The notes beneath the pieces were generated by a model. The model worked only from the letters and a program-made list of their open reading frames with translations. It did not search any database and was not told the origin of the DNA. The position numbers were made by a program, and so were the translations under genes. Below, piece after piece: positions 1 through 48,115 of a stretch of DNA of 48,115 bases. The DNA comes from Bacteroidia bacterium (GTDB lineage: Bacteria; Bacteroidota; Bacteroidia; B-17B0; Aurantibacillaceae). Location: positions 1 through 48,115 of the forward strand of contig JANYIQ010000040.1 of assembly GCA_025362575.1 (NCBI GenBank), in the 5' to 3' direction. Each line of letters opens with the position of its first letter. Position 1 is the first letter of the stretch.

Positions 1-20
1 AATTTATTTAGGAATTAAAA

Positions 21-1223
21 ATGTTAGATCGTACCATATCTTTATACAGAACTTCCTTTACAGGGTTATCGTCTCAAACCTGGTTGTTATCATTCGTTAT
101 TTTGATCAACCGAAGCGGTACAATGGTAGTACCCTTTATGACGCTTTATTTAACCGGCCCCACCATGCAGCGAAGTTTGAGCGATGCAGGAACAGTAATG
201 GGTCTTTTTGGACTAGGAGCAATCATTGGCGCTTATTTTGGCGGAAAATTTACGGACAGGATCGGGTTTCATAAAGTTCAACTGATTACCTTGCTGGGTG
301 GTGGTATTATGTTCATCGTACTCGGACAGATAAGATCTTTTCCTTTGATCTGTTTATTTACTTTTTTATTAAGCCTGGTTAATGAAGCCTTCCGGCCGGC
401 CAATTCTTCGGCAATAGCACATTACAGTAAACCTGAGAACAGAACGCGTTCATATTCATTAAATCGTTTGGCCATTAATTTAGGCTGGGCAGTAGGAACT
501 TCCATTGGCGGAATAATTGCATCTTATAATTACGAATTATTATTTTGGGTAGATGGCATTACAAACATTTGCGCAGCCTTCGCTCTTTTTTTCTTTTTAA
601 AACCGAGTAAAGAAATTCATCTTGATAAAAAACAAAACGCGATCGAAATACCTTCGCGATCCGTTTATAAAGATAAAGTGTATTTATGGTTCATCTTTCT
701 TCTTACACTTTTTGCTGTTTGCTTTTTCCAGCTCTTCACCACAATTCCAAAATATTTCAGAGACGATCTTCATTTAACTGAACGTTACATTGGCTTGATA
801 ATGGCGCTTAACGGACTTTTAATAGTGATCCTTGAAATGGTTCTGGTGTATAGTTTAGAAGGTAAACGAAAAAATTTAATTTACATTTCAATAGGAGTTG
901 CGATCTGCGCGATGGCCTTCTTTTCACTATTGCTTCCCGGCAGCGGAAAAATGATCACGCTTATAATGATATTAATAATTACACTTGGCGAAATTATTGC
1001 AATGCCCTTCATGGCTTCGTTTTGGAGCAATCGTTGTGATGAAAAGAACCGTGGACAATACGCTGCCCTGTTTACAATGGCTTGGGGCATTGGACAAACA
1101 CTAGGACCATACTTATCATCGCATTTGGTAGAAGCTACAAACTTTCAGGTTCTATTTTTTGTGTTAGGAGGTATTTTACTCTTTTCCTCTTTTGGATTCT
1201 GGAAATTGAATAAAATTTCTTAA
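21..1223 (+). CDS. MFS transporter, MdtH/multidrug-exporter-like
   Basis: A 400-residue polytopic inner-membrane protein that very probably exports small molecules by proton antiport. The sequence shows about twelve hydrophobic segments. Near residues 70-85 it has the MFS motif A region (GGKFTDRIGFHK, the usual G-x3-D-R-x-G-x-(R/K) signature), with a second short basic loop near the middle (EGKRKN). Length matches the family. The ATG follows an A-rich leader with no obvious Shine-Dalgarno sequence, as usual in Bacteroidota. It converges with the PD40/OmpA gene and their stop codons are only three bases apart. The substrate cannot be read from the sequence. Confidence 0.85.
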   Translation: MLDRTISLYRTSFTGLSSQTWLLSFVILINRSGTMVVPFMTLYLTGPTMQRSLSDAGTVMGLFGLGAIIGAYFGGKFTDRIGFHKVQLITLLGGGIMFIVLGQIRSFPLICLFTFLLSLVNEAFRPANSSAIAHYSKPENRTRSYSLNRLAINLGWAVGTSIGGIIASYNYELLFWVDGITNICAAFALFFFLKPSKEIHLDKKQNAIEIPSRSVYKDKVYLWFIFLLTLFAVCFFQLFTTIPKYFRDDLHLTERYIGLIMALNGLLIVILEMVLVYSLEGKRKNLIYISIGVAICAMAFFSLLLPGSGKMITLIMILIITLGEIIAMPFMASFWSNRCDEKNRGQYAALFTMAWGIGQTLGPYLSSHLVEATNFQVLFFVLGGILLFSSFGFWKLNKIS

Positions 1224-1226
1224 GCC

Positions 1227-3209
1227 TTATTTCCCGGTAACTTTAAATTCCGTTCTACGGTTCTTAGCTTTATTCTCAGGAGTATCGTTAGCCACTTTAG
1301 GTCTTGTTTCGGCATAACCCTTGAAACTCAAACGACCCGCGCCTATTTTACCATTAGTAATTAAGTAATCATAAACCGCTTTGGCACGATTGGTAGAAAG
1401 TGTTTTATTGAATACTTTATCTCCGCTATTATCCGTATGACCACCTAACTCGATCTTCACACTTGGATTTTTTGTTAAGAAATTAATGAGTTTATCTAAC
1501 TCTGCTTTACTTTCCGGTTTCAGATCCCATTTATTCACATCAAAAAATACGTTCTTCAATTCCACGGTACTTCCTGTATCGATAGGCTGAAGCGGGATAT
1601 CGAGCAAATAAGGCTTATTAAAATCAGTTACATTTCCTTTTAATGAAAAGTTATCACTGTAAAATAAAAACCCATCACGGTTCACGTTCACCAAATAATT
1701 CTTTGTTCCGGTAAGTGTTACCAAAAATTGTCCGCTTTTATCAGTATAATTTGTTGTTGCATTTTTTTGTGTTTCAAGATCAATTAATTCAAAGCGGGCC
1801 TCTAAAGGTTCTTTGGTTACTGCATTGTAAATTTTTCCTTTAACATAGGTAAGTTTTTCGGGGCGACTTTCTTTTGGTAATTCAAACTGATAAATATCCA
1901 AGCCTCCAAAACCACCTTTTCGTTCGCTGGCCATGTATGCTATTTGTCCGCTGGGATCAACCAAAAAACTATTTTCATCTTCCTCTGTATTGATGGGATA
2001 TCCAAGATTCACAGCCTTTCCCCAGGTTCCATCAGCTTGGCGTTTACTCACAAAAATATCTTGTCTACCCATTCCCGGATGTCCGTCGCTGCTGAAATAA
2101 AGGGTTTGATTATCAGGGTGAATGAAAACACTTTCTTCTTCGCCTGTTGAATTTACGGTTTCAGGTAATTTAACCGGCATTCCAAATTTTCCATCGTAAC
2201 CAATTTCACTCATGTAAATATCAACGTTCTTGGTTCCTTCACGTGTATGAAATCCACGAATAAAATACAATGTTTTTCCATCGCTGCTAAAGCTTGGTTG
2301 AGTTTCCCAATTGGCAGAATTTATTGGTGAACCCAAATTTCCGGGGCGGCTCCATTTGCCATTTACTTTTTGAGAGAAAAATATATCGCAACTTCCTAAT
2401 CCTTTTGCATTACCTCCTAAATATGTTCCGCCCATTTCTTCACAAGCTGCAAAGAACATCAAATTACCATCGGCCGAAAGCGTTGGCGCACCTTCGTTAC
2501 CCATTGAGTTGATAGATAATAAGGGTTGAGCGGTTGTCCATTTACCTGCCGCATCTTTTTTAGAAGTATAAAAATCTTCCTGACCACCACCACCCTCTTG
2601 CTTAATGCTTCGCGTGAACATGAATAATTTTGCATCGGCTGTTAATGCCGGAAAATATTCTGACTCGGCAGAATTGATCTCAGGGCCAACATTAACAAGA
2701 TTGAATGGTACAGGATGTTTCTTTGCTTCAATACCAAAGTTGGCATTCAGCAAATAGGCTTTTGCAGCTTCTTTGCTATCCGGACTTACTCTTTCAAATT
2801 TTAAATATTCTTCAAGATGTTTTTTGGCACCGTCATAATCGGCAATGGTCAATTCAGCCATCCCGCAATCTAAAAAATTGCGTGGGAAAAATTTTGGATT
2901 CAACTCTAATGCTTTTCTTAAATGCTCAACGCCTTCTATTTTTTTATTTTGCTCCATATAAAGGTAGCCCAAACCAATGTGAGGTTCCACAAAAGTGGGA
3001 TCTTCTTTTATGGCTTTTAAAAATGCTTCTTCTGCTTTTCCATCAACATGCCCTTCGTAATACTTCTTTGCTTCTTCCTGATATTTTATTGCTTTTTTAT
3101 TGCTGCTGGTATAAGTTCCGGGAGGAAGATTCCCTTGAGACAAAGCCGAAAAAGAAATGAATAAAGATCCAATTAAAAAAATTATTGAAAAACGAAATTG
3201 CATACTCAT
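1227..3209 (-). CDS. TPR / PD40 beta-propeller / OmpA-family surface protein
   Basis: A 660-residue exported envelope protein. It has an N-terminal signal peptide (about residues 1-25, ending FSALSQG), TPR repeats at about 30-160 (YLYMEQNKKIEG, HLRKALELNPKFF), a run of WD40-like PD40 repeats at about 180-450 (SADGNLMFFA, SSDGKTLYFI, HPDNQTLYFSSDG), a carboxypeptidase-regulatory-like beta domain at about 460-540, and a C-terminal OmpA peptidoglycan-binding domain (FFDVNKWDL, GGHTDNSGD, NRRTEFKV). Bacteroidota encode many of these; some are gliding or T9SS factors (PorE-like), others are of unknown role. It is last in a four-gene minus-strand run with the M61, CPBP and STAS-like genes. An alternative ATG lies two codons downstream. 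Confidence 0.9.
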   Translation of the reverse strand: MSMQFRFSIIFLIGSLFISFSALSQGNLPPGTYTSSNKKAIKYQEEAKKYYEGHVDGKAEEAFLKAIKEDPTFVEPHIGLGYLYMEQNKKIEGVEHLRKALELNPKFFPRNFLDCGMAELTIADYDGAKKHLEEYLKFERVSPDSKEAAKAYLLNANFGIEAKKHPVPFNLVNVGPEINSAESEYFPALTADAKLFMFTRSIKQEGGGGQEDFYTSKKDAAGKWTTAQPLLSINSMGNEGAPTLSADGNLMFFAACEEMGGTYLGGNAKGLGSCDIFFSQKVNGKWSRPGNLGSPINSANWETQPSFSSDGKTLYFIRGFHTREGTKNVDIYMSEIGYDGKFGMPVKLPETVNSTGEEESVFIHPDNQTLYFSSDGHPGMGRQDIFVSKRQADGTWGKAVNLGYPINTEEDENSFLVDPSGQIAYMASERKGGFGGLDIYQFELPKESRPEKLTYVKGKIYNAVTKEPLEARFELIDLETQKNATTNYTDKSGQFLVTLTGTKNYLVNVNRDGFLFYSDNFSLKGNVTDFNKPYLLDIPLQPIDTGSTVELKNVFFDVNKWDLKPESKAELDKLINFLTKNPSVKIELGGHTDNSGDKVFNKTLSTNRAKAVYDYLITNGKIGAGRLSFKGYAETRPKVANDTPENKAKNRRTEFKVTGK

Positions 3210-3221
3210 TCTGATTTAATA

Positions 3222-5072
3222 TTATTGAATTCCGAGCCAGGCTCTGCGTGCGGTTATTTGCTTATCGTTTGCGTCTTTAACAATATCAATGATGTTTGTT
3301 TCTGTAACTTTCACTTTTCTAACCTTAGCGCTTAACTCTTTCAGTTTGTATTTTCCCTTTTTGCCTTTGCGATAAACACCTATAGTTAATTTTTCTCCAA
3401 CTTTTGTTGTTCCCATAAAATCGCCGATCACTTCCTGAGCATTTTCGATGGTCAACAAACGATTATTAAAAGAATACAATTCATCACCAACTTTATATCC
3501 AAAATCCTTACCAAAATCGTCAAGGTTAGCAAGATCAATGATCACAAGGCGTTTAGTGCTATCGTTATAACCTATTCCCATACCGCCAAGAGTAACTGTT
3601 TCAGTTTGGCGTTCTTTAATTAATTCTAACCCCACCATTTTAAAGATCTCAACCATAGGTAAAGGTTTATGGCCGGCAACGCAATCATCAAGGAATTTTC
3701 TTACTTCAGGAAATGTCAATTTTTCGATGTCGCCAAAAAGATCTTTGTCTTTGAATGATTTGTTCTTACCGTAAGTTTTGGCGAGATCTTTCATTAAATT
3801 CTGGGTTCCGTATTCTCCATTGCTGTAATAACGACACATAATATCTAAACACATTCCAATGAGTGCCCCTTTTTCGTAAACATTATTATATTGTTTGTGA
3901 TAATGCGGCGTTAAAACATTTTTGCTCATGTAGGTGAAAGAGCATGTGTCGTTGTACTGATCGAGTGAATTATTATATTTCTCCATCATCACTTGAAAAA
4001 ACACATCGTAACCTATTAATCCTGATTTAACCTGAGCATGATGAGCCGCATATTCGGTTAAGCCTTCATACAACCATAAATGTTCGCTCATTTTAGGTTC
4101 GTTAAAATCAAAATTCCCGATCTCGTCGGCATGAATGTTCAAAGGTGTAACAATATGAAAAAATTCGTGTGCGCTCACATCGCGAATGGTTTGCGCAATG
4201 GAAAGCGTATCCATTTCAGGTAAAACATAGAATGAAGAATATGAATGTTCTAAAGCGCCTGAAGCGCCCGATAATGTTGACTTATCCGTAAAATAAAACA
4301 AAAAGGCATATTTTTCAACCGGTAAATTACCATCCAAATAATCACGTTGCGCGCTCAAAAGTTGGCTTAAGGTATTAGCAGCAAATTTTGAAGTGATCAC
4401 TTTATTAGGAGAATAAACCGAGACTAGAACTTTTGTGTTCGCTACCATAATGGTAGTGGTATCGGCAGGACAATACAAGATCGGGGAATCTACCAGATCA
4501 TGATAATCAAAAACAGAAATAACATCTTTTGATGCTCCAACTTTTAAGTTTGTTAATCCTGTTGAAGGGAAAAATCCAAAAGGTTTATCGAATTCCAGAA
4601 TAAAATTACGATCCGTTAATCCGGTAAAGTATCCGAAAAAACCATGTGTATTAAAAACAAAATTTTTGTCTTTCTCGATGTTCGTACCAGCCGGTTCAAA
4701 TACTACTTTCTCGGAAATTTTGGTGTCCCAGCTATCTTCTACCTGATAGCTTATTTGTTCGATCTGATTTGCCGGTGAAAATTTATAAGTATCGCTATTT
4801 ACTTTTTCAACTTTAATAACGGTGCCATTTTTTCCGGTTGCCTTAACATTACTGATGAATCTTCCAAAATTATAAACTTCGTAAGTACCAGGAACCATTG
4901 CCGGAAAATTAAATACGGCTTCGTTCTCGCGGATATCAGGTGGCGTTAACTCAACGGTAAGTTTATCATCTGTAACATTATTCAAGTTAATATGATAATG
5001 GTAATCTTTATCCGCCAAACAAAGTTGCGATGAAATTGCAAAAACGAATCCAAATAGAATATGCCTGATCAT
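3222..5072 (-). CDS. M61 family glycyl-aminopeptidase-like metallopeptidase with PDZ domain
   Basis: A 616-residue exported peptidase. The N terminus is a signal peptide (about 20 residues). A beta-rich M61 N-terminal domain is followed by a zincin core with HEFFH (AHEFFHIVTPLNI, about residue 300) and the downstream glutamate motif GLTEY (about 340), which together supply the zinc ligands of family M61. A PDZ-like domain follows at about 480-580 (GGMGIGYNDS, GYKVGDELYSFNNR). This matches the family architecture and length. It is 6 bp downstream of the CPBP gene and 12 bp upstream of the PD40/OmpA gene, so the three are probably co-transcribed. Periplasmic peptide trimming is the likely role; the substrate is unknown. 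Confidence 0.9.
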   Translation of the reverse strand: MIRHILFGFVFAISSQLCLADKDYHYHINLNNVTDDKLTVELTPPDIRENEAVFNFPAMVPGTYEVYNFGRFISNVKATGKNGTVIKVEKVNSDTYKFSPANQIEQISYQVEDSWDTKISEKVVFEPAGTNIEKDKNFVFNTHGFFGYFTGLTDRNFILEFDKPFGFFPSTGLTNLKVGASKDVISVFDYHDLVDSPILYCPADTTTIMVANTKVLVSVYSPNKVITSKFAANTLSQLLSAQRDYLDGNLPVEKYAFLFYFTDKSTLSGASGALEHSYSSFYVLPEMDTLSIAQTIRDVSAHEFFHIVTPLNIHADEIGNFDFNEPKMSEHLWLYEGLTEYAAHHAQVKSGLIGYDVFFQVMMEKYNNSLDQYNDTCSFTYMSKNVLTPHYHKQYNNVYEKGALIGMCLDIMCRYYSNGEYGTQNLMKDLAKTYGKNKSFKDKDLFGDIEKLTFPEVRKFLDDCVAGHKPLPMVEIFKMVGLELIKERQTETVTLGGMGIGYNDSTKRLVIIDLANLDDFGKDFGYKVGDELYSFNNRLLTIENAQEVIGDFMGTTKVGEKLTIGVYRKGKKGKYKLKELSAKVRKVKVTETNIIDIVKDANDKQITARRAWLGIQ

Positions 5073-5078
5073 TCCGAT

Positions 5079-6068
5079 TTATTTAATTAGCAAGGTAAAG
5101 TTTTTCCAGCGATATTTTTGCCAAAATATTATAAAAGTAATGGCTGCCATTACAAACCAGGTAAAGAGCTCTCCGGTTGGGTTTTCGCTGCCCGCCACAA
5201 AAATAGCATCGGTTTGTAATACGCCGTTTGGCGAGGTTACCAGCAATGAAGAGATCACGTTATTTGCGCAATGTATACCTAAAGCAAGCTCAAGACCTTC
5301 ATCCAAAAGTGTAATGGCGCCCAAAAAGAAACCAAAAAAAGCATAGTACGGTAACATCACTTCCCAGCCATGGGCTTTGGCTTCGGGATTGCTCATGTGA
5401 ACCCATCCAAATAAAAAAGAAGTCATGATGAGCGGCGTAATTGCGTTTTTAGTGATCTGAGAAAAACCTTGCATCAGGTATCCTCTGAAAATAATTTCTT
5501 CAGTACTGGTTTGAATGGGCATTAAAACAACTGTTACCAACATTAAAACAAAAAAATCAGCTGCTTTGAATTGTACGGTTATACTGTTCTTATTCGTAAA
5601 ATAACTAATAAGCGTAGAAATTATGATGAGAACCGTCCACACTAAAAAGGCAAAGAAGAAACGTTTAAAGCGAATATTATCCCAAGCCGTAACAATACTT
5701 TTAAAAGGTTTTTTATGGATCTTTGTTACTGCAATGTAAAGGCCGATAAATGTAAAAATGAACATGCCTAAGAGTAAAGCTAGAAACAGATTTTTATTAA
5801 TACCAATCTTTTCGGGATTAAATAATAACATTGGATCAGCCTGAATTTGTGGCAAGGTAAATCCGCTGTTGAAAGCAGCAGCCACCAAAGGAATGATCAT
5901 GAAGAACTGAAACAGTACATATCCAAAAACAGCAGCGCAAACACCAAAAACATACATCCATAATTGGTTTGAGCCATTTACAAATCCGGCATTCAAAAAC
6001 AGATTATTGAAAGGCAATGTTGATGGTGCGGGTTCTCGTTCAGGAAGTGTTTCTTGGTTAAGTTCCAT
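5079..6068 (-). CDS. CPBP family intramembrane glutamic metalloprotease
   Basis: A 329-residue membrane protein with about eight hydrophobic segments. The C-terminal half carries the CPBP/Abi signature: EEIIFRG (motif 1, EExxxR, about residue 190), FLFGWVH (motif 2 with its histidine, about 220) and the motif with GIHCANN (about 265). This is the family of eukaryotic CAAX prenyl endopeptidase Rce1 and bacterial bacteriocin-immunity-like proteases. The N terminus is cytosolic and proline-rich. Start ATG at 6068 follows the STAS-like gene by 44 bp, consistent with one minus-strand transcription unit. The substrate is not evident. Confidence 0.9.
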   Translation of the reverse strand: MELNQETLPEREPAPSTLPFNNLFLNAGFVNGSNQLWMYVFGVCAAVFGYVLFQFFMIIPLVAAAFNSGFTLPQIQADPMLLFNPEKIGINKNLFLALLLGMFIFTFIGLYIAVTKIHKKPFKSIVTAWDNIRFKRFFFAFLVWTVLIIISTLISYFTNKNSITVQFKAADFFVLMLVTVVLMPIQTSTEEIIFRGYLMQGFSQITKNAITPLIMTSFLFGWVHMSNPEAKAHGWEVMLPYYAFFGFFLGAITLLDEGLELALGIHCANNVISSLLVTSPNGVLQTDAIFVAGSENPTGELFTWFVMAAITFIIFWQKYRWKNFTLLIK

Positions 6069-6112
6069 AATGATGCTAAATTAAGCTTTATGTTCAAGGT
6101 AAGAAAACTTAA

Positions 6113-6580
6113 TTACGTGTTCGCAACCTTATCCTCGACCATGATTTTATCATTTACAAGAATTTCATTTATCCATTTTATGGCCTCTTTTTCCTCAGTA
6201 AATAATTTTGTTGGAAAAAAAGGTTTATGGGTTATGATAAAAAAATTCCCAATTATTCTTGTCGCTAAAGAATCTACCATAACTGCCATAGCTGACATGT
6301 GGTCACCCATTTCCTTACTGGCGTAAAAATCACGGACCTCTTTGGTATGATCGGTATAATTTCTTGAATCTGCCAAAACCGGAACCTTGGCATAATTAAC
6401 CATTTTTGCCGCCACTTCAAAATCATGCTTCGCATCCTCTAATTGGATGTCGGAACCTGACTTAGTTGTAACCCTTAAAAAGCCTTCCTTTGGATCAAAG
6501 GTAATGATTGAATTATTCGTCTCAGATCTTAACATTTCAGCAATAAATATAAATATATTTTTTGAGTTTACTTCAATCAT
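6113..6580 (-). CDS. STAS/SpoIIAA-like protein of unknown function
   Basis: A 155-residue soluble protein. It shows alternating short strands and amphipathic helices typical of a STAS/SEC14-like fold: VPVLADSRNYT near the middle (beta strand then an Asp-Ser turn) and AVMVDSLATRIIGNFF followed by PTKLFTEEKEAIKWI, a pattern I associate with Bacteroidota STAS-like proteins of the MTH1-regulator type. No catalytic motif is visible. It diverges from the cytochrome c peroxidase gene across only 33 bp. Fold assignment rests on pattern only. Confidence 0.6.
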   Translation of the reverse strand: MIEVNSKNIFIFIAEMLRSETNNSIITFDPKEGFLRVTTKSGSDIQLEDAKHDFEVAAKMVNYAKVPVLADSRNYTDHTKEVRDFYASKEMGDHMSAMAVMVDSLATRIIGNFFIITHKPFFPTKLFTEEKEAIKWINEILVNDKIMVEDKVANT

Positions 6581-6613
6581 GTTTTTTTAGTATTATTCGC
6601 ATAAATTTGTATC

Positions 6614-7582
6614 ATGAAGAGTTTGTTCGCCTTTTGCCTTTTTTCATTGCTTATTACATCCTGCAAGAGTGATGAGACTAAATTAAAAGACCCTGCAACC
6701 AGCGAACAACTAGGCGAATTACTGTTCTTTGACCCCATTTTATCAAGCGACAGCACTATTTCATGTGCCTCTTGCCATAAACCTGAATTTGCCTTTGCAG
6801 ATAATGCTGCCGTAAGCAAGGGTGTTGGAGGAAAAAAAGGAGACAGAAACGCGCCAAGTTGCATGAATCTTACCTTCCGAAATTTCATGTTCTGGGATGG
6901 CAGAATGGAAACATTGGAAGAACAAGCCTTGGGCCCAATTGAAAATCCTGTGGAAATGAATTTACCGTTAAGTGAAGTCATTAATCGCTTATACCGGCAT
7001 AAACAATACACCACTTTTTTCATGAACATTTATGGTAAACAACCCAACCGTGAAAACATTGCAAAAGCCATTGCGGATTACGAACGCACTTTAGAAACCA
7101 ATAATACTGCCTTTGACGACTACATGCAAAAAGGCGATACAAGTGAGTTTTCCAAGTCAGCGCAGCGCGGACAGGAAATATTTAACGTAAAAGGAAAATG
7201 TTTTGAATGCCATTTTGGTCCCGACTTTACCAACGATCAGTTCCGTAACCTTGGTTTGTTTAATGGTAAGGATCTTAATGACAGCGGAAGATTTAAAGTA
7301 ACACGGAAGCCTGAAGATATAGGAAGATTTAAAACTCCGGGCTTGCGTAACATCTCTATGACCGCGCCTTACATGCATAATGGCATGCACAAAACACTGA
7401 AAGAAGTAATTGATTATTATGATGAACCTGATAAATTCGTTAAGAACAGCGTTAACCGCGATACTCTATTAAATAAACCTTTGAATTTAACCGATCAGGA
7501 TAAAAAAGATCTGGAGAATTTTTTATTGACCTTAACCGACAGAAGATTTTTGAAGAAAGAAGCTGAAAAAACTTCCCATTAG
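6614..7582 (+). CDS. Di-haem cytochrome c peroxidase (CcpA/MauG-type) lipoprotein
   Basis: A 322-residue periplasmic, probably lipid-anchored enzyme reducing hydrogen peroxide with electrons from cytochromes. The signal peptide ends in a lipobox-like LLITSCKS (Cys about residue 17). Two haem-binding CxxCH motifs are present: CASCH (about residue 55) and CFECH (about 195). The family segments are conserved, including FWDGRMETLEEQALGPIENP and APYMHNGMHKTLKEVIDYYD. Length fits the family. It ends three bases from the convergent GT9 gene. A TAAATTTG box (6602-6609) lies unusually close to the ATG. Confidence 0.92.
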   Translation: MKSLFAFCLFSLLITSCKSDETKLKDPATSEQLGELLFFDPILSSDSTISCASCHKPEFAFADNAAVSKGVGGKKGDRNAPSCMNLTFRNFMFWDGRMETLEEQALGPIENPVEMNLPLSEVINRLYRHKQYTTFFMNIYGKQPNRENIAKAIADYERTLETNNTAFDDYMQKGDTSEFSKSAQRGQEIFNVKGKCFECHFGPDFTNDQFRNLGLFNGKDLNDSGRFKVTRKPEDIGRFKTPGLRNISMTAPYMHNGMHKTLKEVIDYYDEPDKFVKNSVNRDTLLNKPLNLTDQDKKDLENFLLTLTDRRFLKKEAEKTSH

Positions 7583-7585
7583 AAA

Positions 7586-8566
7586 TTAAATTCCGGAAAG
7601 ATCAATTTCTTTCCCGCATTTAAAATGGCCTTTAGGACATGCCGTATAACCGTGCAATCCACAAGGGCGACAATCTAAATTCTTTAGTTCAAGTATTTTT
7701 GAATTATCGGAAAGCGGACCGAAACCGTAAGCAGGAACAGTAGAACAGAAAAAAGCAGTAACCGGTGCATTAACCGAAGATGCTAAATGCAAAGGGGCGC
7801 TATCGTTAACATAATTCATTTGCGCATCTTTCATTAAAGCGCAAGACTCCAGTAAAGATAAACTGCCTGCTAAGTTTTGTATTGAACCATGTTTACTCGT
7901 TGTTTTTATTTCTTCGCAAAGCGCTTCATCATTTGGAGCGCCCAATAAATAAATTGTTGTACCCGGTATAATTGCTTTGCACAACTCGATCCATTTCTCT
8001 TTTGGTAATTGCTTGGTGAACCATACTGATGATGGTGCCATGCAAACAAAAGGAGATGACTTCAAACTATTTACTTTCTCAAATTGAACTGCACTTGGAT
8101 ATAATTTTGGTTTGAAAACTTTTGGATCCGTAATGTTTTCGATCAGTTGATTATAGCGTTCTGTTTCGTGAGTACCATTACCGATTACATGCTTAATATT
8201 AGTATTGAACAAGAATGAAAAAGGATTTTGTTTGTAACCCGCCGTGTACTTAGCTCCCGAAAAAGCAGTTAGAAAGCCTGAGCTCGCATAACGATGAAGG
8301 TTGATGACCGCATCGAATTTTTGATCTTTGATCTTTTTACGAAGTTTAAAAAGCGAAGCATATTTTCCTTCCTGCTTGTTCCAGACCAGAACTTCTTTTA
8401 AAAAAGGGTGTTGTTCGTACAAAGTTTCATTTCCTTTTCTAACCAAAATGGAGAGTTGCGAATCCGGATAAAAGGCATGTAATTTTTCAAGTACAGATGA
8501 AGCAAGGATCGCATCTCCGATAAAAGCGGTTTGTATGACCAGTATTTTTTTCAGCTCGATCTTCAA
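7586..8566 (-). CDS. Glycosyltransferase family 9 (heptosyltransferase-like)
   Basis: A 326-residue GT-B-fold enzyme, likely adding a heptose or related sugar to LPS core at the cytosolic face of the inner membrane. The N terminus KKILVIQTAFIGDAI is the GT9 nucleotide-sugar fold signature. The second half has the donor-site region SAPLHLASSVNAPVTAFF, and the C terminus has CRPCGLHGYTACPKGHFKC, typical of Bacteroidota WaaF-like proteins. There is no ATG before the conserved start; TTG at 8566 is the best start. It is 28 bp downstream of dapD in the same orientation. Confidence 0.9.
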   Translation of the reverse strand: MKIELKKILVIQTAFIGDAILASSVLEKLHAFYPDSQLSILVRKGNETLYEQHPFLKEVLVWNKQEGKYASLFKLRKKIKDQKFDAVINLHRYASSGFLTAFSGAKYTAGYKQNPFSFLFNTNIKHVIGNGTHETERYNQLIENITDPKVFKPKLYPSAVQFEKVNSLKSSPFVCMAPSSVWFTKQLPKEKWIELCKAIIPGTTIYLLGAPNDEALCEEIKTTSKHGSIQNLAGSLSLLESCALMKDAQMNYVNDSAPLHLASSVNAPVTAFFCSTVPAYGFGPLSDNSKILELKNLDCRPCGLHGYTACPKGHFKCGKEIDLSGI

Positions 8567-8594
8567 TGCCTTTGATTATTTTGAGAATAAAATT

Positions 8595-9404
8595 CTAAAC
8601 AGCAACATTATGTTCACGTAATGCATCGTTAAGCGATGTTTTAAGATCGGTACTGGCTTTGCGGCGACCAATAATGAGCGCGCAAGGCACCTGAAACTCA
8701 CCTGCAGGAAATTTCTTGGTATAAGAACCCGGAATAACCACACAGCGTTCAGGAACATAACCTTTGGTCTCAATTGGTTTTTCGCCGGTAACATCAATAA
8801 TTTTTGTTGACATGGTGAGAACAACATTTGCACCAAGAACAGCTTCTTTCCCCACTCTTACACCTTCCACAACAATGCATCGCGAACCGATGAAACAATC
8901 GTCTTCAATAATTACCGGTGCTGCCTGAACAGGTTCTAAAACTCCGCCAATACCAACACCTCCGCTTAAATGAACATTCTTTCCGATCTGTGCGCAGCTT
9001 CCAACGGTTGCCCAGGTATCCACCATAGTGCCGCTATCCACAAAAGCTCCAATATTTACATAACTAGGCATCATGATCACGCCTTTTGCTAAATATGCTC
9101 CATAACGAGCAATAGCATGAGGCACCACACGAACTCCAAGTTCTGCATAATTCTTTTTTAGTGCCATTTTATCATGAAATTCAAGTGGCCCAATTTCGAT
9201 CGTTTCCATTTTACGGATAGGAAAATACATGATAACTGCTTTCTTTACCCAGTCGTTCACTTTCCAACTGCCATCTGCCAATGGTTCAGCTACGCGAAGT
9301 TTTCCTTTATCGAGAAGTTCAATAACTTCGTTAATTGTTTTTTGTGTTGAAGCTTCCTTTAAAAGCTCTCTGTTTAGCCAAGCGGCTTCAATTATAGTTT
9401 GCAT
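8595..9404 (-). CDS. dapD: 2,3,4,5-tetrahydropyridine-2,6-dicarboxylate N-succinyltransferase
   Basis: A 269-residue cytosolic enzyme of the succinylase branch of lysine/meso-diaminopimelate synthesis, transferring succinate from succinyl-CoA to tetrahydrodipicolinate. The centre is a left-handed beta-helix of hexapeptide repeats (about residues 100-220: GAYLAKGVIMMPSYVNIGA, VDTWATVGSCAQIG, GGVGIGGVLEP). Length and sequence match the DapD family throughout. A TTG lies four codons upstream in frame (9416), but ATG at 9404 gives the standard N terminus MQTIIEAAW. Its neighbour is the GT9 gene. Confidence 0.96.
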   Translation of the reverse strand: MQTIIEAAWLNRELLKEASTQKTINEVIELLDKGKLRVAEPLADGSWKVNDWVKKAVIMYFPIRKMETIEIGPLEFHDKMALKKNYAELGVRVVPHAIARYGAYLAKGVIMMPSYVNIGAFVDSGTMVDTWATVGSCAQIGKNVHLSGGVGIGGVLEPVQAAPVIIEDDCFIGSRCIVVEGVRVGKEAVLGANVVLTMSTKIIDVTGEKPIETKGYVPERCVVIPGSYTKKFPAGEFQVPCALIIGRRKASTDLKTSLNDALREHNVAV

Positions 9405-9470
9405 ATCAAGGTGCAAGTTAAGAATTTTTTAAAAACAGGATTTAAAAACAAATAATTAATATTGTATATA

Positions 9471-10274
9471 ATGTTAAGAGCTTTCATCGTTATACTTTTT
9501 GTTATTTATGGATGTCGCTGCTATGCTCAAACCCTTGTGATAGCGCATCGCGGAGCCAGCGCTTACGCAAACGAAAACAGCCTTTCGGCCTTTGAACTGG
9601 CCATTAAAATGGGAGCAGATTACATTGAAACCGATCTGCATCAAACCAAGGATGGAATGGTTGTAATTATGCACGATCTTTCTCTTAATCGAACCTGTTC
9701 AATTCCTGAAACTAAGTCCGGAAAACTATTGATCAAGGAAATGGAGATGTCTGAATTCTCAAAGCTGACCTTCAAAAACAGTTCAGAACATCCGCCTACT
9801 CTTGACTCAGCCATTAAACTAATAAATGGCCGATGCAAATTGTTGATCGAATTAAAAAAGGGCAGTGACTATTATCCTGATATTGAAAAGAACATTTTGC
9901 GTATTGTTAAAGAAAATAATGCCGAAAGTTGGGTGAACGTAATTCATTCTTTTGATAAAAAAGCTTTATTAAAAGTACATGAACAAAATACGGGCGTAAA
10001 ACTTCAGAGATTAATTGTTTTCAAATTACCATTGGGAAGTTTTAATTTTTCGAAAAAACTTAACAGAGATAAATTTGATACCTGGCAGGGTGTTAATATA
10101 CATTACCGCTTTGCAAGTAGACGTACCATTAAAGAGCTTCACAAACAGGGCAAAACAGTTTATGTGTGGACCGTAAATAAAAAACAAGCAGCCAAACGCA
10201 TGATCAAGCGAGGTGTTGATGGAATTATCACCAATAAACCTGACATGGTAAAAGCTTTGATAAACAGATCATAA
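9471..10274 (+). CDS. Glycerophosphodiester phosphodiesterase (exported)
   Basis: A 267-residue TIM-barrel enzyme hydrolysing glycerophosphodiesters to glycerol-3-phosphate and an alcohol. A signal peptide (about residues 1-20, ending CRCYAQ) directs export. Catalytic signatures are visible at IAHRGASAYANENS (HRG), GADYIETDLHQTKDG (the metal-ligand E and D) and VVIMHD. The C terminus has VYVWTVNKKQAAKRMIKRGVDGIITNKPD, the conserved barrel-closing segment. The frame opens three codons upstream with TTG, but ATG at 9471 begins the signal peptide. It diverges from dapD. Confidence 0.93.
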   Translation: MLRAFIVILFVIYGCRCYAQTLVIAHRGASAYANENSLSAFELAIKMGADYIETDLHQTKDGMVVIMHDLSLNRTCSIPETKSGKLLIKEMEMSEFSKLTFKNSSEHPPTLDSAIKLINGRCKLLIELKKGSDYYPDIEKNILRIVKENNAESWVNVIHSFDKKALLKVHEQNTGVKLQRLIVFKLPLGSFNFSKKLNRDKFDTWQGVNIHYRFASRRTIKELHKQGKTVYVWTVNKKQAAKRMIKRGVDGIITNKPDMVKALINRS

Positions 10275-10299
10275 AATTTAATTAGTTTAGCGATACAAT

Positions 10300-11610
10300 T
10301 TGGAACGAATACTAAAATATTTTCTGACAACACTGTTGATCCAATCACTTTATTTTACTTCAGTCAGCCAAAGTAAGATCATCGATTCACTGCGTCATTC
10401 TCTTAAAAATTGTAAAGAAGACAGCAGTAAAATAAAACTACTCAATACACTTTCCAATCAGCTTAGTAAGACCAATCTCGACAGCGCCTTGATGTTAAGT
10501 ACTCAGGCCTTTCAATTGGCAGAAAAAACTGGTTGGAAAAAAGGAATACTTCAATCCATTTTTCATATCGGAAAACATAATTACCTCAAGGGTGCCTATG
10601 CAAAAGCACTTGACAATTACTTAGCGTCTCTAAAAATAGCAGAAGAATTAAAGATACAGCAAACTCAGGCAATGATAATGGGCTCTATAGGCAACATCTA
10701 TGTTTTACAGGGCGCTTATCCAAAGGCCTTGCGTTTTTATTTCAACGCCATGAACATTGCTGAAAGCTTACACGACAAAAATGGCATTGCTTCTTATTAC
10801 AGTAATATTGGTCTTGCCTATGCCTATTCCGGCGAATCAGAAAAAGCACTGGAGTATCTGATCAAATCATTAAACTCAAACATTGAGTCAGGGAATGAAG
10901 TTGCACAGGCGACCACCATGGATTTTATCGGATGGACCTATACCAATCAGCACAACTACAGTAAAGCACTTGAATATTTACTTAAGTCGCTTAAGTTAAA
11001 TGAGAAATTCGGTGATCAGGTCCGAATAATTGATAATTTAAGAAACATTGGTTCAGTGTATATTAAAACCGGGAAATTCAAGGAGGCTGAGATATCTTTA
11101 AAAAAAGCACTTGAATATTCGATCTCAATGGGACATCTGCACGGCATTGAAAGCGTGAACGAGGATCTAAGTAAATTATACGATACCACCGGAAGAGCCG
11201 AATTAGCATTTGAACATTATAAAAAATACATAGCAGCACGCGACAGCATTAAGAACGATATCAATCAGAAAAAACAGGTTCGTACAGAAATGAATTATGA
11301 ATTTGAGAAAAAAGAGGCAGTGATGAAAGAGCAAAATGAAAAAGAAAGGGTCATTGCCGAAGAGAAAAGCCGTTTTCAGAAGATCATCATTTTTTCAGTT
11401 GTTGCGGGATTGATCCTTGTCATTATTTTTGCCGGATTCATTTCAAGAACTTTAAGAACTACACGATTACAGAAATTGATCATTGAAGAAAAACAAAGAG
11501 AGATCTTAGACTCCATTCATTATGCCAAACGGATTCAATCTGCATTGATGGCAAATGAGAATTACATCGATAAGATCATAAGCCGTTTGCAAAAAAAGAA
11601 TGATCAGTAA
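10300..11610 (+). CDS. TPR-repeat membrane protein ending at a SpoIIE/regulator-type linker
   Basis: A 436-residue protein. It has a signal peptide (about 1-22), six to seven TPRs at about 40-310 (ALDNYLASLKIAEEL, ALEYLIKSLNSNIESG, ALEYLLKSLKLNEKFG), a charged coiled coil at about 315-355 and one transmembrane helix at about 360-380. A cytosolic coiled-coil linker then contains ILDSIHYAKRIQSAL. In Bacteroidota that linker normally precedes a SpoIIE-type PP2C phosphatase domain, which is absent here; the protein stops about 30 residues later. It may be a naturally short sensor or a truncated phosphatase. No ATG fits; TTG at 10300 is the start that keeps the signal peptide. Confidence 0.8.
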   Translation: MERILKYFLTTLLIQSLYFTSVSQSKIIDSLRHSLKNCKEDSSKIKLLNTLSNQLSKTNLDSALMLSTQAFQLAEKTGWKKGILQSIFHIGKHNYLKGAYAKALDNYLASLKIAEELKIQQTQAMIMGSIGNIYVLQGAYPKALRFYFNAMNIAESLHDKNGIASYYSNIGLAYAYSGESEKALEYLIKSLNSNIESGNEVAQATTMDFIGWTYTNQHNYSKALEYLLKSLKLNEKFGDQVRIIDNLRNIGSVYIKTGKFKEAEISLKKALEYSISMGHLHGIESVNEDLSKLYDTTGRAELAFEHYKKYIAARDSIKNDINQKKQVRTEMNYEFEKKEAVMKEQNEKERVIAEEKSRFQKIIIFSVVAGLILVIIFAGFISRTLRTTRLQKLIIEEKQREILDSIHYAKRIQSALMANENYIDKIISRLQKKNDQ

Positions 11611-11662
11611 GCAATGAATTGTGGTTGAGAAATTGCAAACACCTTTATCCTTGGCAGAAATA

Positions 11663-11695
11663 AAAAAGGATAAACCTTCTCGGCTTATCCTTTTT
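11663..11695. terminator. Bidirectional intrinsic terminator
   Basis: An 11-bp perfect stem (AAAAAGGATAA with TTATCCTTTTT) encloses an 11-base loop that can pair further. A and T tracts on the two sides let it work for both the plus-strand TPR gene and the convergent minus-strand OsmC gene. Confidence 0.85.
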
Positions 11696-11712
11696 AAAGA
11701 GGTTCTTGAAAA

Positions 11713-12123
11713 TTAATTTAAGCTTGCAGTACAGGTAATTGTAGTATTGTAAAGTTTGGAAATAGGGCAATTTGCTTTGGCATCTGCTACAACAGCATCA
11801 AACTGATCTTTGCTGATCCCCGGAATTTTAGCGCTTACAGTTAAGTGCGATAAAGTGATGGCGCCATTATCAAGAGTAATTTCGCATTTTGTGTCAATGT
11901 TTTCAGCAGTGAATCCGGCGGCTACCAATAGAAAACTCAGTTTCATGCTAAAACAACCGGCATGTGCGGCAGCCACTAATTCTTCAGGGTTTGTGCCTAC
12001 TCCGTTCTCAAAACGGGTACTGAAAGAGTACTGAGCTTTATTTAATAATGTACTTTGGGTTGTAAGGTGTCCTTTACCTTCTTTTCCTGTTCCTTGCCAG
12101 TTGGCAGTTGCAAATCTGATCAT
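11713..12123 (-). CDS. OsmC-family peroxiredoxin (Ohr/OsmC)
   Basis: A 136-residue cytosolic thiol peroxidase that reduces organic hydroperoxides. The OsmC core is clear: GTNPEELVAAAHAGCFSM carries the peroxidatic Cys (about residue 57), and NCPISKLYN carries the second Cys (about 118). The two-cysteine spacing and the length match OsmC. It is a single gene separated from the TPR gene by a strong terminator. ATG at 12123 fits the usual N terminus. Confidence 0.93.
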   Translation of the reverse strand: MIRFATANWQGTGKEGKGHLTTQSTLLNKAQYSFSTRFENGVGTNPEELVAAAHAGCFSMKLSFLLVAAGFTAENIDTKCEITLDNGAITLSHLTVSAKIPGISKDQFDAVVADAKANCPISKLYNTTITCTASLN

Positions 12124-12250
12124 GTTTTTTTAATTATAGTTTTTAGGCTGCTAATATAAACTAATCCCCATTAATCCGGCAGAATTGATGGCTAAATGTG
12201 GTTAGAAGTCCTGATTTACAGGGAATAAGGCATCTTTAGTGGTTTGATTA

Positions 12251-12280
12251 TTGCAGATAAATGGAAAATACCTATATTTG
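12251..12280 (+). promoter_or_regulatory. Bacteroidota-type promoter of the tRNA-Arg locus
   Basis: TTG at 12251-12253 (-33 element), a 19-base spacer and TATATTTG at 12273-12280 (-7 element) match the TTG-N19-TAnnTTTG consensus exactly. It sits about 20 bases before the truncated 5' tRNA copy at 12300, not before the intact tRNA at 12607. It was therefore probably the original tRNA promoter, and now also drives the GIY-YIG gene. Confidence 0.7.
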
Positions 12281-12299
12281 CCCTTCAAATTTTGAGAAT

Positions 12300-12348
12300 G
12301 GTTTCGTAGCTCAACTAGATACCTGCCTGCCGGCAGGCAGGGAGCACC
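12300..12348 (+). pseudogene. Truncated 5' half of tRNA-Arg interrupted by a 20-bp palindrome
   Basis: Bases 12300-12321 repeat the first 22 bases of the intact tRNA-Arg (12607-12628) with one mismatch. The perfect 20-bp palindrome CCTGCCTGCCGGCAGGCAGG then occupies 12322-12341. The tRNA sequence resumes with GAGCACC (12342-12348, equal to 12629-12635) before diverging into the GIY-YIG leader. The palindrome therefore sits exactly at the end of the D-loop. The anticodon, T-arm and 3' acceptor strand are missing, so it cannot be a working tRNA. Confidence 0.85.
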
Positions 12349-12365
12349 GAAAGAGCGGAAAAAGA

Positions 12366-12629
12366 GTGAAAAAGTTCTTTGTATATGTACTGGTAAGCAA
12401 AACAAGAGGATTGAGGTTCTATGTAGGAATGTCTGAATCGGTCGATAATAGGGTTAAAGAACATAACTCCGGTAAAACCAAATCGACTAAAGGCTATAGA
12501 CCTTGGGAGCTTTTTTTCTTTGAAGAATGTAATTCAAGAATTGAAGCCCGTGAAAGAGAAAAATATTACAAATCAGGTTCCGGTAAGGAATCAATAAAAC
12601 AAAAATGGTTTCGTAGCTCAACTGGATAG
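12366..12629 (+). CDS. GIY-YIG family endonuclease overlapping the tRNA gene
   Basis: An 87-residue single-domain nuclease from GTG at 12366. The domain opens KKFFVYVLVSK (the GIY position is V-Y-V), followed by FYVGMSE (the YIG equivalent, Y-V-G), then VKEHNSGKTKSTKGYRPWELFFFEE and the catalytic-region helix EAREREKYYK. The last residues WFRSSTG and the TAG stop are encoded by the first 23 bases of the tRNA. An in-frame ATG at 12261 would translate the promoter, tRNA fragment and palindrome, so I reject it. The family cuts DNA as homing or repair nucleases. Here the arrangement suggests a tRNA-directed mobile cassette, which is inference. Confidence 0.8.
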   Translation: MKKFFVYVLVSKTRGLRFYVGMSESVDNRVKEHNSGKTKSTKGYRPWELFFFEECNSRIEAREREKYYKSGSGKESIKQKWFRSSTG

Positions 12630-12680
12630 AGCACCTGACTACGGATCAGGAGGTTTAGAGTTCGAATCTCTACGAGACCA
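12607..12680 (+). tRNA. tRNA-Arg (anticodon ACG)
   Basis: A full cloverleaf. The acceptor GGTTTCG (12607-12613) pairs with CGAGACC (12673-12679, one G-T). The D-stem is GCTC/GAGC, the anticodon stem CCTGA/TCAGG with loop CTACGGA (anticodon ACG at 12641-12643), and the T-stem TAGAG/CTCTA with loop TTCGAAT. A12680 is the discriminator, and CCA is not encoded. Its 3' end is the integration target of the island. Confidence 0.97.
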
Positions 12681-12682
12681 CG
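12665..12682. other. attL: core of the integration site in the tRNA 3' end
   Basis: AATCTCTACGAGACCACG is repeated at 47346-47363, and its first 17 bases also occur at 21255-21271. It spans the T-arm and acceptor 3' strand of tRNA-Arg, the usual crossover region for tRNA-targeting integrases. The similarity to the right end continues with a few mismatches through the terminator to GGGGTAA (12721-12727 and 47401-47407). Confidence 0.85.
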
Positions 12683-12691
12683 ATTTCACTA

Positions 12692-12720
12692 GGGTTGCAG
12701 AAATGTAGCCCTTTTTTATT
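12692..12720 (+). terminator. Intrinsic terminator of tRNA-Arg
   Basis: GGGTTGC (12692-12698) pairs with GTAGCCC (12705-12711) with two wobbles around the loop AGAAAT, followed by a T-rich tail. The same loop and tail occur after both other tRNA 3' copies. Confidence 0.8.
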
Positions 12721-12750
12721 GGGGTAACTTCAGTGATTTTAACCAATTCC

Positions 12751-12769
12751 ACCCGCAACTCACCCGCAA
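12751..12769 (+). repeat. ACCCGCAA direct repeats, possible integrase arm sites
   Basis: ACCCGCAA occurs at 12751-12758 and again at 12762-12769, a spacing of 11 bp (one helical turn), between attL and the integrase gene. Short in-phase repeats at this position are typical arm-type binding sites of tyrosine recombinases. The function is inferred from position only. Confidence 0.4.
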
Positions 12770-12804
12770 GTATTTTCATGTGAAAGCTACTAAAAACATG
12801 TAGC

Positions 12805-14025
12805 ATGATAACTATTAATTTAATCATTGATAAACGAAGACCAAAGAAAGACAATACTTATCCATTAGTATTTCGAGTTACCAGTAACAGTTCTTCAAGA
12901 GATATAGCCACCGGTTATTCTGTTCTTGAAGCAAACTGGAATATTAGAACCAAAAATTTAAAGGAAACACATCCGACTTATGAAATAATAGCACCAAGAA
13001 TTAAGGAATTAGAACTAAAATATCTTTCAAGGATTATTGAATTTGAAAAAGCCTATCCTGCTGAAACCGATATTCAGAAAATAAAAGACTTTATAGTAGC
13101 TATACCTATTAAAACGTTGACAGTTTATAAATTTTGGCTGGAGGAAATAAAGCAAATGAAACAATCTAAGCGATTTGGTAATGCCAGAGTGAATGAATTC
13201 ACATTAGCAGTGCTTCATAACGTTAAGAGTTTAGATCTTTCGTTTGAAGAGCTGAATTATGCCTATTTAAAGCATGTAGAAGTAACACTTTTAGGTAGAG
13301 GGGTAAAAGTAAATAGTATTGGTGTATACTTTCGTTCCTTGAGAGCTGTGTATAATTCTGCTATTAAAAACAAGATGGCTAACCAAGCACATTACCCTTT
13401 CGGTTCTTATAAGATCAAAAAAGGAGCTACTACCCCAAGAGTACTTTTGTTATCTGAACTTCAGAGCTACTTTAAGTTAAACTTGCCTCAAAACAGTTTT
13501 ATGTTTGATAGCTGGCTTATTGGAAAACTTATGTTTATGCTAATCGGGATCAATTTTAAAGACCTGATTATACTGAACGAAGAGAACATAAAAGGAGACA
13601 GGTTGATTTACAAAAGAGCCAAAACCAAAAAACTGTACAGCATTAAATTATTACCAGAGGTTATAAATATAATTAACTATTTCAAAGGGCGCGACGTTAA
13701 AACGCTTTTGGGTAAGTTATCAATAGAAGAACTGAATAATGAGGCAAAATTTCCGCTTATTATTAGACAAAAAAACAAGGTCTTCAACAACCATCTTACC
13801 AGAATAGGAAAAATTATTAGCACAAAGGAGGAAATAACAAGCTATGTTTTCAGATACACCTGGGCCAATATAGCCAAGCAACGTGGTTATAGTAAGGATC
13901 TAATTGCAGAGGCATTAGGACATGAATACGGTAATAAAGTAACCGGAATTTATCTTGAGGCCTATGATAAGGAATTGATTGATGATATGAACCAAAAGAT
14001 TTATGATGCCATTATGGAAGATTAA
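12805..14025 (+). CDS. Tyrosine recombinase (phage-type integrase) of element A
   Basis: A 406-residue site-specific recombinase. The N-terminal arm-binding domain has the Bacteroidota pattern NLIIDKRRPKKDNTYPLVFRV. A SAM-like core-binding domain spans about 110-210 and the catalytic domain about 220-400. Visible box II elements are SYVFRYTWANIA (Arg), EALGHEYGNKVTG (LGH) and the nucleophile region GIYLEAYD (Tyr about 383). At the expected box I site the protein reads LIGINFKDLIIL, where I do not see the usual Arg; related Bacteroidota integrases can also vary there. It lies directly inside the tRNA attL and presumably integrates and excises element A. Confidence 0.92.
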   Translation: MITINLIIDKRRPKKDNTYPLVFRVTSNSSSRDIATGYSVLEANWNIRTKNLKETHPTYEIIAPRIKELELKYLSRIIEFEKAYPAETDIQKIKDFIVAIPIKTLTVYKFWLEEIKQMKQSKRFGNARVNEFTLAVLHNVKSLDLSFEELNYAYLKHVEVTLLGRGVKVNSIGVYFRSLRAVYNSAIKNKMANQAHYPFGSYKIKKGATTPRVLLLSELQSYFKLNLPQNSFMFDSWLIGKLMFMLIGINFKDLIILNEENIKGDRLIYKRAKTKKLYSIKLLPEVINIINYFKGRDVKTLLGKLSIEELNNEAKFPLIIRQKNKVFNNHLTRIGKIISTKEEITSYVFRYTWANIAKQRGYSKDLIAEALGHEYGNKVTGIYLEAYDKELIDDMNQKIYDAIMED

Positions 14026-14246
14026 AAGGCAAGGAGTAAATCTTTGCTTTTATCCTTTCTGCTCTGCAATATTAAGCTGAGCATTCGCAAATTGCTGAGT
14101 CCAGAAACCGTGTATTTTTCCATTTTAGGGATATTTACACTAAGGATTTTCATAATTTTCAATATTTGCTGCTTAAAATTAGTTAAATATTTGGTTAGAA
14201 CAATTTCAAAAGAATAATTATTGCATGAGAGGCTGATTTCAATTAC
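14022..14246 (-). pseudogene. Open frame continuing the 119-aa gene after a -1 shift
   Basis: Directly at the stop of the neighbouring minus-strand gene (TAA at 14243-14245) another frame stays open for 75 codons. It reads VIEISLSCNNYSFEIVLTKY and ends SRKDKSKDLLLAF. It begins without a standard start codon, and its nearest ATG is about 35 codons in. The composition looks coding, so the original protein may have been about 190 residues and is now cut by a frameshift. There is no slippery run at the junction. It overlaps the integrase stop codon by three bases. Confidence 0.3.
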
Positions 14247-14602
14247 CCTGTAATAAACATATCAATTTTTAGAACAAATAGCTTCTTATCTATCCTTACC
14301 ACCTCAGGTTTATTAGAAACCATTACAACATGACCAAAGTTCAATTGCCTGTGTGAACAACCCCTCCAAGCTTTAAAGGCTTTTAAATCCATTTTGATAT
14401 TATTATACAATCTAATATTTATAGGGTTGTCTGAAATCAGCCTAAAAGACAGTTTATGTAAATCATAACTCTCTTTCATTATAGAGAATTTGGAGGTTTT
14501 CATTTCTAAAAGATCTTTATTTAGCATAGCCTCTTCAACAGTATCAAAAACAACGCCAATAAAAGGAGGTTTGCCTTCTGGTAGTTTAAATAGCATTTCC
14601 AT
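14243..14602 (-). CDS. Hypothetical protein (element A)
   Basis: A 119-residue soluble protein I do not recognise. It is basic, with mixed alpha/beta character, and has strand-like runs GVVFDTVEEAM, HVVMVS and LFVLKIDMFI and a short WRGCSH segment. There is no signal peptide or membrane helix. It lies between the integrase and the XRE repressor on the minus strand. The frame following its stop is also open (14022-14246), so this may be the N-terminal part of a longer protein. Confidence 0.6.
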   Translation of the reverse strand: MEMLFKLPEGKPPFIGVVFDTVEEAMLNKDLLEMKTSKFSIMKESYDLHKLSFRLISDNPINIRLYNNIKMDLKAFKAWRGCSHRQLNFGHVVMVSNKPEVVRIDKKLFVLKIDMFITG

Positions 14603-14781
14603 CCACCAAAAGTAGGTTAGAACATTCCATTTGTATTGCTACAATTTATAGCATGGACTGTTAAAATTACTAGCCATCCTATAACCCAATGGTAATAGGG
14701 GTTATGGAGATAGTTGATAACATAAGGGAGAGGTTTATTATTAGTGATTGTAACTAATCTGATGATTGAGATTACTTATAA

Positions 14782-15051
14782 CTACTTTGCTTTCTTTGAA
14801 AGCTTAAAATCGAACAAATCTGATACTTGAACATCTAATGTTCTAGCTATCTTAAAGATTGTACTTACAGTAGGATTAATTTTGATAGTTTCTATACGGG
14901 CCACTTGAGAAAGAGATAATCCTGATTCATAAGCTAAATCTTCTTGGGTATAACCTTTATTGCCTCTAACTTCTTTAATTTTTGAAGCTAACTTGGTTAA
15001 TCCCTCTTCATCATAGATTAAAACCCGCTTATTTACCTTACCCTTTTTCAC
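14782..15051 (-). CDS. XRE-family helix-turn-helix repressor
   Basis: An 89-residue DNA-binding protein. The Cro/CI-type HTH covers about residues 20-75: KEVRGNKGYTQEDLAYESGLSLSQVARIE, then NPTVSTIFKIARTLDVQVSDL. The N and C termini are short and lysine-rich. It is divergent from the first gene of the exported-protein cluster, and the region between them carries three TGCTATAA half-sites, so it probably represses that cluster and itself. Confidence 0.9.
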   Translation of the reverse strand: MKKGKVNKRVLIYDEEGLTKLASKIKEVRGNKGYTQEDLAYESGLSLSQVARIETIKINPTVSTIFKIARTLDVQVSDLFDFKLSKKAK

Positions 15052-15070
15052 GTAACAAAAAGAGCATATT

Positions 15071-15103
15071 TGCTATAAATTCATTATAGCATACGTGCTA
15101 TAA
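15071..15103. promoter_or_regulatory. Three-half-site operator TGCTATAA
   Basis: TGCTATAA (15071-15078), TTATAGCA (15084-15091) and TGCTATAA (15096-15103) alternate in orientation, with 5- and 4-base spacers. They form two overlapping perfect inverted repeats between the XRE gene and the divergent gene at 15139. A TATATTTG -7-like box follows at 15109-15116, so a bound repressor would block it. Confidence 0.65.
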
Positions 15104-15138
15104 TTTAATATATTTGATAACTATAAAACCAACTCAAA

Positions 15139-15624
15139 ATGAAAGAATTAACAGTATTAATTTGCATTTTAACTTTACCGCTCCACTCTCAATCAAGGTT
15201 TGACCAACCAACAAATCAAACGTATCAAAGTACTTATGTCCCTAAAGATGTTGATTTATATGAACGAGCAGCAAAGGAGAAACAAAGACAGCAATATGAA
15301 TTAGAAATTAAGAGCCTAAATCAGACACAGAAGAAAATAGAGCGATTAAAAAAAATGTATGACGACGCTCATTCTTATCCAAATGAGATTTCTAATGGAT
15401 TACACAATGTCGAAATCACTGATGGTTCATCTTTTTCTGGAAGTATGCAAGTTTATGTTCAGGATAATAAAATCACACACATGTGTAATGATGGAGTAAA
15501 GGTCGACCCCGTGACCTTTGCATCTAAAATTACCAATGGAAAGTGTCTTTACAGATTTAATATTCCAGATTCCGGAGAATCTCCTTATATAGACGCTTAT
15601 TTCATAGAAGATATTTACAAATAA
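15139..15624 (+). CDS. Hypothetical exported protein (element A)
   Basis: A 161-residue protein of unknown function. A signal peptide (about residues 1-19, ending PLHSQS) is followed by a Gln/Lys-rich helix predicted to be coiled coil (about 40-80: RAAKEKQRQQYELEIKSLNQ). A beta-rich C-terminal domain begins SYPNEISNGLHNVEITDG and ends in SGESPYIDAYFIEDIYK. It is first of a plus-strand cluster and directly downstream of the XRE operator and a TATATTTG box. The next gene starts 4 bp after its stop. Confidence 0.7.
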   Translation: MKELTVLICILTLPLHSQSRFDQPTNQTYQSTYVPKDVDLYERAAKEKQRQQYELEIKSLNQTQKKIERLKKMYDDAHSYPNEISNGLHNVEITDGSSFSGSMQVYVQDNKITHMCNDGVKVDPVTFASKITNGKCLYRFNIPDSGESPYIDAYFIEDIYK

Positions 15625-15628
15625 AGTT

Positions 15629-16060
15629 ATGGAAACAAAAAAAACACCTTTAAGAATACTGATATTCTTAATTCTACTAATTAATCAATTAAAAGGCCAG
15701 ACAAAGGACATTGATTCACTGAGACCCATGCGAATTACTTTTACAATAACTGTAAACGAAGCTCCGTTAAAAGATAGCACGTTTAAAATAAAAGTAAATA
15801 ATTTGACTCAAAATAGGGTGAATAAAATCCTTTCAAAAAATGTAGTGACTATTAATCTACCTTTCTATTGTAAGTATGAAATATCTATAACGCATAAAGG
15901 TTGTAATACGAAAATTATTGAGGTTGACACCGACGCCCCATATGATAATTGGCTTGTTTGTACATCTGTTGCTTTATCAACTAAAGTTAAAGGCACAATT
16001 GTTGCAGGCGGTGTTAAATATGATAGTTCCACTCAAACATTTGTGGCTTACCTCAAGTAA
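15629..16060 (+). CDS. Hypothetical exported beta-rich protein (element A)
   Basis: A 143-residue protein with a signal peptide (about residues 1-23, ending NQLKGQ) and a single Ig-like or carboxypeptidase-regulatory-like domain: ITFTITVNEAPLKDSTFKIKV, KYEISITHKGCNTKIIEVDTD and APYDNWLV. The last segment resembles the beta domain that precedes OmpA domains in Bacteroidota surface proteins. It follows the previous gene by 4 bp, so the two are translationally linked. The role is unknown. Confidence 0.65.
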   Translation: METKKTPLRILIFLILLINQLKGQTKDIDSLRPMRITFTITVNEAPLKDSTFKIKVNNLTQNRVNKILSKNVVTINLPFYCKYEISITHKGCNTKIIEVDTDAPYDNWLVCTSVALSTKVKGTIVAGGVKYDSSTQTFVAYLK

Positions 16061-16112
16061 ATATATAATATTATAAACTCAAGTTATTCAGAAATTCTAT
16101 TAAAACTTCATC

Positions 16113-16490
16113 ATGAAAACAGTAAGTAAGCTCGCCATTGTTTTGTTTCTTTTTGGCTTTAACCAAATATATTCTCAAATACTAATAATCAATAATGTTA
16201 AATCCGGGAAGAATTCAGCGGAAACGGAAGCTCACTATAGATATAGTGATGAAATGACACAGAAGGCAAAAGCTGCCTTGGAATCTAAAGACCTCGAGAA
16301 AGCGAAGTATTATCTAGACCAATGGTCTCAAAGAAGTGAAGGTGTTAATGTGAACTATTATGTATTACTAGCTCAATATTGTGAGGCCATGAAAAACTAT
16401 AATTGTGCAAGAAGAAACTATAAGAAAGCCTACAAAAAATATGCATGCTATGAGTGTAAAGAAGCAATGGATAAACTACCTAAAGAATAA
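16113..16490 (+). CDS. Small exported TPR-like protein (element A)
   Basis: A 125-residue protein with a signal peptide (about residues 1-22, ending NQIYSQ) and one to two TPR-like helical hairpins: MTQKAKAALESKDLEKAKYYLDQW and YYVLLAQYCEAMKNYNCARRNYKKAYKKY. Three cysteines near the C terminus include YACYEC. It is third in the plus-strand cluster. The likely role is protein binding in the periplasm; the partner is unknown. Confidence 0.65.
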   Translation: MKTVSKLAIVLFLFGFNQIYSQILIINNVKSGKNSAETEAHYRYSDEMTQKAKAALESKDLEKAKYYLDQWSQRSEGVNVNYYVLLAQYCEAMKNYNCARRNYKKAYKKYACYECKEAMDKLPKE

Positions 16491-16506
16491 ACTTAAAAAA
16501 TAGATT

Positions 16507-17115
16507 ATGATAATATTTACAATAATTGGGGTCATTACAGTTCTGGTATTGATTGGGGCAGGATTAATTCAGTATGGAAAGAATAAGGCAGAAGGATCAA
16601 CTTCACAAAATAACAAATCTCAATCAAGCCTTATCATATTGCGTGAAGTGAATAAAAGAAAATGGCAAGCAATTGCCTCAGAAAGTGAGATCACCCCATA
16701 TTTAAAAATGGTAGTGGAAGATTTTTATATTAGAGATAGAATAAATTATGAAACATATTTAGAAAACCAAAGGGCAAATGAAACTACCAAAGAGTTAGGA
16801 AGTGGACTTAACATCTGGGAGAAATCAAATCAATTAAAAATGATGCCTGAGCAACCAATAAATTGCTCTCCCTCTTTTAGAAAACACTACTCAGAAGATA
16901 GGTTTAATAGAGGTAATTTAGTTCCAACTTGGTTTTACATTGCATATCCTGATATAGCCTTTTGGTTTCACGATAACTTGAACTTATTTGAAAATGAAAT
17001 TGAAACACGAGAAGCTGAATTATTTGATGAAGAAGGAAAAATGAGACCTCTTTTTTTCAGAGAGGTGATTGAGAAATATAAAAACCTTAAAGGAAAGATT
17101 GAATGTGCCTTATAA
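16507..17115 (+). CDS. Hypothetical membrane-anchored protein (element A)
   Basis: A 202-residue protein with one N-terminal membrane helix (about residues 2-23: IIFTIIGVITVLVLIGAGLI). A Ser/Asn-rich linker and a soluble alpha-helical domain follow, rich in aromatic and acidic residues (PYLKMVVEDFYIRDRINYE, LVPTWFYIAYPDIAFWFHDN). No family is recognised. It starts 16 bp after the TPR-like gene. Confidence 0.6.
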   Translation: MIIFTIIGVITVLVLIGAGLIQYGKNKAEGSTSQNNKSQSSLIILREVNKRKWQAIASESEITPYLKMVVEDFYIRDRINYETYLENQRANETTKELGSGLNIWEKSNQLKMMPEQPINCSPSFRKHYSEDRFNRGNLVPTWFYIAYPDIAFWFHDNLNLFENEIETREAELFDEEGKMRPLFFREVIEKYKNLKGKIECAL

Positions 17116-17133
17116 GACCAAAACAAATTTCAA

Positions 17134-17436
17134 ATGGCTTACTTAAATCGAAACTACTCTTTACTAAACCAACAATGCGAGAATGCCTTAGATGAATATT
17201 TCAGGAGAGACCAAACTGTCTTATTAGATCAACAATTTATAGATCATGAAATAGAATGGATAAAAAAAAACAAAGTACTATTCTTTTCTATATCTATTAA
17301 ACCAAAAGGACTGCCAACATTAATACTTTCTGTGGATGCAAATGGTGTTCACTATCCCCACATGCTTCAATTTGGCATAATCGTAGACCAAGGTAGAACT
17401 GGAATAATTTCTGATGAAGAATTAGAAACAAAATAA
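17134..17436 (+). CDS. Hypothetical protein (element A)
   Basis: A 100-residue soluble protein, not recognised. The N-terminal half is helical and acidic (LNQQCENALDEYF), followed by beta strands (KVLFFSISIKPKGLPTLILSV). There is no signal peptide. It begins 18 bp after the preceding gene, suggesting the same transcript. Confidence 0.55.
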   Translation: MAYLNRNYSLLNQQCENALDEYFRRDQTVLLDQQFIDHEIEWIKKNKVLFFSISIKPKGLPTLILSVDANGVHYPHMLQFGIIVDQGRTGIISDEELETK

Positions 17437-17560
17437 TTTTTATAATTTTTTATTTCAAAAATTTAGTACCCACCTCTTCACAAAGGACCCCGCCTTTAAC
17501 CTCCGCTAGCCTCTGAAGTAGGAAACTCCTACTCAATTTAAATTTTAAAAACACAATTTT
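17437..17560 (+). promoter_or_regulatory. Intergenic leader with a 7-bp hairpin
   Basis: The stretch contains a C-rich section and a perfect hairpin, AGTAGGA-AAC-TCCTACT (17517-17533), 28 bases before the next ATG. It could be a processing or translational control element, or an internal leader. No promoter consensus is clear. Confidence 0.3.
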
Positions 17561-17881
17561 ATGATTACAATCAGCAATGCTGTTGAAAGAAAAAACAGCG
17601 ATGGGGAGACATTTGTTGCCCTAATCCTAACAGGACAAGTAGAAATGGTAAAGTCAAAACAAGGTAAGTTTTACGCTACAGTTCGCAAGGCGAGTGTTCC
17701 TTCAACTTTAGATATTGAGTTAGCTAAAGGAATGATAGGCCAAAAAATGAATGGCATGATCATTAAGAAACCTTGTGATCCTTACATGTACACAACTCAA
17801 TCTGGAGAAGAGATTGAATTAGAGTGGACATACGAGTATACTGATCAGGCAGCCAACTTCTCAGAGGAAGTTTTCAGTTAA
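17561..17881 (+). CDS. Hypothetical accessory-element protein (element A)
   Basis: A 106-residue beta-rich soluble protein: VALILTGQVEMVKSKQGKFYATVRKASVPST, KGMIGQKMNGMIIKKPCDPY and EEIELEWTYEY. I associate this pattern with small proteins common in Bacteroidota plasmids and integrated elements. The OB-like run of strands would suit nucleic-acid binding, but no function is established and I infer none. Confidence 0.6.
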   Translation: MITISNAVERKNSDGETFVALILTGQVEMVKSKQGKFYATVRKASVPSTLDIELAKGMIGQKMNGMIIKKPCDPYMYTTQSGEEIELEWTYEYTDQAANFSEEVFS

Positions 17882-17891
17882 GGTTTAGGTT

Positions 17892-18131
17892 ATGGAGAGG
17901 GAACATTTAACCCACCTTAATCCTGAAAGTATATTAGTAGTAGCCAATAGGGGGCAATTGAGGAGACTCCGTTGCCCCTTTAAGGTTATGCTTATAATGA
18001 GAATAGATGGATTAACGGAAGGAGAAAACTATGTTGTGAGGTTGGTTTTACCTGACACAACTTTTAAGATGGTTTATGTGATTACAGGTCATGGACCTCA
18101 TTATCCATACTATTATTTTGCTATTCTTTAA
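17892..18131 (+). CDS. Hypothetical protein (element A)
   Basis: A 79-residue protein starting 10 bp after the previous stop, probably co-transcribed. It is beta-rich (SILVVANRGQLRRLRCPFKVMLIMRID, NYVVRLVLPDTTFKMVYVITG) and has no signal peptide. It is not recognised. Confidence 0.5.
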   Translation: MEREHLTHLNPESILVVANRGQLRRLRCPFKVMLIMRIDGLTEGENYVVRLVLPDTTFKMVYVITGHGPHYPYYYFAIL

Positions 18132-18931
18132 ATCCTTTCTACATCTTGGCAAAGGTATCCACGCTTCATAATGTGCAAGCTTAAAATGAATTTTTGAAAA
18201 TTTTCAGTAACGATTTGTTTGTGATATAATCAAAACGATTATATAATCTTCTAAGTTATACTGTAGAATGAAAATTTGTCAAAAAAGCTTGGCAAATTAT
18301 TACGCTTAGGATTGCTAGTCGCTAAGATGTAAGAAAGGCTTATTGTTGTCAATTAATAAACTATAACAGTAAAATAAGTTCGCAGGCTCATTTTAATCCA
18401 TTGATAATTGATCATTTATAGCTTACAAGGGATTACTGAAATGAAACTTTTAAAAAGTAGAAGATGAATTACGAACTGGAGAAGATTGAACAGGAAATAA
18501 GGTATTCAGCCTAAAAGCTATTTTTAATGCCCTGTTTTGGCATAGCTTTTTGTGCTTCATGAAATATACCCACACAAGCTATGGTATATTTCTTCTTTAA
18601 TTTTAGCTCGCCTGCTTGGCTTATTACAGGCTGCGGCATTGGCTAAAGCACACATGCCTTGTGTTGCTCCTACGCACAATCTAACGCACCAACATGGGTC
18701 GTATATGGGGTAAACCCCATTAATACTCCCACCAGCATAAGCTACTCGCAGGGGCTTCGCTAGAGGCACTGATTTAAGATATTCACTTAGGGTTTAGTTG
18801 TATTAGTATGAACTTGAATGTTCGCTAACCTAAAACAGTGGATTAAGTTTTATGCTAGATTTCTTGTCCGGTAATATTCCGGAATTCTTTGAGAAGGTTT
18901 TTGCTTATAAACTAAAAACCGCTGAAAGAAT
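18132..18931. other. Non-coding stretch with a higher-G+C block
   Basis: There are no convincing genes in 800 bases. AT-rich flanks include an inverted repeat TATAATC/GATTATA around 18225-18243. At about 18595-18775 the base composition rises to roughly half G+C by eye, with short stems such as GGGGT-AA-ACCCC and GGCAT/ATGCC. It could be a structured RNA, an oriT or replication region, or captured foreign DNA. A 70-codon minus-strand frame crosses it but does not read like a protein. Confidence 0.35.
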
Positions 18932-19102
18932 ATGCCACGTGGAAGAAAGAGGGTAGCCAGTAAGATGGTTACCCAATTTCTGTTTCCAAAGACGGAGGTG
19001 ATCAAAAGGACCAATTTTGCACCTAAAATGGTTCGATTTAGTTTCCGATATATATTATATGATATAGCTTTTTTATTGTTTTTTACCCCTTCAGGGAGAT
19101 AA
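18932..19102 (+). CDS. Possible small basic protein
   Basis: An open frame of 56 codons starts MPRGRKRVASKMVTQFLFPK and is strongly basic at the N terminus, then hydrophobic (YILYDIAFLLFF). It overlaps a GGGTAGCCA/TGGTTACCC hairpin (18951-18974). It may be a remnant or chance. The rest of the gap to 19259 holds only AT-rich DNA. Confidence 0.2.
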   Translation: MPRGRKRVASKMVTQFLFPKTEVIKRTNFAPKMVRFSFRYILYDIAFLLFFTPSGR

Positions 19103-19259
19103 TTATAGAAATTATCTTATCCCGTCAAAAATCTGTTTCACACTATTAAATAATATAGCTGTTTTGTATAGTTAGAATAAGTTTTGATAGATATGATCTA
19201 ATATAATAAAGAAACCACCCTTTTGAGGTGATCTCTTTATGCAGCAAGTGCAAGTAGTG

Positions 19260-20711
19260 CTAACCTACTTTAAAGTATTTTCCCCTCTTTTCTTGTTTAA
19301 GGATACCTTTATCCAGGAGGTTCTTTAAAGAGTGTTTGCTTGTCCTTTCTGGGATTTTAGCAGTCTTACCAAGAGCTACTATTTCTGCTGTTGATATTTC
19401 TCTATCTGAAGGAAGAATCCTTAATAACTTTTTATCACTCAAACCAAGGGTGCTAACTTCCTTGGATGGTAATAATTTGATGACGTCCAATGTATGTTCA
19501 AAAAGAGTACTTGAAATTTGAAGTGCACTTCTAAGGTCAGAGTTTTTACAATACATTATAGAAGATTCATTCTTGGACTCAAAAGATCGAATGCAAGTAA
19601 GAATCATCGCAATTCGATAACTTATCACAGCTAATCTGAAAGCTGACGCATCAATTGCTAAGGTGTAACACTTTTGGATATTTGATACCTTTTTAGAGAA
19701 GTAAGTGTTAAACAACTGCTTTTGAAAAGGATTCAGCCTAAACTCAATTTCCTTTTGTCCATCATTGTCTTTATAGAAGGAGTGGAGCGCCATTACTTCA
19801 GCGCCAAATTTCTTTTTGTAGTAGTCTGGATGAAATGTTGTTTCAAACACATCCGCCCAAATACCCCTATCAGGATTAAAATAGAATGCCATTCTACTAA
19901 AAAGTCCATCTTCAACGCTTTCCATTAACTTCGTTACCTGATTTGGTGTTCCTGATAATATTGCTGTTAGTTTTGGGCTTGAAATCTCTACAAAGCCATT
20001 TCCTGAATTTTTATTATCACTTATCGGTTCATGATGAAATGCCTTTCTAAGCAGGTCTGAAAAACCTCCCCAATCCTGTTTCATCGCAGCTGCAAGTGTA
20101 TCACTTTCTGTTTCAAAAATTATACCCCTTCCATTATTTTTGTCTATCGAAGCGATTAGTGCAGCATTGCTACTATTACCTGGTATGAACAAAGTTTTAG
20201 GTCGCACTAGGTTATCGAGACCAACGGCTTCTTGGCTTTCCTCAGCCATTAAAGATTTATGTAGGATTTCACCAGCTTCTTTGGCATACATCATCGTTCC
20301 TTTTCCTGTTGCTGGATTTCCTATTAAGTAGAAGTACATATTCGAATACAATTTTCTTCCTTTGTAAACTCCGTACACCCTTTCTAAAATAGCACTGATA
20401 AGGCTTAACGTCGACAAAAAGAAAATATCACGCTCTTTTCCTTTGAATTTATAGCATTCCTTTCTCAATAAGTCAGGCAACTGCTGATAAACACAATCAG
20501 AAATTAATTTTCTATCCAAGAATCCTCTTGCACTTGTTGCCTTTATTGCACGAAATTCTTTTGATTCTCTAACTCCAGCAAAATCCTCTATTGGAGTCAA
20601 AATTTCTTTGATTGACACTAATGGTTTTGTTGTTTGTGAAATCTCTGCTACTTGAACAGCCTTTTCAAATTCAGAGTTTTTCAAATCATCTTGTGATTCA
20701 ATTTTTTTCAT
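19260..20711 (-). CDS. DUF3987-type (YfjI-like) replication-associated ATPase
   Basis: A 483-residue protein with a RecA-like ATPase core. Walker A is YLIGNPATGKGTMMY (about residue 135). A downstream acidic strand, GIIFETESDTLAAAM, is a Walker-B-like element, and SPKLTAILSGTPNQVTKLM gives a sensor-like segment. The C terminus is a predicted winged helix (DREISTAEIVALGKTAKI). Proteins of this type serve plasmids, phages and satellites as primase-helicase-like factors, but the exact activity is not established. Seven codons upstream a TTG is in frame; ATG at 20711 is preferred. Its presence suggests element A can replicate after excision. Confidence 0.8.
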   Translation of the reverse strand: MKKIESQDDLKNSEFEKAVQVAEISQTTKPLVSIKEILTPIEDFAGVRESKEFRAIKATSARGFLDRKLISDCVYQQLPDLLRKECYKFKGKERDIFFLSTLSLISAILERVYGVYKGRKLYSNMYFYLIGNPATGKGTMMYAKEAGEILHKSLMAEESQEAVGLDNLVRPKTLFIPGNSSNAALIASIDKNNGRGIIFETESDTLAAAMKQDWGGFSDLLRKAFHHEPISDNKNSGNGFVEISSPKLTAILSGTPNQVTKLMESVEDGLFSRMAFYFNPDRGIWADVFETTFHPDYYKKKFGAEVMALHSFYKDNDGQKEIEFRLNPFQKQLFNTYFSKKVSNIQKCYTLAIDASAFRLAVISYRIAMILTCIRSFESKNESSIMYCKNSDLRSALQISSTLFEHTLDVIKLLPSKEVSTLGLSDKKLLRILPSDREISTAEIVALGKTAKIPERTSKHSLKNLLDKGILKQEKRGKYFKVG

Positions 20712-21208
20712 AATAAATAATTTAATGACCAAATAATTTTTGAGCCATTTTTAATGCTGGTCTTTACACAAAAAATGACTAGACATTGGACACATGAAAA
20801 GAAATAACGAGGGCGATTTAATTTTTGATTTGAGTTTGGAAAGAAACTTCCAGATTAGGTTAGATAGTTTAGGATAAAAATTTAGGATTGAAGATTCTAG
20901 ATTTGGATAATGATTTAGGTATAATTCTTTAGGTTTTTGTAGCCTTTTGTTCCAGTGGCGGCTTCTGGTGCTATTTATTTTCAGTAATTCAAAGTACATG
21001 CCTCAAATTTATGAAAGGTTTATTACATGATAAAATCCCTCACTCATTAATAGATTGTCTTCACGAACTTTAATACCTTAACCACCCCCTAAAAATTTAA
21101 AAGCCTTTATTTAGAACAAAATATTCATTATTTAACCAAGCTTTCACATGCAAATTAACTGCAAATTTTGCCTCTCCGAACCCCAGTAGCTCCAGCGAAT
21201 GCTGGTTG
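20712..21208. other. Leader of the DUF3987 gene with TTTAGG repeats, and right end of element A
   Basis: TTTAGG occurs at 20868, 20881, 20914 and 20928. On the minus strand a TAAATTTG box lies at 21004-21011. An 82-codon minus-strand frame (20751-20999) crosses the repeats; its residue pattern follows the repeat and I do not call it. At 21150-21175 GCAAATTAACTGCAAATTT gives two GCAAATT direct repeats near the att site. Confidence 0.35.
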
Positions 21209-21271
21209 CAACTGGATAGAGCACCTGACTACGGATCAGGAGGTTTAGAGTTCGAATCTCTACGAGACCAC
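21209..21271 (+). repeat. Middle att site: 63-base copy of the tRNA-Arg 3' part
   Basis: The 63 bases are identical to 12619-12681: the D-loop, anticodon arm, T-arm and 3' acceptor strand. The 5' acceptor strand is absent, so the copy is not a functional tRNA. Upstream, TAGCTC (21187-21192, as in the tRNA D-stem) is separated from the copy by a small hairpin, CCAGC-GAAT-GCTGG (21192-21205). It marks the junction between the two tandem elements. Confidence 0.85.
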
Positions 21272-22792
21272 TTGTAGGGAAAGCGTTTCAGAAATGGAAC
21301 GCTTTCCTTTTTTATTGCCCTGCAATTGCCTATCAGACAAGCAAATCAGACTAACAACTTCATTTATTTTAGTGGTTCGATACTTATTATTTTCAAAAGT
21401 CAAGCCCTCTGGGAATATCGAACCAATTATCTTACGTTTTACTTCAGTATCTCCACTTATATAGTACTTATCTATATTTGTAAAGAGCATTGTACAAAAA
21501 TTAATCTGCTTTGTGAAGTCTTCATTTGACACTCTTAATTGACTTTCTTGTAAAGACAAGCGGTTTATTGTTTCCTCTATATCAATTCTCATTTCTTTAT
21601 ACTCACCTGAGGAAATTTCGCCATCTAACATTAAGGCTCTTGCATTTTTCAAACGCTGGGTTTGCTTTTCTATTTCCTTGGCAATCTCAATTAGTTGTTC
21701 CTTGCCTTTTTTGTTATTACCGTGTAATAATTCTTTCAATTTGAGGGCATAAATTTGCCCCGCTCCTGAATCTATTTTGAATATTCTAAGAACATCCATA
21801 AAAGTATCATTTACAAGGTCGGCTTTTTGTCTTTCTTTGCACCCTTTACTGCAATGGTAGTAAAAGAATTTTTTGCCAGTGCGACTTGTGGAAGCAGAGG
21901 CTGTTAAATTACTTTTGCATTGAGGGCAAATTAGAAAGCCACGCAAAGGAAATTCAATCCTCATAGTTAAATTTTTCGCAGGTGTTTTCTTTTTACGACC
22001 CTCTAAAATATCTTGTACATTATAGAATAAACTTTCATCAATTATTGGTTTGTGGTCTCCTTGCACCCATTCGAGCGGTTCATCTTTATATGCAGGAACG
22101 CAAACTTTTCCGATGTATCCTTTATTTCTAAGCATTACCCAAAAACCATTACGACTAATCTTTAATCCTCTTTTGTTCATTAACTTTCTGAGTTCCTCAA
22201 TTTGGTAAGTTTCAGAAGCGAATAATTCAAAAGCCTCTTTTATAAGGCTCTCTGTTGCTCCACTTTCAGGGATCATAATCGGGCGGTTGTTTTCATTTCT
22301 TGCGTTTTTATATCCACGCAAACAACTACCAATCCAACGCCCCTCTTTTTTTGCTCGACGTACTCCGTGAAAAATATTTAAGGCTCTTCGGTCATTATCA
22401 ACTTCGGGGGCGGCCAAATAAACCGCTAACATTATTTTGCTTTCAGGAATTTCAAAATTCAAAGGCTGTTCAATTGCTTGTGGTTCCACTCCATAATCAC
22501 GAAGTTTTTTAATTGCTATATAAGCCTCTGCAATATTTCGTGAAAATCTATCCCACTTAATAAATAGCATTACGTCAACAAGCCCCCTGTTTTTCTTTAT
22601 GAACGCCAAAATGTTTAACCACTCAGGGCGGTTAAAATTTTTACCACTTTCGTCTTCATGGTAAATCCCTACAATATCAATATTGGAATTTTCACAATAC
22701 TTTATTAATCGTGCCTTTTGGTCGGCAGGACTGTATCCGTCATTTTGTTCATCGGTACTTACCCTAATATATAGTATCGCTTTTTGCTTCAT
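21260..22792 (-). CDS. Large serine recombinase of element B
   Basis: A 510-residue site-specific recombinase. The N-terminal resolvase domain has the catalytic Ser in YIRVSTDEQ (Ser12) and the motif KWDRFSRN (about 82). A recombinase domain follows at about 160-270 (VRRAKKEGRWIGSCLRGYKN). A zinc ribbon at about 285-315 has CPQCKSNL and HCSKGCKE, then a coiled coil at about 355-420. The last codons (LQVVS-stop) are read from the tRNA remnant, so the stop codon comes from the att site. It probably moves element B. A small gene lies just upstream. Confidence 0.93.
   Translation of the reverse strand: MKQKAILYIRVSTDEQNDGYSPADQKARLIKYCENSNIDIVGIYHEDESGKNFNRPEWLNILAFIKKNRGLVDVMLFIKWDRFSRNIAEAYIAIKKLRDYGVEPQAIEQPLNFEIPESKIMLAVYLAAPEVDNDRRALNIFHGVRRAKKEGRWIGSCLRGYKNARNENNRPIMIPESGATESLIKEAFELFASETYQIEELRKLMNKRGLKISRNGFWVMLRNKGYIGKVCVPAYKDEPLEWVQGDHKPIIDESLFYNVQDILEGRKKKTPAKNLTMRIEFPLRGFLICPQCKSNLTASASTSRTGKKFFYYHCSKGCKERQKADLVNDTFMDVLRIFKIDSGAGQIYALKLKELLHGNNKKGKEQLIEIAKEIEKQTQRLKNARALMLDGEISSGEYKEMRIDIEETINRLSLQESQLRVSNEDFTKQINFCTMLFTNIDKYYISGDTEVKRKIIGSIFPEGLTFENNKYRTTKINEVVSLICLSDRQLQGNKKGKRSISETLSLQVVS
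21278..21313 (+). terminator. Terminator behind the middle tRNA copy
   Basis: GGAAAGCGTTTC pairs with GGAACGCTTTCC (12 bp, one wobble) around the loop AGAAAT, followed by TTTTTT and ATTG. The stem differs from the terminators at 12692 and 47372 but the loop and tail are the same. It lies inside the 3' coding part of the serine recombinase on the other strand. Confidence 0.75.
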
Positions 22793-22828
22793 TTTTTTAG
22801 CTATTTAATTCTAATCAATTTACGAAAT

Positions 22829-23065
22829 TTATTCGGACTTATTTCCTTTGTTAATATTTTTAACCTTTTTTGTTAATTGTTTTTCCAATTCGGTAATCTC
22901 CTCTGAAGTTTTGCCATTTAAAAACTCCACGGTCATTTCTGCGTATTGAAAAATCCAAGCCCGAATTTTTAAAATTTGCTCATCAGTATATTTTTTGCCG
23001 TTTTGATTTAAAATTTTTCTACAAACGGCTAGCGAAATATTTTCACTTTCAGAATTCGGATTCAT
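22829..23065 (-). CDS. Small protein upstream of the serine recombinase
   Basis: A 78-residue helical, charged protein from ATG at 23065 (MNPNSESENISLAVCRKILN, then KYTDEQILKIRAWIFQYAEM, and a Lys-rich tail). The frame extends 27 codons further upstream, but into a hairpin region, so the shorter start is better. Similar short genes commonly precede Bacteroidota recombinases of this type. The role is unknown; a directionality factor is one idea. Confidence 0.6.
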   Translation of the reverse strand: MNPNSESENISLAVCRKILNQNGKKYTDEQILKIRAWIFQYAEMTVEFLNGKTSEEITELEKQLTKKVKNINKGNKSE

Positions 23066-23456
23066 AACTGTAAGAATTATCCGTTTGCATCTTTTTACGC
23101 AAACGGCTGTAAACAAAGGCACCCCGGAGGTGCATTTATACAGCAAAGCATCGGTTTAAGATCGGAGGTTTTATACAGCTAAAACGTTTGACGGAAAAAT
23201 TTCAGGGTAGAAAGTACTTTTTTCGAGAATCCTATTCGTGTTATACGATGTAACTTGTTTAGTCGTTGCGTTGAATTGAAATAATTTGTCGGAACAATTT
23301 GTTTGGTGTTGATTGATCGAGATTGGTCGACTTTTATATTTTCCGATGTGAAATCATTTTTATTTCGATGAGAAATCAAAATATTTCATCAACATTACAT
23401 TACTGTATTATTAGGGAATCAACAATAAGCTTAATGCAAAACACCAACTAAATACA

Positions 23457-23500
23457 AATGAATCACCAATGAGACATCAATGAATCATCAATCGAACACC
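23457..23500 (+). repeat. Four tandem 11-bp iteron-like repeats
   Basis: AATGAATCACC, AATGAGACATC, AATGAATCATC and AATCGAACACC follow one another without gaps, with a degenerate fifth copy starting AATAGG. The 11-bp period keeps sites on one face of the helix, as in iteron origins and repressor arrays. Confidence 0.65.
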
Positions 23501-23549
23501 AATAGGTAGAAGATAAAACACTGATTAAACAACTCAATATCCGGAAATT

Positions 23550-23579
23550 TTGATTTTAACGCAAAAAAACCTAAATTTA
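23550..23579 (+). promoter_or_regulatory. Promoter of the three-gene plus-strand unit
   Basis: TTG (23550-23552), 19 bases, then TAAATTTA (23572-23579) gives the Bacteroidota TTG-N19-TAnnTTTG arrangement with one mismatch in the -7 box. It lies 15 bases before the ATG at 23595 and directly after the iteron-like array. Confidence 0.55.
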
Positions 23580-23594
23580 GGCTACCGAAATGAC

Positions 23595-23828
23595 ATGAAA
23601 AAGCTTGCCCAAGTAACAAACGTTTATTCAGACAATAAAGTTTATCTCTTTAACGAGGATCAAAAAGAGTTTAATGCTTTCGTGAATAAGATAGATGGCA
23701 AACTATCTACTAAAGAAGCGTTGGAAAAATTAGAAAGCATGGTGTTTTATGAGGTTGTTTTACCTTACACATCAGGTGCTCTTGTGATAAATATTGAAAC
23801 AACCGAAATACCTTGTTTCGAGGTGTAA
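23595..23828 (+). CDS. Hypothetical protein (element B)
   Basis: A 77-residue soluble protein, unrecognised: MKKLAQVTNVYSDNKVYLF, a helix, then a C-terminal strand pair (FYEVVLPYTSGALVINIETTE). The longer in-frame opening (TTG at 23550) runs through the promoter, so ATG at 23595 is chosen. It is first of a three-gene run next to the iteron-like array; a replication or control role would be a guess. Confidence 0.55.
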   Translation: MKKLAQVTNVYSDNKVYLFNEDQKEFNAFVNKIDGKLSTKEALEKLESMVFYEVVLPYTSGALVINIETTEIPCFEV

Positions 23829-23840
23829 AACAATTATATA

Positions 23841-24287
23841 ATGGCAGACTTAGAAAAAATACAGGTAATTGAAAGCAAGCTCATTGATTTATACACTAAA
23901 ATAAATTGGCTAAATTATGAGATAGGGGAAAAGGTAAGGTTAGAAGAAGGTTACGTTATGACCGCTGAATATTCCGATAAAAATGAAAAGAAAGGGAAAT
24001 TAAATTCAGAAATCAATTTGTTAAGAGCCGAAAAACTAGCTCTTTTGCATTGTTATAAATTTGTTTTAGTTGGCGAACTTATTTCTGTTAATGGAACAAC
24101 TATCCCTAACTACCCATTTACTAATATCCTTTATTCTTCAATTAATGTAAATTCCTATAAAGAAAAAACTCCAATAGGTACTCCAATTAGGATGGTTCCA
24201 GAAGAGTTACTCTATGAAATTGCAAATCAATTTTCGTCTGTCTTTAAGGATGGATTTGAGTGCAGAAGTATTGTTCAGACTAAATAA
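23841..24287 (+). CDS. Hypothetical protein (element B)
   Basis: A 148-residue soluble protein. The N-terminal half is a predicted coiled coil (MADLEKIQVIESKLIDLYTK and KLNSEINLLRAEKLALLHCY). The second half has an extended segment with TTIPNYPFTNILYSS and GTPIRMVPEELLYEIANQF. It starts 12 bp after the previous stop. No family is recognised. Confidence 0.6.
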   Translation: MADLEKIQVIESKLIDLYTKINWLNYEIGEKVRLEEGYVMTAEYSDKNEKKGKLNSEINLLRAEKLALLHCYKFVLVGELISVNGTTIPNYPFTNILYSSINVNSYKEKTPIGTPIRMVPEELLYEIANQFSSVFKDGFECRSIVQTK

Positions 24288-24294
24288 TTAGAAT

Positions 24295-24696
24295 ATGACT
24301 AAGAATCAAGAAATGCAAATGATGCTATATGTTTGCAGAATAGCTGAACATTATGGCTTAAAAGAATCAGAATATCTTACTTTTCAGGAAAGAGATGTTT
24401 TGCTTAATAAATTAAAGAAGATTAACCATCCAGCTTGGCTTGTGATTTATGAATTTGTTGAAAGTTGTACTGAATTGGAGAAAGCAAGAACAGATGATTT
24501 TACAAAGAAAGTGAATTTAGGAGTTTGGCAAGGAAGTATTACAATAGCCAGCGAAGATTTGATTGGTTCAGCATTAAGGTTAGTAGATTTTTGCTTAGAT
24601 AACAAGATATCACTGAAGGATCTTACAATTATTAATTGGAGCCATAAAAAAGCCCCCATTAATAATAATGAGGGCTTCAGCTATGAGAAAAATTAG
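24295..24696 (+). CDS. Hypothetical helical protein (element B)
   Basis: A 133-residue soluble, mostly helical protein (MQMMLYVCRIAEHYGLKESE, HPAWLVIYEFVESCTELEKA, SALRLVDFCLDNKISLKDLT). It is not recognised. Its last 16 codons overlap the intrinsic terminator of the convergent minus-strand block, so its C terminus (HKKAPINNNEGFSYEKN) is shaped by that hairpin. Confidence 0.6.
   Translation: MTKNQEMQMMLYVCRIAEHYGLKESEYLTFQERDVLLNKLKKINHPAWLVIYEFVESCTELEKARTDDFTKKVNLGVWQGSITIASEDLIGSALRLVDFCLDNKISLKDLTIINWSHKKAPINNNEGFSYEKN
24645..24676 (-). terminator. Terminator of the 13-gene minus-strand block
   Basis: Read on the minus strand, AGCCCTCATT-ATTATT-AATGGGGGCT (one mismatch) is followed by TTTTTT. 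It lies about 60 bases past the amidohydrolase stop codon and inside the 3' coding part of the convergent plus-strand gene. Confidence 0.8.
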
Positions 24697-24734
24697 AATT
24701 TAGTACCTCTACTAAACTCTACGGTAAATATAAT

Positions 24735-25835
24735 CTATTTATTCATCTTGAAAAATTCAAAAGGGTTAGTCCCTGCAATCAGCCCGTAATTTTCCTCCCC
24801 GATACTTGCCCTTAAGTTGATTGAAAACTCCCTTTCAGAAACTTCTTGCTCCACCATATAGTAATCGGAACCGAAAAGGATCTTGTTTTTTATGGCTTCA
24901 TTCTGTAAGGTTATTTTTAATAAAGGACTAAGATCGGTTTTGTATCCGGTGTATGAAATATCTGCATATACATTGGGGTACTTTCTGACAAGCTCTCGTA
25001 CTTTCACAAACCAAGAAAGCTCACCATCTTCGTCTATTGTGTTTTGCAAATACTTATCCCATTCATCAGCGCCACCGAAATGCGCTAGATTAATTTTCAA
25101 GTTCGGGTATTTCTGCAAAACATACTCGTAATTGTCTGGGTCAGTGAAAATATCTGTGAAGTATTTGTTTTTTCGAGCCTTATTTATTTTTCCTGTGATA
25201 GGATGTTTTCGCATTTCGTCTGTAATTTTACCCTTGTAAAATATTCCACCACGAGAGCAATGAGTTGTAATAGGAATGTTATTACTTTGAGCATAGGCAT
25301 AAACCTGATTTAACCTTTCGTCAAAAGGGTAATAGCCTAAAGGCGGGTAAAGCTTAATACCGGCAAAGTTCTCTTCCTCAATGTATTTTTGAATCAAAGA
25401 AAAAATATCGGGTCTTTCAGGGTGTGCGAAAATAAAGGGCAGGATTATTTCTTTGTAGGCAGGGTCTCTCTTAATGACCGCTAATTCGTCTAATTGTGCC
25501 TTAAAGGGCTGTTTAACCGCTCCTGCCATCATATACTCCATATCCATAGAAAGCACGCAGAGCTTGGTTCCTTCAGGATAAAAGCCCTGAAGCAGTTTGA
25601 AGATTTCAAGCTGGCTTTTTAAATCTCCTATCGTTAAGAAGTAATGGTACTTCTTAATTATAAGTGCCAAGTCCTTTTTTCCAAAGAATGAAACAAGTTT
25701 TGATAAACCACCCGAAGTCTTCCTGCTTTCTAAAAGGGTTCCTAATGACCTAACCCAAAAGGGCACAAAATTATCAGGCACGCAGTTGCGTGTGAAAATA
25801 TGGGTATGGCAATTGATTATTTTTATATCGTTCAT
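24735..25835 (-). CDS. Amidohydrolase (Amidohydro_2-like TIM-barrel metal hydrolase)
   Basis: A 366-residue enzyme with the metal-site pattern of the amidohydrolase superfamily: NCHTHIF at the N terminus (HxH), GIKLYPPLGY mid-protein, ITTHCSRGG and INLAHFGG (His ligands), and KILFGSDYYM (the Asp). It probably hydrolyses or decarboxylates a small molecule; the substrate is unknown. It is the last gene of the minus-strand block, 29 bp after the LPD1-like gene and just before the block terminator. It may be cargo. Confidence 0.82.
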   Translation of the reverse strand: MNDIKIINCHTHIFTRNCVPDNFVPFWVRSLGTLLESRKTSGGLSKLVSFFGKKDLALIIKKYHYFLTIGDLKSQLEIFKLLQGFYPEGTKLCVLSMDMEYMMAGAVKQPFKAQLDELAVIKRDPAYKEIILPFIFAHPERPDIFSLIQKYIEEENFAGIKLYPPLGYYPFDERLNQVYAYAQSNNIPITTHCSRGGIFYKGKITDEMRKHPITGKINKARKNKYFTDIFTDPDNYEYVLQKYPNLKINLAHFGGADEWDKYLQNTIDEDGELSWFVKVRELVRKYPNVYADISYTGYKTDLSPLLKITLQNEAIKNKILFGSDYYMVEQEVSEREFSINLRASIGEENYGLIAGTNPFEFFKMNK

Positions 25836-25864
25836 AAAATTTAAGTTTTTGTTAAACTCTCCAG

Positions 25865-27139
25865 TTAAATTCTTTTTTTGATTCCGTTGATGAGGGCATC
25901 AAAATCAGCTTCCAGTTTTTTCATTTCGCTAAGACTGAGATATAAGTCAAGATCATATTTAGTTTCAGCCAGGAATATGTTTTTGTACTTCTTCTTTTGC
26001 ATCTTAAAATGAACATACACTTCAAAAGCTCTTGCGAAGATTTCATTTCGGCGAAAGAAATAATCCGTTACTCCGTACTTACCCTTTACTTTTAAAAGGC
26101 GCTGATAAAATGGAGTATGGGTAGTATCATTTTTCCAAATGATCTTGTAAAGCAACCTTTCCATTAATCCTTGCAGGGAATTTGCCTTCAATAGCTTTTT
26201 GTCGGGTTTAATTCTTGCACTTCTTGCACCCGTCAAAGCACCACTATTGGCTTTTTCAATAAACATACCTCCGTAATAATCCAAAGCGTGTCCGTATTCG
26301 TGTGCTAGAGAACCAACACCTCCTGAAGCGGTAAGTAAATCTGATCGGTCGAAGCCTCTTTTTGAAGTGCTTCCTTTCTTTGGTCGCTTGTATCGAGTTA
26401 AATTGATTGCGAAAGTGCTTTGTTCAAAATGTGCAGAGGCGGTTCCTCTGCCTCTTGCTCCAAATGCAATGGTTATTTTGTTTCTTAGTGAAATTTGTTT
26501 TGGCGAGAAATTTAAAATATGGTACAGGTCGAATAACGAGAGTCCTAATCCTGCCAAATAATTCGAGCGATCTTGTTGAGAAAGCCAGTTACCAAATTCT
26601 ATGCCACGCAGGCCATAAAACTCTTGTACATAGTCAATGTCTTTGTAATCGTAAGACCTTGGGATTTCAGCACCGGAACGGATCTGTTTATTATGGGCAT
26701 CAAAAACCAATTTGATCTTTTTGCTATTCCAATATTGATCGGCTCTGCTTCCTGTATAAGGGATTTCTCCCTCGTCGACCAATTTTCCCAAGTTTTCAGT
26801 TTTATTCGGCAGTTTTATTTTTCCTAAACGATCTTTGGGTTTTTTCGGTGTCCGTTTTATTGGCCCATGATGTTTACGGTGTTTTTCATAATAATCTTCA
26901 AGGTCTTGCTCGGTACAATCTATAATGACTTCTATTTCCCCGTGAAAGATCGATTTTTTGTAACCATAATCCAGCTTATCAAAAATGTATTCTAATTTTA
27001 AGTAGGCTTCTTCATCTTTGCCTTTGTTTAAATACATTTCAATCAAAACGGTATCTCTTATTGCTTTAAATTGCTCGGTGGTTCTTGTTCCTCCAAACTG
27101 TAAGAATTTTTCCATGAGTTTTTTTACTGAAGTTTCCAT
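25865..27139 (-). CDS. LPD1-like zinc metallopeptidase-domain protein
   Basis: A 424-residue protein. The central region matches the pattern of LPD1 (large polyvalent-protein-associated domain 1): GIEFGNWLSQQDRSNYL, SLFDLYHILN, KITIAFGARGRGTASAHFEQ, FAINLTRYK and GVGSLAHEYGHALDYYGG with an HEYGH zincin site (about residue 255). LPD1 usually occurs inside giant polyvalent proteins of phages and conjugative elements; here it is short and nearly alone. ATG at 27139 is preferred to the TTG 27 codons upstream, because that upstream stretch also holds the shifted tail of the preceding gene. It may process or cut proteins of the block. Confidence 0.72.
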   Translation of the reverse strand: METSVKKLMEKFLQFGGTRTTEQFKAIRDTVLIEMYLNKGKDEEAYLKLEYIFDKLDYGYKKSIFHGEIEVIIDCTEQDLEDYYEKHRKHHGPIKRTPKKPKDRLGKIKLPNKTENLGKLVDEGEIPYTGSRADQYWNSKKIKLVFDAHNKQIRSGAEIPRSYDYKDIDYVQEFYGLRGIEFGNWLSQQDRSNYLAGLGLSLFDLYHILNFSPKQISLRNKITIAFGARGRGTASAHFEQSTFAINLTRYKRPKKGSTSKRGFDRSDLLTASGGVGSLAHEYGHALDYYGGMFIEKANSGALTGARSARIKPDKKLLKANSLQGLMERLLYKIIWKNDTTHTPFYQRLLKVKGKYGVTDYFFRRNEIFARAFEVYVHFKMQKKKYKNIFLAETKYDLDLYLSLSEMKKLEADFDALINGIKKRI

Positions 27140-27164
27140 GATCAATATTTTTAATTTTTCTGTT

Positions 27165-27281
27165 TTAATGTTTTTGTTTTGCTTTTTTCGGTTTATTGCC
27201 TGAAAAAGAATTGAAACCAAGCCATAAGCCTAAAGCTGATAGGATGGTAAATAAGATCCCTAATTGTAAAGGCTTTGGACT
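27165..27281 (-). other. Frameshifted membrane tail of the peptidoglycan hydrolase
   Basis: In the -1 frame after the A9 tract (27281-27289) 38 codons stay open: SPKPLQLGILFTILSALGLW, then LGFNSFSGNKPKKAKQKH and a stop. The peptide is one clear transmembrane helix followed by a basic tail. It has no ATG, GTG or TTG before the helix, so it can only be made as an extension of the hydrolase (EIAKKK joined to SPKP). The expressed form would be a C-terminally membrane-anchored enzyme. Confidence 0.55.
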
Positions 27282-27826
27282 TTTTTTTTAGCGATCTCAA
27301 GAATTAGGGTGGCTGATTTGATAATAAGCTCTTTATACTTAACTCTGTTATCTCCGTTCTTCTCGCTGATATAGGGCGAGTAGGCTATCTTTTGTGCATA
27401 CTCACTTACATTGTTACTTACTTTGGCCGCCTCCTTGTAATAGCTTGTAATGATGCGGGCGAAATCCGAAAATCCGTCTTCAACCGTTTTGTAACTACGG
27501 AATTTTAATCCTGATACTTTTGATACACGGCTTTCACCTTTCCAATACTCATTGGGTTTACCGAAAGCGGTAACGCCAAAGAAATTGTGATTCTGTGTGG
27601 CTAGTTGTGAAGTTCCCCATCCTGATTCAACAGAGGCTTGCGCCAAAATGATTAGTGGATGTATCCCGAATTTCTTACCCACCTTTACAGCGGCTTCATA
27701 GAAATTCATTACAAACTCAACTTGTTTACTCCCTTTAGGACTTGTGCCTAAAGTTTGAGGTATGATCTCAGGAGCGCCTTGCAGTCCCAATATGGTGGGA
27801 ACACGCAAGAAATATTCTTGTTCCAT
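27260..27826 (-). CDS. Peptidoglycan hydrolase, FlgJ-type glucosaminidase
   Basis: A 188-residue enzyme of the mannosyl-glycoprotein endo-beta-N-acetylglucosaminidase domain family (cell-wall glycan cleavage). The signature is HPLIILAQASVESGWGTSQLATQNHNFFG with the catalytic Glu in SVESGWG (about residue 67). It is followed by FRSYKTVEDGFSDFARII and SPYISEKNGD. There is no signal peptide. Just before the stop an A9 tract (GCT AAA AAA AAA) would allow a -1 slip that swaps the last six residues (VQSLYN) for a membrane helix. The likely role is lysis or wall penetration by the element's particle or complex. Confidence 0.85.
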   Translation of the reverse strand: MEQEYFLRVPTILGLQGAPEIIPQTLGTSPKGSKQVEFVMNFYEAAVKVGKKFGIHPLIILAQASVESGWGTSQLATQNHNFFGVTAFGKPNEYWKGESRVSKVSGLKFRSYKTVEDGFSDFARIITSYYKEAAKVSNNVSEYAQKIAYSPYISEKNGDNRVKYKELIIKSATLILEIAKKKVQSLYN

Positions 27827-27850
27827 TTTTCAAGGTTTTAAAGTTTTGTA

Positions 27851-28822
27851 TCATAGACTTCTGTCTCTGACTACAGCCAACTCCGCTTTTATCCAGCGTA
27901 CCAATCCTTGAACGGTTCTAATTTTTATGAAATTTCCTTTCCCGGTATCTAAGGTCATAATCGGGAAACCTAATATTATGTTCTTTGGGGCTATGCCCGT
28001 TTGTTTAAATGACTCGTCATAAACAAGGCAGACACTTGTAGTAACGACTTCTTGCTTTGGTTCTTCAATCTGATCAATTTCATTCTCGCCTGTTATCCCT
28101 TCTAATACCTCCAAAGGGATTTTACCCTGTTTTTCTCTTTTCTTCTTTTCATCACCCGAAATAAGTTCAACTTGGCTCTTGGCAACGTAATAGGTTTTCT
28201 TTTCGCCTTTGGTGGTCAGTGTCCAAAACTCTATGAATAATACTTTGTTGATTTCATCATAGGAAAACTTGCCAGTACTGGCTCCAATGATCTTTCCTTT
28301 CGGCACAAGTTTTACAATGTTATTTTTAAAGGCGTGTTGCCACTCATACCTTGCAGTTTTCCTCACATTGGCATCTGATGTTGTAATGACCCATTTATTA
28401 GCAGGTACTTTATCGCTCTTTGGAGCATAATAATAGGAACCTGTTTTACCTTTTGAGGCAAGTGATAAGAATTTTTGATAGTCTTCAGGGCTTATCTCGC
28501 CTTGAAGCTCATCATATAAATCTGAACCTTCAGTTTGGTCTTTAAAGTGTTTGGCCACACTATCTAGGTCGGTGATTTCTGAGGCTAATTTGAAAATGGC
28601 CTCTTTATCGGTGGTATCAAATTTTCTCATCCACCAAAACCCGGATGGGTTGATCGCTTGTCTTAAACCTACTGCTTGTCCTGAAGATGGGTCTGTGTCC
28701 ATATCGGCTTCAGAGCCTCCTTTTTTAAACTTAGAAATTGCTTCCTTACCTAAAAAAAATAAAAACACTGTTCCGCCAACTTTTAGCAGTGCATCTATAT
28801 TATTATTTTCAGAGAGTTTCAT
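27851..28822 (-). CDS. Membrane-anchored protein with two possible SH3-like domains
   Basis: A 323-residue protein. It has an N-terminal membrane helix (about residues 12-27: LLKVGGTVFLFFLGKEAI), a helical region at about 50-130 and then two beta-rich segments resembling SH3b domains. One spans about 145-225 (WVITTSDANVRKTARYEW, LVPKGKIIGASTGKF) and the other about 270-320 (NIILGFPIMTLDTGKGNFI, KIRTVQGLVRWIKAEL). SH3b domains bind cell wall, which would suit its place next to the peptidoglycan hydrolase. The family is not recognised. Confidence 0.55.
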   Translation of the reverse strand: MKLSENNNIDALLKVGGTVFLFFLGKEAISKFKKGGSEADMDTDPSSGQAVGLRQAINPSGFWWMRKFDTTDKEAIFKLASEITDLDSVAKHFKDQTEGSDLYDELQGEISPEDYQKFLSLASKGKTGSYYYAPKSDKVPANKWVITTSDANVRKTARYEWQHAFKNNIVKLVPKGKIIGASTGKFSYDEINKVLFIEFWTLTTKGEKKTYYVAKSQVELISGDEKKKREKQGKIPLEVLEGITGENEIDQIEEPKQEVVTTSVCLVYDESFKQTGIAPKNIILGFPIMTLDTGKGNFIKIRTVQGLVRWIKAELAVVRDRSL

Positions 28823-28842
28823 TTTTTCGCTAATTATTTCTT

Positions 28843-29019
28843 TTAACTCAATAATTTTTTAGCGGTCTTTACAATCGACGGATTTGCCTTTAGTATTTTA
28901 GCTAAGTCCTTTAAATCCTTATCAGACAAACTATTTTTTATATCCGCTAAAGCCTTTACAAGCTCTATGGCTTCCTGCTCACTTGAAGCATCAATGCCTA
29001 TTTTAATTTCAAAAATCAT
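28843..29019 (-). CDS. Small helical protein of the minus-strand block
   Basis: A 58-residue protein starting at ATG 29019 (MIFEIKIGIDASSEQEAIEL) and ending in a Lys-rich helix (AKILKANPSIVKTAKKLLS). It lies between two block genes in the same orientation with about 50-base gaps, and its codon use resembles theirs. The function is unknown. It is too short for most ORF filters. Confidence 0.6.
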   Translation of the reverse strand: MIFEIKIGIDASSEQEAIELVKALADIKNSLSDKDLKDLAKILKANPSIVKTAKKLLS

Positions 29020-29068
29020 TTTGTTTTTTATTTGAGTTTGTTTTTACTGTTAAACGATCATTTTTATT

Positions 29069-30091
29069 TTAGGAACTATCGTCTAAATCAGTTTCCTCTT
29101 TTTCTGAATCCTCTGAGTTATTATTGGTTTCAACCTTGTTAGGTTTGATCTTTGTCTTTTTTGTGTCAGCTTGTTTCTTTAACTGAATATATATTTCCTG
29201 TAAAACAGGGACATTATTTCCTGCTAATTGAACTATTTCAAAGTATAAGCGTAAAACAGCATCATCCGAGGCAAGTAAAAAATCATTAATGTGTTTTATT
29301 ACCTGTAATCTTATTTTTTGTTCTTTGGTCACTTCTTGTTTGGGGCTGTCCTCAGAAATGATGCTGGCGGTTGATTTGGTTTCTTCTTTTGTTTCTCTGG
29401 TTTCCGCTTCTGTTTCTTTGCTTGGATCAATGCCAAGTAGTCCATTTAGAACTTCTTGTTTGGCACCGAACACATTTTTTAAGATACCAAGGCCAAAATC
29501 ACTTTTAGCAAAGCTTTCAATGGCATTTGAAGTAACGGTTCCGAGCGAAACATTAGCAAAACTGTTCTTCTTGGCCTTTTCGCCTTTCTCCAGTTCTGAT
29601 TCAAGTTCCTGTATATACTGTTTTTTCTTTTTGTTCTTCTTTCTTAAAATCTCAAGTTCATATTGCAGGCGCTTATTTTCAAACTCAAGCATCCAAACTT
29701 GCTTTTCCTTTTCAGCCAAAGTGTAAAAATGCTTTTCCGTGCTTACTAAGCTTTCAGGATTGGTAAATTCGAGTTCCGCTTTTTCTGAAGGATTTCCAAG
29801 GGTTAAACTGGAATCTTTTTTTACCTGTACTTTAATGGTTTGAAAGGGTGTTTTTGTTCTTATGCTTTTTGAACTGTATAATTCAATTATTAAGGCGGAT
29901 AGATCATATCGTGTAAGATATTGGATAACCGTTTCATAAAAAGTGCTTCCTTCTTCTTTGTTTACAAGCGGAGTTTGTTTTCCCATATATTCAACCTTAA
30001 CCGAAAAATAGGTAGGCTCTTTCTTAGATTGCCTGTCTTTTATGGCATCATTGATGAATTTGATTTGGTCGTATGGTGTTTGCGCTTGCAT
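29069..30091 (-). CDS. Coiled-coil protein of the minus-strand block
   Basis: A 340-residue protein. The N-terminal alpha/beta domain (about 1-115) includes TYFSVKVEYMGKQTP. A Lys/Glu-rich coiled coil spans about 125-175 (EFENKRLQYELEILRKKNKK). A short hydrophobic segment with DFGLGILKNVFGAKQEVLNGLLGI follows, then an acidic linker and a helical domain (about 255-305). The acidic, Ser/Thr-rich C terminus resembles a flexible tail. It could be a scaffold or spike-stalk protein; that is inference. Confidence 0.55.
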   Translation of the reverse strand: MQAQTPYDQIKFINDAIKDRQSKKEPTYFSVKVEYMGKQTPLVNKEEGSTFYETVIQYLTRYDLSALIIELYSSKSIRTKTPFQTIKVQVKKDSSLTLGNPSEKAELEFTNPESLVSTEKHFYTLAEKEKQVWMLEFENKRLQYELEILRKKNKKKKQYIQELESELEKGEKAKKNSFANVSLGTVTSNAIESFAKSDFGLGILKNVFGAKQEVLNGLLGIDPSKETEAETRETKEETKSTASIISEDSPKQEVTKEQKIRLQVIKHINDFLLASDDAVLRLYFEIVQLAGNNVPVLQEIYIQLKKQADTKKTKIKPNKVETNNNSEDSEKEETDLDDSS

Positions 30092-30114
30092 TTTAATATC
30101 CTGTTAATGTCTCT

Positions 30115-30486
30115 TTAATGTATCACTGCTTTTATAAATTCAACCGGCCTTTGAATCTCTATTCCCGCGGGGTCAACTGTGCTTATGCTCCAATTGGTTC
30201 CGCCAAACTGTATAAGTTGGATCATGCCTGAAAATTCCTGTGGATTATTATCCGTAAAATCATCTGTATTAAATGTTCCTGTATCTGAAATAATTACAAA
30301 GCCAAAGCAGGATTGATAATTCACTAAATAATAATATTCATTATAGGCTTTTATGATGATGTGCTTATCTGCTCTTTCCTGATGAGTTCCAACCACACTT
30401 ACCGATTCAATATGATATTCATCGGGAGTTTTGCCGATCTCTCTCATTCTTTGCTTGGCTAGTTCTATTGCAGTCTCGTAGTTCAT
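30115..30486 (-). CDS. Hypothetical protein of the minus-strand block
   Basis: A 123-residue soluble alpha/beta protein: an N-terminal helix (NYETAIELAKQRMREIGKTP), then strands (HIESVSVVGTHQ, KHIIIKAYNEYYYLV and CFGFVIISDTGTF). It contains no signal peptide or known motif. It starts 11 bp after the preceding gene, so co-transcription is very likely. Confidence 0.55.
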   Translation of the reverse strand: MNYETAIELAKQRMREIGKTPDEYHIESVSVVGTHQERADKHIIIKAYNEYYYLVNYQSCFGFVIISDTGTFNTDDFTDNNPQEFSGMIQLIQFGGTNWSISTVDPAGIEIQRPVEFIKAVIH

Positions 30487-30497
30487 TTCTTTGTTTA

Positions 30498-30890
30498 TTA
30501 TAACTTTTCTTCGTAGTGCAGGTAAATTGTAATCGTAAAGTCTGTTAGGCTTGGGTCTCTATTAAAGAAGAAACCTTGTATATATGCACTTGTTTTTACT
30601 TCCTCATCAAAAGGGATCGGGTGAGCTTGATGGCGAATGCGATTTGTATTAATTACCGCCGTTTGAATACTTTTAAAAATTCCTTCGTTTAAAAAAAGGG
30701 AAATATAGCCTACTACTTTTTCGGTGCTTAAAGAATTGCAGGTAAAATATAATCCCTTCAATACGCCAAAGTGCAATGGTAATTTGTTTTCAATTTTAAC
30801 AATGAATTTTCCTGATGCTACTGTTACTTGAAAAACGTAACATTTTGTCGAAGAAAAATTATAGGGTTTATATGTGTCGGCAATTTTCAC
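30498..30890 (-). CDS. Small beta-rich protein 1 of the minus-strand block
   Basis: A 130-residue protein made almost entirely of predicted beta strands (CYVFQVTVASGKFIVKIENK, VVGYISLFL, SAYIQGFFFN), ending DFTITIYLHYEEKL. The neighbouring 121-residue protein ends in a similar strand, NVTISLRLEND. Such short all-beta proteins fit a jelly-roll or accessory surface subunit, but no family is recognised. Confidence 0.55.
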   Translation of the reverse strand: MKIADTYKPYNFSSTKCYVFQVTVASGKFIVKIENKLPLHFGVLKGLYFTCNSLSTEKVVGYISLFLNEGIFKSIQTAVINTNRIRHQAHPIPFDEEVKTSAYIQGFFFNRDPSLTDFTITIYLHYEEKL

Positions 30891-30922
30891 TTGTGCGTTT
30901 CAATTTTGATCTTAATCGTTCT

Positions 30923-31288
30923 CTAGTCGTTTTCAAGTCTAAGAGAAATCGTAACATTGTAAGGGTAGGTCGCTCCGGTATTAATATCAGTATAGCTTCC
31001 TTTCACGCTACTACCGCCACCTTTTTCATTTAGCTCGTGGTATTCATAACCAAATGGCACTTGTTCTCTGAACAGCAAACGCAGAACCTCAAATTTTTCA
31101 GGAAATAACTCAACAGTATTAATATCAAGTTTTATGGCACTGAATTTATTCAAGGAATCGGTCAGGATAATATTTACTCCCGTTACTTTCTTATAAAGTT
31201 TGTCGGTCTCAGCATCAATAGGAACTATTTGTCCTACGGAATTTACCTGAATGGTAATGTGCTGATATTTTATTTTTGGCTGGCTCAT
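30923..31288 (-). CDS. Small beta-rich protein 2 of the minus-strand block
   Basis: A 121-residue all-beta protein (KYQHITIQVNSVGQIVPI, TGVNIILTDSL, AIKLDINTVELFP, GATYPYNVTISLRLEND). ATG at 31288 is used; the longer frame would cross the hairpin at 31311-31325. It resembles its 130-residue neighbour in size and in its final strand. It may be a subunit of a symmetric assembly, by inference only. Confidence 0.55.
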   Translation of the reverse strand: MSQPKIKYQHITIQVNSVGQIVPIDAETDKLYKKVTGVNIILTDSLNKFSAIKLDINTVELFPEKFEVLRLLFREQVPFGYEYHELNEKGGGSSVKGSYTDINTGATYPYNVTISLRLEND

Positions 31289-31310
31289 TGTAGTAAATTT
31301 TAAATTCGTT

Positions 31311-31459
31311 CCGATTCGCAATCGGTGACCCCAGTAGGCAGGGCTTTGGGAAGAATGTTTTTAGTATTTTTTTGAGAGAAACGTTCTTTTAAAGATTCCT
31401 TTACAGAATTAGTTAAACTCTCACATTACCTCTTAAATGAGCTTCCCTTAAGCCCTGCC
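31311..31459 (-). ncRNA. Structured intergenic RNA after the 235-aa gene
   Basis: A near-perfect 17-bp stem joins 31337-31353 and 31442-31459 (GGCAGGGCTT pairs with AAGCCCTGCC and extends through GGGAAG/CTTCCC), enclosing about 88 bases. A second hairpin, CCGATT-GCG-AATCGG (31311-31325), lies 22 bases upstream of the next start codon. There is no T-tract on the minus strand, so it looks like a processing, stability or attenuation structure within the block transcript. Confidence 0.5.
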
Positions 31460-31484
31460 GTTTTTAGTGACTGGAGAAAATATT

Positions 31485-32192
31485 TTAGAATGGAATTACG
31501 CTTGTTCCGATCAAAACCACTTTTAAGAAACTTGAAGCGGCAGCAGCAGCGGCAAATTTCACAGGCATTTTTATTTCAACTTGCGGTTCAATCACTTTGG
31601 TTGAACTCAATTTGTAATAACCGATTTGTAAATCGTTACGACCGAAAGTGTCAAATACATCAGTAGAAATTAATCCCACTAATTTTTTGTTTCCTGCTTC
31701 AAACTCAAATTCACCGTTTCTGATGATTGGAGCAATATGCGTGAAATCTGCGGTAAACATACCCGTCAAGCTTTCTGCGTAGGTCATACGGATCGCTGAC
31801 ATTAAAAACCAATTGTCTTTTTCAAGTTTGGCGGTGGCTAAGTTTCCTAAACCCACGTTTTTATTGTCCGTTCCTTGAAAAACGTCTATTTGGTTTTTTG
31901 TTGCAATATCTTTTACCACATAAAAACGGGTGTCGGCTAATTGCAAGCGTTTTTTCAAAAGACCATCGCGGATTTCCTGCGGTAATTGTTTGAATTTGGA
32001 TTCAAACTCTACACGGGAATTATTATCACTAATGGTCGGCGAAGGGCGTTGTAAAAGTGATTTTATTACACGGTTTTGTTGGTCTTTTGGGACTCTCGAA
32101 ATACGACCTAGTAATTCGGCAAAGTCAGGGCTATCCCCTAATAGGTCTGCGGTATTACTGTACTCGCTCCCTAGCAAATCATCTGTTTCCAT
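31485..32192 (-). CDS. Candidate major structural protein of the minus-strand block
   Basis: A 235-residue protein of unknown family. A disordered acidic N terminus (DDLLGSEYSNTADLLGDSPD) is followed by a helix, then a mostly beta domain (TRFYVVKDIATKNQIDVFQG, IRNGEFEFEAGNKKLVGLIS). An Ala-rich hydrophobic C-terminal segment (MPVKFAAAAAASSFLKVVLI) completes it. Its gene alone in the block is set off by strong hairpins on both sides, as for a highly expressed cistron, so a capsid-like or major subunit role is plausible. This is inference; no homology is recognised. Confidence 0.5.
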   Translation of the reverse strand: METDDLLGSEYSNTADLLGDSPDFAELLGRISRVPKDQQNRVIKSLLQRPSPTISDNNSRVEFESKFKQLPQEIRDGLLKKRLQLADTRFYVVKDIATKNQIDVFQGTDNKNVGLGNLATAKLEKDNWFLMSAIRMTYAESLTGMFTADFTHIAPIIRNGEFEFEAGNKKLVGLISTDVFDTFGRNDLQIGYYKLSSTKVIEPQVEIKMPVKFAAAAAASSFLKVVLIGTSVIPF

Positions 32193-32260
32193 TTGAATGT
32201 TTTTTAAGTGTTATTTATATTTTTTAGTTTCTTTTTTAATTTTTCCAATTATTTTTAGAG

Positions 32261-32291
32261 AATCGAATGGGGCTGATGACCCCATTCGATT
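32261..32291 (-). promoter_or_regulatory. Perfect 12-bp hairpin between the 181-aa and 235-aa genes
   Basis: AATCGAATGGGG and CCCCATTCGATT form a perfect stem with a 7-base loop, beginning directly after the 181-aa gene's stop codon. It lacks a T-tract on either strand, so an RNA-processing or 3'-stabilising hairpin is likelier than a full terminator. Confidence 0.7.
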
Positions 32292-32837
32292 TTAAATGAT
32301 GCCTTTAATATCATCCTCGGTTGTCGATGAATTATAACCCAAACCTTTAACATCGGTTTGATCGCTGTTATATCCCAAGCCCTCTAAATCAGGCAAGTTT
32401 ATTTTAACCGTTGGGGCATCTTCCATACTGTAAGACTTTACAGGCAGAGCGTTTAAGCCGAAGCTTCCTAACTCCAATGGTGGTTTATCGTTTTCGGTAT
32501 AATACGTTGTGGCGATCCCTTCAAAGCCTGTTAGCTGTTCTTTAACGAAAGGAATTAGTTTCAACCCTTCAAAGGCTCCTGACACAGTTAAACCATATCC
32601 AAAGGCTTTGGCGTAAATTTCGTTGTTGTCGGTAGCAGAAGTAATTAATAAGCCTCCACTTCCAAGCACTATCGGTTTGGCGTATTTTACAAAGCTTTCT
32701 GCTTCAGGGAATTTTTCTGAAAGCATATCTAAGCCCTTAGATATTCCCACTCCACTCACAAAGCCAAGTATCACCATAGAAGTTTTTTTCACTTCTTCGC
32801 CGACCTGCTTTTTAATATTTTCAATGCGCTTTTTCAT
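32292..32837 (-). CDS. Integral membrane protein of the minus-strand block
   Basis: A 181-residue protein with about three hydrophobic segments: SMVILGFVSGVGISKGL (about 20-37), AKPIVLGSGGLLITSA (about 53-68) and AKAFGYGLTVSGAFEGLKLI (about 75-95). The C-terminal tail has two GLGYNS copies (EGLGYNSDQTDVKGLGYNSS). The same LGY/GLG words occur in its operon neighbours. The amphipathic, glycine-rich segments resemble membrane proteins of lipid-containing phages in style, but no family is recognised. Confidence 0.55.
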   Translation of the reverse strand: MKKRIENIKKQVGEEVKKTSMVILGFVSGVGISKGLDMLSEKFPEAESFVKYAKPIVLGSGGLLITSATDNNEIYAKAFGYGLTVSGAFEGLKLIPFVKEQLTGFEGIATTYYTENDKPPLELGSFGLNALPVKSYSMEDAPTVKINLPDLEGLGYNSDQTDVKGLGYNSSTTEDDIKGII

Positions 32838-32891
32838 TTTATTTAGTTTTAAATTCTTAAACTTTAAATTTTGCTTCCTTTGGTTCTGACT

Positions 32892-35018
32892 TTACAAGGT
32901 TATTTGTGCCCCGCCTTTTCCTCCTTTGCCACCCCTGCCACCTTTTCCTTTTTTGCGAGGCGATCTTCTGATTGTTTTTGGCGGGTGATTTTTAGCCTTT
33001 CCCGATTTCTTTTTTCCTTTTCGGGAAGCACCTGATAAACCTTTTTTGTGTTTACCCATTGTGGTCAGTTCGTATATTCCGAATATGATTCCTCCGGCTA
33101 TTAAAGCACTTGCTCCTTTATTTTCACTTACCCATGCCTTGGCTTTGTCAAAAACACTTTCCGTGGTTCTTATCGCTGAACTTTCAGGAACTTCGATTTC
33201 GTTTTTAGTGGGTAGATTATCTTTTGGGTTAGTTGTTTCAACTGCGTCAGTGGTTTTAGTATCCGCTTCCTTGTTATCGGCCTCGCTGCTATCTTTATTT
33301 AAACTTTCTCCACCTCCCGAATCGCCTCCGCTTTCCGAAGGGCTTTTTGGTTCGCTTGATGAGGGTTCATCATTAGGCATAGCACTCGGTCTTTCTTCTT
33401 TTGTGTCATTGCCATCACCGTTTTCATCACCACCGCCTGAAGAATCTGATGCGTTTTGTGCATCTGCGCTTTCGGTTTCCTTATCTGCTTTCTTCTTTTT
33501 AAGTTTTAAATAGATCGGTTTAACGTTGGCAATTAATTTTTTGTAATTGATCTTCTTTAAAAAGCCGACCACCTTTTTAATGAAGGGCAATGCTGTGGTA
33601 ACTGCTGCACCTGCCGAAGCAGCTACAACGTAACCTAAGTCCTCAGAAGTTTCAATTCCGTTTAATCCGCCTGCTCGTCCTGTGAGAATTGCCTTTTTAA
33701 GGTTCTCGGCTTTGCCTTGAAGTACATTAACAAATAGTTTTTCGGTTTTGTTTAATGCTTCACGAGCGTGTTGCCACTCTTCAGCGTTAAATCCGTGATC
33801 TCTTGCTTCGCTTTCGGTTAAATAGCCCCATTTTAATTTTTCGGCCATTTTTAAGAAGTTGGTTTTCATTGCAGCCAACATTCCACCCCTCGCAGTAATT
33901 GTGATTGGATTTACTCGAATCAATTTTTTTGCGATCTTTTTAATTCCACTGCCTGCTTTTTTAGCGGCTTGCTTCACTTTTTTAAAGAAACCTTTCTTCG
34001 CTTTTACTTTTCCAAGTAAAGCAACCCCTCCCAGACCTTCCACGCCATAGTAAAGACCAGTTTCTTCATACCCGTCAACCATACCGCTTAATCCGTTCAG
34101 ATAGTTCAGTTTTTCTTCCTGTTCTTCCAAGATTCCTAAAGCTTCGTCTCGTTTATCGGTATCCCAATATTTTATGGCATAATTCACCATTCCTAAGAAG
34201 CTTTCAGGATCTTCCACTTGTTTTACAATGTGTGGGTAGCGATGTACCGCATCACGGGTTCTGATTAAGTGGTTACGGATGGCGTTTAATTCTTGGCCTC
34301 TGGTCGGAATTCTTCCCAAACCTTCAAGTTCGTCGATCTCTCCGAAGTCAATACCTGATAATATTCCTGATATTTCACTGAGTTCATCATCACCGATGCC
34401 ACTTAGTACGGATACATCTATCCCGTTTAAATTTGATTTATTCATGATTAAAAAATCTTTAGTTTCTATAGGTTCTTTTTCTGTATCGTATTGGTCAAGG
34501 ACTCCGTCAATGGTGTAATAATTTTTACCTGTGCCGGGAACGATGACGTAAACGTGTTGGAAATAATCTTTTCCTTTGTATCGTGCTATTCTTAAATAGT
34601 GCGGTATGTTTAAATTGTAAAGGATCGTACTGGCGAATATTGAAAAGTCATCGCAATCAATTCCTCTGCTTGTTCTTAGTTTCCAACTCAATGCTGGAGT
34701 TCTAAGTTGTTCCTGCCCTTCATCATCTTCTCTATATTTTATATGAGAAAATAAAAAGTTCCAAATCTTACCACACGTTTCATATATGTTTTTGCCTTGT
34801 AACACCTTTGCGAGATCAGCGGTTTGCCATGCACAGGATTTTATTAGCTTTTCCATTTCGCCGACTGTTCCGTCAACGGTTGCATTGCGTCTTACCACTT
34901 CTTCGTGCCAGTCGGGAGCGGGGATAAGTCCCCTAAACTCGTCCCCGTTCCTTATGGCTCTTAAAGGATTGTTATTGGCTGTATAACCTAAGTTTTCTAT
35001 TTTAAATTCTTGTTCCAT
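32892..35018 (-). CDS. Transglutaminase-like multidomain protein of the minus-strand block
   Basis: A 708-residue protein. At about 60-180 it has a transglutaminase-like cysteine-protease fold with Cys in RGIDCDDFSIFAS, His in FQHVYVIVPG and Asp in YYTIDGVLD. A linker follows with repeated LNGI/LSGI/GLG words (about 195-330). A basic amphipathic region (KKVKQAAKKAGSGIKKIAKK, about 345-365) precedes a helical domain and hydrophobic segments near 465-485. A long acidic Ser-rich spacer (about 515-620) leads to a membrane helix (ASALIAGGIIFGIYELT) and a very basic Gly/Lys-rich C terminus. It could be a membrane-spanning particle protein with wall-modifying activity; that is inferred. Confidence 0.65.
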   Translation of the reverse strand: MEQEFKIENLGYTANNNPLRAIRNGDEFRGLIPAPDWHEEVVRRNATVDGTVGEMEKLIKSCAWQTADLAKVLQGKNIYETCGKIWNFLFSHIKYREDDEGQEQLRTPALSWKLRTSRGIDCDDFSIFASTILYNLNIPHYLRIARYKGKDYFQHVYVIVPGTGKNYYTIDGVLDQYDTEKEPIETKDFLIMNKSNLNGIDVSVLSGIGDDELSEISGILSGIDFGEIDELEGLGRIPTRGQELNAIRNHLIRTRDAVHRYPHIVKQVEDPESFLGMVNYAIKYWDTDKRDEALGILEEQEEKLNYLNGLSGMVDGYEETGLYYGVEGLGGVALLGKVKAKKGFFKKVKQAAKKAGSGIKKIAKKLIRVNPITITARGGMLAAMKTNFLKMAEKLKWGYLTESEARDHGFNAEEWQHAREALNKTEKLFVNVLQGKAENLKKAILTGRAGGLNGIETSEDLGYVVAASAGAAVTTALPFIKKVVGFLKKINYKKLIANVKPIYLKLKKKKADKETESADAQNASDSSGGGDENGDGNDTKEERPSAMPNDEPSSSEPKSPSESGGDSGGGESLNKDSSEADNKEADTKTTDAVETTNPKDNLPTKNEIEVPESSAIRTTESVFDKAKAWVSENKGASALIAGGIIFGIYELTTMGKHKKGLSGASRKGKKKSGKAKNHPPKTIRRSPRKKGKGGRGGKGGKGGAQITL

Positions 35019-35040
35019 TTTAATGGAGTATTTTTTTCTT

Positions 35041-35523
35041 TTAATTCAACGCTGTAAATAATTTTATTATTTCCGCGAACTTAAAATCTTTTTTATCGCT
35101 TACCGAAAAACCATTGGCTGTGGATTCAACTTTTAAGCTGATGGCCTGATCGGAAAATTTCTTACTGAATACTGCTCCAACTAATGCGGGTAGGTTGCTA
35201 AAAGGTATTCTTATGTTCACATTTTTTATTACTGTCCTTGAGTTACCCTTTACATTTATCATTTCTCCACTTGGCAGACTGTTAGCGACTTCTCTTTCAT
35301 TGTAGTAGGCTGTTAAGTATGGTTTTTTGATATTTAAATTATTCATCGTCGGATTATCAATTGCGATCGTGAGTGAAATTTCAAATTCGCTTCCAACGCT
35401 TCTGAACCTGTCAAGGTTCAATATCTTAATTGAAGACTTGTTTCCTGCTTTTGAAGTAGCAACCGCATTTGCGACTGCTATAGCACTAACACCTAAAATG
35501 AATATGATATATAAGGGATTCAT
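35041..35523 (-). CDS. Membrane-anchored LEA14-like protein
   Basis: A 160-residue protein with an N-terminal membrane helix (about residues 2-23: NPLYIIFILGVSAIAVANAV) and one beta-sandwich domain: FEISLTIAIDNPTMNNLNIKKP, an NP-type turn, YNEREVANSL and VIKNVNIRIPFSNLPAL. The pattern is typical of LEA14/WHy domains (Ig-like fold). Its start overlaps the stop of the upstream 68-residue gene by four bases, implying coupled translation. The role is unknown. Confidence 0.6.
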   Translation of the reverse strand: MNPLYIIFILGVSAIAVANAVATSKAGNKSSIKILNLDRFRSVGSEFEISLTIAIDNPTMNNLNIKKPYLTAYYNEREVANSLPSGEMINVKGNSRTVIKNVNIRIPFSNLPALVGAVFSKKFSDQAISLKVESTANGFSVSDKKDFKFAEIIKLFTALN

Positions 35524-35726
35524 AATTGTTTTCTTTTTGTAATTTGTTTTTTGTGTTTTTGAGAGTAACGGTCGGCGAGAATTTTAAATCCAAACCAAAT
35601 AGCACTTCCAATGATTGCCTTTAGGGCGTAGTCGATTATGCCGATATAGTCTATATTGGCTAATTGAATGATGACGTAAAGGATGAATGAACTATAATTT
35701 CCTGTTACAAGCTGGTGAAGTTTCAT
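35520..35726 (-). CDS. Small holin-like membrane protein
   Basis: A 68-residue protein with two hydrophobic segments (NYSSFILYVIIQLANIDYIG and LKAIIGSAIWFGFKILA) and a basic C terminus (DRYSQKHKKQITKRKQL). This is the usual outline of a small holin or membrane adaptor. It is the first gene of the block proper and overlaps the LEA14-like gene by four bases. No homology is recognised. Confidence 0.55.
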   Translation of the reverse strand: MKLHQLVTGNYSSFILYVIIQLANIDYIGIIDYALKAIIGSAIWFGFKILADRYSQKHKKQITKRKQL

Positions 35727-35911
35727 GGCTACATTTTTTGTGCCTGTCTAGTGCAAAAAATTGCATCAGGGCAAACGGTTTAACGTTGTGCCAATAACCT
35801 TTCCTTTTTTGTTTTTTGTGGGGATGAACTGCTAGGGGCAGTTTAGGGGTGATCTTTTTTTGAGCTTTTGCTTTCTTTGGGATGGAAAGCCGATGGTTTA
35901 AACTTTAAATT

Positions 35912-36133
35912 TTAGACCACCACAACATCAGAGGGTAACTGAATCAGCTCGAAAATCTTCTTGACTTGATCGTAGTCGAAATAGTAGCCTTTTAATTTTC
36001 CAATCTTTTTGATGTGCTGTTTTATACGTTTGCGCATCATGTATTGGGATACCTTGTAAACGTCCGCCAGTTCCTTAAGCTTATAATCTCGTATACTAAC
36101 GACTCTTTTTTTGAAACTCTCATGGGTTTCCAT
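35912..36133 (-). CDS. Small HTH protein (excisionase/DUF4248-like)
   Basis: A 73-residue DNA-binding protein. The HTH is visible in DYKLKELADVYKVSQYMMRKRIK, followed by LKGYYFDYDQVKKIFELIQLP, a layout I associate with DUF4248-type and MerR-like small regulators of Bacteroidota elements. It lies 185 bp upstream of the minus-strand block in the same orientation and is probably its activator, repressor or excisionase. Confidence 0.65.
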   Translation of the reverse strand: METHESFKKRVVSIRDYKLKELADVYKVSQYMMRKRIKQHIKKIGKLKGYYFDYDQVKKIFELIQLPSDVVVV

Positions 36134-36384
36134 AAAACTTGATTTTAGAGTAGGTTTCTTATCATACGATTAAAACGTTTAGATTGATTAATTATTGCTT
36201 ATTACTACTTATAACGAGTGTTTTAGTAATAGGTTGCAGGCTGGATGGGGCTTTTGTGCAATTGGTCGAGTTTCGTTAACATTCGGTGGGATTACAACTT
36301 ATTTATGTTTTGTTTTTGGGGAATTTTCAAATCTATAAGGTTAATTTCGGATGTTTTTGTAACTTTAAATGCTCCTGTTGAATA
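36134..36384. promoter_or_regulatory. Upstream region of the HTH gene with an 8-bp inverted repeat
   Basis: TATTACTA (36200-36207) and TAGTAATA (36224-36231) form a perfect inverted repeat with a 16-base spacer about 70 bases upstream of the HTH start codon, a possible operator. Nothing else is recognisable in this stretch. Confidence 0.35.
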
Positions 36385-37149
36385 GTTAGCAGTAAGCCGC
36401 GCGACAGACATACATAATGACAGTTGACAAAGACTACATATTAAAACTAACCAAAGACTTTACATCCGAGAGCATTCACGACCAAGACCCCGCAGGACTT
36501 TGCTTTCCGACATCATTTCTACTCCACGTCTATTTAGGAACAAAACAAATAAAAAGTAGTTTAATCAAGGGCGATTTTCCCGAACTACAACCTGACGGGA
36601 CAACAAAAAAAACCCCGCATTATTGGCTTCAAATTGACACAACAGACATCATTGTTGACGCTACAATTCAACAATTTAAGAATCCCGATCCTATTTATGT
36701 TGGCACGCTTCAAGACAATGAAATCACAAAGACCTACATCCCGAATGAATTAGGCTTACAATCATGGTTCGAGACTGATTTCAATGTTTGGAAAGACAAA
36801 TATGAAGAGTCTCGGTATCCAGCAAGGTTAGATGAAAGCCCTTATGAAAAAAGAAGTACAATTTATATTTTAAAACTTGCGACTATCCTTAATCGTGAAT
36901 GTAAAAAAATGACTTCGGTTGACGAATTCACAAATCATCACTATGGACTTTATTTGGGACACATTTATTGTTTTCTGTATAACTTACAGAAGGGCATAGT
37001 AAGTTTCGACATTACAAAAGAAAATATGCCAGCGGGTTTTGATAACTTACTCGAAGATGTTTTGCAATGGGGCGACGCACAACTTAAAAATCAAAATGGC
37101 GCGGCCTAACTACTAACGGCAGTCTTGCGACCATTTTTTGCGCGTTAGC
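36385..37149 (+). mobile_element. Gene-cassette-like unit bounded by GTTAGC
   Basis: GTTAGC occurs at 36385-36390 and 37144-37149, enclosing one gene with a short leader. At the 3' end CTAACGGCA (37113-37121) pairs with TGCGCGTTAG (37139-37148) with one bulge, so the final GTTAG lies in an imperfect hairpin like an integron attC site. The leader (AGTAAGCCGCGCGACAGAC) and codon use differ from the neighbours. There is no integron integrase in the window. Confidence 0.4.
36417..37109 (+). CDS. Transglutaminase/papain-like fold protein (cargo)
   Basis: A 230-residue soluble protein. A Cys-His-Asp triad of the transglutaminase-like type can be read: PAGLCFPTSFLLHVYL (Cys about residue 26), TPHYWLQID (His about 71) and DIIVDATIQQF (Asp about 82). 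The C-terminal half is helical. Substrate and role are unknown. It has richer A/C codons (ACA, GAC, AAC) than its neighbours and sits alone in a cassette-like unit, indicating separate acquisition. Confidence 0.6.
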   Translation: MTVDKDYILKLTKDFTSESIHDQDPAGLCFPTSFLLHVYLGTKQIKSSLIKGDFPELQPDGTTKKTPHYWLQIDTTDIIVDATIQQFKNPDPIYVGTLQDNEITKTYIPNELGLQSWFETDFNVWKDKYEESRYPARLDESPYEKRSTIYILKLATILNRECKKMTSVDEFTNHHYGLYLGHIYCFLYNLQKGIVSFDITKENMPAGFDNLLEDVLQWGDAQLKNQNGAA

Positions 37150-37153
37150 GCTA

Positions 37154-37282
37154 AAATGCTTAACTTGGCGTAATCACCATCTCAATACACTAAGAGAAGC
37201 TGAAGACAAAAAGTGCAAAAAAGAGTTTGAGGAAGCTGGTAAAGAATATAGACGGACATATTACACTGACATCTACAAATAA
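37154..37282 (+). pseudogene. 3' remnant of an unknown gene
   Basis: An open frame without a start codon reads NHHLNTLREAEDKKCKKEFE and ends YRRTYYTDIYK-stop. Its composition looks coding. It begins right after the cassette-like junction, so it is probably the broken end of a gene cut by that event. Confidence 0.35.
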
Positions 37283-37348
37283 AGACAAATATTAAAAGGT
37301 TATTAGCAAGCTATACATGGATATAAAAATTAAAAAAGACGACAAATA

Positions 37349-38230
37349 ATGTATTTACATAAACATATTTCTGCCAATAACGTTTCAATTTCTCCTTTTC
37401 CTTTTCAGCGTGAGATTGCTATGGAAGCATATTTAATTGAAAATCCTTCGGTTTTATCTATGGAAACAGACGGCTTCAATGAGATTGATATTTTAAAATG
37501 TGAAGTAACTCTTCTTGACGGTAGACTTGATAGAAACTCAGACGGTAGAATCGACATTTTAGCTAAATACGGGCAAGAGTATCTAGCCGTTATTGAATTA
37601 AAATTAGGCGAACTTACTGAAACACATTTATCACAGTTAGAAAGTTACTTAAAGGAACGCAAACAAATTCTTCAAAAGTTTCCTGACATTTGGGACATTA
37701 CAGTTGGCAATCATCCTAAGTGGATTGGTGTAATGATCGGCGCAACAATAAGCCCCGATCTTATGCTTAAAATACGAAAAGGCTATTATTTTGAAAACGA
37801 TATTCCAATTGCTGCTTTGACGATCAATAGATATAAAGGTAAAGACGGAAATGTTTATGTTGTTACCGACACATACTTTGTTGATAAAGTAAAAAACAAA
37901 GATTATACAAAATATATTTTCAATGGGCAAAAATATGGTAAGGGCAAGCTCGTTTTAGCTGTCATAAAAGATTACGTTGAAAAAAATCCTGCAATAACTT
38001 TTAGCCAATTGAAAGCAAAATTTCCAGACAAATTACAAGGACGCGAAACATTTACAACTGAACAGGATGCTAAATTAAAAAGAGACAAAAGAAATTTCAT
38101 CGAGCCTGGTGAGCTTATTGCTTTAGCTGACGGTACAATTGCAGTTAGCACAGAATGGGGGCTAGCAAATATAGAACCGTTCTTAATCCAATGTGATAAA
38201 TTAAACATTGACATAAAAGCAACTAAATAA
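37349..38230 (+). CDS. PD-(D/E)XK nuclease-like protein (NucS/DUF91-like)
   Basis: A 293-residue protein. The catalytic core is visible: EAYLIENPSVL (N-terminal helix with Glu), SDGRIDILAKYGQEYLAVIELKLGELTE (D at IDIL and the ExK in IELKLG, about residues 72-92), then HLSQLESYLKERKQIL. The C-terminal domain has AITFSQLKAKFPDKLQG and ALADGTIAVSTEWGLANIE. This is the restriction-endonuclease-like fold seen in NucS/DUF91 proteins. It lies in the cargo region next to gene remnants. A defence or repair role is plausible. Confidence 0.72.
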   Translation: MYLHKHISANNVSISPFPFQREIAMEAYLIENPSVLSMETDGFNEIDILKCEVTLLDGRLDRNSDGRIDILAKYGQEYLAVIELKLGELTETHLSQLESYLKERKQILQKFPDIWDITVGNHPKWIGVMIGATISPDLMLKIRKGYYFENDIPIAALTINRYKGKDGNVYVVTDTYFVDKVKNKDYTKYIFNGQKYGKGKLVLAVIKDYVEKNPAITFSQLKAKFPDKLQGRETFTTEQDAKLKRDKRNFIEPGELIALADGTIAVSTEWGLANIEPFLIQCDKLNIDIKATK

Positions 38231-38362
38231 TAGTGGACAAAACACCAGTTTATCGCACGGACAATTGATTAAGGGAGGCAATGAGGGGACAGAAACATTA
38301 AAGTAATAAATAACTAGGTGGTTGAACTTTAAAGACAGTTTTATGAAAAAAAGAAAAAAAGT

Positions 38363-38497
38363 TTTTATGGCAATAACCTTGAAACCTTGGAGAAGAATGT
38401 TGAAGACTTCAAAAAAATCATTAAGGACAAGGCTCCAACTGTTACTCTGACAAGAAATATTCCCAACTATGTATTAACAGTTCGATACAACGAATAA
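38363..38497 (+). pseudogene. 3' remnant of an unknown gene
   Basis: An open frame without a start codon reads FYGNNLETLEKNVEDFKKII and continues KDKAPTVTLTRNIPNYVLTVRYNE-stop. The sense is clearly protein-like but upstream stops remove the N terminus. It lies between the nuclease-like and SEC-C genes, in a region of decayed cargo. Confidence 0.4.
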
Positions 38498-38533
38498 AAT
38501 TAACTCTTTAATATTATTTATTTTAATGACCCC

Positions 38534-39184
38534 TTACTTATAATGATTCAATACTGATACAAGCGGTCTGTGACAGTTTTTATACTCATTATCCGAACCA
38601 CAAAAACATTTACTATCAACCGTACAATTGTGCTTATACATTAGATCCAAGAAGAAGGAAAATCCATTAATGGCTTGCCAAATGTCGGCTTCTACCCCTT
38701 CAAGTTTTATCTCTCCAATTATATTAGCTCTTTCGCCTTTATTTAGAAATCTATATCTTGTTTTTGCTAACTCGATTATGTCATCAACTATTTGACTCGT
38801 TGTAGTATTAATTCTTATGTTGTCCGTTTGCTTTCCATTAAATGTTTTGTTTTCATCAACGACAAATAGAATCTTTTTTACACTTTCATCTTTCTTCGGA
38901 GTTATATCTATTAATTGGTTGGTAGGAGATTTCCAAACAGCGTGAAATTCAGCCTCAATCATATATGGCTGTTCCCAAAATTGCCAACCATAAACAATTT
39001 CACCTTTATCTTTTTCAACCTTTTCCTTTACGTTTTCAAAACAGCTATCAATTTCAGCATCTTTTTCTCTTTCGATATTGATATAGAATGGTTGGGTGCT
39101 TATTTTTAACATTGGCAGTATTTCCTTCACATGAGGGTTGTTAAGTTCGGGAACAAGAATATTATATGATTCTACTATTTTCAA
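38534..39184 (-). CDS. SEC-C motif protein of unknown function
   Basis: A 216-residue soluble protein. The C terminus holds a SEC-C-like zinc motif, CFCGSDNEYKNCHRPL (C-x-C and C-H ligands, about residues 194-208). The N-terminal part is alpha/beta without recognised motifs (NILVPELNNPHVKEILPMLK). SEC-C tails occur in SecA and in many defence-associated and unknown proteins. It is convergent with a plus-strand remnant, in the cargo region. Confidence 0.6.
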   Translation of the reverse strand: MKIVESYNILVPELNNPHVKEILPMLKISTQPFYINIEREKDAEIDSCFENVKEKVEKDKGEIVYGWQFWEQPYMIEAEFHAVWKSPTNQLIDITPKKDESVKKILFVVDENKTFNGKQTDNIRINTTTSQIVDDIIELAKTRYRFLNKGERANIIGEIKLEGVEADIWQAINGFSFFLDLMYKHNCTVDSKCFCGSDNEYKNCHRPLVSVLNHYK

Positions 39185-39323
39185 AGCTGTTTTGCTTTAT
39201 CTATTGATATCATATTACTCTTTTTAAATACATAAAAAACATAAGTTCTGCCTTCGTCGTACAAATGCAAGCAAAAAAAATGCAAATCCACAGTAATTAA
39301 ATGTACTGTCAGCGGTTAGATTG

Positions 39324-39866
39324 TTAATTACCTACTGCTTTAAAAACTACGTCTTTTAATTCTTTCTTCAATAATGCGCCAAGTAAAATAACTTTCGCTT
39401 GTGGAACGTCGAAAGTTTTTCCGTCTGCAACTTGAATTTGAATTGTCGACTTAGCAACATCTTGTCCGATTGCCCAATAGTAATCGCCTGACTCAAGAGC
39501 TGAACCATCTAAAAGCTGTATGCTTTCAGACAACATGCAAATTCCTGCGCCCGCCGGTGTCGGCGCTTTTGTCAATGAGCTAATGTTTTCAAAAACCATT
39601 TGTCTACCGCTTGGGTCAAACGCCAATACTTTTCCGCCTGAAACTTCATATGCGATTACTACTTCACCTCCGTCAGTCATTAGTTCTTCTGCGGTTGGAT
39701 AATTGTAGCAGTTTTTGGCCTCATCTAAGTCGAAGTCTTCGCCTCCCGGAGTTATAACCGCGAACTTTGCTGTAGAATTAACGATGTAATAACCCGGAGT
39801 GAAATTTTGCGAAAAAGCGATTGTAGTCCCGATAACCGCGGTCAATGTCATTATTGTTTTTTTCAT
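39324..39866 (-). CDS. Small exported protein of unknown function
   Basis: A 180-residue protein with a signal peptide from ATG 39866 (MKKTIMTLTAVIGTTIAFSQ). A beta-rich mature part follows (GYYIVNSTAKFAVITPGGED, GGEVVIAYEVSGGKVLAFDP, IQIQVADGKTFDVPQAKVIL). The frame opens 41 codons upstream, but that extension overlaps the next gene and lacks the signal peptide position, so it is rejected. The family is unknown. Confidence 0.65.
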   Translation of the reverse strand: MKKTIMTLTAVIGTTIAFSQNFTPGYYIVNSTAKFAVITPGGEDFDLDEAKNCYNYPTAEELMTDGGEVVIAYEVSGGKVLAFDPSGRQMVFENISSLTKAPTPAGAGICMLSESIQLLDGSALESGDYYWAIGQDVAKSTIQIQVADGKTFDVPQAKVILLGALLKKELKDVVFKAVGN

Positions 39867-39915
39867 ATTATATTTTTTTGGTTTGTTTAAAGATAATTGT
39901 TTTTTGGAACAAACG

Positions 39916-40236
39916 CTAAAGCTGTCCAAGATTAATATTATAGAGGTTATCATCAAATTTAAAAGTATAATTACTATAAACAGTTCCACCTTTTACCCGA
40001 AGTTCCTCATTATTATAACTACCTTCAGGATACTCAGAAACATTATAGTTTAATTCAATTTCCTTATTGCATCCCGAACAATTAAATTTTTGCTCCCACG
40101 AATGTATTTTTTCTGCCCCCATTTGCCTGTCAGTATCTTCCCCTACAGAAACGAAATTAGCCTCATAAGCAGGAAAGTGTGCGTGTGTTCTACAAAAGTC
40201 ACAGGTCACCGAAAAGATCCCGCTTGCTATGCTCAT
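39916..40236 (-). CDS. Zinc-ribbon-like small protein
   Basis: A 106-residue protein with two CxxC pairs: CDFC (about residue 12) and CSGC (about 54), with further His residues between them (HAHFPAYE), consistent with a zinc ribbon. The C terminus is polar and beta-like. There is no signal peptide. It lies between the exported protein and the bPH-like membrane protein in the same orientation. The function is unknown. Confidence 0.5.
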   Translation of the reverse strand: MSIASGIFSVTCDFCRTHAHFPAYEANFVSVGEDTDRQMGAEKIHSWEQKFNCSGCNKEIELNYNVSEYPEGSYNNEELRVKGGTVYSNYTFKFDDNLYNINLGQL

Positions 40237-40345
40237 GAATTATTTATTTAGAGTTTGTTTATCGAATTTAAGTAAGATTTATTATTTAGCCTTGATATAG
40301 AAGTTCATAATATCTTTTTGAGTACGAGGTAATTTCTAGCATACT

Positions 40346-40780
40346 TTAGTTTTTTAAATCATTCTTAGCTCTTTCAATTTTATTGATAAAGTCCATCAAC
40401 TTCTCGCGCTTCATTCCATTTGTCGAAAAATTAATTTTTGTACCCGAATCGGATGAAATTGAAACAACGTGTTTCCGAGTGAAAAAATAAATTAAAACAA
40501 GTACTGCCCCAGCACCAAGTCCAAGAATCATTGCATCTCCATTATTATTTGCCCCCATAATAACACCACCTGTAACCAAAATGACTCCTACGACTAAAAA
40601 TAACCAAAGACTTTTATAATGAATTTCTATTGAACTTATTTTCTCAAGCATTATTGAAACGATGTGTGCTTGTCCCCAACTTGAGGAATTGTACCTGATT
40701 CTTCTATTGGTTAATAATATTACTTTGTCATCTGATTCAGTAATAATTTCTTCCTTTTCAAATAATAGGTTGTTTTCCAT
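40346..40780 (-). CDS. Membrane protein with a bacterial PH-like pattern
   Basis: A 144-residue protein. An N-terminal strand-rich part includes VILLTNRRIRY and IVSIMLEKISSIE, the style of bacterial PH (bPH) domains. Two membrane helices (LWLFLVVGVILVTGGVIMG and AMILGLGAGAVLVLIYFF) and a C-terminal basic segment follow. It starts 4 bp after the SBBP protein gene, so it is in that operon. The role is unknown. Confidence 0.6.
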   Translation of the reverse strand: MENNLLFEKEEIITESDDKVILLTNRRIRYNSSSWGQAHIVSIMLEKISSIEIHYKSLWLFLVVGVILVTGGVIMGANNNGDAMILGLGAGAVLVLIYFFTRKHVVSISSDSGTKINFSTNGMKREKLMDFINKIERAKNDLKN

Positions 40781-40784
40781 ATAA

Positions 40785-42515
40785 TTATTGTTTTAAAAAT
40801 TTGGAGAAATAGACTTGCTTGTTTGTGGTTATAATTTTCAAAGTATAAAATCCCTGACTCAATTCAGAAACATCGATTGTAGCTGAATAATTTCTCACTA
40901 AAACTGCTTGCTCTAAGACATTTTCAATTTCAATTTTTGAATTTTCAAAATCGCTTCCGTAGGTTTCAATATGAATGTTATTTGACGAAGGGTTTGGATA
41001 GATTTTAATCTCATTTTGCATTTGAGGTATTTCATTAACTCCAGCAAACAATCCTTTACTTAGTTTATGAATAAAAACATCCGATTGCCCTTTTGAAATT
41101 AAATTAAAGCTTCCCCCATTAGGATCAAAATTACAAGTGTCTTTAAAATAACCGGTAGTATAAATATTTGAATTATTATCTATTGCGATTGAATTGCTTT
41201 CACATAAATTACGGCACTTGAATTGCTTTGCCCAAACAAAATTACCTGAAGCATCAAGTTTAGAAACAAAGCTATTATATAATAAAGTACTAGTTGTTAA
41301 AATATAAATACCAAGGCTCGGATCGAAATCGGCTGAGCCTTGAAAATAACCAGTACTATAAATGTTTCCTGATGCATCAAGAGCAGTAGACATTAAGTTA
41401 TCGTCATCAATTCCTCCCATTTGTTTTACCCAAACAAAATTTCCTACAGGATCGAGTTTCATAATAAAAATATCACTTCCGCCATAATTGCTAAGTGTAT
41501 AATTGGAAACACCGGGATCATAATTACAAGTATTTGCAAGTCGACCTGAAGTAATTGAATTACCAATAGCATCAACAGTAATGCTAAGTCCATAATTAGT
41601 CGCAAAGCCTGAGCCCACAAAGCTTTTCGCAAATACAAAATTGCCATTGTTATCTAATTTTGAAACAAACCCATCCATACTGCCTAGTGCGGACAAAGTA
41701 AATGTTGTTATTCCGGGATCGAAATCGCTTATGCCGCTAAAATTACCACAAGTATAAACGTTTCCCAAAGGGTCAAGGGCTATAGATCTGCTCGTTTCAC
41801 TTTGCGCTCCTCCCATTTGCTTTACCCATAATAAATTTCCTGAAGGGCTGAGTTTAGCAACAAAGATATCGCCAATGGCTGTTAGATTATAAACTGCTGG
41901 GCCCGGATCAAAATCTACAGTGTTGTCAAATCCCCCCGTTACATAAATATTACCAAATGCATCAGTAGTAATCCCCGTTGAACTATCATCATATGGCCCT
42001 GTAAATTGATCAGCCCATATAAAGTTGCCTAGCGAATCCAGTTTCAAAATAAAAATATCATCATGTAAAAAGGCATCGTGAAAATCATTAGATGCCGTCA
42101 TTGTATAAGTACTAGACCCCGGATCAAAGTCAACTGTTCCAAGAAATGTCCCTGTCACATAAACATTTCCTGAATTATCAATTTTAATGGCATTGCCCTT
42201 TATGGAAAGGCCGTTTACTATTTGTTTTGCCCATACAAAATTTCCAGTTGAATCATGTTTTGAAATAAAAATAGTACCCGATAGCATGGTATAATTGGAA
42301 GCCCCGGGATCAAAATTTACTGTTCCTTGAAATTGGCCGAGAGTATAAACATTACCACTAGCATCAGTTGTAATTGCGTAACCCAATTCAGTTAGCGATG
42401 CTCCGATTTGTTTGACCCATTTACAACTAGCGTTTTGACTGAAGGAATTAAAAACACAAAAGCACAAAACTGTAAAAACAGTAATGTGCTTTTTGTATTT
42501 GTATTTAGTCTCCAA
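40785..42515 (-). CDS. SBBP-repeat secreted protein with T9SS sorting domain
   Basis: A 576-residue secreted protein. It has a signal peptide (about 1-26, ending VFNSFSQ), then seven copies of a beta-propeller repeat built on GNVYVTG-F-GTVDFDPG (about 40-500), with a partner strand in each copy (FVWAKQ). A C-terminal T9SS type A domain completes it (IKIYPNPSSNNIHIE to GFYTLKIITTNKQVYFSKFL). It is exported to the cell surface or medium. Only TTG at 42515 fits, 6 bp after the preceding SBBP gene's stop. Confidence 0.85.
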   Translation of the reverse strand: METKYKYKKHITVFTVLCFCVFNSFSQNASCKWVKQIGASLTELGYAITTDASGNVYTLGQFQGTVNFDPGASNYTMLSGTIFISKHDSTGNFVWAKQIVNGLSIKGNAIKIDNSGNVYVTGTFLGTVDFDPGSSTYTMTASNDFHDAFLHDDIFILKLDSLGNFIWADQFTGPYDDSSTGITTDAFGNIYVTGGFDNTVDFDPGPAVYNLTAIGDIFVAKLSPSGNLLWVKQMGGAQSETSRSIALDPLGNVYTCGNFSGISDFDPGITTFTLSALGSMDGFVSKLDNNGNFVFAKSFVGSGFATNYGLSITVDAIGNSITSGRLANTCNYDPGVSNYTLSNYGGSDIFIMKLDPVGNFVWVKQMGGIDDDNLMSTALDASGNIYSTGYFQGSADFDPSLGIYILTTSTLLYNSFVSKLDASGNFVWAKQFKCRNLCESNSIAIDNNSNIYTTGYFKDTCNFDPNGGSFNLISKGQSDVFIHKLSKGLFAGVNEIPQMQNEIKIYPNPSSNNIHIETYGSDFENSKIEIENVLEQAVLVRNYSATIDVSELSQGFYTLKIITTNKQVYFSKFLKQ

Positions 42516-42521
42516 AGTATA

Positions 42522-45500
42522 TTAGTTTTGCTTAACAAATTTTGTAGAGTACTTACCTGAGCTATTGTAAACCTCCAAAAAGTAAATTCCATTACTAAAA
42601 TCATTTACTGAAATTGTATTTATTTTACTTTGAAACTTACCTGAATTAACTTCTCGACCCATACAATCAAATATACGATAAAAAGTTTTCGTTTCTTCTG
42701 AGTTTAACACAATGTTCAGCTGCCCATCAGTCGGATTAGGGTAAACTAAAGTATTACTATTAAACAGTGAATTATTTACTTTTATGCCAATCATTTGAAG
42801 CGGTACAATATCAAATTTGGTAATTGTAGCGTCTTGTGTTCCGTTTAACACCTTGCTAAACCAAGGAATACCCGCTCCATTATCTAACGGAAATTGTTTT
42901 GTAGAATCGCTTTGAGTTAAACCTGTAAGATAAATATTACCACCAGAGTCATAACAAATAGATACTGAACGGTCGTAAAATACAGTTGAAGTTTCTTGAT
43001 TAGTTCCGCCCAAAAATGTTGACCAAACTATGCCACTGTATCCTTGAAGCGCACATATAAAATTATCCCAACTACCTTTGTATGTTTGTGTGTATGTACC
43101 AGAAGGGTTAGATCCAGTGGTCGGTATATTAGTACTTGAAACTGGTCCTGCAACATAAATAGAATTAATATCATCAATCAAAATATCCGTGATTGCATTA
43201 TATCCTGACCCCCCAAAATATGAGAAATGCTTTAAATTATCAGAAGCATCCAATACCAAGAATGAGCCGTTTGCAGGGCTTGAAGCTGTGCCTTGATAAT
43301 AATACCCACCAGAATTAACTGGAGTAATGCTAGGAGATTGTACAACTCCAGCCACAAAACATTTACTGTGACTTATGGTTACCGCATAAGCTTCATCAAA
43401 GCCACTGTAAGCACCACTGTTTGCGCCACCAAAATATGAAGAATAGGCAATATTACCTGCATTCGTAAAGCGACTAACAACCATGTCACTACCATCGGTA
43501 AAGGCTCTATTTGTAGAGCTTCCTGATGATACATTTGGATAATTGCAGCCTGCGGAAGAACCAACAACATAGAAGTCATAAGTACCGGCATCGGATATTG
43601 CACAATCAAACAAATAATCATTGGGTGATGTAGTGCTTCCACAGGTGCTTGTTGTTGCCCCGATACCAGTAGACCATGTCAATTGCCGATTAGGATCGAA
43701 ACGAACGATAATCCCATCAAAATAAGAGGAATTATTTACAGTATATTGATAGGAAGTTCCGTTTGATCGCGAAACAATAAAATTTGTTGATTTAGAATAT
43801 CCCACTCCAAAAAAGTTGGCATTTGGATCGAATTTACAGGCAGTAAAAATGTCATCACTTGTTCCGCCAAAATAAGTAACCCATTTAGCAACTGTTCCAC
43901 TGGTGTCAATATCAAAAATAAATCCATCCATTTTACCAGTTGTACCTGAGTAAGTCCATGTTGGAGCGGTACCAGATGCATTGTGAAGAATCATATCTCC
44001 TTTATTGGAATAACCAATACAATAAATATCCCTACTAGAAGGGTTAAAATCAAGGCCATTTAGTCTATCTGAACCTGAACTCCCAATATAACTTGACCAT
44101 TTAAGAATGCCTTTTGGGTTGAATTTAGACACAAAACCATCAGAATTACCAGATGAGCTTGATTGGTAAGAACCAGCTGAGGCCGGAAAAAAATTGGCAT
44201 ATGTTTCTCCAGTTACAAATAAGTTTGTGTCAATATCACATTTCGATTCTTGAATGCGATCACCACTTCCTGAACCAATATAAGTAGACCATTTTATATT
44301 ATTTATGTTTTGAACCGCTGCCATTCTGCCTTTGTCAAATTCTATTACCAAAGGCCAAGCAGTGTTATATGTTCCGGGATTAACGCTATATGTATTGCCC
44401 CCCATACTTACCCAACCATTCGTGCCTGTAACGCTGGTAGTAGAAACAGTAAGGTTTGTAAAACTTGGCACAGAAACATTATAAATATATGGTTTCATAA
44501 AAGTAAAAGACGAAAACTTGGTTGTAATTTTCAAATTATTACTAGTTAGAGTTGTTGATTGAGCCCCTGTAAGTTGTAAATTAATTAAACTTGGATTACC
44601 CCCGGGTTTTACAACAAAATAATATTTAGCGCCATTCATATTACTTGAATAATGTAGATCGATTAAGGGATAAATATTTGGAATCATTAGATGACTTGCG
44701 CCCATTACGTTAGTAATTCCATCTGTTCCAGTAGAAGGTAAAAAGTAATTGAGTTTAGCACTAGTTTGAAAATCGAGAGGAAATATTTCAGCGTTTTCAC
44801 TCGCTCCTAAAAATGTCATATCGACTCTACTAATAGTGTCTTTTGGACTAACACGGGCAGTATCTTGTTTTGTTTCGCAAAACGCAACCCGATCTTTAAG
44901 AACAAATTCAATAGGTGAAGAATATTTTGTATAAAATAAAACTTGTGGTGTCGATGCAAAAGCATCGTTAGTTATCTGACCTGTATTTCTGTAGAACAAA
45001 TGAGCCATACTAAATGTGTCTTTTGCTAAACTGTAATTGCAAGGCATATATACAGGCGTTTGGCTGTAACGGATCAAATTAATAGAATAGACAGCAGATG
45101 TTGTTGTTTCGTTATTTGAAGAAACATAAATACGTCCTGTTCCATCGACTACAATATCGACGTGAATATCTTTACCATTATTTACACCATTGTGTTTTTG
45201 AACCCACGATTGATTACCACTTGGTGTAAGTTGATAAAGCATTCCATCTAGATTTCCTGTAGCTGAATTTGAATAAGTACCGCAAATGTAAAAGTGTTTT
45301 GCAATTGTATCGGTTGCAATGTGAGGGTATGTAGTATTGAAGTTACCACTGATAGGTTGTTTATGAGTCCATAACGCTGTACTACTATTATATACACGGG
45401 TGTGGTATTCGTAATTCGGCGAATTTTGAACTAATCCTGTAATGGCATAATTACCTAATTTATCCGGCACTAAAGAAGCTGCAATATCTGAACCATTAAA

Positions 45501-46409
45501 GCCGCCATCGTAGGTGTTAGAGTAAGAAACCGTGCCTGTGCTTGCACTTAAACGGGCAAAATAGTAGTCATCACCAGTTGTTGTATTATTAACGCTACCA
45601 CAAAGAACGACATTGCTACCATCTACTTTAATATCCAAACCTGTGTCGTTGCCATTCGCAGAACCGTTTGCTGTTGTTGACCAAGTTTGTGTTACACTTG
45701 TTGTGTTAAGACAAAGGGTCAAAACATCGGCATTAGTTGTTGTGTTATTTATACTGCCAGTTACATAAATGTTTGTGCCTGATATTACTAACTTTTGGGC
45801 AATATCATCCACATTGGCAGTACCGCTCTTTTTAGGCGAGGCTGTTAAACTACCCGTACTATTGTATTTAAGAATTTGATAATCTTTGCCTTTGCTCGTT
45901 ATTGATGCGAAACCGCAAACCCAAACGTTGCCACTGCCATCAACTCCGATCGAATTACCTGCGTCATTTGAATTGGCTGAACCGTTAAAGCGTGAACTCC
46001 ATTGTAAAGCACCGCTGGAATTGTATTTAATAGTTACAATATCGGCATTACCAGATGCTTGTTCACTATAACCTGTAACAAAAACGTTACCGCTACCATC
46101 AATGCAAACTGCGTTTGCTCGGTCATTAAAAGACGCAAAATTATAAGTCACGCTCCATAATTTTATTCCTGATGAGTCGTACTTGATTAGGAAGAGATCT
46201 TTACCTGCGGAAACGGTGTTTACAAAACCGCACATATAAACGTTACCGTTTACTTTATCTACGGCAGCGGCTCCACCTGTAACGTCTAAGCCCGTTGGCC
46301 CAGTTGCAATTTTAACCCAATCTTTATTAGGAATAACTTGTGAGATCGCATTTAAGCTAAATACAAGCATTATTAGCTGTAGCGCTTTTTTGAGATTTTT
46401 TGTTTTCAT
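42522..46409 (-). CDS. Large SBBP/DUF7948-like secreted protein with T9SS sorting domain
   Basis: A 1295-residue secreted protein from ATG 46409 (KNLKKALQLIMLVFSLNAIS is the signal peptide). Propeller repeats occur at the N side (DGSGNVFVTGYSE, DGSGNVWVCGFAS). The middle domain resembles DUF7948 (LFYRNTGQITNDAF, NIYPLIDLHY, AKYYFVVKPGGNPSLI). A second SBBP set follows (WSTYIGSGSGDRIQ, WVTYFGGTSDDIF, YSSYFGGAN), then a T9SS domain (LVYPNPTDGQLNIV to YSTKFVKQ). It is likely a surface adhesin or matrix protein. A 39-codon upstream extension would run through the nested hairpin and is rejected. Confidence 0.85.
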   Translation of the reverse strand: MKTKNLKKALQLIMLVFSLNAISQVIPNKDWVKIATGPTGLDVTGGAAAVDKVNGNVYMCGFVNTVSAGKDLFLIKYDSSGIKLWSVTYNFASFNDRANAVCIDGSGNVFVTGYSEQASGNADIVTIKYNSSGALQWSSRFNGSANSNDAGNSIGVDGSGNVWVCGFASITSKGKDYQILKYNSTGSLTASPKKSGTANVDDIAQKLVISGTNIYVTGSINNTTTNADVLTLCLNTTSVTQTWSTTANGSANGNDTGLDIKVDGSNVVLCGSVNNTTTGDDYYFARLSASTGTVSYSNTYDGGFNGSDIAASLVPDKLGNYAITGLVQNSPNYEYHTRVYNSSTALWTHKQPISGNFNTTYPHIATDTIAKHFYICGTYSNSATGNLDGMLYQLTPSGNQSWVQKHNGVNNGKDIHVDIVVDGTGRIYVSSNNETTTSAVYSINLIRYSQTPVYMPCNYSLAKDTFSMAHLFYRNTGQITNDAFASTPQVLFYTKYSSPIEFVLKDRVAFCETKQDTARVSPKDTISRVDMTFLGASENAEIFPLDFQTSAKLNYFLPSTGTDGITNVMGASHLMIPNIYPLIDLHYSSNMNGAKYYFVVKPGGNPSLINLQLTGAQSTTLTSNNLKITTKFSSFTFMKPYIYNVSVPSFTNLTVSTTSVTGTNGWVSMGGNTYSVNPGTYNTAWPLVIEFDKGRMAAVQNINNIKWSTYIGSGSGDRIQESKCDIDTNLFVTGETYANFFPASAGSYQSSSSGNSDGFVSKFNPKGILKWSSYIGSSGSDRLNGLDFNPSSRDIYCIGYSNKGDMILHNASGTAPTWTYSGTTGKMDGFIFDIDTSGTVAKWVTYFGGTSDDIFTACKFDPNANFFGVGYSKSTNFIVSRSNGTSYQYTVNNSSYFDGIIVRFDPNRQLTWSTGIGATTSTCGSTTSPNDYLFDCAISDAGTYDFYVVGSSAGCNYPNVSSGSSTNRAFTDGSDMVVSRFTNAGNIAYSSYFGGANSGAYSGFDEAYAVTISHSKCFVAGVVQSPSITPVNSGGYYYQGTASSPANGSFLVLDASDNLKHFSYFGGSGYNAITDILIDDINSIYVAGPVSSTNIPTTGSNPSGTYTQTYKGSWDNFICALQGYSGIVWSTFLGGTNQETSTVFYDRSVSICYDSGGNIYLTGLTQSDSTKQFPLDNGAGIPWFSKVLNGTQDATITKFDIVPLQMIGIKVNNSLFNSNTLVYPNPTDGQLNIVLNSEETKTFYRIFDCMGREVNSGKFQSKINTISVNDFSNGIYFLEVYNSSGKYSTKFVKQN

Positions 46410-46485
46410 TTTTCTGTGGGGTTTTATGTTAATAGTTGTTTTATTCAATTTTATATAAAAAAAGGGGGCGTAACAACTGTGCCGC

Positions 46486-46596
46486 CTACACCGAGGAACC
46501 GCGAAGCTCCCATAGTAAGTCAGCAAGTGATACGCCCTTTCGGGCGCTCTCTTACTGAATGCTTACTATTAAAAAAATTCGCGGTTTTCGGTGTAG
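46486..46596. repeat. Long nested hairpin upstream of the SBBP operon
   Basis: There are four nested arm pairs. CTACACCGA(G)GAACCGCGAA (46486-46505) pairs with 46578-46596, with one bulge and one mismatch. ATAGTAAG (46512-46519) pairs with CTTACTAT (46562-46569), TCAGCAAG (46520-46527) with CTTACTGA (46551-46558, one mismatch), and CGCCC-TTTC-GGGCG forms the tip (46533-46546). It could be a MITE-like or recombination-site element, or a structured leader. It is not a simple terminator. Confidence 0.65.
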
Positions 46597-46782
46597 CTAT
46601 TTCAGTTTAAAAACGCATTATGTCTTTCAATTTATCCTATATTTTTCCTTTTTTATATTTTAGCTAAAGTACAAAAAAGATTAATCTATCAAGGTTATGT
46701 TTAAACTAAGTTTTGCGATAAATGTATTTATACGGCGATGAAATTATTCTGATTTTAGACTAAAAAAATGAAAAAGGGGTAA

Positions 46783-46817
46783 AAACACCCCCTAAAAGGG
46801 TTAAATAGGGGGTGTTT
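46783..46817. terminator. Strong 12-bp hairpin
   Basis: AAACACCCCCTA (46783-46794) pairs perfectly with TAGGGGGTGTTT (46806-46817) around an 11-base loop. It lies just past the SymE-like gene on the minus strand. Short T runs on each side suit a terminator for that gene. Confidence 0.6.
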
Positions 46818-46867
46818 CTACCGATTTATCGAAGAGGTGGTTTCGACGAATGAAAAACCCATTCGGC

Positions 46868-47076
46868 TTATAAACGAATTATTGGCGGATAAATCCCCTT
46901 TGTGATTATCAGAGTATTTTCCTCGTGAAAAACTGAAATATCACTACCACAATTAAAACCTAATTCTTTTAGCCATTTACCGCAAAGTCGAATTTCGGGT
47001 AGTTCTATAAATTTATTATTGCTCCTTGACCTAAATTTTTGGTAAACTTTTAAAGTTTTTTTGTCATTTTTTTCAT
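46868..47076 (-). CDS. SymE-like toxin gene read across an A7 tract
   Basis: The minus-strand frame from 47056 encodes a SymE-type domain: TLKVYQKFRSRSNNKFIELP, then EIRLCGKWLKELGFNCGSDI and SVFHEENTLIITKGIYPP. It matches the type I toxin family (AbrB-like fold) in length and in its L-x-G-x-W-L-x-x-x-G-F core. This frame has no start codon. The ATGs at 47076 and 47067 are in the frame one base away and hit a stop after CTT. The phase is a classic A-AAA-AAA heptamer (47056-47062), so a -1 slip or one extra A would give a 66- to 69-residue protein. It is either slippage-dependent or a pseudogene. Confidence 0.65.
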
Positions 47077-47199
47077 ATTCTCTCTTTTAAATAGTTTGTT
47101 AAGTATTATAATGCAATGCAATCCTTTAGTGTAAATAGTAGGTTTATTTCTTTATCCAATTGGTTCGGTTTTTTGTCGGTTGAGTCCACAGATGAATGT

Positions 47200-47228
47200 A
47201 AAATGCCAACCCAGAGGGTTGGCATTTT
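47200..47228. terminator. Bidirectional terminator-like hairpin
   Basis: AAAATGCCAACCC and GGGTTGGCATTTT form a perfect 13-bp stem with a 3-base loop (AGA), with A and T runs at the two sides. It lies near the right end of element B; a weaker inverted repeat (TTTTCAG/CTGAAAA) follows to about 47281. Confidence 0.7.
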
Positions 47229-47345
47229 TATTTTCAGGGAATGCGTTGAAAGTTTTCTTTCATAAGCAGACGCTGAAAATAAAAAACCGATGCGAAGCAG
47301 CGGATTTTGCATTTTGACTTTTGGTTAGGAGAGATAACCGCAGGT

Positions 47346-47363
47346 AATCTCTACGAGACCACG
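47346..47363. other. attR: right end of the island
   Basis: AATCTCTACGAGACCACG is identical to 12665-12682. Upstream, GAGATAACC-GCA-GGTAATCTC forms an imperfect hairpin over the junction. Downstream sequence resembles that after the intact tRNA, so the ancestral tRNA terminator region is here. Confidence 0.8.
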
Positions 47364-47371
47364 GATAACAA

Positions 47372-47400
47372 GGGTTACAGAAATGTAGCCCTTTTTTATT
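47372..47400 (+). terminator. tRNA-type terminator behind attR
   Basis: GGGTTAC-AGAAAT-GTAGCCC followed by TTTTTT and ATT is nearly identical to the terminator at 12692. It is probably the original chromosomal terminator of tRNA-Arg before the island inserted. Confidence 0.7.
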
Positions 47401-47477
47401 GGGGTAATTTTTGGGGTATTTATATAATGCAAATACATAATCTGATCAAGGGTGCCAAAAAAACAACTTAAAAACAA

Positions 47478-47511
47478 AAAAGCCTGTCACAGCAAATTAT
47501 GACAGGCTTTT
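47478..47511. terminator. Terminator of the right-flank T9SS gene
   Basis: AAAAGCCTGTCA (47478-47489) pairs with TGACAGGCTTTT (47500-47511) as a perfect 12-bp stem, 18 bases past the stop codon of the minus-strand gene. Confidence 0.85.
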
Positions 47512-47529
47512 GAATATTAATTCGTATTT

Positions 47530-48115
47530 CTAATTAATAACGATCTTCTTAGTACAAACCTTATTTTCCTGAGTGATCTTAATCAAATAAACTCCTTGTT
47601 TCAAGGAAGAACTATCAAAGATCATTTCTTCTTTTGATTTAGTAAATGGCAATTCAAAAACCTGTCCAAGCAAGTCAGTAATAACTACAGAAATATTTTC
47701 AGTATTGGAAACCGTTAGCTGAAATTTATCGTGTGCAGGATTTGGATGTATTTGAACCGGACCACTAAGATCATATTCTTTAACACCTACATAAGAATAA
47801 GGTTTTGTACTGAAACTGTATTCGAAGCGACTTCCAAAATCAGGTTCAAAAGTTTTGATCACCACACCTTGTGCATTCTTCAATTTTACATATCCTGTTC
47901 CTTGCGCTGTATTTGCCCACCAAGAAACTCCGTCGTCGCCGGTATCTTCAACAATAAGTTTGTAACAGCCGCTTAAAATATAATTATCGGCATAAATGGT
48001 ATTTGCAGTACTTAAAGAACTTGCACCCGCAACATTATTACCATTTGCATCCACAATTTTATATGAATTTTCAAAAGGAGAATTATTCGTTTTAAATTCA
48101 ACTGTTAAAGAATCT
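47530..48115 (-). CDS. T9SS-exported protein, C-terminal part (runs off the window)
   Basis: At least 194 C-terminal residues of a secreted protein whose start lies beyond the right edge. The frame stays open to base 48115, so the GTG at 48054 is internal. The visible part has a beta-sandwich (ANTIYADNYILSGCYKLIVE, DTGDDGVSWWANTAQGTGYV) and a T9SS type A sorting domain (VQIHPNPAHDKFQLTVS to GVYLIKITQENKVCTKKIVI). The N-terminal catalytic part, if any, cannot be seen. It belongs to the chromosomal flank outside the island. Confidence 0.85.
   Translation of the reverse strand, partial: DSLTVEFKTNNSPFENSYKIVDANGNNVAGASSLSTANTIYADNYILSGCYKLIVEDTGDDGVSWWANTAQGTGYVKLKNAQGVVIKTFEPDFGSRFEYSFSTKPYSYVGVKEYDLSGPVQIHPNPAHDKFQLTVSNTENISVVITDLLGQVFELPFTKSKEEMIFDSSSLKQGVYLIKITQENKVCTKKIVIN

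Follow-up and report, generated by a model that had tools for sequence, protein, structure and literature searches.

Salisaeta icosahedral phage 1 (SSIP-1) is a tailless, membrane-containing phage of Salisaeta, and its genome was described as bearing hardly any similarity to GenBank sequences (PMC6356626). Within the phylum considered here, the tailless lipid phages FLiP and PhiCjT23 are known from Flavobacterium (PMC9719478), and the vertical single-beta-barrel viruses are characterized by two major capsid proteins (PMC4958249). The stretch of DNA analysed here, hereafter the window, comprises 48,115 nucleotides of contig JANYIQ010000040.1 from a Bacteroidia bacterium. Its minus-strand gene block at 24735-35726 is interpreted, with a probability of about 80%, as an operon for virion structure and lysis, carried by an integrated phage-like element that is tailless and related to SSIP-1. 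Most likely, it represents a largely unrecognised family of such elements in Bacteroidota, of which SSIP-1 is the closest known relative, and the window copy looks like a stripped-down version without the usual ATPase and repressor. A search of mainly open-access literature found no published description of SSIP-1-like proviruses.

The block comprises 13 open reading frames and a conserved 58-aa frame, all intact and all on the minus strand. As the earlier note had described, they are tightly packed, mostly overlapping or separated by less than 50 bp, with gaps of 99 and 163 bp flanking the 235-aa gene. An HTH-like 73-aa protein (family C0, 35912-36133) is encoded upstream, as C0 genes are in most relatives. 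The block then opens with a holin-like 68-aa protein with hydropathy peaks (C9, 35520-35726) and a LEA14-like 160-aa protein anchored through hydrophobic residues 4-22 (C3, 35041-35523), both in conserved positions. Next comes a transglutaminase-like 708-aa protein with hydrophobic segments and a basic C-terminal tail (C1, 32892-35018; Pfam DUF553, 8e-6), followed by a membrane-like 181-aa protein (32292-32837), assigned by position and by alignment with relatives of its subgroup to the C11 slot preceding the capsid-like gene. The candidate major capsid protein of 235 aa (C2, 31485-32192) precedes a second candidate capsid protein (C6), whose 121-residue form (30923-31288) is the ATG-started version of a 132-aa frame beginning with TTG at 31321. 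Downstream lie a beta-rich 130-aa protein (C35, 30498-30890), a conserved 123-aa protein (C8, 30115-30486), a coiled-coil 340-aa protein (C5, 29069-30091), the 58-aa protein, absent from the earlier note and found in 58 loci (C7, 28843-29019), and an SH3-like 323-aa protein with a hydrophobic N-terminal anchor (C4, 27851-28822); C8, C5 and C4 likewise hold conserved positions. The last three genes encode an endolysin-type glucosaminidase of 188 aa (C34, 27260-27826; PF01832, 2e-21; PHROG endolysin families, down to 1e-20), an LPD1 zincin of 451 aa with a likely ATG start at 27139 (C33, 25865-27220; LPD1, 7.5e-12) and an Amidohydro_2 amidohydrolase of 366 aa (C32, 24735-25835; PF04909, 6e-19), the latter conserved only in the window's subgroup (loci L057-L059). 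The zincin resembles regions of phage polyvalent proteins (phrog_18947, 1.6e-18; phrog_616, 4e-17).

The enzymatic domains proposed earlier from the letters, namely the glucosaminidase, LPD1, amidohydrolase and transglutaminase-like domains, are thus all backed by Pfam. No Pfam or PHROG hits to terminase, portal, HK97 capsid or tail genes were obtained in the block, in agreement with the same reading, and the 235-, 130-, 132-, 323- and 340-aa proteins gave no convincing match to a Pfam or PHROG family. The description of many small membrane proteins was somewhat overstated: clear hydrophobic segments occur in four proteins (68, 160, 708 and 323 aa), and those of the 181-aa protein are weaker. 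In the 235-aa protein, one stretch also scores as hydrophobic, yet the AlphaFold model places a strand there. A shared terminator at the block end is plausible. The hairpin, located between convergent genes at about 24692-24720 on the minus strand, has a 12-bp AT-rich stem and a T run, its fold z is only -1.1, and it was not among the results of a stricter terminator scan.

The folds of the candidate capsid proteins were predicted with AlphaFold. The 235-aa model (pLDDT 75.9, pTM 0.64, 68 sequences) combines a helical N-terminus with one jelly-roll, and the 132-aa model (pLDDT 87.6, pTM 0.79, 65 sequences) forms an eight-stranded jelly-roll. The fold for which the earlier note had proposed to look is hence predicted for both. 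Among solved structures, the 235-aa model is matched best by capsids of the PRD1-adenovirus lineage and by SPV1, with VIA-align Z-scores of 9.1 for PBCV-1, 9.0 for EhV-201, 8.8 for SPV1, 8.7 for the Orf virus scaffold, 8.3 for Faustovirus, 8.1 for SGIV, 7.8 for SH1 and 7.7 for PRD1 P3, and of the non-viral structures peptidylglycine monooxygenase comes closest, at 7.6; since such scores lie only modestly above the usual chance best, the fold argument carries weight mainly in combination with the genetics. For the 132-aa model, the best matches mix capsids (EhV-201, 8.2; HHIV-2, 7.4; SPV1, 6.6) with non-viral beta-sandwiches at about 7.5. Family profiles of both proteins gave no match among PDB sequences. 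Profile comparison with hhalign linked C12 to C35 (90%, E 1.7e-6) and C6 to C12 (84%, E 7.5e-6), so that the 130-aa, C12 and C6 proteins are adjacent paralogues of one beta-rich family. There are accordingly two predicted single-jelly-roll types, the 235-aa and the 121/132-aa proteins, plus the C12/C35 paralogue, and we infer a shell built of putative single-jelly-roll proteins, namely the 235-aa protein together with its smaller neighbours of 121/132 and 130 aa, which are paralogues of each other.

Genomic comparison provided the second line of evidence. In GTDB contigs, the 235-aa family profile detected 139 relatives, of which 80 loci were fetched; these are all Bacteroidota by name, and nearly all repeat the gene order C9-C3-C1-C11-C2-C6-C12-C8-C5-C7-C4, as established by all-against-all clustering. 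C4 is usually followed by C13, an amidase, C20 or a glucosaminidase, C14, C21, DNA methyltransferases and an ATPase. Homologues therefore form a conserved ordered block rather than the scattered singletons that the earlier note had named as the contrary outcome, and the same order in some 80 loci makes the block more than chance. Across relatives, the lysis slot is occupied by non-homologous enzymes (amidase, glucosaminidase or GH108), which is a phage-like arrangement. Within the same family, 35 of 87 genomes hold relatives of the 708-aa protein, as many as 9 matched segments (about 5 loci) per genome. In an even sample of the phylum, 3 of 392 genomes gave matches, the window's own among them. 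Only two IMG/VR contigs matched the 235-aa family profile, scans of viral contigs for close relatives of the window's 235-aa and 708-aa proteins returned nothing, and no NCBIfam model matched ten of the group's proteins. The short motif L-[NSDEQ]-G-[LIVM] is enriched in several block families; its interpretation as a maturation-protease site was left as an observation because controls were mixed.

The connection to SSIP-1 was provided by the transglutaminase-like protein. Among 50,697 phage records, the sole match of the 708-aa protein was gp34, a structural protein of SSIP-1 (tblastn, 5e-3), and the comparison of the C1 family with gp34 strengthened this link (HMM, 1.5e-15; hhalign, 96.6%, 6e-10). 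The window block thus contains a homologue of an SSIP-1 virion protein. The C1 motifs are well preserved among relatives (DCD in 73 of 75, [QD]H[VI]Y in 71 of 75). Fuller relatives additionally carry homologues of gp31, gp40 and gp43, the gp43 match reaching 1e-47; those of gp40 and gp43 also occur in Persicobacter plasmids, are absent beside the window block, and count for less because their domains are widespread. Three circular Persicobacter plasmids of 47.6-53.2 kb carry the block together with replication or ParA/ParB genes and, taken together, encode homologues of gp31, gp34, gp40, gp43 and gp56; judged by these homologies, the plasmids form a bridge between the block and SSIP-1. Comparison of the jelly-roll proteins with gp45-gp47 by hhalign revealed no sequence link, and gp45 matched only SSIP-1 itself among viral contigs. 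An equivalence of gp44 with the 181-aa protein was suggestive at E 0.019, below significance, and was set aside. These results support a tailless, probably membrane-containing particle with SSIP-1 as its relative; the tailless type proposed earlier therefore stands, with SSIP-1 replacing PRD1, PM2 and FLiP as the point of reference.

Fuller elements indicate what a complete unit contains. Elsewhere, the shared unit spans about 16-18 kb, with the repressor at one end and the ATPase at the other, and the complete chromosome of one relative (G119) presents a run of about 26 kb with a serine recombinase, an ATPase, a polyvalent gene encoding a 1729-aa methylase/helicase-type protein, lysis and capsid-type genes, C10, the C16 repressor, which joins HTH and IrrE (M78) domains, and an IS-like insertion. 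An insertion of this element into marC was considered and dropped, as marC reads through. Serine recombinases also lie downstream of the block in three further genomes (G048, G035 and G032). Relatives commonly show an 18-kb unit without an integrase of its own, and no att repeats or terminal direct repeats were found around the 18-kb units or the G119 element. In the window, the block is followed downstream by a large serine recombinase of 510 aa (21260-22792, minus strand; Pfam Resolvase, 1e-23; Recombinase, 9e-10), beside which lies the gene for a small 105-aa protein (22829-23146, minus strand) of cluster N31; this cluster is likewise found beside serine recombinases in G035. The end of the recombinase gene overlaps an exact 63-bp repeat of a tRNA-Arg 3' end (21209-21271) that marks the boundary between a tyrosine-integrase element (12.7-21.2 kb) and the block-bearing segment.

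The window copy falls within a reduced subgroup (L057-L060, G034) in which the glucosaminidase, LPD1 and amidohydrolase genes replace the usual downstream genes, and in which the ATPase and repressor are missing. The earlier remark that no packaging ATPase is seen thus holds for the window copy, while in most relatives a RecA-like ATPase follows downstream; the window copy also lacks a replication gene. These gaps weigh against the preferred reading, as do the 18-kb units without an integrase or att repeats, the scarcity of IMG/VR matches, the modest fold scores and the missing sequence link to gp45-gp47. Missing ATPase and repressor genes point to a reduced provirus, a helper-needing satellite or a domesticated particle. 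The same losses and that of replication genes, together with the absence of 5' genes from L060, could signify a decaying, functionless prophage remnant. This is quite improbable, as the window frames are all intact, several genomes share an identical reduced gene set, and dN/dS values of 0.03-0.11 for ten genes between L059 and L060 indicate that the subgroup's genes are kept by purifying selection. A satellite possessing its own shell and relying on a fuller SSIP-1-like provirus for its packaging ATPase, replication and induction would find candidate helpers in the same genome, where one contig (G000:C211) carries a unit with the ATPase and another (C158), cut at the contig end, has the block along with genes for lysis and methyltransferases. 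Satellites known so far tend to hijack capsids, so a whole capsid operon of its own would be unusual, and this reading is considered unlikely.

The strong purifying selection, together with the conservation of the subgroup-specific LPD1 and amidohydrolase genes, is also what would be expected if the reduced copies, in the window subgroup and in Cytophagales, were no longer viruses and had become tailless capsids kept by the host, which lysis releases to deliver cargo or a payload of enzymes, in the manner of tailocins or gene transfer agents. Besides the window subgroup, two reduced copies lie among host genes in one genome of the G135/L091/L130 type, retaining capsid-type and lysis genes without ATPase, repressor or methyltransferases; furthermore, no integrase is recognisable near many of the elements. 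Mobility is suggested instead by the nearby serine recombinases, by the roughly five loci in some genomes and by flanks that are unrelated between elements 80-91% identical inside, and no conserved chromosomal location of block copies was found. Domestication is therefore a minority reading and unlikely, and the specific proposal that reduced SSIP-1-like operons have become particles that the host encodes for delivery or killing, equivalent to tailocins but tailless, is comparably doubtful. A non-viral, peptidoglycan-associated or envelope complex could account for the anchored proteins, the peptidoglycan hydrolase and the transglutaminase-like protein, and would suit the middling fold scores with non-viral beta-sandwiches among the matches. 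The homology to an SSIP-1 virion protein, the phage-type lysis slot and the presence of the block with replication genes on circular plasmids make it very improbable.

Under the preferred reading of an integrated tailless phage-like element, we infer how the particle might be assembled, its membrane and the roles of single proteins included. The jelly-roll proteins would form the shell, and the anchored 68-, 160-, 708-, 181- and 323-aa proteins would be embedded in an internal lipid vesicle or lie against it. Virion proteins may be processed or cross-linked by the 708-aa transglutaminase-fold protein, whose Cys/His motifs are kept in nearly all relatives and whose basic tail may contact DNA. 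The glucosaminidase would open peptidoglycan when the particle enters or leaves the cell. The LPD1 zincin would be a polyvalent-type protein delivered by the virion. In full relatives, the operon runs from the HTH-IrrE repressor to methyltransferases or a polyvalent methylase/helicase and the RecA-like ATPase, which may serve packaging or DNA handling, with a serine recombinase nearby in several. As a reduced provirus or satellite, the window copy would need a helper, possibly one of the fuller copies in its genome.

SSIP-1, once nearly isolated by sequence, thereby gains numerous relatives on chromosomes and plasmids of Bacteroidota. They supply candidate shell proteins, a conserved gene order and cultured hosts of full elements (among them Persicobacter sp. 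JZB09, P. psychrovividus, Chitinophaga eiseniae and Flavisolibacter nicotianae) for possible induction of this tailless lineage and capsid solution, and they raise the question of whether hosts have turned reduced copies to their own use. Among other known systems, FLiP and PhiCjT23 differ in that their capsid proteins have a double jelly-roll and their ssDNA genomes are small; the two barrels per chain that characterize PRD1, PM2 and FLiP contrast with one barrel each in the 235-aa and 121/132-aa models. SPV1, an archaeal virus without a sequence link to the 235-aa protein, aligns with its model over 150 of 178 residues (rmsd 3.8). P23-77, SH1, HHIV-2 and HCIV-1, the vertical single-beta-barrel viruses, have more than one kind of single jelly-roll, as predicted here, and chains of SH1, HHIV-2 and HCIV-1 are among the fold matches; they infect other hosts, show no sequence similarity to the block proteins and use an FtsK-HerA-type ATPase; the ATPase of the relatives is RecA/AAA_25-like, and the window block has none. 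Unlike SSIP-1, the elements have a different gene order and capsid-type proteins without a detectable sequence link, and the window copy, devoid of an ATPase, shares by sequence the transglutaminase-like protein alone. Nevertheless, SSIP-1 proteins with homologues in the elements include the virion transglutaminase-like gp34, the GH108 endolysin gp31, the RecA-like ATPase gp40, annotated as structural, and gp43, a giant virion protein with a methyltransferase. Its host is a halophile in or near the same phylum, its circular genome of 43.8 kb approaches the size of the Persicobacter plasmids, and its capsid proteins are thought to be single jelly-rolls, as in the 235-aa and 121/132-aa models.

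The 3' end of tRNA-Arg occurs in three copies within the window, two of which, at 12619-12681 and 21209-21271, form an exact 63-bp repeat that flanks the 8.6-kb tyrosine-integrase element beside the block, while the third, at 47346-47407, is partial (90%, together with the adjoining 45 bp). The island seems to contain two insertions lying side by side. Inside the tyrosine-integrase element, positions 19260-20732 encode a DUF3987 protein (domain match 2.9e-42). On the block's right-hand side, positions 40785-46526 encode a pair of large proteins of the secreted type that have sorting-like C-terminal ends; these are probably host genes. Further along this flank, a stretch of about 150 bp (47185-47352) is found again in several genomes of the same family, at 77-79% identity.

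Among the related elements, many of the Chitinophagaceae type carry an additional lysozyme-like protein of about 180 amino acids between C2, the candidate major capsid family, and C6, the second candidate capsid (L061, L064, L077, L082, L099 and other loci); one representative, searched against Pfam, gave no match. In L099, the C2 gene is doubled, with the second copy in tandem.

A short motif, L-[NSDEQ]-G-[LIVM], is enriched 3.5- to 8-fold over shuffled sequences in C1 (transglutaminase-like), C2, C5 (coiled-coil), C11 (the slot before C2), C13 and C24 of the loci L057-L138, an excess that spans block families unrelated to one another; reversed-motif controls are likewise elevated in some block families. 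The motif is reminiscent of the consensus of the adenovirus protease.
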